Assembly (NCBI GenBank): GCA_008802785.1
Contig: VUYT01000011.1
Span: 551,827 to 615,826, forward strand
From: Symmetrospora coprosmae
Taxonomy: Eukaryota > Basidiomycota > Cystobasidiomycetes > Symmetrosporaceae
Length of the DNA stretch: 64,000 nt
Reading direction: 5' to 3'
The notes under the pieces were generated by a model, which did no database searches, was not told the DNA's origin, and saw only the letters and a list, made by a program, of their open reading frames with translations. Every line of letters begins with the position of its first letter. Positions within the stretch are counted from its first letter, which is position 1. Positions 1 through 64,000 of this stretch are shown piece by piece. The translations under genes were made by a program, and so were the position numbers.

Positions 1-228
1 GGGCGCCCGGAGCTCACCCGATGGCGCACATCCTCGTCAAAGGGGCCTGCAGCTGGCAGGAAGGAGGGGAAAGAAGCAGCATCCGCATCCAGGAAGGGAA
101 AGGTCGAGCAGCCTTGTCTTCTCTCCCATCACACGCACCTTCTTGGTCACCCCGCTCTACGCGTACATACCTCCTCGGGTAACAAGGCCCTCCTTCCGCC
201 CCACTCCTCCAGGCAACGACTCACGAAG
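1..228. promoter_or_regulatory. Upstream region of the RNA-dependent RNA polymerase gene
   Basis: This is non-coding sequence ahead of the ATG at 229, with pyrimidine-rich stretches around 119-215 typical of fungal 5' leaders. On the minus strand a short open piece starts near 21-30 and runs off the window edge, so a divergent gene may begin here, but it is too short to support. Confidence 0.4.
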
Positions 229-3200
229 ATGGCGTACCAATACAAGAAGGGTTGCTACGGCTATACTACAGGAAAAGATACCGCCGAACACACTGCGGTC
301 AATATTATCGACCCAGTCCTGCAGAAGGCTATCCAGTGTGAGTCCGGCTGAGTGATATTCGATGCATGAGCGGAGAAAAGCGGACATCTGCGGACTCGTC
401 GAATATGCGCAGACGCGCTACGCACGGAAGTCCGATACCAGGACTGATATTTTACCTTCCTCTCCACAGCCTTTCCCTTTCTCGAGCAATGGGAGATTGC
501 TCGATTCTGCCAGCCGCAAGGCCCGCTAGATCCTGCCGACGGAGCGTTCAGGCGCAAGATCGCTGGCTGGTCGAAGAGGCAGATGAACGCACAGCAGCTC
601 AACGAAGAGCTTCAGCACCTCTGCCGGTCCCGTGCCATCCCTATATTACAGATCCCGCCTCGTACTCCGGCCTCTTTCTTTCGCAACCTGGCGGCTCAGG
701 GCGGGGAGGAAGCTGCGGACGCTGCCGGGGTGTTGATCTTTCGTGGTCAGTTCAGCCTGAGAGAAAACGACCTCCAGCCGACTCTGTATCTGGCTCCGCC
801 GACCATCGGTGGCTCGTGTCGACTTTGGCGCAAGTATCCCGCTCGACGGCTTTTGCGGGTTTCCTTCGACAAGGACCTGACGCACGAATTGGCCAGTTCG
901 GAGAGGAAGCACGCCCGTCAAATCAGGCGCTTTCGTGAATGGATTGGAAAGCCTTTGCTCCATCTCGGTGACTGCTTCCTTTCCCTAGGCGGAAGCTCAC
1001 CATCTCCGGCTGACTCGACTCGAACGTCTTTTCTAGGCATACTCTATCGAGTCTTCTACGCGAAGGAGGGCACCCTCTACTTCTGGGGAGAGTCCTGCAC
1101 CCCAGAAATTGGCGAGCCTTTCCCTGCTATGCCCCTATTCGACTTTCTCGACCAAATCATTCCCGTATTGAGCGGGGTCAATGACGGCATGACTCTCGCG
1201 AAGCTCTCGGCGCGAGTCAAGCTCTGGCTCAGCAAGACGGAGTCGAGAGGCAGCATTGATCAAGTCAGATGGGTCCCTGATCTGACTAATCACACCCTGG
1301 CCATTGGCAGTGAGCTGCTTGCCCAAGTGTGCCTGGCACTCGGGCTCAGCTATGTACCGAGTAAGTCTCCATTCTCCATGCCCAACGATCACCAATTGAC
1401 GGCTCCTATCAGGCTGTATCGCCGGAGAGGTCAATGGGGAGCACTATACTTGGGCTCTCCGGAAAGACGAGCCCTACAGAACCACCTTCATCAATGTTTT
1501 TGGCCGAACGATGATGGGCACCACGAAAGAGGGATGGCTCGAAGCTCCTGCCTCTATCTTAATCGACTTCTACGCTTACGTCGGGCATGCTCGCACGTAC
1601 AAAAGGGCTAGAGTGCAATTCGCAGGCGGGCAGCTTTGCTCTCTGCCTGATCCGGAAGGGGCTGAAGAGATCATGACGGACGGGGTGAGCATCTATGCGT
1701 CTCGATAGCAATCGATGACGGTGTGACTGACACATGCAAATGGCCGCGTTAGAACGGCCTCATGAGCTATGCCCTGGCGCACCGCGTGACTGCGGAACAG
1801 GGCCTTGAGACGATCCCGAGTGAGCCTCAAGCACGACTCGCTCAGAAGCTGCACTGACCTTGCTGACTGTTTCGCGTGCTTCAGCGGCCATACAGGCACG
1901 CGTCGGCGGCTGTAAAGGTGAGTTTGCGCGGTTCCCGTTGCTGGCTAGTAGCTTGGCTGACAGTCCCCCTGCTGCAGGCCTCTGGAATCTCGAGCTCCAG
2001 CCCGACAGCAGTGACGAGCTCGTATGGATCGAAATACGAGATTCGCAGTTCAAGTGTTCGGCCTCCGACGACTGCGAATGGGAATTCGAAGTCTGCAACG
2101 TCTCCGCCACGAGTCGGCCCAGCAACCTTGGGGAACAGATGACTCGGGTTTTCGTCTCTGCTCAGGCGCCGGAGAACAATCTGCGCATCTCTGAGCGGCT
2201 GAACGAACTCCTGCAAGAAGATGCCGAGGCCGTGCGGCTGTCGCTGCTGAGTGCTGACACGCCGGCTCAGCTTCGGGGTGTCGTCGAGAAGATGGAGAAC
2301 GTGCAGGCAGGGCGGGATGGTCAGATGCTGGGCGGTGCGATAGCGCACTTCGGGGACAGGGAAGAGGAGGACGCCAACCTCCTCGGCGGAGAGATCCTGG
2401 CCGACCACACCTTTCACCCATTGTCGGGACGCCCGCGAACGCTCGGCGAGCAGGCTATTGCCATGCTCGATGCTGGCTTCTGGACCGACTACGCGCCGCT
2501 CGAGACCGTCCTCGGCTCGATTGAGAAGGGCAGGCCGCAGTCGGAGAGCGACAAAACCATGGTTCCCGTCGGAGCGAGCCGCTTCCTGTACGTGGTCACG
2601 GATCCCTGGGGCATTCTGAAGGAGGGTGAAATATTCGTTCAGCTGTCGGGAGTGAGTACATTCTCGAGCGATCTCGCATTCAGAGGTGCCCCAGTTCACT
2701 CATAATTCCTGTCTCTGCAGGACGGCGTCTTCGACCCGATCACAAAGCTGAAGAAGCCTAGCGTACTCGATGAGTTCGTTCTGATCGCGCGAAACCCATG
2801 CATCCAGCCTAGCGACGTCCAGAAAGTGCGTGCCATCTACCATCCGGCATTCAGCACTCTCCATGACGTCGTTGTCTGCTCTACGCGCGGGTCGAGATCT
2901 GTGCTGTCAAAATTGAGCGGAGGAGACTACGATGGTGAGCCAGTGCACTCTGAGTCTGCAGAATCAATCTGCATAATCAAACTGACATGTTGTGACACCT
3001 CGCATATGTGCAGGCGATGGCGTACTCGTCGTCTTCGATCCAATCCTGGTCGACGCATGGAAGGACAAGAACGACCGCTTCCTGGAGGCGCCGTACAAGG
3101 AGGAGGAGTACTTTGAGACCGTCCAGCAGCATGTCGCAGGGCACCCAGTCAGCAACGTGGGCGAGCTCAGAGATGCTCTGCCGACAGCCCGTGACGCATC

Positions 3201-5226
3201 GCTCGTCATCCAGGAGGTCATGTGGGTTGCCTTTCATGGCCGATGGCCTGGGCCGGATGAGCGGACTGACATGTATTTGATCAGGCTGGCCCCGCTCTAC
3301 ACGAAGTCTTCCTTCGGAGAGCTCAATGTTGAGCAGGGAGAGCTCTATCGGTATGCAGAGTCTTCACTTGTCCAAGCTCGAGGCTATTGCTGACGTCGCG
3401 CCTGTCTGCCCAGCCTCTATGGTCTTTTCAACATGTGGACCGTCACGCTCGGCCATCTTTTCACGGCCGCACTCGACGCGCCGAAGGCCGGCAGGAAGCT
3501 GCGGTTCACGATCCCCGAGATCCGCACCAGGCTCGGCTATGATAAAGCCTCGCTCGCAGCGCAGAAGACGCTCGCGCCCCTGAAGACGAGCAACCTGACT
3601 GTCTCACCGCCGCCACTCAGGAAGAGCGACAGCGGCACATCCAGCCTGGACAGCTCGGTATCCTCGGCCTCCTTCAGCCTCTCCCCTCAAGCGAAAGGCT
3701 TCCTCGACCTATGCCATGACATGCAGAAGGAGCAGGTGAAGCGGAAGAAAGGCAGCGTCAATGCGAGCGAGGACGAGCACAGCCCGACAAGGTATCGACA
3801 TGAAGCAGCCACTACGATCCGAGGAGAAGACGGGGATGTGTCGACAGACACTGTAATCGCAGGTGAGCACGCCTCGTCTTGTCCCATGCAATCGAATGCT
3901 GACCCCCGGGCTTCGCGTTTCTGCTTCCCCGGCAGCCACGCCCTCTCCCAATGATCGCCGATGCGCTCTCGGCAGCCCGGTCGCAAGCGCCAATGACAGC
4001 GGAGTCGAGCTGTCTAGCGGACCTGCTCGAGTCACCACGCCAATCTTTCGGACACCCGACAGGCAATGGAGCCGGGGCGGTCTGCCAGAAGACGAGGACC
4101 TCGCCAAGCCCTGGTACGACGCCGTAGCAGATGCGGGCGGAGAAGTGGAGCCGGGAAGCTACCTAGCGCTTCTCGAGGAGCACATCATGGCCCTCCAGCC
4201 GCGCTACAGTATCTACAAGCAGCATCTCGGACGATTCTTCAACCGAGGTCTCGATAGTCGCGCGACTGGTGGCAGCAGCAGCTGGACGGAGGTGGAGAAG
4301 GCGAGAAAGGTCAGGAGAGACGATCAGCGCAAGGCCGCCCTAGTACTGGACGAGCTGGTCAGGACGTTCGTCGAGCTTCCAGAAGACGTCTCTGGCGAGT
4401 TCGAGATCGGGTCGCGCCGCCTGGTGGATATTGCGGTGAGCGCTTCTGCAGCTCTTCCTGACCGCTGGTCGCCGGAACAGTCTCAGAGTGTCGCGCCTGA
4501 CATTTTCGTCCCTCTGAAGGCCTCCTGCGCACATGTCGTCTCAGCAAGAGACTCTCGCCTGCGAGATCTCCCACATCTCGTAGCGTTCCGAACGCTCATG
4601 AACCTCAAGGCCGATGCTGTGGATGCACGGCAGACGTCAAACAGTCTGGGAGCGCGAAAGGTGACCGAAGCAGCCTATCTGAGCCTCAAGTCGGCTGCCA
4701 GAAAGCCGCGCCTCCCACGAGCACAGACCGGCGCGACCGCTTTCACGCCCTCGTCCAAGTCATTGATCTCGGTGGCCCGCGACTCTGCAGTCAGGACGCC
4801 GCCCTCTGCTTCCGTTCGGCCGAGCCGCTCTCCACCGGCCACTCCGCCACCCGCGTCCAGTCGGTCTAGTCGGGCCCCTCTGGCTACACCGCCCACGCCG
4901 TCCAAGACCGACAGGCCGAGTCCACGCAAGAAGCAGAGGGTGAGTCCGGGGATTCTCTTGGAGCTCCTTAAATAAGCAGCTGATGTCGATGCCCCACCCA
5001 GGAGAGCTCGTTGTATGACGGGTTGATACCGCAATTGACGCAGGACTTTTCCACCCTCTGGCCGAGTGCAGGCCGGACCTCCCAAGCTGGAAGGGACGTC
5101 TTCGGCTCGCCCAGCCAGACCGACTCGATTCGTGCGACCACGGCGGAGGAGGCCGAGTTTGACGCTCTATTGGAGGACTCGGCGTTTGACGAGGTGGAGA
5201 AGCTGTCGTTTTGGCATTCGCAGTGA
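229..5226 (+). CDS. RNA-dependent RNA polymerase of RNA silencing (RdRP, QDE-1/RDR family)
   Basis: This enzyme copies single-stranded RNA into double-stranded RNA that feeds Dicer in RNA interference. Twelve exons join in phase: 229-337, 470-1360, 1413-1684, 1753-1819, 1885-1917, 1978-2651, 2721-2934, 3014-3221, 3285-3350, 3414-3862, 3936-4939 and 5002-5226, giving 1,403 residues. The catalytic metal-binding motif DYDGD (residues 751-755) is created by splicing across 2935-3013. Upstream, in the family order, are GRTMMGTTKEG (about 1502-1534), TDGNGLMS joined across 1685-1752, and ARVGGCKG joined across 1918-1977. The start at 229 is the first ATG in phase with exon 2. The C-terminal third (exon 11 onward) has no domain I recognise and ends in a Ser/Pro-rich stretch with a basic KKQR patch. 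No Dicer or Argonaute gene lies in the window. The family assignment is strong; the exact subclass is not resolved. Confidence 0.93.
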
Positions 5227-5479
5227 TGGGGCGCCCGGGAAAGGGAAGAATGCTCAAGTTTTTCCCAGCATAGAGCTAGAAGTAGACGGCTACCCATCGT
5301 TCCATAGACTCCGCAGGCAGTAGCATTGGCAGCATTCTTCGCAATTCCTTTCGCTCCTTGTCCTGCATTGGGTTCCTGATGAAGTTGGGCAGAGTAGAGC
5401 CGCATCCCTGGAAGCGCGTCAGGGCGTCCATCCAACACCATTACTTGCGCTCTTGCCTATCATCATCGAAGGCGGCGCA

Positions 5480-6607
5480 ATGTGAGTCGCGACCACACGC
5501 TCAGATGCTCCATGCAAGCAGAACGGGCCAGTTGATTTCCCCCCTCTCTGTGCTGTTCGTCCCATCCTGCAGGCACACGGTGATGCAGCGCCTGAACGGC
5601 GTGACGTGAGTACAGGAAGGCCGAGCAAGGCGCAACAACAGCAGCAGCAATAGCAATAGCAGCACGCAGCCTCGGCGCTCGAAGCTGACTGCGTCCTGCT
5701 TTCACTTCTCCCTCCCTGCCAGCGCCCTGGCCACGTCGGTCCTGCTGTGCCTTCTCGCCGCCATCGCTGCAACGACCTTTGTCATCCCCACGACGCTCGA
5801 ACCCGCATCGCTCAGGGTCAACTCGCTGAACGTGTGCGCGGCTAACGTCTTTCTCTGTGCGAGTCCATTGTCCCGCCGGCTGACTGCTCCGTCCATCCCG
5901 GACACGTACGCGCGCTCGCAGCGTCCTCGGCCGCTCCCCGCAAGACCGCAAGGAGCAGGAGTACGCATTCACAAAGTTCGACGTGAAAGCCGGTGCGTCC
6001 ACCCTCTTTCTCGTGCTGTGTCGCCTGCTCGAGCTTAGGCACTGATCCGCTCCCTTCGCTCGGCTCGGCGACCTAGACCTCCGCCCGCTATTCCACTGGA
6101 ACACGAAGCAGGTCTTTGTGTACTTTGTCGCCGAGTTCGACTCGCCTGAATACGTGCGTCTCGCTCTCTCGGGTCCACCAGGGCTGCCCTCCTCAGCTGA
6201 CGTATCCTTCGAGCAGCCGGAGAACCAGGTGGTATTGTGGGACCGCATCGTCCGCCGAGCTCGAGATGCCAAGATCAATGTCGAGGGCCTCAAGAACAAG
6301 TACGCCTTCCGGGCTATCGATACGAAGGGCTTCCGGTATGTCTCGCTTTGCACTCTCATCTCTCAAAAAGCAGGACAGCGCAGCTGACGGGACGTTGTTG
6401 CGTGTTTGACAGGGGCCTCAATGCGACGTACTCGCTGCAGTACAACATCATGCCTCATGTCGGTACGTTGCAGGCTGCTTTCATTACAGTTAAGCAGAGC
6501 GAACGTAATTGCTGATGACGCGTCGCGATGCAGGCCTCCTCACGTACGGCGAAGCGGGCCGGACGGAGCCAATTCCCTTTCCAGCTCGGCAACAGCAAGT
6601 CCGGTGA
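5480..6607 (+). CDS. SPC3: Signal peptidase complex subunit 3 (SPC22/23 family)
   Basis: SPC3 is a single-pass ER membrane subunit of the signal peptidase complex, which removes signal peptides from secretory proteins. Exons 5480-5481, 5573-5605, 5723-5833, 5922-5992, 6077-6153, 6214-6335, 6413-6462 and 6534-6607 join in phase to 179 residues, the usual size of the family. The protein starts MHTVMQRLN, followed by one hydrophobic segment (about residues 11-33), then a lumenal domain with the family strings DLRPLFHWNTKQ and VVLWDRIV, and a C-terminal NIMPHVG. The start codon itself is interrupted by an intron (AT in exon 1, G in exon 2). The acceptor of the intron at 6154 could be 6213 or 6216; both keep the frame. 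The gene lies 250 bp downstream of the polymerase on the same strand. Confidence 0.92.
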
Positions 6608-6749
6608 AATCCTAACACGGCAGGGAATAGCACGAATCGTTAGAGCCGAGTCGTTACAGCATTTACAGTATTGTTGTAGAAGTATCTGGGCGTGTATGAA
6701 GGGCAAGTCGCAAAATGCGCAGGCTATCGCGCGCGGATCGAGACTATCG

Positions 6750-8435
6750 CTAGAGCGAGTCGACCACCTCGACGCTGATGTCAAACTTGCCGCTGTCGAC
6801 GAGACGCTCTCGCAGCACCTTGTCGCCGAAGACAGTCCTGTAGACGACAATCGAGTCAGCGCCCCAGCCAGGCGACATTCAGCTGGCATAGAGAGGAACC
6901 CACGCAGCAGTGAGGTGCCCTCCCTCCTTAGCAAGGTCCGACAGCTGGTCGTAGTCGTGCACGAGACCCAGCGCCGTCTCGCAGATCATGTACGACGTCG
7001 CTGCGTATCCCGGATCGCCGCGCGAGACGAAGCGCGCCCGCGCGAACGACTTGCCGTCCACGCTGCGCGCAGTCGTGCGCACGTCCATCCACCCGTTCTG
7101 CATCGCGTCCTCGCTCGGGCCGTCGCCGGACTGGAGGCCGTATTTCTTGGCGAGCGAGCGGATCTGTCCGATGCGTCAAGGCCTGTCAGTGATGCATCGC
7201 AGGCGTACACAATGCAGATGAGCAGGCGACTCACAAACGCCGAGCTGTAGAAGAGCGCGCCCATGAAGTAGATGACGCTGCTCAGGATGGTGGCAACCAC
7301 TCGGTTGGGCATGACGAGGTGCTCGCGGTACCTGCTCTCGGCGTCAGCCAGTGTACAGGCGGGAGCAAAGAAGAGCTCGGACGCACTGAAAATCGGGCCC
7401 GTACGAGAAGCTCCCGGGCTTCTTCTTGGCCTCCTGCTCGAGCAGGCCCCACGACTGCTGGATGACGGGGAGATTCGCAGGCTCCATCATGTAATAGGCG
7501 CCCACGGTCTTGCCATCTTGCAGGCTGAAGAACGGCTTGAGGCGCTGGGATCCCTTGATCGGGGAGAGCGAGTACGGATTGGCCAGGATCTTGCGGTACT
7601 TCTTGTCCTTCGCAGCGAGCCCGGACACGACCAGGAACGTCGAGAACGTGCCGCCGCTGAAGCCGCCTTTCGCCTTGTAGCCCGTCGTGACGAGGCCGCA
7701 AGGCGAGCTCGTGGCGGACTGGAGCTTCTTGACGGCAAGGAAGGTGCCAATGTCGCCTGGGATGCTGTCAAACCCGGCTCCGTGGATGAAGATGGCCTTT
7801 GTGCGCTTGGCGGCCGCCTCATGGTGCTCAATCATCTCGTAGGACCAGGTGGCCTCGCCCGTCAGATCGCAACAGTGCACGCCGTTCTCCGCACACGCCT
7901 TGATGAGCTTGCTGCCGTAGAGATGGTATGGCCCGGCGAGGGTGATGACGCATTTGGCCTGCTTGACCATCTTCTCGAGTGCCGCATCGTCGTCCTGCGA
8001 GGATAGGGAGGTATGTCAGTGTGCGCTTCGAAGAGCGGGGGCCTGGTTGGAGAGGTCGCACCGAGTCTGCGATCAGGCTGTCGGCGAAGCGTCAGCAAGG
8101 CACAGCACAAGCGCTCCGGGACGGCGCACAAGCTCACATGGGGACATTGGGCGCTCCGAGGTCCTTGAGTACGGACTTGATCTTGTCCTCGGATCTTCCT
8201 GCAGCGGCAAAGGATGTCTTGCCGGAGCTCGAGCAGTTCAGGAGGTATCGCAGGCAGAGCCGGCCCTATCAATCAGATCGCATCATCAGTCGTCGCCTGG
8301 CGCTTCTCGAAGCAGGAACGCCTTCAATGCTCGAGAGAGCGACGTCATGGCGGAGGCTCTTCTGCCTAGCAGAGACAGGCGCACCGTGAAGCCGCTCGCG
8401 CCATAGACGACAATGTCATAGAGAGGTGGTGCCAT
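6750..8435 (-). CDS. Saccharopine dehydrogenase-like oxidoreductase
   Basis: This is a member of the widespread saccharopine dehydrogenase-like family (human SCCPDH, fungal and mycobacterial enoyl-reductase-like proteins); the substrate is unknown. The start at 8435 gives MAPPLYDIVVYG, and splicing restores the Rossmann nucleotide-binding motif GASGFTGR at the N-terminus. Later exons carry the family strings ITLAGPYHLYG, CDLTGE and GFDSIPGD (about 7700-7970), and YKAKGGFSGGT. The C-terminus, after a last intron whose acceptor is near 6830, reads LTAATVFGDKVL and stops at 6750. It converges on SPC3 with about 140 bp between the two stops, and shares a 236 bp divergent promoter with the F-box gene. 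True lysine-pathway saccharopine dehydrogenases look different, so a role in lysine metabolism should not be assumed. Confidence 0.88.
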
Positions 8436-8671
8436 GTCGAAGCTTGTTTGAGTCGTCGCTGTGCTGCCTCCCTGGAAGTCGCAATATCAATCGCAGCAAG
8501 CAAGACAGACGGTGAAGAGCCGACAGCAGCATCCATCGCATCGCATCGCGGTTGTTACCCACGTGCCCGTGCCCGTGCCCGTACTCGAGTAGAGGTGCGC
8601 GAGAACCCACTTTGCCCAGAGACCATCGTCCCAATATCCATCTCATCCCCAGCAGCGATAGCACGACAGCC
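8436..8671. promoter_or_regulatory. Divergent promoter between oxidoreductase and F-box genes
   Basis: This 236 bp non-coding stretch separates two divergent start codons. It contains a CACGTG palindrome (E-box/bHLH-type site) at about 8560-8565, running straight into three and a half tandem copies of the hexamer GCCCGT up to about 8581, and a short CATCG repeat at about 8533-8547. Function is inferred only from position. Confidence 0.4.
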
Positions 8672-10672
8672 ATGAGTGGACATGCTGTGGTGCGACGCTC
8701 GAGGCGCATTGCGGACAACGCGTGTGGGCACCAGTCATTCCCTGCTCGCGGCAACAAGCAGACCCTGCCCCAGCACGGTGAGGGCATCTCCTGGGATCGC
8801 ACGACAGCCTGGCGCGGCTGTGGCCGTAGAGCTGAAACTCGTGTCGCTGCACTGGTCTCCCACTGCAGGCTTTCAACCTCTTCAGGTCTTGGAAAGACGC
8901 CGGAAAGGCAAGGTGCGAACCGGAAGACGCGTCAAAAGGTACGCGTGTCTCCGAACCTAGCCAAAGCGCACGGGGCTCGCAACAGGAACACCCTGATAGC
9001 AGTTCAGCGGACGTTGTTGACTCGTTTACTGGCATCCTGATCCGCCTGCAGTCCTCCAGCAAATGGAGTACCGACACTGGCGACCTTGCCCGCCGAAATG
9101 CTGGCCGAGATCTGCACACATGTCGACAGCTCGGACGACCTAAAAGCTGTCTCTCGCACGTGTAGCGCTCTTCGCCTCGAAGCGCAGAAAGTACTCTTCA
9201 GCGAGGTCACCCTGGTGCTGAGCGGCATCGGAGACGGCAGCTGGCGGAAAGGCGACTCGGACCCTATAACCAACCGTCTGCGGAGGAAGCTGAAAGCACT
9301 TGCCAAGCTGCCGTTCCGCTGCCGCACCCTTCGTATCGAGGCCAGAGACCCTCTGCCATTCTGCGAGGACTGGAGAGATGGACCCATGACGGCGCGCTTC
9401 CTCCTCCTCCGCAAGTACCTACATAGCAACACGACAGGCAACATCGACACAGTCGTCTTCTACCTGGAAGACCGACAATGGTCGTGGCTCAGCGTCTGCA
9501 TATTCTTCGGGAGCAAACACAAGCCCACCCGCGTCGAGTTCCGCGATTGCGCACCTTCGGCCCTTTCAGGGGGCGTCCTGCAGCACGTCATGAAGGAGTG
9601 CCCTACATGGAAACACCTCGGCATCAGTATTCCGATGGATCCATACACGTGGTCCTACACACCTTTGCTCGACGATCCAGACTTGGCGGACTTGCTCTCC
9701 TTCTTCTCACAACGCCAACCTCAACTCGTTTCTCTGGATTTTGCGAGCGACTGTCCATGGCAAACGCTAGTCAGCCCGGCATTCCTTGCCTCGACGAGAT
9801 CTCTGCGCATCTCTACATACGCGTGCGCGATGTTCGAAGAGAAGCTAGAGCAGCTGCAATCATTGGGCTCAGAAGTCATGATAGAAGACATCGAGATCGT
9901 GCCGGAGCCCACCACCCGTCTCGAAGCACCCGGCCAGCCCATTGGCCCCATGGCACTCTGTCCGCGCCTTAGACGAGCACGGGTTGCCTGCGAATTCGAC
10001 GACGGTCTAACGGATCCGCTGAAGGTGGCGCTCCTGCCAAAAACTCTCGAGCAACTCGACGTGATGGCCTTGGGCGGGGACGAGTGCAACGACGCGCTGT
10101 CTGAGCTCGCAGAATGGGCCGCATCCGCGACAGAGGCGCCCAATCTGAGATGGCTAGGCATTCACGTGGATTGGAAGACACAGAGGGAATGGATACACGA
10201 GGCTGCCGAGGACGGCAACCTTGTAGATGCGGATGACGAAGAGGTCGACGCGGCTCGTAAGCGCTATCATTGGATCGATGACTGCCCTATGGACGCAGAC
10301 TTCGATGAGGCTCTGGACGCCATTCAGGACGGCGCGATCCCGCTGCACCTGAGTGTCTTCACGGACACCATACTCAGGGCCCGAAAGAAGCTGCGCAGGA
10401 GGGGAATTGGATTTGCTTTCGATGGACCGGAGGAAGACCGGTCTTGGGGCAGACTTCGCCAGACGCTCATGTGAGTCAGGATTCCACGGGCTTCCGCTTT
10501 CAGCCTGTGAAGGCAGAGTAGCAGCGGACTGATAATCTGGGACGTCCGTAGACTCGACTACCCAGGATTTTCCGGTCGTCCGAGGATGCTTGCGGATACA
10601 ATAGAACGACACTTAGCGCTGAACGAGCAGTGGTTTGCGAAGGCGCCCAAGTACGTACAGCTCGAGCTGTGA
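8672..10672 (+). CDS. F-box protein
   Basis: This is a predicted substrate-recognition subunit of an SCF (Skp1-cullin-F-box) ubiquitin ligase. Exons 8672-8777, 8869-8938, 9052-10470 and 10552-10672 join in phase to 571 residues. The N-terminal 60 residues are basic (R-R-S-R-R-I near the start). The F-box begins LPAEMLAEICTHV (about 9086-9124) and continues with a pattern of spaced hydrophobic residues through VLFSEV. The remainder is a long region with leucine-rich-like spacing and an acidic patch near 10200-10260, but no substrate-binding repeat I can name. The chosen start is the first ATG that joins in phase through two short exons; the alternative is an internal methionine at 9098. The target is unknown. 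Confidence 0.78.
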
Positions 10673-11055
10673 GTGCCGTGAACCTCCTCACCCCTTCGCG
10701 CCTGGATGGCTGACGATGGGGCATTGCGGAGCAACGTCAGTCGCGAAAAGGACATATTCGACGACAGCGACGGAAGCACGACTAGTGCTGAATCTCCATG
10801 ACCTATCGCATTGCTACGTATTGTTGTGCACAGTGTCAGTAGGGGAGATACGTTGAGGTCAGGCCTACTCGAGTACTCGGAGTATATAGCTGTAGGAGAG
10901 GCACGTAGGCCCGTCGCGAGCCCTATACAGGCACTCTTTGTCCGAGACCACGCACGCAGGCTCGGCAGCAGCACAATTGCAATGAGCAGCCACGCACCGC
11001 TACAACACTCGGGATACATTACCTATCCACGGGGCTTTGTTTCGCTCAAGCATGG
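10673..11055. other. Convergent intergenic region
   Basis: These 383 bp lie between the 3' ends of the F-box gene and the glutathione transferase gene. They presumably hold both 3' UTRs. I see no gene, hairpin or repeat that stands out. Confidence 0.5.
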
Positions 11056-12201
11056 TTACAACTTGCTCTGCTGCTGTGCTTCCATCTTGAGCGGCTTGTA
11101 GGCGTGTCCCAACCTGTTGAGACCATTCTATCAGTTACAGCTCTCGTCAGACCGCGCACTGTGACTCACCAATCGGCAATGATCTCAAACCTGTCCTGGC
11201 CCATGAACGACAGCTTCTTGCCATCGGCTCGCTCGAATGTGGTGTAGGGCACACCATATGCGCCCTGCTCCTTCACGCACTTCTGCGCCTGGGCTTTTAC
11301 GGCATCCTTGACCTCCTGCGTGACGCTCGCGTCCCAGAGCTTGCCGAGCTGCTCCTTGCTGAGGAGCGCCCCGAGCAGCTCGTGCAGCCTGGCGACCTCG
11401 CCTTCTCTATCCTTGCCCGCGACGCCATGCAGGAGCGCCGTGTCGCCGCGCGCGAAGACGGCGTCAAAGAGGAGCGTGGCGGCGCGCTCGTGCTGCTCTG
11501 GGTGCTGCTGCGCGAGGACGTGCAGGATGCGCATGAGGGGCAGCGAGTTGGGCGGCTTCTTCTGCGCGTCGAGCGAGTACGTCCACGCGTCGGGCGAGGT
11601 CGGGATCTGGTAGTAGTCCGAGTAGAGGCGGAACTCTTGTGCCTGTGGGAGCGGGGCGTCTCTCCTCGAGATTAGCGGAGATCCTGCCTCGTGCTGGAAG
11701 TTCCGCCTGGGCTCGGTCCAATGTCCCAAGCGATATGAGCGCGCACCATCATCTTGCCCTTGTTGGGCACGGTGAGCGGGGCCTTGTTCCCGGCCGCCTG
11801 AAAGAGGTAGCCGATGGAGACTGGCTCGAGGTGGATGTCGAGGTTCCACTCTTTCTCATGTCTCTTGAGGAGGGCGAGTGCGAGGTAGGTCTGATCAAGG
11901 AGGGAGGGAGGAAAGAAGAGTGCAGCGAGGCGAGAGGATGGCACGAATTGCAAGGCGTTGTGCAGTCAGTCAACGTGTCAGTGCGGTGCGGTGCAGCCTC
12001 GAGTGAGTGATGGCTGCAGTGCAGATCTTGCCCGGCTAGGAGAAGCCGGGGCTCCCGAAGACGCACCCAGGGACTGCAGCAGCAGCAGCAGCGACGGCGG
12101 GTCAGCTGCACGCCGGAACCGCATCGCACAGAGAGCGCTACGCACGAGATTACATCATACAGGAGAGTGGCCTTGACGGGCTTGGATGTGCTGCTGCTCA
12201 T
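11056..12201 (-). CDS. Glutathione S-transferase kappa / DsbA-like (GSTK1-type)
   Basis: This is a kappa-class glutathione transferase with a DsbA-like thioredoxin fold, a family found in mitochondria and peroxisomes. The start at 12201 opens with a short N-terminus and the strand YDVIS. The active-site segment SPWTYLAL is produced only if a 7-nt exon (12067-12073) is spliced between exon 1 (12146-12201) and the exon beginning at 11890. This reproduces the family pattern D-V-x-S-P-[YW], where the Ser is the catalytic residue. Further family features are GNKAPLTVPNK (near 11780), a helical insertion with FDAVFARGD, and the cis-proline segment YGVPYTTFERADG near 11220-11260, followed by FMGQDRFE. 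The last intron (donor near 11170) leads to a 19-residue tail ending at 11056. Substrate is unknown. Confidence 0.88.
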
Positions 12202-12816
12202 AATTGCGGTTGCTCTTCGGGTCGTCGTCGAGTGGAGAGAAAGCGGTACAGCCGCCCCCGGCCGAGCGCGGGGAGATCCGTCGGAGCCCCATGCAAGCCC
12301 CGTCCATTGCGCGTCACGTCATTGTGCCTTGAGCACATGGGCAAACGCCTCTGTGCACTGCATACACTTTGTGGCAGCTGCAGCTATGATATGTACCAGG
12401 AGAGCTGCGCTCTTCGAAGAGAGACGCGTAGAGTGAGGAGGCGCAATGTCCGCTCAATCAGACGGACGGACCACCGTGCATCAGCGCGCTGTGCCTGATT
12501 ACGAGTACTCTGCAGAGTCTAGAATCGCTATTCCTGCTACAATAAGGGTTCTAGCTCCACCTCACACTATTGATCAATCTAGATCTTATCGTTGGGTTGA
12601 GTGTGGGGGTCTGACAGGTTTTTGCGCATCCCGACGATAAGGGCTCGGGGAAGAGCGTCGGAGGCGTCGGTCACTTGGGTCAGGACGTCACAGACTTTAC
12701 AGGCAGAAGCTGCAGCAGCTGATTGCGATTGCGACAGCGACAGGCAGGCACAGGATGCACGTCCATCGATATCGCATTGTCCATTCAATACTCGGATAGC
12801 AGGCTAGACCACAGCC
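12202..12816. promoter_or_regulatory. Divergent promoter between GSTK and protein kinase genes
   Basis: This 615 bp non-coding region separates divergent start codons. A locally AT-richer stretch at about 12490-12610 holds overlapping perfect palindromes, GAGTACTC (12503-12510) and ACTCTGCAGAGT (12507-12518), plus TTGATCAA (12570-12577). These could be binding sites for dimeric regulators; that is inference. Confidence 0.4.
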
Positions 12817-15800
12817 ATGGCAGCCATGGCCTCGATGACCACCAGCAGCGAAGACGATGAAGTCCATGACCACGCAGCTCCACCACGGCGCCGTCTCGCT
12901 CCGAGCAGAAGATCCACCACAACGGGTGCCAGCTCCAATGGCGGCACAACAACCACTACCACCACCGCCGTGACTCCGTCTGGGCGCATCGTCGTCCTGC
13001 CCTCAGCCGGCTCGTCCCGTCCCGCGTCGAGGTCGGGCTCACCCGCACGCAGACAGCTGCGCTCGCTGCCCTCGGTGCCCGCAGTGAGCAACTTGGAGGT
13101 GCACAGCGACAAGCTCGTCAGGCTCGAGGAGGATCTCGCCTTCATCAACGACCAGCTCCTCCAGCAGCAGCAGAGGCAGCAGCAGCGGCGCGCAACCGGC
13201 GACCAGGAGGAGGCCGGAGCGAACGGGGCGGCGATAGAGGAAGACACAGGCAAGGCAAAGGAGTTGGCTCTTCCTGTACGCTCACGCTCTCCTTTTACGC
13301 ATCGAATCCACCTCGCCAAGCTGACCTCATCGTCTCTTGCCGTTGTCCTTCACCCTGCCCACGTGCGAACTCGCTCGCCCGGACAGTCGACCAGACCCGT
13401 CGCGACCGTCACCTACGCGGAAGAACCCCTGATCCAGGCAGGGATATCAGACTACACCTTCATACCACTCGACGCGGGCGGACTGCTCGGCAAGGGAAAG
13501 TTTAGCTCGGTCCAGCTGGCCTGGAAGAACGGGCAAAAGGTGGGGCAGGACCACACGCTCCGCTGAAACCATATATGACCGTCCAGCTGACCCTTCTGGC
13601 GCACTCCTGGGAATCCCACAGTTCGCGGTCAAAATCACGCCGCTGTACCCGCACCACACCCTCATTGCCACGCGCCTCCTGCGCGAGCCCACCATCCTCG
13701 CCCAACTGCCCTTGCACCCAAACTTGGTGCGCGTGTACGAGAGCATCCGGACACCCGCGTACTTCTACCTCGTCGAAGAGTTCCTCGATGGGTACACGAG
13801 CCTCGAGTCCTTCGTCGCGAGCCAGCCCAATTCGAGGCTGTCACTGGACGCAGCGACGCACGTCTTCAAACAGCTCGTATCCGTCGTCCGGTCCGGACTG
13901 CACCAGCCAATACAGATCGCCCACCGGGATATCAAGCCGGAGAACATACTCATACATCCAGAGACGCTGCACATTACCCTCCTCGACTTTGGACTCGCCA
14001 CGCACTTCAGCTGGCGACAGCCCAAATTGACGACGTGCTGCGGCTCGCCGGCGTTTCATGCGCCAGAGCTGTATCTCAGCCTGAAGAGTCCGCCGGGGCG
14101 CGTCCGATATTGGGTGGGTGCATGCGAGCTAGACTTCCGCTCCGCTACGCTACGTGGTTCAAGCTGACGCCGCGACGGGTCCACAGGGTCCCGAGATCGA
14201 CATATGGACGATAGGCGTCACGCTCCTTCGCTGTCTGACAGGGACAAGGTACCCACTGGGCGTATCGCACACATCTCTGCAGCACATGGCCGACAAGACG
14301 GTCGACAGCCTGCTCTCGATACCGCACGCAGAGTTCCGGCGCACCCTCGCCGGCCTCCTCGATATGGACGGCGACAAGCGAATCGCCTTTTTTGCAGCTT
14401 TGCCCGCAGAGATAGACGAGTACCCGCACACGCTCGACACCAAGCACATCCACGTCACGAATTTTGACGGTCCTGCGCACGCACTCGGCTCGGCTGCAGC
14501 GGCAGCGGCATCGACATCGGCGACCAGCGATAAAGACAAGGAGGCAGGCGACGGCCGCGACTTCAAGAACACAACCTTCATCCAGACGCAGCCGAAGCAC
14601 AGCCTGCAGATGCCCCTCATTTCGCCTCCGCAAAGCCCGGCCATGTCACCCAACGCGAGCGCCAGCGCCCTCGCCGCGCTGACTGCGCCGCTGGCCGGGC
14701 CTGCTCCAACTACGCCTGGCGCAGGGACACACGCGCTCCTCGCGTCCCCGCGCTCGCGCTCGCAGAGCCGGGATCGCCTCGCTGCGCACTTTGCTGCCGG
14801 GCTCGACCTGTCCCTGCACGAGCTGCCGTCGGCTGGGTCCGCTGCCCCGGCCGCCGCTGGCACGGCATCAGCAAGTAGCAATGGCGGTGGTGCTGGTGCG
14901 CCTACGCCAGTCGCCCTTGCGCATCAGCAGTTTTTCACATCGCCTGCAGGACCGAAGCAGCCCCGGCCGCCCTCCTCCCGCACTGCCTCGACATACGACC
15001 CGCACGCATCTGCCCTCGCCATCGCCGCATCGCAGGAACTGCTCCTCCTCAATCCTAGCGGGGAACCAGCAAAGCGCGCCATATCATTCGTCAAGTACGC
15101 GTTGCGATGCGCGGGGATCCTGTACCATGTCCAGCCGCATCCGCCTGTACGGCCGGCGTCTGCATGGCAGACGCAGTCGCAATCGCAATCGCAGTCTCAG
15201 TCGCAGCCGCAGCCGCAGTCCGGGAGCCGCCCAGGTACGAGCAGCGGCGATGCAGCGACTGCAGTGGGAGAGGATCTCCCCTCGGCCGAAGCGCCGCGGA
15301 TGCATCTGTGCGCGCCCGTCCTGCACTGCATCCAGGTCCTGCCGAAGGAACAAGTGCACCCCAGCTCGGCCGCTGCTACCCTCCTCACCTCGCAGCTCCG
15401 CCCGGCCCTGTCGCGCTCGCAGACGGCCGGGCCGTCCTCGTCCGCCTCTACGCGCAGCCCGTCCGCCCCACCGGGCTCGACAGCAGCGAAGCGGAAAGCA
15501 GAAGCAGCGGCCGCTGCGGCCAAGCTGCGCGTGCTCGAGTTCTGGATACAGATCGTCCCTGTCTATGCAGTCGTGCGCCACAGTCCCGTGGCGGAGCGGA
15601 AGGCGCTCGCCAGTATCAACGAAGGCGGAGCGACGGGGGGAAGCAAGCGGCGCGGAACGTCGCGCTCTAGAGGAAGAGATCTGGAGGAGCGGCGCTGTTC
15701 TAAGCTGCGAATTAGAGTGTCGGACGAGGCTGCTGTGCCTTTTCTCGTCAAGGCACTCGGAGTAGGCAAGCTGTCCGAGGAGGAGAGTGCGACAGAGCCA

Positions 15801-16511
15801 GAGACGCAGGCGCAGACGCAGGCCTCTGCCGCCATCAAGCAGAAAGCAGGCTCCGCTTCGCGCAAGAAGGGCGTGGCCTTTGCAGGCGTCGAGAGGGCAG
15901 CGGATGCGCGTGCAGCATCCGAGGATGATGCAGCAGACGACGAAGGGCGAGGCAGATCTAAGCTCAGCAGGAGCCCCCAGGCCTCCGGGCTTGTAGCCGC
16001 TTCGAGCGCTAAGGAGAGCGCATCGGGGCTGGACACAGTCATCAAGGAGGCGGCGCGCCCGACCATCACGCGTGCCATGACCGAGGCTTCAGCAGTTCTA
16101 GGAGCTCAACAGCCTCCCATGGCTTCACCGGCACGGTCGCCTCTTTCGACTCCGCAGGCACTCTCTTCCGGCTCCGTCAGCGGGAAAGACGCGAGTTCCA
16201 CCGCTCCCTCTTCGAACGGACGCCCGCAGAAGCAGCGGCGCGGCCCCGCTCAAGTCCAGCGACAACAGTCTGTCTCGTCGCCCAGCACGGGCGAGAGCAG
16301 CGCCAGCGTCCTCACCGGCAGCAGTGGGAGCGCCAGCAAACGCGGCTTTTTCGACATTGTCACGTCGAGTTTCGGCAACGGCGGCAGTCGGCCGCGCCGG
16401 ATCGCCAGCGCTGAACCGCCATACTCGAACCTCAACTCACCGTGCATCACAGAGTCGCCGGCGGAGAGCATGCCAAACACGCCAAATGCGGTCGCGTTCA
16501 CTGCGCTGTGA
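12817..16511 (+). CDS. Large Ser/Thr protein kinase with long Ser/Ala-rich C-terminus
   Basis: Exons 12817-13539, 13622-14113 and 14187-16511 join in phase to 1,179 residues. The kinase domain starts near residue 222 with the glycine loop GKGKFSSV, then the VAIK-type lysine in FAVKIT just after the first intron, the catalytic loop HRDIKPEN (about residue 342), DFG (about 363), the activation-segment end CGSPAFHAPE, and DIWTIGVTL after the second intron. All catalytic residues are present, so an active enzyme is expected. The 680-residue tail is low-complexity, with a Q-S repeat encoded at about 15168-15218. Within it are conserved-looking blocks: LRCAGILYHV and later LRVLEFWIQIVPVYAVV plus KLRIRV, the latter resembling a KA1-type membrane-binding fold in spacing only. 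A possible extra in-frame intron (donor at 13277) would shorten exon 1. The kinase subfamily is not assigned. Confidence 0.88.
15168..15218 (+). repeat. CAG-rich degenerate hexamer repeat in kinase gene
   Basis: About eight imperfect copies of a CAGTCG/CAATCG-type hexamer encode an alternating Gln-Ser then Gln-Pro run in the kinase tail. It is a likely site of length polymorphism. Confidence 0.7.
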
Positions 16512-16973
16512 GAAGAGGAAGCTCTGACCATACGCGTCCGCTCACGGCCTCCTCGACAGACTCGCTCGCGCTGTAATTCGTCTAGCCTCTAGGCTAGTAG
16601 GCCTCGTATCGTTATGTGCAGTCCACAGTCGCATGTCAGTGCCGTTTAGTACTTGGGCCAGTCAGTGCGGAGCGAGTATGTAGCCTTGCTCATGAAGCGT
16701 GTAGATAGTGTAGATTGTAACTTGGATGCATTACGACAAGTAGCTTGGCCCACTGGCCCGCGATACAAGATTCACGCTTCACGACGCCCGAACAGCAAAA
16801 GATTACAGCAATCGGCCTGGATGCGCGACGAGCGCAATGCGCAATAGGTGCTTAATCGGCTAGTGATCCACCGTCTCAGCGAGCTCATTTTTCTAAATGA
16901 CGGAGAAACGATGGCATAGTAGGATCAGCGCTCGGATTTCGTTAAGTGACCGGCCTTGAGGCCAAACGAGCGG
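16512..16973. other. Convergent intergenic region
   Basis: These 462 bp lie between the kinase stop and the carrier stop. The sequence is slightly AT-richer than the genes and presumably contains both 3' UTRs. I see no additional gene. Confidence 0.5.
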
Positions 16974-18590
16974 TTAACGAACCATCAGATCAATGTACTT
17001 CTTGACTTTCTCGTAAACGGCAAATACGACAGCCTGTCCGGGTGCGACTCGTGCGACTCGCGGCGTGATGCCCTCTGTCGAGCAGGAAGGTCGCGGGATA
17101 GCATCGTCGTCAGCTATCAGCTGGCTCACACACCGCGAGCTGATGAGGCAGCGACGCGCACTGTAGAATGCCGAGACGCCTTCTTCGCGGAACATGGTGC
17201 CCGCAACAGTCGTGACGCGTGACCACGCCGTCTCGCCTGGCAGAGCTGTGGCGCGCTGGATGCGCGTCTTGATGGTGTCGATCGGTGCTGCACGGGCGCA
17301 CATGCATGGTCAGCCAAGCGCGTACCATTGGTTGGACGCGCGCTGCGACTCACCGTTCGTAAAGGGCCCGCACGCGCCAGAGATGAGGCCGATGAAGGCC
17401 GTTTGCCACGATGGGAGTTCCGTACCGTTGTACTGCGGCTGGTACGAGTGGAGGAGGCGCTTGAGCTCCGTGTACGCCGTAAAGTTGGCGGCTGCATACA
17501 GCGCGATCGACGAGAAGCGAATCATCAGCCTGCGCGATGGCGAGTGGCCCAGGCCATCAGTATAGCATGCAGCGAGACCCACCCTGGTTCGTAGCCTGTC
17601 GCAGAGCAGTGAGGCCGACGCCGCGATAGAGCGTCTTGAGTCCCTCTTCCCGCAGAATGACAAAGAGGGCGTGTCCGGCGTTGCGGTATTTTGGGATATC
17701 GAGCGGGTCCGTCATTGAGTGGTGTTGCGCTTGCAGACGGATTTTGACAACCTCCATTGGTCCGACGACTGCAACGGCTTCCGTCACACCCGCACCAAGG
17801 CCGGCTATGTCGTGTACGTGCATACGGGCGCGGCAGATGCGGAGACGCGTGTGTGGCGTCGGATGATGTGTAGCAAGGTCAGCCAAGGGGCTGTATCAGA
17901 CGTGGGACGATGCTGAGAGAGAAGTTGAATACGTCCACGTACCCAGGAAAATAGAGGCTCCTCCCGCCTTGCCATTCACGGGCGTAAGCCAGTCCTTGTA
18001 GCGCTCGAAAGCGGCGAACCGGATCGCCATCTTTGGGACAATGCCCGTAACGACGGCGCCGAGACCTGCCGAAACATGCAGAACACGTCAGTGCACTTCC
18101 AGACGGGCATCGCTTTCACACAGCCACGTCAAAGCTCCTCCCCTGCGTCTTGGCCGCTAGCACCCACCCTTGTACAGGCCGAGCGGAGACTCCTTCTTGA
18201 CAATCATTGCGCCCGTCGCGATGAAGCCTCTCGCCTTGACCTGGCCGCATTGCAATCGTCATGGTCAGCCTCATCAGCCTCTGCAGAGCTCCGCGTCCGT
18301 TGCCCGTTTCCGCATCCTCCGCTAGCCGCGCCTCCGTCGACTGAGTGCTGCACTTACCCCTTTCCCACCGCGCCCGGACTTTGAGAGCTGCATCCGGACC
18401 TTGATGGTGTCGAGCGGGTCTGCGCATTGCGGCCATGGAGACAGGGTCAGCGATGACGCAGTGTCACAGAAGGGAGGTCCTAGGCGTCGCACGCACGACA
18501 GCACAGCGCCTCCATGAGGCCTGCCGTCCCTCCGGCTACGAGATGGGTCCCGAGCGGGGTCGGCGCCTTCTTCCCGTCGGACTTGGTCAT
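16974..18590 (-). CDS. SFC1: Mitochondrial succinate-fumarate carrier (SFC1/ACR1 type)
   Basis: This inner-membrane mitochondrial carrier exchanges cytosolic succinate for mitochondrial fumarate. In yeast it is needed for growth on acetate or ethanol. The three repeats carry the signature P-x-[DE]-x-x-[KR] as PLDTIK (exon near 18410), PMEVVK (near 17740) and PIDTIK (near 17290). Sequence specific to this subfamily includes AGGTAGLMEALCC at the N-terminus, KIRLQAQHHS after the second signature, RQATNQGANFT joined across an intron, and GITPRVARVAPGQAV near the C-terminus, interrupted by a further intron around 17070-17180. The start at 18590 is chosen because it is the first ATG in frame and gives the short N-terminus usual for the family. 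At least seven short introns interrupt it; not all boundaries were fixed. Confidence 0.93.
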
Positions 18591-19084
18591 GGCGGATGCT
18601 GCGACTGGGGTGCTGTTCGAAGACGACGGTCTGCGAGTCGAGCCGAACCCAATCGTGTCTATGTGCACTCGAAGAAGACAACCAGGCTGGGCTGAAATGA
18701 GAGCTGCTCGGAGATCCGGCTACGGGGAGGGACAGCCAGCTGCAGACGCGGCCGAACAGCCGGCTTCTACCGGAAGAAGCCGGGATCGTCCATTTTCCAG
18801 TCACGTGACTTCTACCTGGCAAGACTCGGAGTGCGTGGACGTTGCTTGCAGACGCAGGTGGCAGCTGTCTCGCAATGAACAGGTTGCACAGACTATGGCT
18901 CACATGCAGTGCGGGACGATGCTGGATGATGGGTATACGTCTAGAGGAGTGCGCTGATAGCTAGGTGTTACAGGTGCTAGATAGGGACAACATGGCAAGG
19001 ACGGGTCGATATGGGGTCGACGGGGTCCAACTCGCGCGTAGCAGCAAGGAAGACGCAAGATGATGAGACAAGCCGAAACCCCGC
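18591..19084. promoter_or_regulatory. Upstream region of SFC1 and 3' flank of CTP synthase
   Basis: This is a 494 bp non-coding gap between two genes on the same strand. It should contain the SFC1 promoter. I could not identify a carbon-source-response element with confidence. Confidence 0.4.
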
Positions 19085-21480
19085 TCACGCCTTGCTGATG
19101 TTCAGGTTGAACTCGTCCTCGATGAGGTCCGGCTTTGCGAGGTGCCCGTTGATCTCGACCTGCTTGATTTTCTGGAGCACCGGGCTGCCCAACGGGCTGG
19201 GCATCTTGAGGTGCCGATCCGGCTGGGGCTGGCGGAAGTCTCGCTGGCGCTCGAGCTGCTCTTTCAGCACTTGCGGTCCGCACGCGGCGGCGATAAAACC
19301 CAGGTAGCCCGGTGACGGATTCAGCGGGCGCGTGCAGAACTCTGGATGCGCCTGCATCCCGACAAAGTAGGGGTGGTCTGAAGCTGGGAAGATGCGTTGC
19401 AGATAGATGAAAAAGACATCGTGCTCTCAGCTTCGAATTCGACTCCCAATGCTGTAGCTCGAGCATAACCCACCCCTGAGCTCAGCCACCTGCATGCGCT
19501 CCCCTCTCGCATCCCTCCCCGTGAAATGCAATCCGCTCGCCTCGATCTTGTCGACGTACTGCGGGTTGATCTCCCAGCGGTGTCGGTGACGCTCCCAGAT
19601 GACCTCGTTCCCGCCGTACAGCTGCCGAACGACGGACCACTCCGTGTCTTTCTGGAACACGGTCGGCCGCAGACCAAGGCGCATCGTCCCGCCCAGGTGC
19701 GTCTTTGAGATTTCGGGCATAAAGATAGCAATAGGATTCTGCGCGTCTTCGCGCAACTCCGTGGAGTGAGCGTCTGTAAGTGGTGCGCCATATCGGGGGT
19801 CAGCCGCCAGCGTATCTACGCTTATGTGCATATGCAAGCATATTGCAGGAACTCACCTTCTAGACCGCACACGTTCCGCGCGTACTCCACGACGGCCAGT
19901 TGGAAACCCAGACAGATACCGAGGAAAGGCACCTTCTTCTCTCTCGCCCATTTCGCAGCGGTAATCATGCCTTCCGTACCCCGAATGCCGAAACCGCCGG
20001 GCACGAGGACGCCCTGTGCCGAACAGAGGGCCTGGTGCGCGCGGTGGTACTCCTTTGGGTTCTGCAGCGCCTGGTCTGGCTCAAGGTCGGACGCATCGAC
20101 CCACTCGAGCTTGAGCTTGTGCTGGCACCGCATCGCGGCGTGCTCGAGCGACTTGATGACCGACATGTACGAGTCTTGCAGCGCAGTGTACTTGCCTACG
20201 AGGACAATGTTGACCGTGTCGAACCAGCGCTCCTGGCTGCAGATCCCCAGGCAAACACAATCAGACATCGCCTTTCCACTGCGGGCGAGCGCGGAGAAAC
20301 GCCCGTGGACCCACCTAAGCGTCAGCTCCTTCCACCTTTTTGCCAGATCCGCCCCTCGCGCCTGATATTCTCTCGACACGATGACTTGGTCGAGTTGGAG
20401 GCGCTTCCGCAGGAGCTCAATGAGGCCCTGGTCGCGCAGGAGGAGTGGGACGTGATACACGGAGTGGCAGTTGTGCACGCCGAGGACCTGCTCCTTCGAG
20501 ACGTGGCAGAACATGCCAATCTTGTTGATGACGGCCTCTTCGAGCGGCACATCGCACCGACACGCAATAAAGTCGGCCGTCAAGCCGTGCGCGCGCAGAT
20601 CCTTGATGCTCGCTTGGGTCGGCTTTGTCTTTTGCTCGCCGTTGATGAGGGGGACGAGCGAAACGTGAATCTGGGCGTAGCTGCGGTCCACATCATTGTC
20701 GGACGGGACAGTAGTTCAGCTCGGGCCGGACTTGACTCTTGCTTATGTTCAGACGGGCCGCCGGAGTTGGGGACCTACTTTTCTGCCCCTACGCGGAACT
20801 GGAACTGGCGGAGCGCCTCTACGAACGGCATGGACTCGATGTCGCCGACCGTGCCGCCGAGCTCGACGATGCACACATCTGGCTCGTCGCCGCTCTCGTC
20901 GACGCTGATCTTTGCGACACGCTCGAGCCAGTCCTGGATGGCTCCCGTCACGTGGGGTATGACCTGCACCGTCTTGCCGAGGTAGTCGCCCTTGCGCTCG
21001 CGCTCAATGACCTGCTGGTAGATTTTGCCCGTGGTGATGTTGTTGTCTTTCGACAGCGTCACGTCCAGGTAGCGCTCGTAGTTGCCCAGGTCGAGGTCGG
21101 CCTCGCCGCCGTCATCGAGGACAAAAACTTCGCCTGCGTGTCGGGCACGGGAAAGAAAGGAAATCAGCTTGAAGAAGCGCGCGAGCATGGCTTCCAGAAT
21201 ATGCGGAGCCACTCCACTGACCGTGCTCGGTGGGAGCCATGGTGCCAGCATCGATGTTCATGTACGGGTCAATCTTGATGGCCGTGACTTTGAGGCCGAG
21301 CGTCTTGAGGAGGAGTCCCGTCGACGAGGCTGCAGCACAGCAAGCGAGCGCACAGCACACCACGCAGAGCATCAGCCCACGTCTCAGATGTCCGCATGCC
21401 TTGCGCGAGCTGCACCCACCGATGACGCCCTTGCCAATGCCAGAGATGACTCCTCCAGAGACGACAATGAATTTCGTCAT
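19085..21480 (-). CDS. URA7: CTP synthase
   Basis: CTP synthase makes CTP from UTP, ATP and glutamine, the last step of de novo pyrimidine synthesis in the cytosol; it is an essential enzyme that polymerises into filaments. The N-terminal synthetase domain starts [18 protein letters not shown] at 21480, and contains [11 protein letters not shown], then [14 protein letters not shown] and [11 protein letters not shown]. The C-terminal glutaminase domain has VPGGFGIRG and the nucleophile motif GICLGFQ with its Cys at about 19910, and ends with the catalytic HPE (about 19345). The tail after HPEF ends NLNISKA at 19085. About six introns interrupt it. Length and domain order are as in fungal homologues, and all catalytic motifs I can check are intact. 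Confidence 0.96.
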
Positions 21481-21969
21481 GCTGGCTCTGCCGTTGCCGT
21501 CTGCAAGGAAGTGACGGGGCAGCGCTCAGCTACTGCGCCTTCAGATACGCTGCTCTGCCCACGTCCAGCCCCATCCCGTTTCGTGCGTGCAGGCTGACCG
21601 TTTGTGCTGCCTGACTATCTATCCTGTCGCTCCTCGTCCTACGCGTCGCGACGAAACCTCCCTACGCGACAAGAAGCGCGGTCGCTGTACGTTATCGAGC
21701 GTCCAAGCTGTTGCCCTGTCCTGCTGTGCTGCTAGCTGTCGACGATGCTATCCGTGTGCTGATCGTGTTGGTGATGCTCAAGGTTGTGGGCGGGAGTCCA
21801 AGGGTGGCAGCGAGGTGAGGGGCCCGCCCTGGCCCGACGCGTACCGCCACTGGGAGAACAGCAACATCATGGCAGATCTGCAGAGAAAGGACATTGCAGA
21901 GTGTGCTCAAGCTATCTAGGACAACAACAAGCACAAGAAATGTCAAGCAGCCGTCGTGCGCACCCTTGT
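21481..21969. promoter_or_regulatory. Upstream region of CTP synthase and 3' flank of SEC5
   Basis: These 489 non-coding bp lie between two minus-strand genes. I see no ORF with homology-like features and no strong repeat. Confidence 0.45.
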
Positions 21970-24900
21970 TTATCGCCTGCTGGGTGCCCCTCCACCCTGG
22001 CCAACACCAGAAGAGGCAGCAGGAGCTGACCCAGATCCTGCCGCCTGACTCACAGCTGCCTTTCTTTCCCTAAAGCAGAGGAACTGCAGCGCAGTCGCTC
22101 TCCTCGCCTGCGTGAGCGTCAGCTTGAGCTGTTCGAGCTCGGCCTGCAGCTCGCCCGCGCCCTCTCCCGGCCGGCCGCCGGGCCTGTACTTTGCCGAGAT
22201 GATCTTGTAAATCTCCTGCAGCGTGGCGTCGGCCCCGCTGCTGACGTGCGTGTTGAGCGTCTGGTGCAAAAACTCCATCTCGAGCGTCGCCTGCAGCATC
22301 CCGCCCATCCCGAAACTCGCAACCTGCGAGAAACAGGCCAGAGCGTGCTTGGCCACCTCTTGTACGAGCGCCCCAATCGTCCGCGTGACGAGCGAGCGCG
22401 CAATGGCCGTGACTTGGGCGTGGACGAGGACGAGCGAGAGGAGGGCATCGTAGATGTATGGGTGGACGGCTGCAAGCACAAAGGAGCGACGCATGTCGGC
22501 ATCGATGCTCCGAGGAGCGACACGCGCACGCAATGTGGAGAGAAGCTCACCCGTCGGCTTGGGCGCTCGATGCCAATCAATGCCATTCCCAAGCACGCCC
22601 TTCTCGATGGTAGCCGCCAGCGCGACGCTCCTGCCCTTGATGTAGTCGTCAAACAAGATCTTGTCCAGCTGGCCCACGACATCATTCAGCGTCTTGCTGT
22701 CGCTGCCCATGTCAATCTTGAGTGCCGTCTGGAGCTGATCCGCAATCCGCGGAATGATCTCGGTGCGAAAGTGCGACAGATTCGAGACGGTCAGAAGGAT
22801 GCGGACGTCCTGTTGCGTGCACGGGAATGGGCAGATACGGTCAGTTGAGAATGTCGACGCCCGTACTGGGCAGATTGGATCACCCACCCTATCCCGCACA
22901 TCAACCTGCTTTGCCTTCCCAAGCGAGACGGGCTCAGTGCCATTGCCATTGATGTCGCCAGTCGGCAATGTCGCATCGGCAACGACCGTTCTAGGTGGCA
23001 ATGCCGGCGGACGAGGCGCATTCTCCACAAATGCGACGTGGACAAGACCATCGAGGAAGTCATACAGTGCGTCCAGATACGTCGTATGTATCCTCCTCGC
23101 AAAGTCCGTGGGGATGTTGTCGTTGCCCATGCGCCGGAGGAGGGCGACACCGCTCTTTGCCTCCATGAAGAGGTTGCCTGCGCGCTCCTCGGACCCGCCG
23201 GACGCGCGGTAAGCCAGTCGGGCGGCACCGCGCATGTAGCGCTCCATGCGCGCAAGGTACACGGTGCGCGACAGCTCTTCGGAATCGAGGGACCAGTCCT
23301 CTAGCCGCCAGAAGAGCTTTGCGTCGCGCACCCACAGCCCGCACACGCTCTCGAGGAAGCGGAACCGCACCGCGAGCAGGAACTCGCGCAGGTTCCCCTG
23401 CACCTCGCTCCCGATCGCCGCGAGCGCCCCAATGTCGTTCGTCGCGTCCGTCAGCTCGGACAGCGAGCGCAGCAGGTGCACACCCGCCGTGAGCGCATTC
23501 GAGTTGGCAGGGACAAACCCCGGGAGCGGCGCGAGGACGTTGCCGGTGCCGTCGCCGTGCAGCTTGGGCGAGACCTGGTGCGTCGCGCTCGACAGGGTGA
23601 AGAAGTCCGAGAGAAGCGCAATGTAGAGGTTGATGATTTCATTCAGCATGACCTTGATCTGTGACGAGCTCCGCCGTCCCGTGTGGTTCTTGTCCTGGTG
23701 ATGATCGCGATGCCCTTGCTTCTTGCGGTCGTGGGGATCCTTCCGCTGGTATCGTCCCTCCATGTAGCCCTTCGCCACCTTCCAGAAATTCGGGAGGGTT
23801 TGTAGCAGGATCTCAGAGAGATTGTGCACCACCTCTGCTAGCGACTTCCAGACCTCCTGTCCGCTGCCTTTCTCTGTGTGCCATCGAAGGCTGGTCAGCT
23901 CCACTGCTCTAGCCAGGGTGCACGCCCCTCTGCCACGCACCAAGGATGCTATCTTGACCCGGAGATTCGAGAGCTAGCACCCCGGCCTTGAGGTCCGCCG
24001 ATCTTGCTGCATCTTCCGTAGATGCTGGAGAGACGAGCTTCTTCAAGACGCTGTTGAACTTGGTGGTACTGTTTGCGTGCGAGTAGCGGAGCGCCTGCAT
24101 GATGTGGTGATGCTGCGTGTCAAAGTAGATCCAGACGGGCTCGCCAGTCGGGTCTAGCTCGAGCAGGATCCTGTGCAGGGCGCCGAGTCAGCTCGGGCTC
24201 ATACTGAGGCAAGTCGACGGGCAGGAGCGACGCACTCGATCGTCTTCTCCACCTCCTCCAGGCTCCTCTTTGGGTCCCGCAACCTCTTGCCCAGCATCGT
24301 CCTCAGGTCGCTCATGGTCCGCTCGACCTGCCCCCATACCTTTTCAAACACGCGGCGGTGCTTCTCGCCCTGCTGCTCCGTCATGGTCGTGCCCGGCGGC
24401 AAGCCGAGGAGCGCGCCAGGCCGCGAGTCCAGCAGGTACTTGCCCTTCTTGTACGCCGACAGCGCGGCGTCGTACCGCCCCGCAGAGACGGCCTCGCTCA
24501 GCACGCCCGGCAGCGTGAAGAAGAACTTGGAGCGCTCAAAGATGCCCAGGGTGCTTCGAAGCCGGTCGGCCTTGAGGCGGGCTTCGAGGATCGGGTTCCA
24601 GACGGCGTCTGCCTTCGCCTGGGCGGCTGTGCGCGCAGACGGGACAAGAGTCCAGTCAGAACGAACGGCAGATCCTGTCCATAGACCTATACTCACCCTT
24701 GAGCGCCTCCTTGAGATCTCCGACGCTGTAGTCGGCTTCCTTGCTCAGGGGACCGAGCTTCATCTCATCGTAGACAATGCCCGACGCAGCCTTGATCCCA
24801 ATGAAGCGATCAAAGTTATCCTCGACGAGCCGCTGTATTGCGCTCTCTCTGCCCTTGGCGGCCTCCTGCAGCCTCTCGCGGCCGTACGCGAGGTCGTCCG

Positions 24901-25683
24901 GCCCTGCTGCGGGATGAACGTTGTTGATGAAGGCCGTCGGACTGAATGTCTTGCTCGACAGGAGGATGGTCGACACGACCTCTGGCGGAAGCGTGGGTAT
25001 GTTGCTGAGCACTGTGCCGCGGTACAGACCGAGCGGGTCCGGCTCGTCGGGCAGCGGTGCGGCACCCTTGCCTGTGAATGTCGAGCGAGCGCGTGATGCG
25101 GCCGGGCGCGCAGAGGCGGACTCTGCCACTCCCGGGATGGCGAGCGGGTTTTCGACAGGCGGGTTCGTATCCTCCCACTCTGTGGGCTGGAGTGAAGACA
25201 GTCCGTATTCCTTGAGAACTGTCGCACCTCGCGGGGATCAGCGTGGGTTGAGCGGTCACGAGCAGGGCGGCGGGCAGACGCACTGGCTTCTTCGTCAATC
25301 TCGAAAGCGGGCGCGCGTCTGCTGCTCGAGCCTGAGGAAGACGCAGGGAGCATCGACGCAGCAGAGGCGCCTGCAGAGGGTTCCCTCTCCCTGCGAGATG
25401 ATGTGCCCGGCCTTCCCGACGAGCCGGAGGGCGGAGACGCTGCAGGATACCCGTTCGCACTCGCCGAGGGAGGCCGTGCTGCGGGCATGCCGCCGCTCAT
25501 GCCTTCATCATGCTCTGGATAGTATTGATGCTGCTGCTGCTGCCGTGCTTGCGGTCCCGGCGCCTGGCTCGCGGGCTGCATCGGTGCGCCTGGACCATTA
25601 TTGTACAGCGGGCCATCCTGAGGAGGAGGAGGTCCCCTCTGCTGCTGCTGCGACTGAGATGGCAATACACGCTGTCGACTCAT
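21970..25683 (-). CDS. SEC5: Exocyst complex subunit SEC5
   Basis: SEC5 is a subunit of the octameric exocyst that tethers secretory vesicles to the plasma membrane at growth sites. The N-terminal 150 residues are low-complexity (Gln, Pro, Ser-rich, with short Q runs near 25530-25560). The conserved core begins around 25000 with SSKTFSPTAFINNVHP, continues with LVEDNFDRFIGIK, and a segment with LRSTLGIFERSKFFFTLP (about 24510-24560) followed by YDAALSAYKKGK; this order and wording is typical of Sec5. The C-terminal exons (21970-23943 in one long reading frame plus introns) are helix-rich, as expected for the rod-like exocyst fold. The start at 25683 is the first ATG. Only about 150 bp separate this start from the stop of the upstream DUF1349 gene on the same strand. 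Confidence 0.88.
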
Positions 25684-25832
25684 TGGTGTTCAAGCGAGAC
25701 TGATGATGCGTGAATCGGTCTAAGGATGACTGCAGCGGGGTTCAAGATGCAGCCAGCTCTGAGCGGTAACCGGTCCACGGGGGGAACTCCCTCCCCTGCA
25801 TGACGCCCTGCTAAGCGACAGACTCGAGTAGA

Positions 25833-26522
25833 CTACGCAGCCCGGCTAGTCTGGACATGCACGTCCCTGAACTCGACAACGAGCTCCTTCTCCTCCCCGA
25901 CGACATCCTCGGCCTTTGCGGGGCGAGCGGCCATGGCTGCGACGCGCACAGTGACCTCGTCTTCCTCCGCAAAGACCCAGGTGATCTCGCGCAGCGGTAC
26001 ACGCTCGCCGTCCACGATCTGATAGAGCCACAGGCTCGTCCCGAGCTCGTCTCCTTCGCGCCGGAGCTCTATTGTAGTCCATTTCTCGCGCGGGTCGGCC
26101 ACAGACGGCGCGAGCGCCCAGTCTGCCCAGCGATCCGCCGCAACTGAGGCAAGGTAGGGCTTGCCGCGATAGAATTCGACGCCTGCTTTGATCCATCGGT
26201 CTTGTGCTACTCCGTCCTGTTTGAAGTGGAGCAGGAGGCCCCCTTGGTCGTAACGCGTCGTCCAGTCTGCGGAGAACGTTGCGGTGATGCTCTGGAACTC
26301 TGAGAGTGGGCCCGTAAATAGGTCGTGCATGGGCGCGTTGATTCTGCGGAGGTAGAACGGGTGGCCTTGAGCAACATCTGCTCAGCGCGCACCGTGTCCT
26401 TGTATTCCGTTCAGGAAGCTTGGACAAACGAACACGTCTGTCGGTTCCGGTTTCTTGGGCTTCCTCCAGATGTCCGTTTCAGATTGTGCAGTAACGCGGA
26501 AGCTCGCAGATCCTCCTCCCAT
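25833..26522 (-). CDS. DUF1349 (concanavalin-like fold) protein
   Basis: This is a small soluble protein of the DUF1349 family, a lectin-like beta-sandwich fold often named 'regulation of enolase protein 1'; its biochemical role is unknown. Exons 26434-26522 and 25833-26343 (complement) join in phase to 199 residues. The junction uses a GTTCGT donor and yields DVINAP, matching the family pattern D-x-[FI]-N-A-P. Downstream are the hallmarks SADWTTRYDQGG, WIKAGVEF and ADRWADW. The start at 26522 sits in a strong ACCATGG context; an in-frame ATG 99 bp upstream is less likely. No signal peptide is evident. Confidence 0.85.
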
Positions 26523-26726
26523 GGTGCCGTTGTTGATATGCAGAGGCAGTGAAGATTGAGGAACTGGAAGGCAGAAGGAAGAGGTTGGCCATGGGGGACT
26601 CGGAAGGTGGAGAGGGTCCATGCACGTGCCGTCTCTATCGGGTCAGTTGCACCAACTGCAATGTCTAGGGCTACACACGGAACTGCTTATGGGGTACAGG
26701 CTGAAACAAGGACAGAGGTGAATGCG

Positions 26727-27723
26727 TTATGAGGTAGCCGAGAGGAGGCCCAGCTCCTCCGCCATGGTGCTACACTTGGAGCAGCTCCTGAATCCGAGCG
26801 GCTCTACTGCATCGCTGTCCAGCCCCCTGGACCTGGCAGCTAAGAGTGCCCGCAGGAAAGTCGAGTGTGCCTCGCGTTGGAAGTAGAAGCACTCGCCCCT
26901 CGCGGACTGGAACGCAAACTTGAACAGCGCGTCTGCTTCCAGCTGGGCAGCCTTGTGATGGGTGCGCCACTGCCGTCCCGGCCAAATCAGCCTGGCTGCC
27001 TCTGATGCAGGAGATGTGTAGGGCGGCCTCACCAGCCTATCCAAGGAGCGGCTGTCTATGCACCCCAGCTCATCCGAGGAGAACTGCAGAATGTCGCCTT
27101 TATTCGTGAGCCGGAGAGCCTGAGCGGCGAGGTCGGGCTGGTCGAGCTCGGTGCATCGGGCCCAGAGACGAAAGGCTTGTTCAGCGTTGATCTGCTTGGG
27201 CATCATCCGCCTGTCTCCGTTCCGTTCCGTTCCGCGATGCCGATGCCGATCAGCCAGTCTGATCCGCCACGCCGTGTTAATCAAGAGCAGGAATGGGTTA
27301 CAGTACTCACCGCAGACGCGCAGTGTACAGATGCTCCACCAGCGTCATATTGTACTTGAGCGACGCTTCGAGCGCCTCGAGGACCTCGTCGAAGCCCATA
27401 TTGTCGAGCTCGGGCAGCTCGTCGTAGAAGAGGGGGAGGACGTTCTCGAGCGTCCGCGAGCTCTCCGACAAGGCCACGGTCGGCGCGGCGTCGCCCTGCT
27501 CGTCCGCGCTGGCAATGTCGAACATGTCTCGAAATACCCCACAGCCGCTCAGTCGCGCTCGGTGCACCTTGAAGATGACGTTGTCGCTGGACTGGAGCAT
27601 CAAATCGCTGTCGAACCAGTATTGGCCGAAGCGGGGCGACACGCTCCCGGGAGTCCGCGGAGGAGTGCTGCTCGGGCTGCCGAGGTCGACAGAATCCGAC
27701 GAAGAAGTTGGCGAGACGGACAT
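26727..27723 (-). CDS. BTB/POZ domain protein
   Basis: Two exons, 27311-27723 and 26727-27210 (complement), join in phase to 298 residues. After a Ser/Pro-rich N-terminus, the BTB domain begins near residue 38 with FDSDLMLQSSDNVIFKVHRARL, interrupted only by ordinary substitutions of the pattern D-x-x-[LV]-x-S-x-D-x-x-x-F-x-V-H-x-x-x-L. The second exon continues with helices containing QINAEQAFRLWARC and ends with a Cys pair (S-C-S-K-C) close to the C-terminus. Fungal BTB proteins of this size commonly act as adaptors, sometimes of cullin-3 ligases, but no partner is visible here. It shares a 1.4 kb divergent region with the WW-domain gene. Confidence 0.82.
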
Positions 27724-29172
27724 GCTGCTACTGATGATTCGTATGGCAAGGACAGCCGTGAGTCAGCGCAACGTGTGGGCAGGAGCAGAGCCAGAGTTGT
27801 CTCGACTTGCAGATGGTGCAGGACGGACGAACGAACCCCTATCAGGCAACTTGGCTTTGAAGGAGGAAGGAAGCAGGATATGGCCCGGAAAGGAGGTACG
27901 AAGTAAGCTGAGTCCTGGTTTCTCCGTCGTGCTGTCGAAGCGCCCGAGGTGGAGCCCAAATGACGGGGACCGGGCGTCCTCGATAGTGATTGCCGGCTTA
28001 TCGCGCCGCTGCTGGACGAGGCGTACCCGACGCTGTATGTATGGCGGCCGCAGGCTGGACGGACAGCAGATGTCCCGCTGAGTGAGCCTGTATGATGTTG
28101 CTGATGCTGAGCCAAAAGGCGAAAGAGGTGCGGAGTTTTGCGTGACTTGGGCGAGGCGATCCTGCTCCGATAACCAAGAGGGTATCCCTTCCCTCCTCAG
28201 CTCTACAAGGGAACGACGCCCTCTGTCCAGTATAGGCAGGCTTCACTGATGCGCCTGCACTGCTCTGTGTCGATGTGCTTGTGCTTGTGCTGTCGGTGCT
28301 CTGTGCAGACACTTGCTTGTACTGCAGCTGCATCGACGGCAGTCCTTCCCCATGCATGGATGGATGTCAACGCATCCCTTCCCTCCGAGGCCCGGCTGAG
28401 GTGGAGCAGGCGGCACTCGGCCAACAGATGCAATGCGGCGCCCGCAGGTGCTACATTACCTCTTGAGCGCTATGCACCGGTAGGTTCGGATAGTTGCACT
28501 TGGCTGACAACTGGCTGAAGGTGCCTGCTTGATGAGAGATGCGTTCCTGGAGCGACCCGAGGCAGGCAGGCCTCAGCGCGCGCGGTTGCGGTACCGCGCC
28601 GTGCTCATCCTGCATCAGGGAACTATCCTCGGCGGGGGCAGGAAGCACGCCTGCGATACGATGTGCACAAGTATGCGCCCCCTGGATCATTCCTGCTCCT
28701 TTCAGAACCTCCTGGCACCAATGCCTTTACTGGGATCGTGCTCCGGCTCGCCCTGCGCCTGGCTGCTTGCCTAACGCCGCCCAATCTCACACGGACACAT
28801 TGGCTAGCTCACGGCTGTGAATGTGAGGATGCCGTACTGGCTGAGCGATCGTCCACAGATCCGCCAGGGAGCCGTTTATGGTGGTTTGGACGAGGTGAGG
28901 TGGAGACATGGGATAAGGCCTGGCCGGGCCGGGCCGCTGTCGATCCCAGGACGCGGGGCGCATTGCGCAGGGTGGTAGACACCTGCGACACAATGCCGTG
29001 TCACATTCTACCCGCATTGAGCGTGTGCTTCTGGCATGGCCATGTGCTGATGAGTGCGCGCAAGGAGGAAGGCCGACCTCCTCCTCGCTCGACCTCGACC
29101 CCGCTGGATTCGCACTGTCGCATTAACGTTACCGGCTGGCTCCGCTCAACGACGTGGAAACAGTCAGGAAAC
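27724..29172. promoter_or_regulatory. Divergent intergenic region between BTB and WW-domain genes
   Basis: This 1.45 kb region is unusually long for this window. It contains TGCTTG repeats around 28275-28290, several short ORFs without codon pattern or homology-like features, and two in-frame ATGs (28993 and 29050) ahead of the WW-gene start. I support no gene here; it probably holds two promoters and 5' leaders. Confidence 0.4.
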
Positions 29173-32100
29173 ATGGCAGAAGAGGAGGATAGGCTGGACT
29201 TTGGCGAGGAGTACGACGATGAAGAGGATAGAGAATCCGTCATCAGCTTGGGCGACGGCGAGGGCGCCCAGGAGGTGCAGGGTATCGCTCAGGCCCAGCA
29301 GCAGAAGCAGCAGCAGCAGCAGCAGCAGGAGCAGGAGCAGCACCACGACAACGCAGCGCAGCAGGGCCAGCCGCATGAGGCCCTGCTCGAGCCAACTCAG
29401 GACACAGGGTTGCCTCTGCCAGAGGGCTGGGAACGTCGGACATCCCGCTCGACGGGTGAGGTATACTATCTCAACACCATCTCGCGTACCACCAGCTGGG
29501 ACTTGCCTACGACAGCTGCATCAGCGCAGGTAGAGAGGGCAGAGGACGAGGCTCCGGCGGTAATAGCGACAGCGGATGCGGTTGCGGATGCGAATGCGAG
29601 CGCGGCTGTTGCCCTCCTAGAGGCGTCAGACGCTGCTACCGACCGAAACGATGCTGGCCGAGGCCTGCCTGCCGCTGGGACAGAGACGGAACGGGGCGCC
29701 GAAGGATATGAGAACGAGACGGACGAGCGCAACGGACACCGCGGGACGGGCACCGACATGGCGTCCCAAAGAGACATGCACCCTGCTGCACAGGTTGAGG
29801 AAATATCCTCTGAAGTTTTCGCAGCCCCGTCAGCGCCGGTCAGCGCCGGACCCTCAGCATGGAGTGAGCGCCTCTTCCGACTCTGCCCCTTCGTTCTCAA
29901 CCCGATGTTCGCGAGCCGCCTGCCTGTGTGATTCGCGGCGATCGCTCGGGCCCAGCGCAAGCAAGGTCCGCCAGCATGCAGCGCCCTCGGTGTTAGTGCA
30001 ATGCACGGCAGGAAGATCGGCCACGTCTCGGGCCAGCCCGCAGCTTCATGCCGCGATGCAGCCAACGCATCGAGGCAGCACTGCACGGGGTTGCGAGGCA
30101 TATTCTCTCAGCTGCATCGGCGGGAGGCCTATTCGGCGATGCACAGGCAGGCGGCGCGGCCTGGATTGTCGCAACCCTTGGCTCTACACGAGAGAGCACG
30201 GACACGGACATCAGCTCACTTCGCCCCTCCCCCCCCCCCCCTCCTCTCTCTCTCTGCTTTCCGTGTGTTTCCACCGCGCCTGCTAGAACGCGGACCGCAA
30301 GCGCCTCAAAGCCGGGTATTCCGCACCGGATCATCGGCCACACAGCTCTCTGCGCTCTCGCAGCCCGCAATTGACCGTCCGCCACATGGCCCGTCCGCAG
30401 ACGCCCGTCTCGCTGCTGAACGAGCGAGCGCGGCTCGCGCAGAACCAAAGTTGCGAGCATGGGGCGCGAGAGAGCCTGCTGCGACCAACGCAGCAGTAGC
30501 GCCAACGAGCGTACCAGCAGAACCTGCACCAAGCTCGATTGTCGCCTCAACGGCGACCGCAGCCGCATCGGACAAGAGACCGCCGCCCACGGGGCCTCGC
30601 GCAAATAGGCGCGAGCCGTCACCGCCTGCGCCTGCGCCCGCGCCTGCCGCGCCCGCTGAGCAACAGGCCCAGCCTGCATTACCCCCTACAGGCCCACGCA
30701 GCATGCGCCCGTCGGCCGTCCAGATCGGTCGCACGCTCGCACGAGGACCCGCCTCGGCCACCACTCCCGCCGCAGAGGCCGCCGTTCCCACCGGCCCGCG
30801 CAGGCGCAGCGTCGCAGCGGCCCCGCATGACCGGGAGCGCGAGCGCGAGCGTCCCCCTGAGCGAGAGCGCGAGCGGGAGCATCGACCTGCACCTTCGTCT
30901 CGCGGCCCGCCAAAGCCCGCAAGTCTCGACAACGGTTGGCCGAAGAGGGCTCTGGCACCTGCACCGCCTTCAACGACTACTTCTGCTTCTGTCTCCACAG
31001 ATCGCGAACCGGCACGAGAAGGGCCCACACATCCAGCTCCTGCCCCTGCCCCTGTCGCTTCCACTTCCGCAGCTAGAGTGTCAACACGAGAGGGGCCGTC
31101 TGGCCCGGCACCGTCTCCTGAAGTCTCTCCGGCGAGTGTCGCTTCCAAAAGCTACCAGATGCCGCCGCCAGCTAAGCCTGAGCGCGCACCGAGAGGCGTA
31201 CCTCGCGATAACGGATGGGGTGCACGCGCTGCGAAGGTAGCTGATGCGCCGCGAGAGGTGACTGACCACCCGCCATGCGATGCCTCACGGACGCCAACTG
31301 ACGCTCAAGAACATCCATCGCAGCCGGAGCGTCAGTCGCAGCAGTTTGATTCCCGCTTCGCACCAGAACGGAGCGCTCGAGCGATCTCGCGTGATCGAGT
31401 GACGGAAGCACCATCGGCAGCGCCTCCGCGCGACATTATCAGCACGGCAGCGTCTTCGACATCATCCAGGACCTCATCTGGCTTCAAGCGAGGAGAGCCA
31501 CTGCCGGACCAGCGTCTCGCTCTGAGAGCCGGCAGCGGCGGACCCAGGAGGCGCAGCGCACGCAGCATTACGCCACCGCCGCGCTCGCGACCTCTCAGCG
31601 TTGCGAGTGGGACGACACCACCACCGCCGCCCGCCAACCGGCCGATACGCGCGCAGGACGTTGTCGATCCGCGCAAAGTCCGTCCTGCAGCCGCAGCCGC
31701 CGCTGCAGTCGGAGAGGACAAGTCGCGCGAGATGACATTGTCGGCGTCAGTGGATGCACCGCCGCGGGCCGATACGCGCTCGCCCGCTCCTGGCCCAATC
31801 TCAGCTCCTCCCCCAGCCTTGGGCAAGCGCAGGAGTCCGTCGCCTTCACCTCTGCAGAGCCGCCTGGACGGCGGACGCCCTGCATCTACGTCGTTGTTCG
31901 CGCGCCTCGATCCGCGCGACGACCGCTATCGGCCGCAGCGTGAGCCCTCGCCCCCTCCGCCGTCGAAGCGGAGCAAACGCGATGGATACGACTCGGACCA
32001 CGGTCGTGGACACGGGCGAGGGCGCGGAGAGCACAGCATGGACGTGGACGAGCACAAAGCGCCGCACAGACGGTCGCTCTCACCTCCCTCTCGCCACGCT

Positions 32101-32584
32101 GGACGGTCCAGCAGACTCGATGAGCGCCTCGAGCCGATGCACACAGATAATGCCGACGTCGCCGTGGAGTCCTATCCCGCACTCGCTGGGATTGGAAACG
32201 GGAGCGCCGACGGCGGAAGCCCCTCGCCAGCGACAGTATCGGGCCTGCTGTCGCGACCAGACGTGAGCGATGGGCACTTCGAGCGGCTCCGAGAGGCGGA
32301 AAAGGCGGCTGCTTTGCCCGATGCGGCGAATGGGGCGGATGAGCGACCGAACATGTGGAGGAGAGTCACGGGAGAGGGCGGGCGTGAGAGGCAAGAGGCG
32401 GGTAGGAGGGAAAGGTCGCGATCGCGATCACGGTCGCCTCCAGCGGCGTCTCAGCGTCCCAAAGTCAAGGTGAGTGGGAGCGACCGCGAGCGTATGCTGA
32501 CATCGGTCGGACTGACCCTATCTCGGTTATCGTCCGCAGCGCCCGAGAGGTGGCAGAAACAGCAGGAACAACAAACGACGCTGA
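29173..32584 (+). CDS. WW-domain protein with long basic, Pro/Ser/Arg-rich C-terminus
   Basis: Exons 29173-29863, 30287-32469 and 32540-32584 join in phase to 972 residues. The N-terminus is acidic (DFGEEYDDEED), followed by a Gln run (29296-29340). One WW domain lies at about residues 75-105, starting LPEGWERRTSRSTGEVYY and ending TSWDLP, with both signature Trp residues and the aromatic pair. The rest is predicted disordered, with many R-E-R and S-R repeats (30835-30890; 32415-32440) and a basic end KVKRPRGGRNSR that looks like a nuclear localisation signal. This architecture suggests a nuclear, RNA-processing or transcription-coupled scaffold, but no specific homologue is recognised. The start at 29173 has good context (ACATGG); in-frame ATGs exist upstream. 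The first intron is long (423 nt). Confidence 0.75.
29296..29340 (+). repeat. CAG tract encoding polyglutamine
   Basis: This is a near-perfect CAG triplet run with one AAG and two GAG interruptions, encoding a Gln-rich stretch in the WW-domain protein. Triplet slippage is likely. Confidence 0.8.
30222..30262 (+). repeat. Poly-C / polypyrimidine tract in long intron
   Basis: An uninterrupted run of 13 C (30229-30241) is followed by a CT-repeat, ending about 24 nt before the CTAG acceptor of the 423-nt intron. It reads as a strong polypyrimidine tract. Confidence 0.75.
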
Positions 32585-33010
32585 CGGACGATGGTGTTTG
32601 ACCGGTGCTGGTAATGGGCTGCGGCATCGATGCCCGTGGTCCTGCCACCATAAGCCGCTCGCTTCACCACCGACCATGTTGCTTGTATGCATAGAGGAAG
32701 AGGGACTCGCCGCCCGGCAGTACATTCCAATGCAACCATCCTGGCAATCTTATCGACGACTCGCGCCCAAGTCGGCTTGCATCCGGTCCGGGCGCTGGCA
32801 CAGCAGTGGCATCGCTCCGGGCGCGCATACTCCTTTCAGCGGGCTCTGCCAGATCTGTGCAGCTCACTCAGCCAGTGCGGTTAACCCGAAGTGGGCTGAG
32901 GGCAATCCCGACTTGTCTACCTCGACACCAGACCTCCAAGATTTGACAAGACCCGTACTGCTAAAGTCCGTACTGCTAAAGTCCTTCTCGGCCTAACGCT
33001 TGTGTCGACG
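32585..33010. other. Intergenic region upstream of small unknown gene
   Basis: These 426 bp hold the 3' UTR of the WW-domain gene and the promoter of the next gene. A direct repeat of the 13-mer CCGTACTGCTAAA occurs at about 32951-32963 and 32968-32980. Confidence 0.45.
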
Positions 33011-33496
33011 ATGACGGGCGCCATACCAGTGAGTACTAGGTGCATACGCTCCGGCCTTTTCTACCTCGCTGGTCAGACAGCTTATGAGCGAATTCATCCA
33101 GGTCGATCTGGCCACCCGCCATGCGGCAGGTCCGCTCAGGCTCAAGCTGGTCCACATCCCTGCCAGCAATCTGAACACCAAGATCTACAGCTTTGTTGAA
33201 GGCGAGGCGTGCTGGGTCGTTAGCTACATCGACGCCGGGCTGCCGGCGGGTGATCCCTCTGCAAATGGGGTGGCAACGCTGTCAAAGGGCACATTCGCGT
33301 TCGCCTGGGAGGCTGGGATGGGCACGGAGGCAGCGCTAGTTGCTGCGCCGGGGACGTTGCTGGGTAGACTGCATGGGCAAAACGCAGCGGTCGTTGAGTG
33401 CAAGGTGTGCTTCGTCCGTCTCCTCGTGCATTCCTCAAAGAAACGCAGCTGACGCGGCAGGGGGGTGTTCCTTGGGGCGTATGCAGCGCACGGTAG
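33011..33496 (+). CDS. Small conserved-looking protein of unknown function
   Basis: Exons 33011-33028, 33081-33404 and 33461-33496 join in phase to 125 residues. The body has alternating hydrophobic and polar residues typical of a compact beta-rich fold (for example KLVHIPASNLNTKIYSF and GEACWVVSYID), followed by a Gly/Ala-rich segment. There is no signal peptide or membrane segment, and I recognise no family. The last 12 residues depend on the final splice choice and are less certain. The first exon encodes only six residues. Confidence 0.55.
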
Positions 33497-33817
33497 TTGA
33501 TGAAGAGGCCGTTGCGACTGCTCTGTCTGAGCAATGTCTGACGCCAGGCAACATGCCCACGAATGGCAGTGGCGCAGCCATCACCTCCGGCAAGGCGTTT
33601 GCGAGCTGCGACCTTCTGTGAGGCTCCGTCATGCCCGCCTGTGAAGCGCGACGAACGTGCAAGTTGTGATGTACAGTGGCTGTGTGCATCTGTATAGCGG
33701 TCATGATGGGTTTTCAACATGCCATGACGGATTCTCGCTGTTGCTGTCCCGGCTCGTCTTCACGCCCATCCTCACGGATTCGCCCACGCCCAATTCCTGG
33801 GGTTTGCCGATTTCAGG

Positions 33818-36360
33818 ATGAGCAAGGCGGGTTCCTCATCGCGAGGCGCAGCCTCGTATCTCGTTCGTCGTCTGAAGACCTCGACCTCGTCCTCGTCCTC
33901 GTCCTCGTCGTCATCGTCTGTTCCCTCTGGCTCATCGACTCCATCGAGCTTATCGTCGTCGTTGACGACGTTCCCGCCCAGCTCGAGCCCGAGCTCGAGC
34001 TATGCATCGTCGTCGTCGTCAGCAGCGGGGCGCCTGTCGTACTACTACGATGCTGCACTGTCGCACGACCACCCGCTCGCCGCCGAGCCCATTGTAGCCG
34101 AGTGGACGCTGTCGAGTTCTCGAGCGAGCTCAACAGAATCAGCTTCAGTATCAACTGGACATGGCAATGGCCCCGGACATGGATGGCCGGCGGGCAGCAG
34201 CGCTTTCTACCAGGGCAACGCACATCGTGCACGTCGCCGTGTCCCCACCGCAGCGTACCACCAGCAGCGGCACCAGTCTACGCAGTCCCAGTCGCATTCG
34301 CAGCCGCAGACGTCTGCGCAGCTGGCGGCAGGCTCCGGGTACACATCCCTCCGCCCGTCCTTCTGGGCATCCGCCAGCTCGCGCGAGCCAGCGCAGGAGC
34401 AGCCTCCGCAGCCGTCCTCTTCGTCCTCCTCCCCATCCTCGTCTTCGTCCTCATCTGTATCGAGTATATTCAGCCCGCTGCTATTCGGCAGCCCATCGAC
34501 GACGTCTGCCTCAACGTCCAGCTCGTCCGGCGCTTCCTCACCGTCGGGCCTCCCCTCGAGCACGAGCGGGATCCTCCCCGCCATCTCGTCCTTCATCTCG
34601 CCCTCGTCGCCCAGTCCACAGCCCTCCCATGCTCCGTCAAGCGCGGCAACAACATCAGCGTCGCCCCTAGCCCGCTTTGGGGACGCGACAAGCATTCGCG
34701 TGCCACAGCAGCCGGCGGTGCAGGGCAGCAGCAAGGCGCCCCAGCTCACGCTGCACCACGGCGCGTTTGGCATTCCCAAGCGGCCCAAGCAGGCGCCCAC
34801 GACGACAACCGCTCCTGCTCCTGCTGCTCCCGTGGCCACGCCGCGTCCGGCGAGCGTCAAGGGCAAAGAGCGGGCAACAGAAGTCGATGAAGCTGCAGTG
34901 GATGGAGATGGCGAGACTGCGAGCGACGCAGCACTGCTGGAGAAGCAGCTGCAGGAGCTCGAGGGCCCGCTGCTCAGCGTCCAAGTGGGCGAGGTGCGTT
35001 ATTACCCCTATGATTCGCATTTGCGTTCGGATGTGCAATGGCAGTAGCCTCGCCACCTCCGTCACAATGTGAGCTGACCCAGCTCATGTCATTCCCCACC
35101 CCACAGGACGCGTACTTTGTCAGACACGACTCGCTTGGCGTCGCGGATGGCGTTGGGGGCTGGGCGGGCAGGCGAGGGGCGGATCCGGGGCTATTTGCCG
35201 CGCGGTTGATGCACCACTGCTCGGCGGAGCTGGCCGCCTCGCTTCACGACGACCGGCATACCAGTGCGGTGGCGGGGAGCGAGGGGAGCTCAAGTGAGGA
35301 CGCGGACTCGGGGAAAGGAGGCGGGAGTGAGGGGCCTCAATTCTCGTTCGTCTCGGCCTCCTCGTTCTCTGCGTCCACCTCTACGATACCGAGCAGCAGC
35401 TCGCTACATCCGCCAACACCGGCCAGTGCGGTCGGCACGCAAGTCATAGCGCAGGCACCAATCGCTTCGTCCCGCGATGCGCCGAACGGCACTGCCAGCA
35501 CTGCTGCTGCTGCCGGCACCGATACTGCAGATCACGGTCAGGCGCATGCTCAGCCCCAAGCCCACGCGAACTCGCTCGAATCCCGCCTGCTTGCTTCGGA
35601 CCCGATCGAGCTGCTGCACCGGGCATGGGACCTGACGCTGACAGAGTTCTTCGACCTGAGCCTGACGGGCTCGAGCACTGCGCTCGTTGCCCTGCTGGCC
35701 GGGGACGAGCTGCGGGTCGCGAACCTGGGCGACTGCTCGTGCAGCATCATCCGCGGCAGCCCGCCCGAGTACATTTTCCGCTCGCAGGAGCAGCAGCACA
35801 GCTTCAACTACCCTTTTCAAGCAGGGACCAACAGCCAGGACACGCCGAGGAAGGACGGGCAGCGCTTTAATATCAAGGTCCAGAAGGGCGACATTGTCAT
35901 TCTCAGCAGCGATGGCCTCGTCGACAACCTGTTTGACGAGGATATCCTGGAAGAAGTGGAGGCGTTCTGCCCGCCTCCTCCTCCGCTCGGGTGTGCGCCT
36001 GCCATGTCCGCTGGCCCTTCTGCTGGCGGCAGCACGAGCGGTGGAACGGGCGACATGGGCGAGGAGACGGAAGCGTTGTCGAGCAAGGCGACTGCTTCTG
36101 CGACGACGGAGAACAGCAGCAGCAGTAGCAGCGGACAGCAGGACGCCGCATCGCCAACAGCTGGTTTAGGGATGGCAGCCTCGCTGAACCCGCAGGAGCT
36201 CTCACAGGCGCTCTGCGCGCGAGCCAAAGCCGTCTCGGAGGACCAGCAGGCTGTCGCGTCGCCGTTCCAGCAGCGGGCCAACGAGGAAGGAATCCATTTC
36301 GTTGGGGGCAAGCACGATGACATCAGCGTGCTTGTTGCTGTGATTGGGGACAAGGCGTAG
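33818..36360 (+). CDS. PTC7: PP2C-type protein phosphatase, PTC7-like
   Basis: This is a metal-dependent Ser/Thr phosphatase of the PTC7/SpoIIE-related subgroup, in yeast a mitochondrial enzyme acting on coenzyme Q biosynthesis. Exons 33818-34993 and 35107-36360 join in phase to 809 residues. The first 390 residues are largely Ser-rich low complexity (a TCG/TCC run at 33881-33919). The catalytic domain starts after the intron with DAYFVRHDSLGVADGVGGW, the DGVGGW being diagnostic for PTC7. Metal-binding and core motifs follow: STALVALL, NLGDCSCSII, ILSSDGLVDNL and, at the end, GGKHDDISVLVA. Two Ser/Gly-rich insertions split the domain, making it much longer than yeast PTC7 (about 340 residues). 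The N-terminus is Arg/Ser-rich and could be a mitochondrial presequence, but this is uncertain. Confidence 0.87.
33881..33919 (+). repeat. TCG/TCC triplet tract encoding polyserine
   Basis: A run of TCG and TCC/TCA codons encodes an almost pure Ser stretch near the N-terminus of the PTC7-like phosphatase. Confidence 0.75.
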
Positions 36361-36797
36361 GGCGGGCGCCGCTTCATACAATCTGTGTCCGGTGTGTGGT
36401 CCTCCGTCACGTTGAGGCGGGGTGTTTTGAGAGCGGGGCCGCCGAGCCTGTCTGCAGTAATCTATGACATCTACACCACCTACCGCAAACACGACGCGTT
36501 CAGGCGCTCATTATCATATTGCTGCTACCTAACTAGTAGAGTATGGGGCTCCCTGGCCATTCATCTTCGGAGAGCCCCGGGACTGGTGGATTTGTCGCCT
36601 CTTCCGAGTCCACCCGGGGGCTCCTCCTCTGTACGCGCCTGCAGTATACCGTATCACAGCACCAAGATTGGGACACCACAGCCAAGCACACGTATTGCGT
36701 ACCAGGATTGGGGGAACGGGGAACGTGCAATGGTGCAAGCGGGAAGCTTGCAGAGCCAATTGCAGCATCGACTTTACAAGGCGGGGCAAGCGGCGGT
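36361..36797. promoter_or_regulatory. Upstream region of ERT1
   Basis: This is a 437 bp gap after the phosphatase stop. An ATG at 36543 opens a frame that runs into ERT1 and would add 85 residues, but this segment has no resemblance to the conserved N-terminus, so I treat it as 5' leader or promoter. Confidence 0.45.
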
Positions 36798-39700
36798 ATG
36801 ACGATGGAGATGGAGAGGGACAGCACCCTTGGGGCGGCTGCGGGAGGAGCAGGAGCAGGAGCTACATCAGATGGAGCTGGAGCTGGAGCTGCAGATATCA
36901 GCAATGCCGCACCGCGCCTCTTGGATCCGGCGTTGCGTGTCCAGAGCCGCCGCCGTGCTGCCCGAGGAGGATCTTCGTCGTCGAGCAGCAGCAGGAGCCA
37001 CAGCAGGAGCAGCTCGCCCAATATCAGCACTGGCAGCGGTGCAAGGACTGTCGCAGACGGTGCATCTGCACCTACCCCATCGCAAGACGTCGTTGCCGCT
37101 CCTGCTGCCGCCGCACCGACCGCACCGCTACCCCCTCTGCCGCTCAAGAAGAAGCGGGGACGCCCGTCGAAAAAGGACAAGGAGCTGCGCGAGCAGCAAG
37201 AGGCAGCTCTGCGTGCAGAGCAAGAGATGTTCCTCCTCTCCTCGGCAGCGTCGGCCTCAGAGTATGCCCGAGGAGGGCCACAGCAGCACGTCCGGAAGAG
37301 CCCAGAAGACGATGGCCCAGACGGCGCCGATGCCCGCAACGGCAAGCGCTCAAAGAGGAAGAAAGTCACAAAGGCCTGCATCTTTTGCAAGCGGTGAGTC
37401 TGCGGCGCCTTCCGTGGTCCATGGCAGATGCGTCGCGCGGGGCTCGCATCACAGTACAGGGCAATCCCGCGGAGAGGAGCCTGCCCTGACCAGCTTCCAT
37501 CCCTCCCGCGCCTCACTGCATGCAGCTCGCACATGACATGCACCGAGAATCGGCCTTGTGACAGATGGTGAGCGAGGGTCTCTTGCCGTTTTGCTCCTTC
37601 TGGCCCTAAGCCCTGCTGACACGCGAACGCTCGACCGTCCGCTCGCCCGCTCCAGCATCAAGCGCGACATAGCGCATCTCTGCACAGACGCGCCCTCCGC
37701 CTCCGATTCTGGACCGAGCGGCAGCGCTAGCGGTGTCGCCTCGTCTTCCAAGTCGCCCTCCTCTGCCGCCGTCCAGCTCGCGAGTCTGGCCTCGCATTCG
37801 CAGGCGCAGACGAGCCCGGACTCGTCCAAGGTGCATGAAAGCGGGAGCAGCGGGCGGCATGGCCTCAGCCTTCCCACTGCGAACCGCTCGCCGTCGCTCC
37901 TCGATCGCGCGCAACTGCATTCGACCTCAACGGCAGCGGCTGCTGCACTGCCCGGCGGAGGCCCGGCCGGCAGCGGGAGCAACATCTTTGGCAGTCCAGA
38001 CACTGCCGTGGCAGAGTTCGCCCACCCGGGTCTGCCGCCGCAGCAGCGCCATCAGTCACAGTCGCAGTCGCACGCGAGCACCGATGGCCATGCACATGTG
38101 CGGCGCAGCACGCTCGAGAGGGGCGATAGCTACGCGCAGCAGCACGACTCAGGGACAAGGACGTCGCCTGGCTTCGCTCAGGGACCATCGGCACCCGGCG
38201 GTACCAGCGCTTCGGCGCAGTATCCTGCTTCACAGCAGCACCACACGGGGCAGCCCTATGCCCAAGCCCCACAGCAGGGCGGGCAAGGCGCGGGAGTTAT
38301 GGACAGGCCGTCTGATGGCATCAACACGCATAACCAGCAGCAGCAGAATAATTTTAACCCGTTCGCTCTACTCAACCAGGCCTACGACTATTCCTACCCG
38401 TCCAACAACGCAGGTGAGCGAGGGGCCTGCGAGCAGTTTGATTGTCGCGAGCATCGCAAGGGAGGCCCGGATGCTGATGCGGCCTGGTCTTGGTCCGAGT
38501 CGCAGGCTCTAACTCGCTGGCTAGTCTGCGCTTGTTCGCCAGCACGGCAGACGCCCAGTTCGGCGGACTCTTTAGCGGCAACAGCGGCAGCAGCACCAAC
38601 AGTAACATTGGCCAGTCTAGCAGCATCGGAGCGACTAACACAAATCGATATGCGCAGGGTGGGGCACATGCTAATAGCCACGCGTACGGCATGAGCTCGT
38701 CCAGCCTGGGCCTGCTGGGCCTCGGTACGCCGGGGCCGTCGGGAGGGTCCGACAACGGTACTGGCAGCGATATCGACAGCAATGCACTCGAGTGCGTATC
38801 ATCTGCACGCTCTCTGCTCTGCCTGTCAACCCCCATTGACAGACATTTCTCCCCGATGCAGCGACTTTCTACGGACACTGGACGAAATGTACCTCAATCC
38901 GATGCCGGATGTCACGCAACCGACCCCGACGCCCTCGCAAACCAATCTGCTATCTTCCTCGTCGACGCCGGGCACATCCAACAGCCTACCCGCCGGCTTC
39001 TTCACATCCAACTATCCCACCGCGGATCAGTACGGCCAGGCGCCACAACCGCAAAATCAGAATCAGAGCCAGGTCCAACAACCGACTCCGAGCATACAAC
39101 CACCGACTCATTGCCACGCGAATCTCCGCTCCCCTTCACGGGGCGGGACAGCCAGCGGTCTCTCGAACGAGATATCGGCGCTCTTCGCGTCTGCTCCGCC
39201 CTCTCGTGCGGCATCGCCGGCCAGCGAGCTGCATGGTGCGCGACAGGGTGCGGCACCCTCGGGTCAATCGCGAACGGGCGGGGCCGGGCAGACGAGCACG
39301 GAGCGGTTCCTCCTCACGGCTGCAGATCAGAAGGAAGGGACGCGCGACGAGCGCCTCAACAAGGTCATTCGCGCAAAGTACAACGCGGGCCTCCTCAAGC
39401 CTTTCAACTACATCAAAGGATACGAGCGCCTAAACACGTGGATGGAGCGCAAGTGGTCGCAATCAAGCAAGCTGCGCACCCTCCGCATCATCAGCGAATT
39501 CAGACCGGCCTTTCGGGTGAGTTCTGCACGCTCTTCTGGCGCTTTCGTCTGGTCTCGCGTGACGCCCGTCACCCCGGTAGCGTGCTGATGTTTTACTCGG
39601 ATCTTTTGTGATGTTCTGCTCGGATCGTTTGTGAAAACCAGGCCATTGCGCAAGGCTTGACAGACCTCGATCTCATCTTCATCGAAGAGGCGTTCGAGCG

Positions 39701-40646
39701 GCTCTTGCTGGACTGCGACAGGCGTACGTGTGACCCGGTCAGATGAGACGAGACTTCGGGTAGCTTGGTCGGCTGATTCTGCGATACGCGCCTGTCGAAA
39801 GTGTTCTCGACCATGGGCATACCGGCTTGCCTCTGGCGCCGAACGGGCGAGATTTTCAAGGGCAATCGAGAGTTTGCCGAGCTCATTGGTATCCCTTATG
39901 ACAAGTTCCGGGACGGCAACCTCGCCATCTACGAGCTCATGGCTGAGGACTCTGCCGTCAACTTCTGGGAGGTGCGGGTATCTCTCACACGGCCTACATG
40001 ATCCTGGCTAAGATTGCGAGGCGCGGGAACGCGTCCCCCGATGATTACAGAAATACGGAAGCATCGCATTCGATCCGGGGCAAAAAGCCGTTTTGACGTC
40101 CTGTGTACTGAGTGCGCGCGCTCCTCTGCGTGGCTACCAGGCAAGGAGGGTCTGCAGAATCGCTGACGCTCTGTACGTACCTGCGGCGCAGTCAATCAGA
40201 CGAAGCTGAAAGGCTACACGGACGAGAATCGGCTCAACGGCGGGAGCAGCATCAAGCGGCTTGACTCGAATCTTTCCGCTGGGAGTGGGGCAGGCAGCGC
40301 AGGCGGAGGCGGAGGCGGGGGCGGGCCTCCCCGGCGAAGCGACTCGACGCTCTCGCTCAGTAACCTGACGCGCCTCGACTCGAATCTTTCCTCACTCTCC
40401 GCTGGTGCCGCCCCGCCGCTCACCGCGCAACATGCGATTGCGCTCGCAGATATTCCTGAAGAGGCCCTCGTTCACTGCACTTTCTCGTTTACCATCCGCA
40501 GGGACGCCTATCACAGTATGTTTCCCCCGGCTTTGCTGCTGCTAGCAGTGCTGCACAAGCCTACTTGAGAGTTGACACGCTCGTTCCTGCCCTCTTGCTC
40601 AGTACCCAATGCTATCGTGGGCAACTTTATGCCGGTCAACCCGTGA
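36798..40646 (+). CDS. ERT1: Transcription activator of gluconeogenesis ERT1 (Zn2Cys6 + PAS)
   Basis: This is a fungal zinc-cluster regulator of gluconeogenesis and respiratory growth (AcuK/ERT1 family). Ten exons join in phase to 990 residues: 36798-37393, 37526-37567, 37656-38413, 38551-38791, 38862-39516, 39642-39723, 39802-39971, 40051-40111, 40192-40515 and 40603-40646. The zinc cluster is assembled from three exons: ACIFCKR, then SHMTCTENRPCDR, then CIKRDIAHLC, giving six cysteines with spacing C-x2-C-x6-C-x6-C-x2-C-x8-C. An AT-hook-like KKRGRPSKKDK precedes it. The PAS region carries the family strings EEAFERLLLD, STMGIPACLWRR, YELMAEDSAVNFWE and KYGSIAFD. The ending IPNAIVGNFMPVNP is the conserved C-terminus. 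Long Ser/Gln/Asn-rich linkers separate the domains. The start at 36798 is preferred over 36543. Confidence 0.92.
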
Positions 40647-41074
40647 AGTGCGACCCATGAAACGCCGCTGTGCGGCCCTAAAATTGTGTTTGGGACAATT
40701 GTTGTTGTGATATCATCAACGTCTGAAGGATAGGGGACGCAATCTACGCCTGCTGCCAAGACTTGCACTTCGATGCACACTCCCTGCTGGCTTCACTGAC
40801 TGACTGATAACGTCATGGTATGGAAGGATTGGCTATGGACAGCTTGTCTGATGATGCGATTAAATGTATCGATGCTGACTGCTCTTGGGGAGAATTACTG
40901 TACTGATGCCATGTGATCCGATATAGCAGGCAAGAATTGACGCTGTGGAACTGATGTCTTGAAGGCAGCCACGACTAGAGGGGCAGGCGGTCCCGCATGG
41001 CTGCATAGCTGCCAGCGCTGTTGGGGTGCGCGTGGTGGTATGCCATCCGCTTTCGCTCGCGAGTGTAGTCCAAG
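40647..41074. other. Convergent intergenic region
   Basis: These 428 bp lie between the ERT1 and RIC8 stops. The sequence is AT-richer than the coding DNA, as expected for 3' UTRs. I see nothing else in it. Confidence 0.5.
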
Positions 41075-43699
41075 CTACCTCTTGGCCTTCCTCTCCTTGT
41101 ACCGCCTTATCTCCTCGAGGGCCTCCTTCTCCTCCTCGTCCTCAATCTCTTGGAACCTCGTCCCCTCTTCCCGGTCCTGCTGCGCGCTCCCTGCAAACTT
41201 GCCGCTCTGCTGCGCAGCGCGCACGGGGTTCTCGACCGAGATGGCACCGTTGCGGTTCAGCCGGTCAAAGAGGACAAAGAGACGCTCGGCCTCGCGCTCC
41301 TTCTCGTCGTCCGTCATGCGGTCTGCCTCGCTTTCGTCGGTTGGGGCGTGTACAGCGCCCGTGATGGGATTGACGTCCGCGCCCGACTCGAAGTGGGACG
41401 GGACGGAAGAAGGAGGGACGAGCATCCCGATGTTCTGGAGGAAACCGGACGCGTTGCCGTACCCGAGCACGCCGGCGAACGTGGATGCTATTTGAGGAAC
41501 CACATCAGGTGCGTGAGCACCTTCACAGCGAGACCAACGCCAATACGGCGAAAAGACGACAGAAGGTGTTTAAGACGCACGATCTTGATCGCAGAGCGCA
41601 AACAGCAGCTTGCCCGCCGCGTCCCCCGATGAGGATAGGTACGTGCTGCTCATGAGTCTCATCAGGCGGCCTGTCAGGTCTTTCCGCTTCTCGAGGCCAA
41701 TCGAGCGGTCGCTGCGGCAGCGACATGGGTGGGACGCAGAGGCGTCAGCGCTAGTCCGCGCATATCCAGCATTCGACGCCGAGCGGTGCAGCCCTCACAT
41801 TTCGTCCGCGAGCAGGCACTGCCTCATCGCGCGCCGCGCGTCACCCTCCGTGTCCTCTGTCGCGCACTTCGCGAGCAAGAGAATCAGAAAACCTAGGCAC
41901 TCGTCCAGGCTCTCCGGGGCGGCGAGCGCGGCCTCTCGGCTGTCCTGGTCGTCTGGGCCGTATGGGATGTACGTGCTACACGTGCCGTCGAGAAGCGCCA
42001 GGAGACGCGCCGGGAAGGGCGGAACGCGCGGTGCGGGCGCGCCTGGCGACATCGACGTTGTGGGCAGCGCGGGGACCAGCGGCGCGTTCGGGGGCGATAA
42101 GGGCACAAAGACGAGCGAGGCGTATGCGGACAGGTTGAAGTTTAGCAGCGAGGTGATGACGTGCTTGTATGTGCCGAAAGGCGCGCCGGAGAAGCCAGAG
42201 CCAGAGCCGAGCGGGAGGCACAGCGCCAGCCGGACGAGCTCGGCAACGACGCTGTGAGCCATCGAGTGACGCGTGTGCGATGCAATGTGAAGTGCCGCCG
42301 TCAGCTTGGCGCTCGAGATGCATGTGTTAGCGACGCGCGCGGACACACCTCTCAAATCCCCAGGGACTCAGCACGTCCGCCTCGTCCTCCCACACTGCGC
42401 TCCTGCCGCTGCCGGCCGCTTCCCCGCTCGTCTCGCGCTCGAGTGGCTTGTTGGCACTGGCGGATGAGCGCGAGAAGAGACCTTTGATCTTGTCGCTTTT
42501 GGACGACTTCTGCCGCGTGCGGGGCTGCTCGCCAGCCGGCGCCGATGGCAGGCCGGGCGAGGGCGAATGGGGGCGACCGTTACTGGGCGAGGGCGAGCGG
42601 GACCTGCTCGCAGACATGACGGACGAGCCGGAGGACGACCCCTCGGGCTTGTTTGGATCGGGCGACAGCATCTTGTTGTCGCGCTTGCTAGGCGATGTGC
42701 CACCACCAGCAGCAGCACTACCATCCACATGGTCCTCTATTTTCGCTTCCGTTGCATTTGCGAGGCGGGGATAGAAGAGGGAGAGATTGAAGACGATCTT
42801 GAGGTACTCTACGAGGATGTCGGCTTCTGCTCTCGCGTTCGCGTTCGCATTCGCGCTCGCGCTCGCATCGGCGGTCATGAGCGCCTCAGGCGGGACGGCG
42901 TATTCCCGCAAGCGCGCAGAGAGGATGCGCGCAATGTCTAGGTCCTCGACGAGATGGCGAACCGTGTCGCCGCCGGAGACGGTGCAGAGGAAGAGGAGGC
43001 GCGCGGAGAGGAAGCGCGTCGCGGCGGGGACGGCTGGCTGCCGGGCGTGCGCGACAATACGGTATGGCACCGCGCGAGATGAGATGAGATGAGATTCCGG
43101 ACACAGACAGATCAGCCTTTCGTGGGCTTTGCTCCATGGTGAGAGAGGCACAGTGACCCACGCCCAGGCCGTGCAGGATCCCCTCTGCTATCCCCGGGAC
43201 GCTGCTGAAGCGCAGCCGCGCCGGCTCGTGCAGGAGGCAGACGTTGGCGAGGCAGCGCGTCGCCTCTGCTGCGATGGGGGGGAGACCTTTGGGGTCAGTT
43301 GCTGTGGATGCGCGGTCTGGGCTATCGAGGCCGGCGAGCGAGACGAGGGTGCGGACGCCCTTGGGGATGAGATGCATCCATCAGCAGCGAGCACCGACAT
43401 GGACGCAGACGCAGACGCACCTCGTCCGATGCGAGATCCTCCGTTCCCGCTGCTGTCCTGCCGAGCGTCTTCAATGCAGTGACAGCCCTGAGCGCCGCAT
43501 TGCCCGTCCCGCCCAGCAAGGCAAGCGTCTCCCTCGTGGCGCTGCGCCGCTGCTCGGGCGTCGCGATGGCAGCGCCATTCGAGGCAATGACGGCGTCGAG
43601 GAACGCAGACACGCGCGGTGCATCGCTGCGATGGGCCGCAGCATCGCGCAGATACCCGTCAATCACTGCTGCTGTGCTCGGGCTCGGGACTGCGCTCAT
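41075..43699 (-). CDS. RIC8: RIC8/synembryn, guanine nucleotide exchange factor for G-alpha
   Basis: RIC8 is a cytosolic armadillo-repeat-like protein that acts as chaperone and receptor-independent exchange factor for heterotrimeric G-alpha subunits. The start at 43699 reads MSAVPSPSTAAV. Helical repeats include TRCLANVCLLHEPARLRFS (about 43195-43260). The most diagnostic part is C-terminal: GRLMRLMSSTYL with GDAAGKLLFALCDQD (about 41590-41680), then GYGNASGFL, VNPITGAV, and MTDDEKEREAERLFVLFDRL before NPV, ending in a charged coiled-coil at 41075. A disordered Ser/Pro-rich insertion lies around 42480-42720, and a TCGCG-type repeat (42830-42870) encodes alternating Ala/Asn. Several short introns are present; boundaries in the middle were not all fixed. 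Confidence 0.88.
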
Positions 43700-43980
43700 C
43701 GTGGTGCAGAGCAGAGTAGAGCAGAGGATCCCCATAGCATCTCCATGCATGCACGCACAGTCCCGCTCGCTCGCAGACCACACAAAAGCGACATGGACAA
43801 AGAGCGCACAGCACAGCCCTCGGCGCACCGACACTGTTTGCATTGCAGTCTACCGTTGTCAGTCAGTGCCGCGCTGACAGCATTAGCTGGAGAGAGCGCC
43901 CAGCAAGATGGGTCAGGACGAACTCGTAGTTTCACCTCTGTCCAGCACTCGCACAACAACACTCGATACTTGGATCGCCA

Positions 43981-45206
43981 TCACGCCCCTTCTATAATCT
44001 TCTTGAGTTCCTTGCTCTCCGTCTCTGACGCCATCAAGCGCGCCCGGAACTCGTCGAGCTCTGCCAGGCGATTTAGCATGATGCGCGCGTACATGCGAAC
44101 GGGGACAGGGTCAGCTCTTGATGGCTTGAACTGGCAACAAGTTGAAGAAGGCTCGTTTCAACTCGGCCGAATCGGACCCACCCTTGACGAGCTTGTCCCT
44201 CGCGGCCGAGATGCGCTCCCCTTCCTTGCTCTCCGTCTCGAGGCAGAGCTCGCCGAAAGCCCCGCCGTTGTGGGGCGAGATGGGCGCCGGAAAGGCCGTC
44301 TTGGCGATGCGCGGCTCTTTGGGTCTGGGTGCGACGACATGCCCATGGCAACCCGCGCGTCAGCTTCTCTCGACTGTCTGCCCATGGATGTTCCCCTGGT
44401 GTGATAACCCACAGCGGCGTCGGGGGGTTCTGCACCATGATGTTGTACAGAGCCTCGGTGGGGTCGTTGAAGACGACCTCGTCAAACTGCCAGCTGTGGA
44501 CGGACGACACGTCCAGCCCTGTCGTGGCGGCCGCCGCCGCCGCTGCTGCTGCTACCGCGGGATCCGTCCCGGTCCCTCCTGGCGTGGTTGCGGCTGCCGT
44601 TGCCGTTGCGGCGATAGGCGTCCCAGGCGGGACGGCGACGACAATGCCGTTGTTGTCGACCGTCCACGGGTGCAGCTTGAGCAGGTGGGACACCGAGATG
44701 ACCTTTTCTGCGGCCTCTGCGACGAAAAAGATCTTTATCTGGATCTCAAACTCGCCCCAGCCCGTCTCCGAGACCTCGAACGGCGGCTTTTCGATGACTG
44801 CACAGCAGCGGCGGGCGTTTCCGCGTCCGTCAGTCAGAGGGTGGCCATTCACAGAGACGGAGAGCGCGATTGCCAGGCCCCACCCCTTGTCGGATTCGCG
44901 TACGTCTCGTGCAGCTTGAACGAGACCTTCTTTATGAAGTAGCTGAGGTCGTCATAGCCGCCGACCTGCTGGACCTCGCCGCGCTTTCCCGGTGGTGGGG
45001 AGGCCGCGCTCCGGACTGCGACTGTCCATCGGTGGCTGTGCTCTGGGATGGTGCGCTCAGAAGGGTTGACGAACGTCGCAGTGTTGCCGTACACGATGGG
45101 CCGGTGGATGGCCAGGCCCTGTTCAACGAACCCGAGCTTGAGCGTGGCCCGATGGAAGCGACAGGGCAGCCTTCCCCCGCACCTTTATTCGGCGCTGATG
45201 TGCCAT
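43981..45206 (-). CDS. YAF9: YEATS-domain protein YAF9 (NuA4/SWR1 subunit)
   Basis: YAF9 is shared by the NuA4 histone acetyltransferase and SWR1 remodelling complexes and reads acetylated histone H3 through its YEATS domain. Exon 1 (45183-45206) encodes MAHQRRIK; exon 2, beginning at 45118, continues [16 protein letters not shown], then SHRWTVAVR and [18 protein letters not shown]. After the next intron comes [17 protein letters not shown], the core of the YEATS fold, then LLKLHPW. An Ala/Thr/Gly-rich insertion of about 45 residues (44520-44640) follows, longer than in yeast. The C-terminal exon encodes the conserved coiled coil ([15 protein letters not shown]...EGA) that anchors Yaf9 in its complexes, ending at 43981. 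An out-of-frame uORF overlaps the start. Confidence 0.9.
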
Positions 45207-45211
45207 GTCAT
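45185..45211 (-). promoter_or_regulatory. Overlapping upstream ORF on YAF9 leader
   Basis: An ATG five bases upstream of the YAF9 start opens an eight-codon ORF in another frame (M-T-W-H-I-S-A-E) that stops at 45185, inside YAF9 exon 1. The upstream ATG has A at -3, so YAF9 translation would require leaky scanning. This is visible in the sequence; the regulatory effect is inferred. Confidence 0.55.
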
Positions 45212-45520
45212 GCTCTGCTGTGTTCTGCTATGATATTGTTGTTGCGGTGTATATAACCGGTCAGAGCGAAGGAGAGCCGTGACTTCCGATGGGGATGCTG
45301 CTCTGCTCTGCACCGACACCAACACCCTCAACACCTGGACCGCATCGCACCGGCCCGCATCGCATCGCACAGACGGGTATCGCGTGCTGTGCTGTGCACG
45401 CTGTCAGCCGTGCCGCAATGACCGAAGGGGCAGGCGCCCGCCGGTATCGCGCATAGTGGGTGGCCAGCCAGCCAGCATCCCATCCATAGACGCCCTGGAC
45501 CGCAGCACAGCACACAGACA
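45207..45520. promoter_or_regulatory. Divergent promoter between YAF9 and cyclin genes
   Basis: This 314 bp region separates divergent starts. A TATATA element at about 45250-45255 lies about 45 bp upstream of the YAF9 ATG and is one of very few TATA-like sequences in the window. GCATCGCA direct repeats occur at about 45343-45370. Confidence 0.5.
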
Positions 45521-47139
45521 ATGCTCACCCTTTTCTCGTATCGTACTCTGTGCAATCGCAGCTCATCCCCCGCCGAAGTCGCAGCGCTCGTCCAGCGCAA
45601 CGCCGGCAAGCTCACCCCAGCCCGCGTAGAAGCCATCCGCCAGCTCGCGTGCGGCCTCATTGACAAGATTGGGTCCAGGCTGGGATTGTGCGTGTGGGAG
45701 CGTGCTGCATTAAAGCGTTTCGCATCCACGTTACTGACACACGCTCTGCGGTGTCCCGCCCGCGCAGCCCGAGGAGGACCATCGCCACCGCCCAGGTCCT
45801 CTACCACCGCTTCCACCTCTTCTTCCCCCTGAAGGACGTGGCTGTCCAGGTGGGTGGGCCTCCGCGTCTCTGTCTTCTTTCAGTGCTTGACACCCCGCGG
45901 CGGGCCCGCTGAACTCGCACTCGCGGATCCGCCCTTCCTTTCCCCCAGGACGTCTCGGTCGCCTGCCTCCTCGTCTCGTCCAAGCTCGAAGATACGCTCA
46001 AGAAGCTGCGCGACATTCAGATTGCCGCTTTCCAAGTGCGCGCGGCGCACGAGGGCCTGCACGCGGGCGGCGCCCTGGCTGAGCCAGACCCAGCCGTGCT
46101 CGAGGCGGACCGGGCGAAGCTCATCGGCGTCGAGCGCCTCATCTTGGAAACCATCAGCTTCAACTTCAATCTCCGCAGCAACGCCGCGTACGCAACCCGC
46201 GACGCGACGAGCAGCGCGAGCCAGAACCAGGACACGTTTGCCTACGTCGTCAAGCTCGGCAAGGCCATGCGCGGTGCGTGTGCCCAGCTATACATTCAGC
46301 TCGATGTGGCTGAACTGTGATCCTGCGAAATGGCACGATCCGGTTCTCGTGCTCGCAGCCAGCAAGGATTTTGTCAAGCGCGCATTCAGGATGGCAGTCG
46401 ACGCGCACAGGACCCTCGTCCCCCTCTCGTACCCGCCCCACACCATCGCCGCGGCCTGCCTGTTCCTCACAAGCTTCTTGACGTCCTCTGACGACAGCGA
46501 CAGCAACGGCAACAGCAATAGCAACCGCGGGGCGCCTCTGTTCGAGGACGGATGGGCGGGGAAGTGCCGCTGCGACATGCAGGACATCGAGGGTGCGCTC
46601 GCAGATTTTCCCCTCGTCCTGTCGCACTCGGATCCGTTTGGGGAATCAAGCTGACGCGCGATAGCACAGACATATGCCACAGCATCCTCGACCTCCTCCT
46701 GTCCATCAACGCCGCATCCTCCTCCTCACTCGCGTCGTCATTCGCAAGCAAGCCCTCGCCCTCCGAGACGCTCCTCGTCACGCAGTCCCGGTCGCCCCGC
46801 GAGGGCGGTCCCGCAGCCACATCGTCGATTTCAAGCTCGACGCCGGGGCCGTCGCTGTCGGGCGCAGCGCTCTCGTCCGAGCTCACGCAGATAAAGATCC
46901 GCCTCCGTGGTGACGCCGAGAAGCGCAGAACGGAGCACAATGGCCAGTACAGCGCGCATAGCCACAAGCGGCGGCGCGTGGACGAGCAGGGGAGGAACGC
47001 GGCGGGCATGGCCGGTATGGGTAACGGCAGTCGTAATGGCGATGTGGCCGACGAGCGCGATCAGCGGTACCTCGGCAGAGACGATGTGACAATTCGCTTC
47101 CTGTGGGATGTAGAGGACCAGGGCGCCGAAGGGGGCTAG
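45521..47139 (+). CDS. Cyclin K / Ctk2-like transcription cyclin
   Basis: This is a predicted regulatory cyclin for a transcriptional CDK (CTDK-I/Cdk12-type) that phosphorylates the RNA polymerase II C-terminal domain. Exons 45521-45687, 45768-45849, 45949-46273, 46359-46592 and 46670-47139 join in phase to 425 residues. The first cyclin box contains PRRTIATAQVLYHRFHLF, then VACLLVSSKLEDTLKKLRDI, the arrangement typical of cyclin C/K/L/T. The helix ERLILETISFNFNL follows. The second box spans DFVKRAFRMAVDA to the Ser-rich stretch and DICHSILDLLLSIN. The C-terminal 150 residues are low-complexity with a basic KRRRVDE. Assignment to the Ctk2 rather than cyclin L or T branch is tentative. Confidence 0.82.
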
Positions 47140-47309
47140 TGCCGACATGCAAAAGGTACAAAGGCACGACTTTTGGCGTTGACCCTATATTGCGTACTGT
47201 CACTTGTTTGGACATGGGTAAAGCGCGCAGGAAATCCTACCAAGGACGACTGTACAGCGCTGCATGCGCGCCTGACGCAAAGCAGAGGAGAAGGCACGCA
47301 AGCTGCAAT

Positions 47310-49878
47310 TTACGCATCGTACGACACCCCAAAACCCTGTGCAAGGTAGTGATTGACAATCTGTGGGGGGTGTACCACAATAGTGTGAGCCAGGGGCCCC
47401 TACATGGGCAATCGTGGTATGCTCCGAGACCCACCTCCGGATTCTGAGCGTCCTCCTTGCTCAGGTAGACATATGTGGGGCCAGGCGCTGGCTGGCCTGG
47501 AGCCTGTCCCTGCCCTTGTGTCTGCCCCTGCGCGGCGTCAAAAGGCTGCTCGGCTGGCTCGTACCCGTAGCTCTGGTACGGGTGCTGCGAGCCGTTGCTC
47601 GAGCCGCTGGAGGCAGCGTGCCCGTCGAGCGTGTTGGGGTACGACGAGCCCGCAAACATGCCTGGCGTGTGGGCGTGGGGCTGGTGCTGCTGGTGATGGT
47701 CGAAGAGCGCCGAGGGCGGCACCTGCGCAGCGTGCGTGTTTGGGACCTCCCATCTGCCGAGCGAGAACTTGCGCGAGAACGAGGGGGACACAAGCGACAG
47801 GTTGTCGTTCAGCCCGCCGCCCTTGAAGAAGCCCGTGAACGGCGTTGGCGCCATTTGGTCGCCGCCGCTGTAGCCCGTCGGCTGGTTGAAGCCACTGTGG
47901 TCTAGACTTCCGAACAGCGCCGACATGCCGCTGCCTGTCGCTGTCCGGGGCGACGGCGCGATCAGCGAAGGGGGCATGGTCGAGAAGCGCGCAGGCGCCA
48001 TAAAGTCCGATGGAAGGCTGCTGCCCTGCGCGTACGGGTCGTGCGCGTACATGGCGTTGAGAGCGCTCCCCGGCATGCCCATGCTGGGCAGGGCGTAATC
48101 GCTCGGCACGGACGTCGCGAGCGTCTTGCTGCGCTTGGACCGCGTGGCTGCTCGGCGCCTCGACGATGGTCCGCCATCGTGCTGCTCTGGGTGGTACAGG
48201 TCCATCATGTCGTCTGGGTCGCTGCCTGACCTGGAGTGGCCCCTCGAGTGCGAGTAGGGCCCGGCGACAGCGAGCATCCCGTTCTCGTCGACAATGTCCT
48301 GATACTCCGGTCGCCCGCCGGCGCTCTCGGCGTTTCGCGAGTTGACGCTCTTGCTGCGGGAGCGCGAGCGCGCACGAGAGGCAGACCGATCGCGCCCTTC
48401 AATCTCGTCCTGGATCTTCTGCTGCTGAACCTCTTCCTCAATCTGCTCGTTGGTCAGGTCGTGCCCTTCCAGCAAGACGCGCGCGACGACCTCGCTCTTG
48501 CGGTCCTCCTCGGCAAGCTCTTCGTCCTCGGCTGGCTTGCGCCGCCGCTTCTTGCTCGCCGCTGCGGCAGCCTCGCGCGCTTTGCTGAAGACCGGGCGGT
48601 AGCGGTAATTCGGGTTGTTGCGCTTGTGCTCCTCCTTCTCCTCGAGCGCTTTGCGCTCCCAGACTGCCTTCTCCTCTGGCTTGAGGCCCTTCCACAGCTG
48701 GCCGACGACGCGGCTCACTTGTCGGTGGTCGATGATGCCCAGCGACTTGGGGAGGAGATTGTTTGTGCATGCGTAGCTCCGGAAGAGAATAAAGGCGTTG
48801 CGGGGGCGCTGTGCGCGAGACGGTAGAGTGTCAATTGACTGGCTCGCAGAGTCCTCCACGCTCGGACGCGACCCACCTTGACGTGTCCTTCGGGCACTTT
48901 CTTCGCATGCGAGGGCTTGCCCGTGCTAGTTACGCGGATGTTGGACTGCAGCTGGGGCGCGACGGTAGGCGAGACGAGGGGGATCGTGAATGAGTGCTCG
49001 CCCATCTTGATGGTTCTCGCAGGCAGATCCGAGTTGGGCACGCTCGAGTTCTCCTTGTACTCGTCGCTGGACTCTTCCCTAACGAAATCGAACGACAAGC
49101 CCGGGATGGCGTCAATGGACATCTCCTTGGCGTGCTGGCCACGTCGGGTGCGGATGGGCCCGATGCCCGGCGTTGGCTCTGGCATGGCGGGCAGCGCGAA
49201 AGGGAGGCTCGACCCAGGCGAGGACGAGAGCATGGGCGACGAGCTCGTTGCCAGGTCAAAGTCGAGGGTCTGCGGCGAGGCGCGCAGCGTGGTCTCGGCT
49301 GCACCGTCTGTGCCGAGAGCGAATTGTGCGTTACCATGTGTAGCAGGCTGCGCAGCGAGGGAAGCGAGAAGCCCTGCTGCGTGGCCGCCGTTGTAGCTGT
49401 CGGTCGACCCGGCGTAGGACCCCTCGGACGGAGGTCCGCCCGAGCCCGGAGCGTCGTGACCGATATCGAAGAATGGCAACGTTCCCTGTGGCGCTCCGAA
49501 GGGGGTTGTTGAGCGCTGATTCCCTCCGTACTCGAAAGCAGAGGGTGCTGGCGAGGGCGAGCGGTCCTCGGCGACGAAAGTGATGTTGTCGAGGTCGCCC
49601 AGACCTCCGAGAACAGCCGGGGTCGCTGGCTGGAACGAGAAGCTTGGGTTGAAGGCGTTCTGGCGGGGCAAATGTACAGAGACCAGGTCAGCAACGACCA
49701 TTCTGCTTTGTGTAGCTGGATTCGAAAAGCAGACACTCACACTCACCACCTGAACAGCTTCAAGCGAGGTGGGCAGGCCCGACCCGAGCATGGACTGCTC
49801 GAACCCGGCAGTCGCTGCTTCCGAAGAAAGAGCACTGCTATTGCCGCCAGCAGGGCTTTCCTTCGTTCGACTGTCCAT
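47310..49878 (-). CDS. HMG-box transcription factor (MATA-HMG type)
   Basis: This sequence-specific DNA-binding protein has a fungal mating-type-like HMG box, the class that includes Prf1 and Rop1 of smut fungi and Ste11 of fission yeast. Start at 49878. A Ser/Pro-rich region precedes the box and contains ANTHAQ-free acidic stretches. The box is assembled across an intron near 48810-48890: EGHVK joined to RPRNAFILFRSYAC, then DHRQVSRVVGQLWKG, EEKAVWERKALEEKEEHK and NPNYRYRPVF, the full signature of the MATA-HMG subgroup. It is followed by a basic KKRRRKP and an RS-like stretch. A last intron (donor near 47447) leads to IVNHYLAQGFGVSYDA and a stop at 47310; without this splice the frame would run into unrelated sequence. 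Its specific role (mating or other) cannot be read from sequence. Confidence 0.87.
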
Positions 49879-51586
49879 TGTGAGTGATGCGCTCAATGGG
49901 ACTAATCGCTATGCGAGTTTGATGAAAGAGCGAGTTGGGGGAGGAAGGAAGACAAGGGCGAGCCCCGTGAAAGGCGGCCAGAGGACGTCAGAAGCAAGCG
50001 AGCTTTGTGAGGGTCGCAGGCCGGGCTCTCCTTTGGACGTACAGGTTTGCTTGTGCGGACTGCTTCCGTATGGCCTGTGATGCAGGTTCAAGGGGCGAGG
50101 GGAGAGATGTGCCAATGCCAGAGGCGTCGTCGTCGCGTCAGTGTCCGGGCTGTGACCCGCGGTGAGCTCGAAGGGCGGATGGAGGCGGACACGGGCGACT
50201 GAATGGGCAAGCCGAGATGGTCAGGATTCAAGAAGGGGCAGACGTTGCCTGCGACTGACACAGACGGCGTCCGTTTGTGTGCCCCTGCGAGCTGTCCCGG
50301 CTGTCTGCCTGTTTATGGCTTCGCGCTTGCACTCGGCGTCCGAGCTCCCTGCCGGGTCGGATCCCTGGTGCGCAGCGGGGTTCGCCCGGACCGCCTGCTT
50401 GGATCGGACAGGTTCGCGCTTGTTCCGACGGCCAAACAGATGGACGGAAGGAGGAGAAGTGGAGTCCTTGCTGGGCGAGGGAGGGGGGAGAGGGAGAAGA
50501 GTGGGCCCTCTAGATCTGTAGGACTCGGAGCCAGTAAGGGCCTCGTTCCTGCAAGATCACGGAAGGGTATGGCCTGCACTGCTACTTCTCTTCGCTTGAC
50601 CGTGTGCTCTCGCTAGCCCGTGCAGTACTGTGCTGGCAATCTCCGTCTCCGCATGGCGCCTCCGTGACTTCTGAAGACCTCGCGCTCCGTCGAGGGCGGC
50701 CTGAGCGCCGCTCGACTGCACAGAAACGCATGTGCTTTTCGGAATGGGACGCGTCTGAGCACAGTCATTGCAGTGCGCTGGACAGCATGTATGATGTGGG
50801 AGCTATCCAAGCGAGCAATGCAGCGAACAGCTTCATTTTCGTCCTGCAGGATCACCATATCTCGATCGGGTACGCGGGTCATCTCTCGCCAAAACGCATC
50901 TCTTCCTGGTGGAGAAGCCTTCAACCATTCGTTCCGATTCTCGCTCGATGAGATGTCATGGCCAGGCTGTCTTCGCAATGCACACCCTCCTTCGACGCCC
51001 TGCTTCTCATGCTCGCTGCTCCCCGGCTGGCACACAGACGAGCCTGACCAGACCGCAGCTCCACCGCTCGCCCCGCCTCTCGACCTAAGCCACAGACATG
51101 GAAGGCGCCCGTCTGTTCGAGTGCTGGCATATGGCTCGCGGCATCATGCCGGCAGCACACAATCCGCTGCATCTTCCGGTCTTCTGCCACCGTCCGGCGT
51201 CGCGGAGCCAGGTGCCGGCCTCGGTAGACCCCTTTCAGGCCTGACCACAGGCACAGCACAGGATGGCTCGCCTATGTTACAGCTCGAGATGCTGCTCACT
51301 GAAGCATCCGCTCCTGCCAATTCAAGCTTACCACATCTTTGACCACGTTCTCTGCCCATCGCGAACCGCAATCCCGCACATTTGGACTTTACGAGCTTCT
51401 CCGGCTATCTGCCGGCCTGCTGATCTTCCCGGACGCAAAGCAGAGCAGGCACACCAACTTCGCGCTCCTTCGTCGCTCGCCACACTCTCTTGCTCTCTGC
51501 GCGCCGGCACACAAGATCACATCCACGCTCGTTCTCACCGTCCTGCCGACTGCTCCTTCCTACCGCCACCTCCAAGCTCGCTTAAG
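49879..51586. promoter_or_regulatory. Long divergent non-coding region upstream of HMG-box gene
   Basis: At 1.7 kb this is the longest gene-free stretch in the window. ORFs of up to 189 codons exist on both strands, but none has a plausible intron-exon structure or family-like composition. It probably contains the HMG-gene promoter and a long 5' leader, as is common for developmental regulators, and the promoter of the membrane-protein gene. No repeats stand out. Confidence 0.45.
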
Positions 51587-53817
51587 ATGCTGTCCAAGCG
51601 CGCTGCAATCGATATGGAGGCGCTCATTGCGTCGCTGATGCAGATGGAGGATCCTATCACCTACCTGCGCGCATACCTTGTACAGCGCAGGGTGCCGCCC
51701 CAGGGTCGCATCTTCTACTCGCAAATTATCACGGGGATCGCCATCCATGCGAGGCGAGCCTATGCGACTCCCATTGATGGGGTACAAGCTCACATCAGCT
51801 GACGTATCTGTTGGTTCAGCATCATCGCCATAGTGACAATCTGTACATACTCTCGCTGGCGTGCAGGGCACCTCTGGCTCACTAGGCAGCAGCAGGGACG
51901 GACCCGGCTCAACGCCACCGTCATCGCCATGATGTACGTGGCAGTATAGCTCGCACCTCCTTCGCTCAGTTCTTCTGAAAGCTGATTCCCGCACGCTACC
52001 CTCCCCAGCCTCGCCGCCGTCTATTCCACGACAGCAATGACATACACCGCTCTCCTCCTTTACGTCCAGCACACTGGCCGATACCTACGCGGCTCGGCAG
52101 CCTTCGAATTCTCGTGCTTCTGCTCCGTCTCGGCCTGCATCAGCGTCATCTGCTTCGCGTACTACCAGAGCCTGCCGGTCGGTTTCGAGTCGTCACTCCT
52201 CCGGCGCATGTTTGGCAAGAGCAATGCCGCAGCGGACGGGCGCGTATTCGATTTTACGCTCTTGTGGGGCTGGCTCGTCCTCTCTGTCACGGGCATTACG
52301 GTCGCGCCCATTGTGCACGATTACTGGCGCCGCCAGATCGACGACAGCATCGCTGGCATGCTCGTCTACCTGGACGAACCAAGCACGAGGCAGCAGGGTG
52401 TGGTCGCGCTGCTGCAGATATCGGACAAGGCGTCCATCCTCGCACAGCAACTCGACAAGGCCGTCGAATCAGTGCGCATCGTCGTGCTCGTCTACATGGC
52501 GCATGCGATCCTCTTCCTGTGCATCCTGGTCCCAGTGGCGTTCAAGCTCATCAGCCTGCTGAACGGGCAGATCCACAGCTTGGTGGGTTCTGGTCGTTGC
52601 GCTCGTGGTGCCCGCTGTGCTCACTACTCACTCCCCAACAGCGCCAACAAGCCGAAGAATTCTTTGTCCTCGGCAGCCGCATGGACATTGCCAAGTCGCA
52701 GATGGACCAGACCCGCAGCCAGATTGCCCGCAATCCTACCCATTCCATCAGTCGCAAGCCGGTACCAGCCATCCCGCTCGTCCACATCGACCACACGAAG
52801 AGCGTCACCTGTCACAACTGCGCATCGGAGGTTCCTGTGGCAGTGTCGTTTGCCGATGCACGCGCCTGGCGAGATAAGGGCGCCTCGCGTGATACGCTTG
52901 GCCCTAGCGAACCTGTGACGCACTTCCGCGCTTTCACGCCGCCACCAGCCCCCAAACGGCTTCAGCCGCGCTTCCAGCCGCCAGCGCTACCATCACATTC
53001 CGAATTCCCGCTCATCCGCGCCAAACGCCTCCAGCGCGTCCGTCTCGAGCTCGTCGCCTTCTCTGTGCTGCTCACGGCTGGCCTCCTCGCCTTCATCGCA
53101 GGCACAGCGGTCATGTATGTCCTCTTCCCCCGGTGGGACAGCGCGACCGTCACTCTTGGCTTCTACACCATCTGCCTCTGGTGCTGGGCAATCCCGGCGC
53201 TCACCGCCTGCGCTCTGTATGTCTACACCACACTCGCCCTACCACGCGCTGCGTCAAGCTGCGCGAGCACGCCCACGAGCCGCGGGTCGGGCCCGCGAGG
53301 CGTCCCGGCGGAGAAAATGAGCTCGCTCAAGAAGATCACCAACAAGCTGGCGTCGGTGGGCAGGCTCGAGAAGACAGACCACGAGGTGGAGCTGGCTGCC
53401 CGCGCCGAGCGTGCCGAGTACCTCGAGCCTCCGCGTCCGCTGCAGCTGGCCACGCGGCGCACGCAGCCAACTTACCCGCGCGCGCCGTCCATCAGCTCGG
53501 TCGGAATGACCACGGACGCGGGCAGGACGGAACGCACAGATGCCGACACGGATGCAGAGTCGCTGTTTGTCCCGCCTGTGCCCATGCTCGTGCGCTCTGG
53601 AAGCCGCATCAAGAAGTGGGTTGACGAAGGGACCGAGCGCGTCAATACCGACCTCCTAGCACCGACTACTCCGAAGCCTACGCACGCGCCGCCGCCATCG
53701 CTATACTCGATAGAGACGGTCGACACAAATTACACGAGCAAGCGTGCACGAAAGCGCTCGATGGGACCCGTCAGCCAGACGCAGTCCTGGCTTGATATTG
53801 ACGAGGACGACCGCTAG
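51587..53817 (+). CDS. Multi-pass membrane protein with 6-7 TM segments (GPCR-like layout), unknown function
   Basis: The coding region appears to start at the ATG at 51587 and ends at 53817 with at least three introns. Hydrophobic segments occur at about 51819-51860 (short), 51920-52075 (joined across an intron), 52105-52165, 52250-52315, 52470-52560, 53040-53125 and 53145-53250. A hydrophilic loop of roughly 150 residues, with CHNC, lies between the fifth and sixth, and a 190-residue Ser/Thr-rich acidic tail follows the last. This arrangement resembles a G-protein-coupled receptor, but no receptor family motif is recognised. The junction between the first exon and the segment at 51819 is not in phase with the obvious GTACAA donor, so the N-terminus is unresolved. 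It is convergent with the next gene, with only 118 bp between stops. Confidence 0.7.
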
Positions 53818-53935
53818 CCTTATTGCATCCATACATTCGTTTACTTTCAGGAGGATCGTCTTGACGACGTTGCGCGTGTAGGATTGACTAGGTGCTACAG
53901 GGTTTCGGCAATTTGATCTCTTCGAGGAGCGCTCT

Positions 53936-56320
53936 TTATCGATAGCCCATCCCGCCCCAGCCCTGCATGTTCTGTTGCGCTTGCTTGGCTTTGTGCTTGG
54001 CGACGTACCTGTCGAGAAAATCGTCCGTCTTGCCTAGTGAAGGGCCAGCCATGCCCACTGGATCGACGGCGCCATAGGCCTGCAGCGTCGCATCAGCACC
54101 GGTCACTTTCGAGGAATAGGAGAAACACTCACTCCCATACCCCCCATACCCATAGGGTTCATGCCCATGCCAATGCCCATGGGGTTCATGCCGGCCATGC
54201 CCATTCCCGGTCGAGGGCCCATCATCGGCGCACCCATCATGGGATTACCACCCATCATTGGGTTGCCGCCCATGCCCATGCCTTGCCCGCCGTTCATGCT
54301 GTTCATGAGGTTCATGACCATCCTACGTCGAGTATCGGGAACGCGTCAGCCGCGTTCAAGGGCTGAGTCGCTAGGGGGACTCACATGGCAGTCATGACAG
54401 ACTCGAGCCTACTACCAGCCGGTTGTGCAGCCCCGACAGGGACAGGGTTGCCGTCTTTGTCGAGCACAGGCTTGCCGTCCTTGTCCACAGCCTGGATCCC
54501 AGTGCTCCCCGGCAGGAGCATCTCTCGGAACAGCTCCTGCATGTTGCCGCGCGAGCCGAGATGCGCTGCGCTGCGGATACCACCGGGGACGAGGCGCTCG
54601 ACGGCTGGGTCGAGGTCCGCACCGAGCTTTTCGCGCTCCTTGTCCGTGAGGCGGGCGACGAGCTCTGGATTCAGAAGGGCCACGCTTGGTTGTTCGGCCG
54701 GCAGGAACTGTCGGTGTGTTCAGTAACGGTCAGTGTGAGCGGCCGGCAGTTGAGATGAACGCGACGAAGGAGCTCACGTCTGCTACGGGAATGGATTCCT
54801 TCTGGATGCCGAGCGCCTCGGCCGTATCCTTCGCTTTTCTGTCACCGACAAGAGGGCTCAGTCGGGCCGGTCCGTCACGCACATCCACGCATTCCACTCA
54901 CGCAAACATGGCATTCTCCGGCTTCTTGGCCTCGTGCTGCGCCGCACGAACAGAGGGGCCTGTGGATGGTCGAGACCGTTACAGCCTGGAGCGAGACATC
55001 CGCTGGATATGCATCCATCACTCACCCACGCGGTCCGGACGGGCGAGCAGGTAAGGAAAGAGAGCCTCGCGCTTGACCCTAGTTTCTGGGAGTCCGTAGA
55101 GGAGATTGAAGAAAGCGCAGATGTAGATGCCAACTGCGGCAAGGACCAGCCGGAACTCGACGCCTCGGGAGAAGTAGTCCGTGGCTCTGCGATGATGACC
55201 ATGTCAGCGGACCCTTTAGGCGATACCGAAGCATTTCACTTACAGCCAAACTTGGACCATTCCCTATCGAAAACGTTTCTTGAATCAGCTCAGTTATGTG
55301 TCCATACTCAAAGGCGCCTAACTCACCACGACGGTCGCACTGTGCGCTTTCCGGCTCAGCCTCAGCCGCTTCCGCTCGTAGAAGAGGAGGATAATGATGA
55401 AGATCTGCGAAGTCACTGAGCATAACGAAATTATTGCAAGGGCCGGACTCACGCTCCATGATCCAGATGTTATAGATCACATTCAGTGCTACGGCGAACC
55501 CTCCCTGTTTCGGCAGCTCTGAGCCATTGTAGTACAAGCACTGAGCAGTCACGTTGTTCGTTGGTCCACGGGATCTGCTAAGTGCTCGCTTGTGTAGCCA
55601 AGGGACCTCGTTGTCGAGGGCAGGCTCTTCCTCCTTCCGAGAAGCGCTGGCTGGGATGGTGCTGATCGACCGCGTGTGCTCCTTCTCGCCGTCACTGCTC
55701 CCAGTGCGAGTTCTTGACGACACGGGTGCTGGTGTCGGGCCGTCGGGCCGATCCTCATACACTGTCGCAGTAGCCGTGTCCGTGCCTGTCGTCCGCCTGC
55801 CTGTGCTGCGCGTCGTGGCGGACGTGACCGTGTTCGTGATGGTGACGCGGGTAAGGACGCTCGTGTAGTCGCCGTTGATGTCAGTCGTGAGGACCATCGA
55901 GGTACGCGTGAATGTGCCAATGGGGAAGGACGACGTGTACTCGCCCCGCCCATTCGGCGGGACCGTATTGGCGTCCGTCTTGGACGCCTCGACCGTCCGC
56001 GCAATGATCCAGATCTGGAGGACAAACGCAAACACCAAGACGACAAAGCTGAAGATTGTGACGGTGAGGTTGCGCCATGAGTTGCGCTTCTCCTTTTCCG
56101 CTTGTGCCTTCTCCTTCTCCTCCTTGGTCGGCCCAGGCTGGTTCCCGAAGAAGTCGATGGCGCGATTCTTGGCCTCTTCCTTCAGCTTGTCGGCGCGCGT
56201 GGGCTCTGCGGACTTCTTGTCGTCACCATCCTTCTTCTCCGCCGCCGCTTTGTCCCTCTCCGCTTTCTCCTCATCTGTAAGCGCCTTCTTCTTCTTGCTG
56301 CCCCCGAAGCCAAACACCAT
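53936..56320 (-). CDS. Membrane protein with lysine-rich N-terminus and Met/Gly-rich C-terminus, unknown function
   Basis: The start at 56320 (ACCATGG context) gives MVFGFGGSKKKKALTDEEK and a charged helical N-terminus. A membrane segment follows at about 55980-56060 (LTVTIFSFVVLVFAFVL), then a Thr/Ser-rich probable lumenal domain with an N-x-T site. A second hydrophobic pair is formed across an intron near 55390-55490 (ending FIIILLFYERKR), and a third lies at about 55095-55160 (LVLAAVGIYICAFF). C-terminal exons encode a soluble part with LTDKEREKLGADLDPAVERL, then a Met-Gly-Pro-Asn repeat region (54139-54300), and end GWGGMGYR at 53936. The small exon around 55230-55280 has more than one possible splice phase. 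I do not recognise the family; the exons are treated as one gene because their phases connect. Confidence 0.6.
54139..54300 (-). repeat. Degenerate ATGCCC/ATGGG repeat encoding a Met-Gly-Pro-rich stretch
   Basis: Tandem imperfect copies of a 15-24 nt unit encode N-P-M-[MG]-G-type repeats in the second membrane protein. Length variation between strains is likely. Confidence 0.7.
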
Positions 56321-56895
56321 GGTCTGTCGTGTTGCGTCTCCGTCTCAGGCGATAGTTGTAGGTGGTATGATGGGTGCAATCGTGAGAAGAGTGAGACGCG
56401 GCAGAAGAGCCTAGTATCGCCAATACCAATGTTGGTACTCGACTGCTGGGCGTATGTAGGAGCTGAGAGTGAGCGTATGGCAGATGTATTGAGGGCAGTA
56501 GCGAGAGTGTCGAGAGTAGGTAGCCTGAGCGAAAGCGTTCAGCAGAGAAATGGTGTACCTGTCCGACCTCTGTGCACCGCCCTGACAGGTTCCGAGGATA
56601 GCGCCTAAGGTCAGACAGCGTCAAAGTATAGAGTGGATTAGAAATAGAGCAGCAGGCGAGATCTCTCTTTCGCGTGGTATACTTGGTAGGCGTCAGTTCG
56701 GCGCTCTCGTGGTCATCCCCGAGACCTGCGGAGGCCACCGGACCAAGCGAGACGAGCCGGCCAGCCAGGACGGTCGTAGACGTATAGCTGCCTTTGCTGA
56801 TCCCGGCATAGATGTACAAATGCTCCGCTCTCTCCATGCACGTCTCTGCTTCTCTTGACGACCGTATTGTACACCTCCTTCGCTGCAAGCTCCGT
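56321..56895. promoter_or_regulatory. Upstream region of membrane-protein gene, 3' flank of complex I subunit
   Basis: This 575 bp gap lies between two minus-strand genes. It holds no gene I can support. Confidence 0.45.
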
Positions 56896-57344
56896 TCACT
56901 TGCTCTCCTCTGGGTCGTCGTAGCCTGTCAGGTTGGCATCCCGTGCCCGGTTGGGTACTGGGAGCAGCGGTGGGGTAGCGATACAGGGCATCAGCATGTA
57001 TTGACGCATACGCTAGCTCTGTTCGCGCCATCCTGTGTGCTGGACCTGGGCCAGACTCACGAGGAAAGGTGGTCGGCGGTCGGGCAATGGGGACATAGCC
57101 AAAGTAGTTCTTGCGGATGGGCGGGACGACGAGGACAGCGACGGGGCCTGTGGTGCGTTCATACGAGGCACTCTGCTTCAGTTGCTGTTCCCCGAAGCTT
57201 CCCCTGCCCAGTGATGCGAGCATGCTCACCGACAGCTCCGACGAGGACGGCGTAGAAGAGGGCCGGGTTCTCGTGCGCCTGCCGCTGCATGTAGCGATAC
57301 GACGACCTGAACGGGTTCACGAACGAGCGCGCAATCGTCGCCAT
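56896..57344 (-). CDS. nuo9.5: NADH:ubiquinone oxidoreductase 9.5 kDa subunit (complex I accessory)
   Basis: This is a small accessory subunit of mitochondrial complex I found in fungi. Exons 57230-57344, 57061-57147 and 56896-56924 (complement) join in phase to 76 residues. After an N-terminus with FVNPFRSSYRYMQRQAHENP comes the single membrane segment (ALFYAVLVGAVGPVAVLVV), then PPIRKNYFGY and a Pro-rich end YDDPEESK. Size, single TM and the P-P-[IL]-R-K motif match the Neurospora 9.5 kDa subunit family. Confidence 0.88.
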
Positions 57345-57958
57345 CCTGGATGCCGTTGCTGTGCGATGTGGGATGTGCCGAGGTGAAGCAAAGACCAAGC
57401 TGGCTGGCCGGCCCTCAAGCTCCGCTCAACTGGACGAACGAAAAGGCCAGGCAATGAACGGCGAACGACGACCAGAACAGCGCAGCGAGGGCCTACTGAC
57501 GATCGAGCTCACCTCTCATGCAGGATAGCCTGCCCCCACTGATGACTGCCAGCTGACCGGTCTCCTCCAGATCCTCCTCGCTTCACTGCCGCTCCTGTCG
57601 ATGTCGACGACCCTCCCCCAATACTCCAGTACACCCGAACGCAGCTGCTTGCTTGACTGCTCTTGTCCGCGTGACCTGTCCCCGACAAAGCAGCCTGCAA
57701 GCAGGACCCTTTGAGCTTCCTCTTGCCACTGCATCGCCGCAACTCCCCAGAGCCGTGAATGGGTTGCGCGCTGCGTCCCTCTGTGTTGGCCAAGGCCTGG
57801 CTGGCTGTGCGAGCGCAGAATGGTCCTCTACTCGGCGCGACTGAAAAGAGCCCGCTCCCCACTCCACTGCACTTGCCTCTGCCTCTCCAAGCCCGGTTCA
57901 GCCGTACACTCCCCCTAGAACATCCATCAATTTCAGATAGCGTTGGTAGTCCGCCTCC
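57345..57958. promoter_or_regulatory. Divergent promoter; includes block shared with the downstream paralogue
   Basis: This 614 bp non-coding region lies between the complex I subunit and the first tandem paralogue. Its distal part (57695-57812) is duplicated ahead of the second paralogue. Confidence 0.5.
57695..57812 (+). repeat. Duplicated upstream block, copy 1
   Basis: This stretch of about 118 bp closely matches 61061-61172 along its whole length (shared cores include ACCCTTTGAGC, CATCGCCGC, ACTCCCCAGAGCC and GGCCAAGGCCTG). Each copy ends about 150-170 bp before the ATG of a tandem paralogue, so it marks the duplication of promoter plus gene. Confidence 0.85.
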
Positions 57959-60343
57959 ATGTTTCACCATCGTCGCCCTTCGACTACGCCCCCCGCTGCC
58001 AAGAGAGTCGCTACTACTCACCCGGGCGCGACAACAGCCTCGGCCCTTGGGAAGAATCTGCCACCTCGAGACATCTGGCAGCCAGTGAGTGTAGCATCGG
58101 CTTCGCGGTTCTATCGCCGGAAGGAGTTGAGCTGAAATCGCATGATAGTGTTTCGTGACCACGGATCAGAACGGGCTCATCACATGTAGCTTTGGCAACG
58201 GGATGCGCTTTGCGGATATGGACTCTTCCCGCGTCAGGATCGCAATCATCCATCTCTCGCAGAATGCGATATCACGACCGACCACAATGCAGATAGACCT
58301 TCGGTGCGATGCGACGGGAGTCGTAATCATCCGGGGTGAGGGCTTCATGGTACGATCTCGCGACCCAGCCTTCAAGCCGCCATCGGTCTCTACCGCAGAC
58401 TGGACTGGGTACTTCCATGTCTCATTCGATTCTCCACAGGCGCAAAGCTCTACACGACGCGCGCCATCGGCACCGGGGACCCCGCGGAGACCCTCTCCAG
58501 AAGTGCAGTCTGATGCGCGAATCCGTACGCCAGCGCCACAGGCGTCAACATTCATGCGTAGATCACCGTCCGCGCCAGCAACGCTGCGCCAGCCATCTTC
58601 GGCACGCCCAGGTGCTTCTGGCAGCACTGCTGCATCCTATCCGAGTGCCGGACCGCTTTCACGGTCAGTTAGTCCAGCTACAGCTTCAATGCGAGGTCCT
58701 CAGCCCCCTCGCGCCATGTATAACGCACCTCAAGCTTCGTTACATGCCGGCACACCCATACGTGGAACCAATAGGGCCTGGTACGATGTATGTGTTGGGC
58801 TTACCGTACAGTGGCTGAAGATGCTCGCTGATGTTCGCGCCACCGTCGTATCAGATCCAGGTAGTGACTCAGGGCACGGTTGTACAAGCGCTGTCACTCG
58901 GAAACCAGAACGACTTGCGTGGATACGACGTCGATTGGCATGGGGCATACAGCGGGCTCATCGAGACAATACGGAATCGCCCCTCCAATGGAAGATTGCT
59001 GTCAACTTCTCCTGCACAGATACAGGTCGATCGCTCTCTAACCTCGAACAAACGGGTCGTGAGGCAGTTCCGATGCAAGACCAACGCTCGAGTGCAGCAC
59101 TGGAAGATTTACTCATTGGAGCCCCACATCGGAACAACGTTAGATAGCCAGCCTGCTACGGGAGAGCATGCCGCGACTCCGGCAGGGTCCACAGGCAAAG
59201 GCAAGGCAGTCCAAACGACAAGCGGTCGAACGTCTCGATCTGGCCCTCCGACCCGCGACCCGGACAGCCTTGGACCACAGCCTCTTCGCGCCTCGTCTAA
59301 TGTTCCTCAGGCTGCACTCGATTCTGGAATCCCTGTAAACACCGAACTGGGCAGCTGGCATGACGTACGTTCGAGAGGTCCCTGCATGGCGATCGATAAT
59401 CTTCTTGCCTGACTTTCGAAGCCTACAGATTGATATACAGGTCACGCAAGACCCGACACTCGGTTGGCGTATCACACTTTCGCTCGATCGTCGAACTTCC
59501 TTGGTCGACTGGACGCTGGACTGGCGTGGGGCCTATGCCTGGCTCACTCAAAAGCTGCTGAAGCGCAGCTCCAGAGACCGATTAGGAGCGGACTCTCCTG
59601 CTCAAATACAGGTGGACCAGAGACTGAATTCGATGGGTGGGCGTATCGTGAGGCGATTCCGATGCAAAACGAGACCCAACACCAGGGATTGGACACACTA
59701 CATACTGCCGGAACCACCACTCGGCACGGGTGCGTTTACCCAATCGACCTCCATCGAAAGCGTCGAACCTTCAGGTCTGTCCAAGGGCAAAGAGAGGAAG
59801 CACGCTCTATCGGTTAGTGTATCGCCTTCTCGTACTGGCTCGCCTTCTCGCAGCGCGAACGGCCCGCAGCCGCCCAAAGCCACGGGCGAAAGGCCATCTC
59901 AGCACCAACAAGACAGCAAGCTGCTAGCCAGTCAGGGACAAATCACGTTCCATAAGGTCTGTCTTGGCTGATGACTCTAGACAGATCTTCGAGCATGGAG
60001 CATGATCGCGATCTGGCTGACATGGTCTGAGTTTCGCATCTCTTGCCGACAGATCTGGCTCAAGCTCCGGGAGAATGGCGAGCCCTATCTGTCGCTGGAC
60101 GAGTCCAGGTTCCTACCAGGGTGGACGGTAGACTGGCACGACTGTTACCCGGCTGTCCTGATCACCCTGCGGCGGATGAGGCAGGAGCGCGGCTGGACGG
60201 AAGACACGGAGTTCCGCATCGGGCTCACTTGGGTGGATGACGAGAGCCAACCACGTCGTGTCACCAAAATCCAGTACATACCAAACCCCGCCAGAAGAAA
60301 TTGGCAAGAATTGCCAGTCAAAGGTCTCGCCGAGAGGCAGTAG
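57959..60343 (+). CDS. Tandem paralogue A: unknown protein with N-domain plus three repeats of an undescribed domain
   Basis: Exons 57959-58084, 58149-58787, 58855-59364, 59429-59956 and 60053-60343 are all phase 0 and give 697 residues. Exon 1 is basic and Pro/Thr-rich. Exon 2 starts with an N-terminal domain containing CDATGVVIIRGEGFMVRS, followed by a Ser/Pro-rich linker. Exons 3, 4 and 5 each begin with one copy of a repeat domain of about 80-95 residues: a strand beginning I-x-[VLI], then LSL, a core L-x-G-[WY] or L-V-D-W, a conserved W six or so residues later, Y, and after a variable loop an [AF]-x-I-x-[VL] strand and a late W. Linkers in exons 3 and 4 again carry GPQP followed by a Trp-His-Asp or Phe-His-Lys end. 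No signal peptide or TM is seen. I know no family that matches; function is unknown. Confidence 0.78.
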
Positions 60344-61339
60344 GTGTCGGATTCTCGCGCTCTCGCGGGGCTGCTTTGAAGCGGGGGATCAGGGGTGGGA
60401 GTGATCCTTTCACTAAGATCCGATATCGAGGCTCTTACAAGTGGCAAGAGCCCCTCCTGTAGGTCTGGAGAGCAGGCTGACAGCCTAGCCAGGCGAGCTA
60501 TGCCATTCCCCTAAATATGAAACCCCTAGATGCGCATTGCTCCCTTCGGACCGTGTTGTACACTGTCTGCAAATGTGCCCACGCACATGCTGCGATGTTA
60601 GCGTGAGCCCTCTGGTCTTTCGTGGTCGAATGTCCCCTTTGCTACCAAGAGCTGCGTGACCTCGTCACTTGCGCGCTGCAGGCTGCACTGTGAGAGCTCG
60701 ATGACAGTAGACATCGCTTGTGATCCCCTCACTTGCAAGTGGCAATGCGACCTGGTGCAGGGCCGCCACTGAGGTCGGCCGGCTCTCATGCTCTAGTCAA
60801 CCCGTCAGACTTCGACGAACGAGCAGAACAGCAGTACTGCATGCATGGGAACTGCTCACCGCAAGTAGCATACTCGATAGCGTGCCCTGGCTGACCAAGT
60901 TTTTATCTCACAGCGTTCACACTCCTCGCGTCAACTGACCTGAAACGCACCGACTGACTGTCCCGCAGATCCGGTTCCCGCAGATCCGCGCTCACTGCCA
61001 CAACTAGCTGCCGGCTTGTCCGCTGTCTGCGCGTGACGTGCATCCGGCAGACCAGTCAGCATGCAAGACCCTTTGAGCGTCTGTTGCCACCACATCGCCG
61101 CGACTCCCCAGAGCCATGAACGGGTCGCGCGATGCGTCCCTCCGTGTCGGCCAAGGCCTGACTGGCTCTGCGACTGTCGACTGGCAACTCTGCACACGAC
61201 GACTACAAAAGCTACCTGCTCTGCTTTTCGCTTTCTGCCTCGGCTCTGCGATCCTCGTCCGTCACTGAGTCAAATCGCACTTCCCCGATCTACGTACCCT
61301 GACACGCCCGCCCACATCCCTCTGCGTCGACTCGTGATC
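60344..61339. promoter_or_regulatory. Intergenic region between the tandem paralogues
   Basis: These 996 bp hold the 3' flank of paralogue A and the promoter of B. The decamer CAAGTGGCAA occurs at 60438-60447 and 60736-60745, the second overlapping the palindrome ACTTGCAAGT (60731-60740). The duplicated block described separately lies at 61061-61172. No gene or domain remnant is visible. Confidence 0.5.
61061..61172 (+). repeat. Duplicated upstream block, copy 2
   Basis: This is the counterpart of 57695-57812, lying about 170 bp upstream of the paralogue B start codon, in the same orientation. Confidence 0.85.
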
Positions 61340-63908
61340 ATGTCTGGAATGCGGTCATCATCATCACCCTCGCCGCCACGAAAGCGCGTAGACGTACGCA
61401 AGTCTCCGGAGGCGGAGAATATCGACTTGCAATCCCGGCTTAGCGATACGACGTGGCTACCTGTGAGTTGTATTAGGGAGATTTTGGCGGTCCTACCCTA
61501 ATCTGGCAAGGTTGACAATGCCATTCTGCAGGCTTCGGTCAAACCTCGGGTTGTGGGCAATCCAGCGACCTTACAGTACTTCTTCACGGGCATCCTTCGG
61601 ATCCCTCTGCATCAGCAGGCCTATGTGCAGAATGCGCTGGCGGGCCTCTGGCAGCAGGTCAGTGCCGAGACGCTGCACGTAGCTGTACTTTGCGACCGAG
61701 CCAGCGGCGCTCTTGTCATTCGCCGCGGTGGCTTCACCGTCCGGAGCACCCATGCAGAACTCCATCCGCTACATGTGGCCCAGAACTTCCAGTTCGACGT
61801 AAACTTGGTTCCGGTCGTGCCAACCGCACCGCGAGCATCACCGCCTGTACAGGCAGGTGCACCTCGACCGCCGGCACAGCCGACGTCCGGTCGGCCTCCG
61901 AACTATGCATCCGCACATTCGCGACAAGCGACGCCAACAGGCGGGCCATCTGCACGACCTCACTCTGATGGGTCTGCTGGTTCACAGCCTCCACAGCCGC
62001 TGAACATGCCTGGAATGCAACGCGATAGTTCGCAGCTAGGACAACAGCCCTGCATCGTATTTCAGCACGCGTGTGCTTGGCACGAAGTGAGTCGCTGTCA
62101 AAACCGGAGTGGATCAAATGAGCTGCGCGAGATCTTCTGCGGCAGGCTGGAGATACTGACCATGTTCGCTGGTTGCAGATATCTGCAGTGCGGCCTATGG
62201 CTGGCGGACCCATCACACTGTCATTACGCGGCAACACCACACTGCGTGGATGGCAGCTGGAGTGGAGAGACCAGTATCCGCAGCTATTGCGAGCGCTTTC
62301 GGACGAGTACAAAGGAAAGCGTTCCTCAAAAGTCGTACCAACAGTCGAGATCTGCGTAACGGTGGCCGGGCCTCGGACTGTCCTGCGAGCGAGATGGAAG
62401 TCAGATCGGTCTGGTCAACGGTGGCGGAGGGAGATCGGCCTTGTGGCGACCGGTCAGCCAGCACCCAGGCCCCAGCCCGTGCCTGCGACCGAACGTTCGT
62501 CTCCTGCTGCAGTGGCGCCACAGCTATCGGCAGGCGTACAGCCATCCGGACCACGGCCTCTTTCCACTACCCCTCTCAGATGCGCGGGGTTGGCACCTAG
62601 CTCGGCACCGAGCTCTAGCGCTAGCGCTGCGCCCCGCCGGACCAGCCCTCCTCGAACATCTCAGTACACCGCCATTCAAGACGATGGTCCGCAACCGCCA
62701 GCGTGGGATGACCCGACCCAACGCGCCCCTATTCCTCAGGGCTGGCAGCCAGCCACATCTAGCTGGCACGGCGTGAGTAGTTATGACCCTGATCGCCACG
62801 TATTGCCCAGCTCTTCTTGATGCCAGCTGAAGAGACGGTGGCTGATCGATGCTTTTCCAGATGACGGTCTGGCGGTCAGGACAAGACAACTCTATCTCCC
62901 TCTCCTTGCAGGACAATGTCTCTTTACGAGGGTACCGCTTGGTCTGGAATCACAAGTTCCGGGCATTATTGGACGAGCTCGACAGGGATCATCGGAGCCC
63001 AGAGACGAGGAGATATGTCCCTATGGTCCAAATCTGCGTGTCGGACAGCGAGCCGCGAACGGTTCACTACGCACAATGGAAGAAGCCGGGCTCAAATAGG
63101 TGGAGAAGAACGCTGACCCTGGTAACTCTGACTGCCACGGCTGGTGCATCCTCTTTCTCTTCGCTTCGGCCTATGGCAGCACCATCATCCGCAAACGCAG
63201 TAGGCCGGACAGGCCCTTTATCCGCAGGGTCCGAAGCGACTGGCTACAGGTCCGCAGTCTCGGGACAGGAAGCGCCTGGTGGAGGGCCGCCACCTGCGCC
63301 TGCCGCGCAATCTGCGCCAGGCTCTGGCAATGCGGCCACTTCTTCACGACCTGACAAAGGAAAGGCTCCACTGTATCCACCGTACAGTCAGGCGCCTGCC
63401 GCTCGGCCACTGCAGTCTAGCTCTCCACCTCCCCTGCAACCGCCAAGCGTGTCCGAACCGAGGAATCGCCCTGGCATCGAGGCTGGCGAGTTGGCTATTG
63501 ACGATTTGAGCGCTAAGTGGCACAGCGTAAGCTCGTTTCAACTGATACCTCAGGGTATTGCGGGCCTGCTTCATAACGCTGGCCATTTTCGGGTGCTCCA
63601 CTTCGCAGATCTGGATCGACTCGAACGGGTCTGACCCTAATCGAGGCGGCAACAAGTCATTGCTTTCGCTTCGTCAATCTACGACCCTGCAAGGATGGAG
63701 ACTGGAATGGGGTGAAAGCTACCCAGCTCTGATACGCAAGATTAGAGGCAAACGAGCCGGGAACTGGCTCGATGGAGATTCCCTTCTTCAGATCAAAGTC
63801 AGCCGCAACGTCGATCCGGCAGGAGCACGCCGTGTAAGTCACCTGCGCTTCAAGGAGGAGGCGGACAGGATAGCATGGACAGTGTGGGATTTCGCCAGGG
63901 ATCTTTGA
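61340..63908 (+). CDS. Tandem paralogue B: unknown protein with N-domain plus three repeats of an undescribed domain
   Basis: Exons 61340-61462, 61532-62086, 62179-62772, 62861-63526 and 63609-63908 are all phase 0 and give 745 residues. The layout mirrors paralogue A exon for exon. Exon 1 is a basic leader with RKRVDVRK, ending TTWLP. Exon 2 is an N-terminal domain with CDRASGALVIRRGGFTVRS and a Pro/Ser linker. Exons 3-5 each begin with a repeat domain (LSLRGNTTLRGWQLEW; LSLQDNVSLRGYRLVW; LSLRQSTTLQGWRLEW). The three copies in B are more alike than those in A. Linkers contain GPQPP and K-G-K-A motifs and end in a Trp-His pair just before the intron. No signal peptide, TM or catalytic motif is evident. 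The gene ends 92 bp before the window edge, so further copies could lie beyond. Confidence 0.8.
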
Positions 63909-64000
63909 CCTTCTTGCCAGATCCACTACGGGCAATCGGGCTTCACTTATTAGTGAATGATGGGGAAAGTGAAACCGGCGCACTTTCGTGTCACTTCCGA

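What the first reader, a model, noticed from the sequence alone, without database searches (positions are those of the whole stretch)
57959..63908. Tandem pair of genes for an apparently undescribed multi-repeat protein family
Two adjacent same-strand genes encode proteins of 697 and 745 residues with identical layout: basic leader, an N-terminal domain (core CD-[AR]-[TA]-[S]G-x-[VL]-VIR-x-x-GF-x-VRS), then three copies of an 80-95-residue domain with the shared pattern LSL-x(4,6)-L-x-G-[WY]-x-[LV]-x-W-x(3)-[YF]. I can align all six copies by eye and cannot connect them to any domain I know. With no signal peptide, membrane segment or enzyme motif, they look like intracellular, possibly lineage-specific binding or scaffold proteins.
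Basis: partly seen in the sequence, partly recalled or inferred. Interest (0 to 1): 0.9.

Follow-up and report, generated by a model that had tools for sequence, protein, structure and literature searches.

The report
Unclassified fungal repeat-protein gene pair
Two neighbouring genes, probably from a fungus, encode related proteins that each carry three copies of a protein module matching no family in the libraries searched; they look like real genes, but what they do is unknown.

Summary
Two same-strand five-exon genes lie at 57959-60343 (690 aa, or 697 with another acceptor) and 61340-63908 (745 aa). Each of six ~90-aa repeats is recognised by a profile of the other five at 40.7-60.5 bits, against at most 10.3 bits for shuffles; the window holds no further copy. 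New here: modules are exon-bounded; in these models all eight introns are phase 0 and seven of eight donors directly follow W-x-x. A 170-bp upstream element is 80.6% identical between the genes, although synonymous sites look saturated (pS 0.72-0.80). Pfam, NCBIfam and PDB sequences gave no credible match. Models of two repeats (mean pLDDT 63.8, 71.7) show one helix and several strands, with no Foldseek match at E 0.001 or better. Best reading: intracellular beads-on-a-string multivalent binding proteins, ligand unknown. 'Lineage-specific' was untestable: no eukaryotic genome collection was available.

The parts
57959..60343 (+). Gene A, exons 57959-58084, 58170-58787, 58855-59364, 59429-59956, 60053-60343; 690 aa (697 if intron 1 ends at 58148)
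   Evidence: Open spliced frame, GT..AG introns of 64-96 nt, all phase 0; acceptors of introns 1 and 3 have an in-frame alternative
61340..63908 (+). Gene B, exons 61340-61462, 61532-62086, 62179-62772, 62861-63526, 63609-63908; 745 aa
   Evidence: Same five-exon, phase-0 layout as gene A; introns 69-92 nt
58284..58391 (+). Conserved core of the N-terminal domain, gene A
   Evidence: Local alignment score 58 with gene B; maximum 43 in 2000 shuffles
61670..61780 (+). Conserved core of the N-terminal domain, gene B
58855..59127 (+). Repeat A1
   Evidence: 59.8 bits with a profile of the other five
59429..59719 (+). Repeat A2
   Evidence: 58.0 bits, leave-one-out
60053..60322 (+). Repeat A3
   Evidence: 40.7 bits, leave-one-out
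62179..62442 (+). Repeat B1
   Evidence: 59.2 bits, leave-one-out; AlphaFold2 model, mean pLDDT 63.8
62861..63124 (+). Repeat B2
   Evidence: 41.1 bits, leave-one-out
63609..63905 (+). Repeat B3
   Evidence: 60.5 bits, leave-one-out; AlphaFold2 model, mean pLDDT 71.7
57643..57812 (.). Upstream element of gene A (147-316 bp before the ATG)
   Evidence: 80.6% identical over 170 columns to 61006-61173, E about 1e-38; no codon periodicity, no RNA structure signal, no Rfam match
61006..61173 (.). Upstream element of gene B (167-334 bp before the ATG)
   Evidence: Rfam searched only at gathering thresholds here

Best explanation
A tandem duplicate pair of genes for intracellular, multivalent binding proteins. 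Each protein is a string: a short leader, one small N-terminal domain, then three copies of a ~90-residue mixed alpha/beta module (predicted strands, one helix, then three strands), each preceded by a 76-131-residue linker rich in Pro, Ser and Ala that should be disordered. The modules most likely bind one kind of partner weakly, each on its own, and the string adds these up. Five of six modules are clearly basic (pI 9.9-11.1; A3 8.1), so an acidic partner, protein or nucleic acid, is favoured. The family grew by duplication of phase-0 exons (module plus following linker) and of the whole gene with its upstream region; the retained upstream element suggests that the two genes are still expressed together. 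Shown: open gene models, repeats, exon-module match, coding constraint, upstream conservation. Inferred: disorder, intracellular site, multivalent binding, acidic partner, shared regulation.
For: Repeat recognition well above shuffles in 6 of 6. Eight phase-0 introns at module borders, donors after W-x-x in 7 of 8. pN below pS in the 7 pairs computed. Linkers 14-19% Pro and 14-16% Ser. No strongly hydrophobic segment; pI of both proteins 10.6. One helix followed by three strands in both models. Upstream element 80.6% identical. GPQP shared by 4 of 6 linkers; no exact 4-mer was shared as widely in any of 60 shuffles.
Against: No ligand, expression or localisation evidence, and no disorder predictor was run. 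The models are of modest confidence (five-model mean pLDDT 49.3-63.8 and 54.6-71.7), so the fold is provisional. High Arg may reflect base composition rather than function. [ST]P counts are not enriched (13 against 12.1 expected in A, 10 against 14.0 in B). The other linker-motif statistics were weaker (1, 1 and 5 of 60 shuffles as good). G+C at third positions is not raised.
Confidence: 0.45

Rival explanations
1. Nucleic-acid-binding nuclear proteins: each basic module contacts DNA or RNA, and three modules on flexible linkers give affinity and span. This is a special case of the best explanation.
For: Module pI 9.9-11.1 and net charge +5 to +9 in 5 of 6; KGK-type basic patches in linkers.
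Against: A3 is nearly neutral (+1, pI 8.1); no match to any DNA- or RNA-binding family in Pfam or PDB.
Confidence: 0.22
2. Fast-evolving self/non-self or conflict genes (allorecognition, spore killing or similar) kept as a diverging tandem pair.
For: Strong divergence of the pair (25% identity in the best-scoring alignment) beside a much better kept upstream element; first two repeats cluster within each gene.
Against: pN is below pS in the 7 pairs computed; synonymous sites are saturated, so divergence may just be age; no population data; no hydrophobic segment.
Confidence: 0.12
3. Highly diverged members of a known domain family that sequence and low-depth models cannot reveal. This does not exclude the best explanation.
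For: Only six repeat sequences were available; model confidence is modest; Foldseek can miss a poor model; one BFVD entry had Foldseek probability 0.66 at E 0.21, TM-score 0.31.
Against: 0 of 6 repeats and 0 of 8 pieces match Pfam at E up to 10; models from two different queries find nothing at E 0.001 or better.
Confidence: 0.35

Closest known systems
Multidomain proteins built from phase-symmetric exons (exon duplication and shuffling)
   Same: One module per exon, all introns in the same phase (0), so a module plus linker can be copied without a frame shift.
   Different: The module itself matches no Pfam family. The comparison class is recalled; only a search listing was seen for it.
VC1805/VC0508 (PDB 2v1l, 2w56)
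   Same: Among the five top-ranked PDB entries or chains for both models.
   Different: E 0.51-1.7, TM-score by query length 0.19-0.26, rmsd 8.5-10.2: not a credible relationship.
Alpha-xylosidase 2xvg, best PDB sequence match of the repeat profiles
   Same: A 34-35-residue stretch.
   Different: E 0.79 and 0.93: chance level.

Membership tests
Any Pfam-A family | Match at the curated gathering score | tested here: not met
   0 families for 2 of 2 whole proteins at E up to 1; 0 for 6 of 6 repeats and for 8 of 8 pieces, two N-terminal and six repeat exons, at E up to 10
Any family with a solved structure | Significant sequence match to a PDB chain | tested here: not met
   No match for gene B's protein; repeat profiles best E 0.79 and 0.93; two-sequence N-terminal profile best E 0.036. 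Gene A's whole protein was not searched in PDB
Any known fold | Credible structural match | tested here: inconclusive
   0 matches at E 0.001 or better in PDB for 2 models and in BFVD for 1 model, but mean pLDDT only 63.8 and 71.7
Secreted effectors | N-terminal signal peptide | tested here: not met
   Hydropathy only: highest 19-residue mean near the N-terminus 0.06 (A) and -0.46 (B); no dedicated predictor was run
Exon-duplicated repeat proteins | Repeats delimited by introns of one phase | tested here: met
   8 of 8 introns phase 0 in my gene models; each of 6 repeats starts at an exon start
Lineage-specific family | Absent outside one clade | not testable with these tools
   No eukaryotic genome collection; one repeat each against viral contigs, prokaryotic contigs and phages found none
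N-terminal domain as a fourth copy of the repeat | Repeat profile scores it above shuffles | tested here: not met
   -1.1 and -2.0 bits, ranks 276 and 771 among 920 listed; profile comparison probability 0.1%, made with the flawed alignment A1

The most novel reading that the evidence does not exclude
A new small alpha/beta fold, confined to one fungal lineage, that spread as a phase-0 exon cassette (W-x-x | module + linker) and now makes multivalent binding strings. The N-terminal domain may be its oldest, most degraded copy: in both genes it too follows a W-x-P | phase-0 border, although the sequence profile does not recognise it.
Probability: 0.2. Interest if true: 0.6.

Novelty: new variant of a known kind. 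Interest (0 to 1): 0.35.

Why it matters
If the module proves to be a new fold, it adds a domain to the catalogue and a clean case of exon-by-exon module duplication in a fungus. The upstream element kept between otherwise diverged paralogues would be a good handle on a regulatory sequence. If the module proves to be a diverged known domain, this is an ordinary orphan family.

Tried and rejected
N-terminal domain as a degenerate repeat: not supported by profile. Upstream element as a small gene: in its 93-bp gap-free block the 12 differences fall 4/3/5 over codon positions, but five of six frames stay open in both copies, so this is not decisive. As a structured RNA: fold z-scores 0.60 and -1.18, with 147 and 21 of 200 shuffles folding as well; no Rfam match in the window at gathering scores nor at E up to 1 around gene A's copy; gene B's copy was not given the laxer search. 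Further copies in the window: none. Relatives in viral contigs (repeat B1), prokaryotic contigs (repeat B3) and phages (repeat B3): none. Literature: six searches by general terms (0, 3, 0, 0, 4 and 4 papers listed), none of whose titles concerns such a family; I saw listings and starts of abstracts and opened no paper. Without a species name these searches could not be specific. The species was not identified.

Full report
What was checked. The window is 61.2% G+C. No whole genome is held for it. Short GT..AG introns, Sec5 and an HMG box, a piece of an RNA-dependent RNA polymerase and a protein kinase point to a eukaryote, most likely a basidiomycete fungus; the last step is inference, and no call names a species.

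Gene models. Gene A: exons 57959-58084, 58170-58787, 58855-59364, 59429-59956, 60053-60343, 690 aa. Gene B: exons 61340-61462, 61532-62086, 62179-62772, 62861-63526, 63609-63908, 745 aa. I chose the splice sites by eye and checked that the frames stay open. Intron 3 of gene A also has a second in-frame acceptor, 12 bases further on (seen). In these models all eight introns are phase 0 and 64-96 nt long.

Reality of the repeats. A profile from five repeats recognises the sixth at 40.7-60.5 bits in 6 of 6 cases; the best of 999 shuffles of each reaches 7.9-10.3. In a six-frame scan of 1551 stop-to-stop pieces the six repeat exons score 93.6-113.2 bits (they are in the profile) and the next piece 5.2. 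Eight columns are invariant in the first alignment: L, S, L, L, W, R, V and W, though that alignment misplaces one strand of B1 and B2. By a script of the Nei-Gojobori type, pS is 0.72-0.80 and pN 0.38-0.50: synonymous sites look saturated and the proteins constrained. That script was given 6 of the 15 pairs of repeats and the one N-terminal pair. G+C by codon position is 0.583, 0.567, 0.593 in A and 0.631, 0.592, 0.579 in B, so third positions carry no coding signal of their own.

Anatomy beyond the finding. Each repeat begins at the first codon of an exon, and in four of six cases the exon continues into the linker that leads to the next repeat; A3 and B3 end the proteins. The three residues before the donor are WQP, WYD, WHD, FHK in gene A and WLP, WHE, WHG, WHS in gene B: Trp at the same place in 7 of 8. 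The cassette is thus 'module plus linker', bounded by phase-0 introns. The linkers before the six repeats are 76-131 residues, 14-19% Pro and 14-16% Ser. GPQP occurs in 4 of 6 linkers (0 of 60 shuffles as good), but related statistics were weaker: exact 5-mer GPQPP in 3 of 6 (1 of 60), 5-mers with one mismatch in 5 of 6 (1 of 60), 6-mers with two mismatches in 6 of 6 (5 of 60). I treat the motif as suggestive.

History of the copies. A tree of the six repeats groups A1 with A2, B1 with B2 (86% support) and A3 with B3 (73%), with 99% for the split of A1 and A2 from the rest. With six short, diverged sequences this is weak. It fits an ancestor with two module types, followed by separate duplication, or gene conversion, of the first type in each gene.

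Upstream element. 57643-57812 and 61006-61173 are 80.6% identical over 170 columns, the only repeat that a filtered blastn comparison of the window with itself lists at E up to 1e-5. Its 93-bp gap-free block differs at 12 sites (87% identical), 9 of them transitions, spread 4/3/5 over codon positions; five of six frames are open in both copies. It shows no clear excess of RNA folding (z 0.60 and -1.18) and no Rfam match. Given saturated synonymous sites in the genes, either the element is under constraint or it was copied between the genes more recently. A promoter role is inference from its place.

Known families. Pfam: 0 families for 2 of 2 proteins at E up to 1; 0 for 6 of 6 repeats and 8 of 8 pieces at E up to 10. 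NCBIfam: 0 for 2 of 2. PDB by sequence: gene B none, repeat profiles best E 0.79 and 0.93, N-terminal profile best E 0.036 to a polyketide synthase and 0.073 to a viral capsid protein, not taken as real from a two-sequence profile. Viral contigs, prokaryotic contigs and phages, one repeat each: none.

Structure. The B1 model has mean pLDDT 63.8, the B3 model 71.7, with ten-residue means of 74-87 in residues 31-50 and 61-99 and low values at 8-18. Both give a helix followed by three strands, with other strands before the helix. Foldseek found nothing at E 0.001 or better: PDB best 0.95 and 0.51, BFVD best 0.10 (only the second model was run there). The highest probability in the 50 BFVD rows shown is 0.66, at E 0.21 and TM-score 0.31, for an entry without a name. 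Names near the top for both models (2v1l, 2w56) have TM-scores by query length of 0.19-0.26 and I give them no weight. The VIA-align library was not available.

How it may work. The anatomy, small modules on long and probably disordered linkers without membrane or signal segments by hydropathy, is that of a multivalent binding string. Five of six modules have pI 9.9-11.1 and both proteins pI 10.6, which favours an acidic partner, though base composition may also raise Arg. No step of this mechanism is shown.

Verdict. The claim of an undescribed family is consistent with the libraries on hand but untested against eukaryotic sequence sets, which matter most. Unnamed repeat families are common in fungal genomes (recalled, from no call), so I score interest 0.35. 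The odds given to the explanations overlap and do not sum to one.

Noticed in passing
57643-57812 and 61006-61173: Upstream element 80.6% identical between the two genes while synonymous sites look saturated; constraint or gene conversion.
   Followed up: partly
47240-48925 (-): HMG-box frame (Pfam PF00505, E 2.7e-11), about 9 kb upstream of gene A; a link to mating-type regulation is recall only.
   Followed up: no
448-1608 (+): Piece of an RNA-dependent RNA polymerase (PF05183, E 1.1e-6), so RNA silencing may be present.
   Followed up: no
21973-23973 (-): Exocyst subunit Sec5 (PF15469, E 8.6e-94).
   Followed up: no
28519-29928 (+) and 35014-36357 (+): WW domain (PF00397, E 3.1e-10) and protein phosphatase 2C (PF13672, E 3.1e-5) frames.
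   Followed up: no
57159-57425 (-): Short frame that resembles, by recall, a small complex I subunit; Pfam gave no match at E up to 0.1.
   Followed up: partly
13433-14164 (+): Protein kinase domain (PF00069, E 2.8e-26).
   Followed up: no
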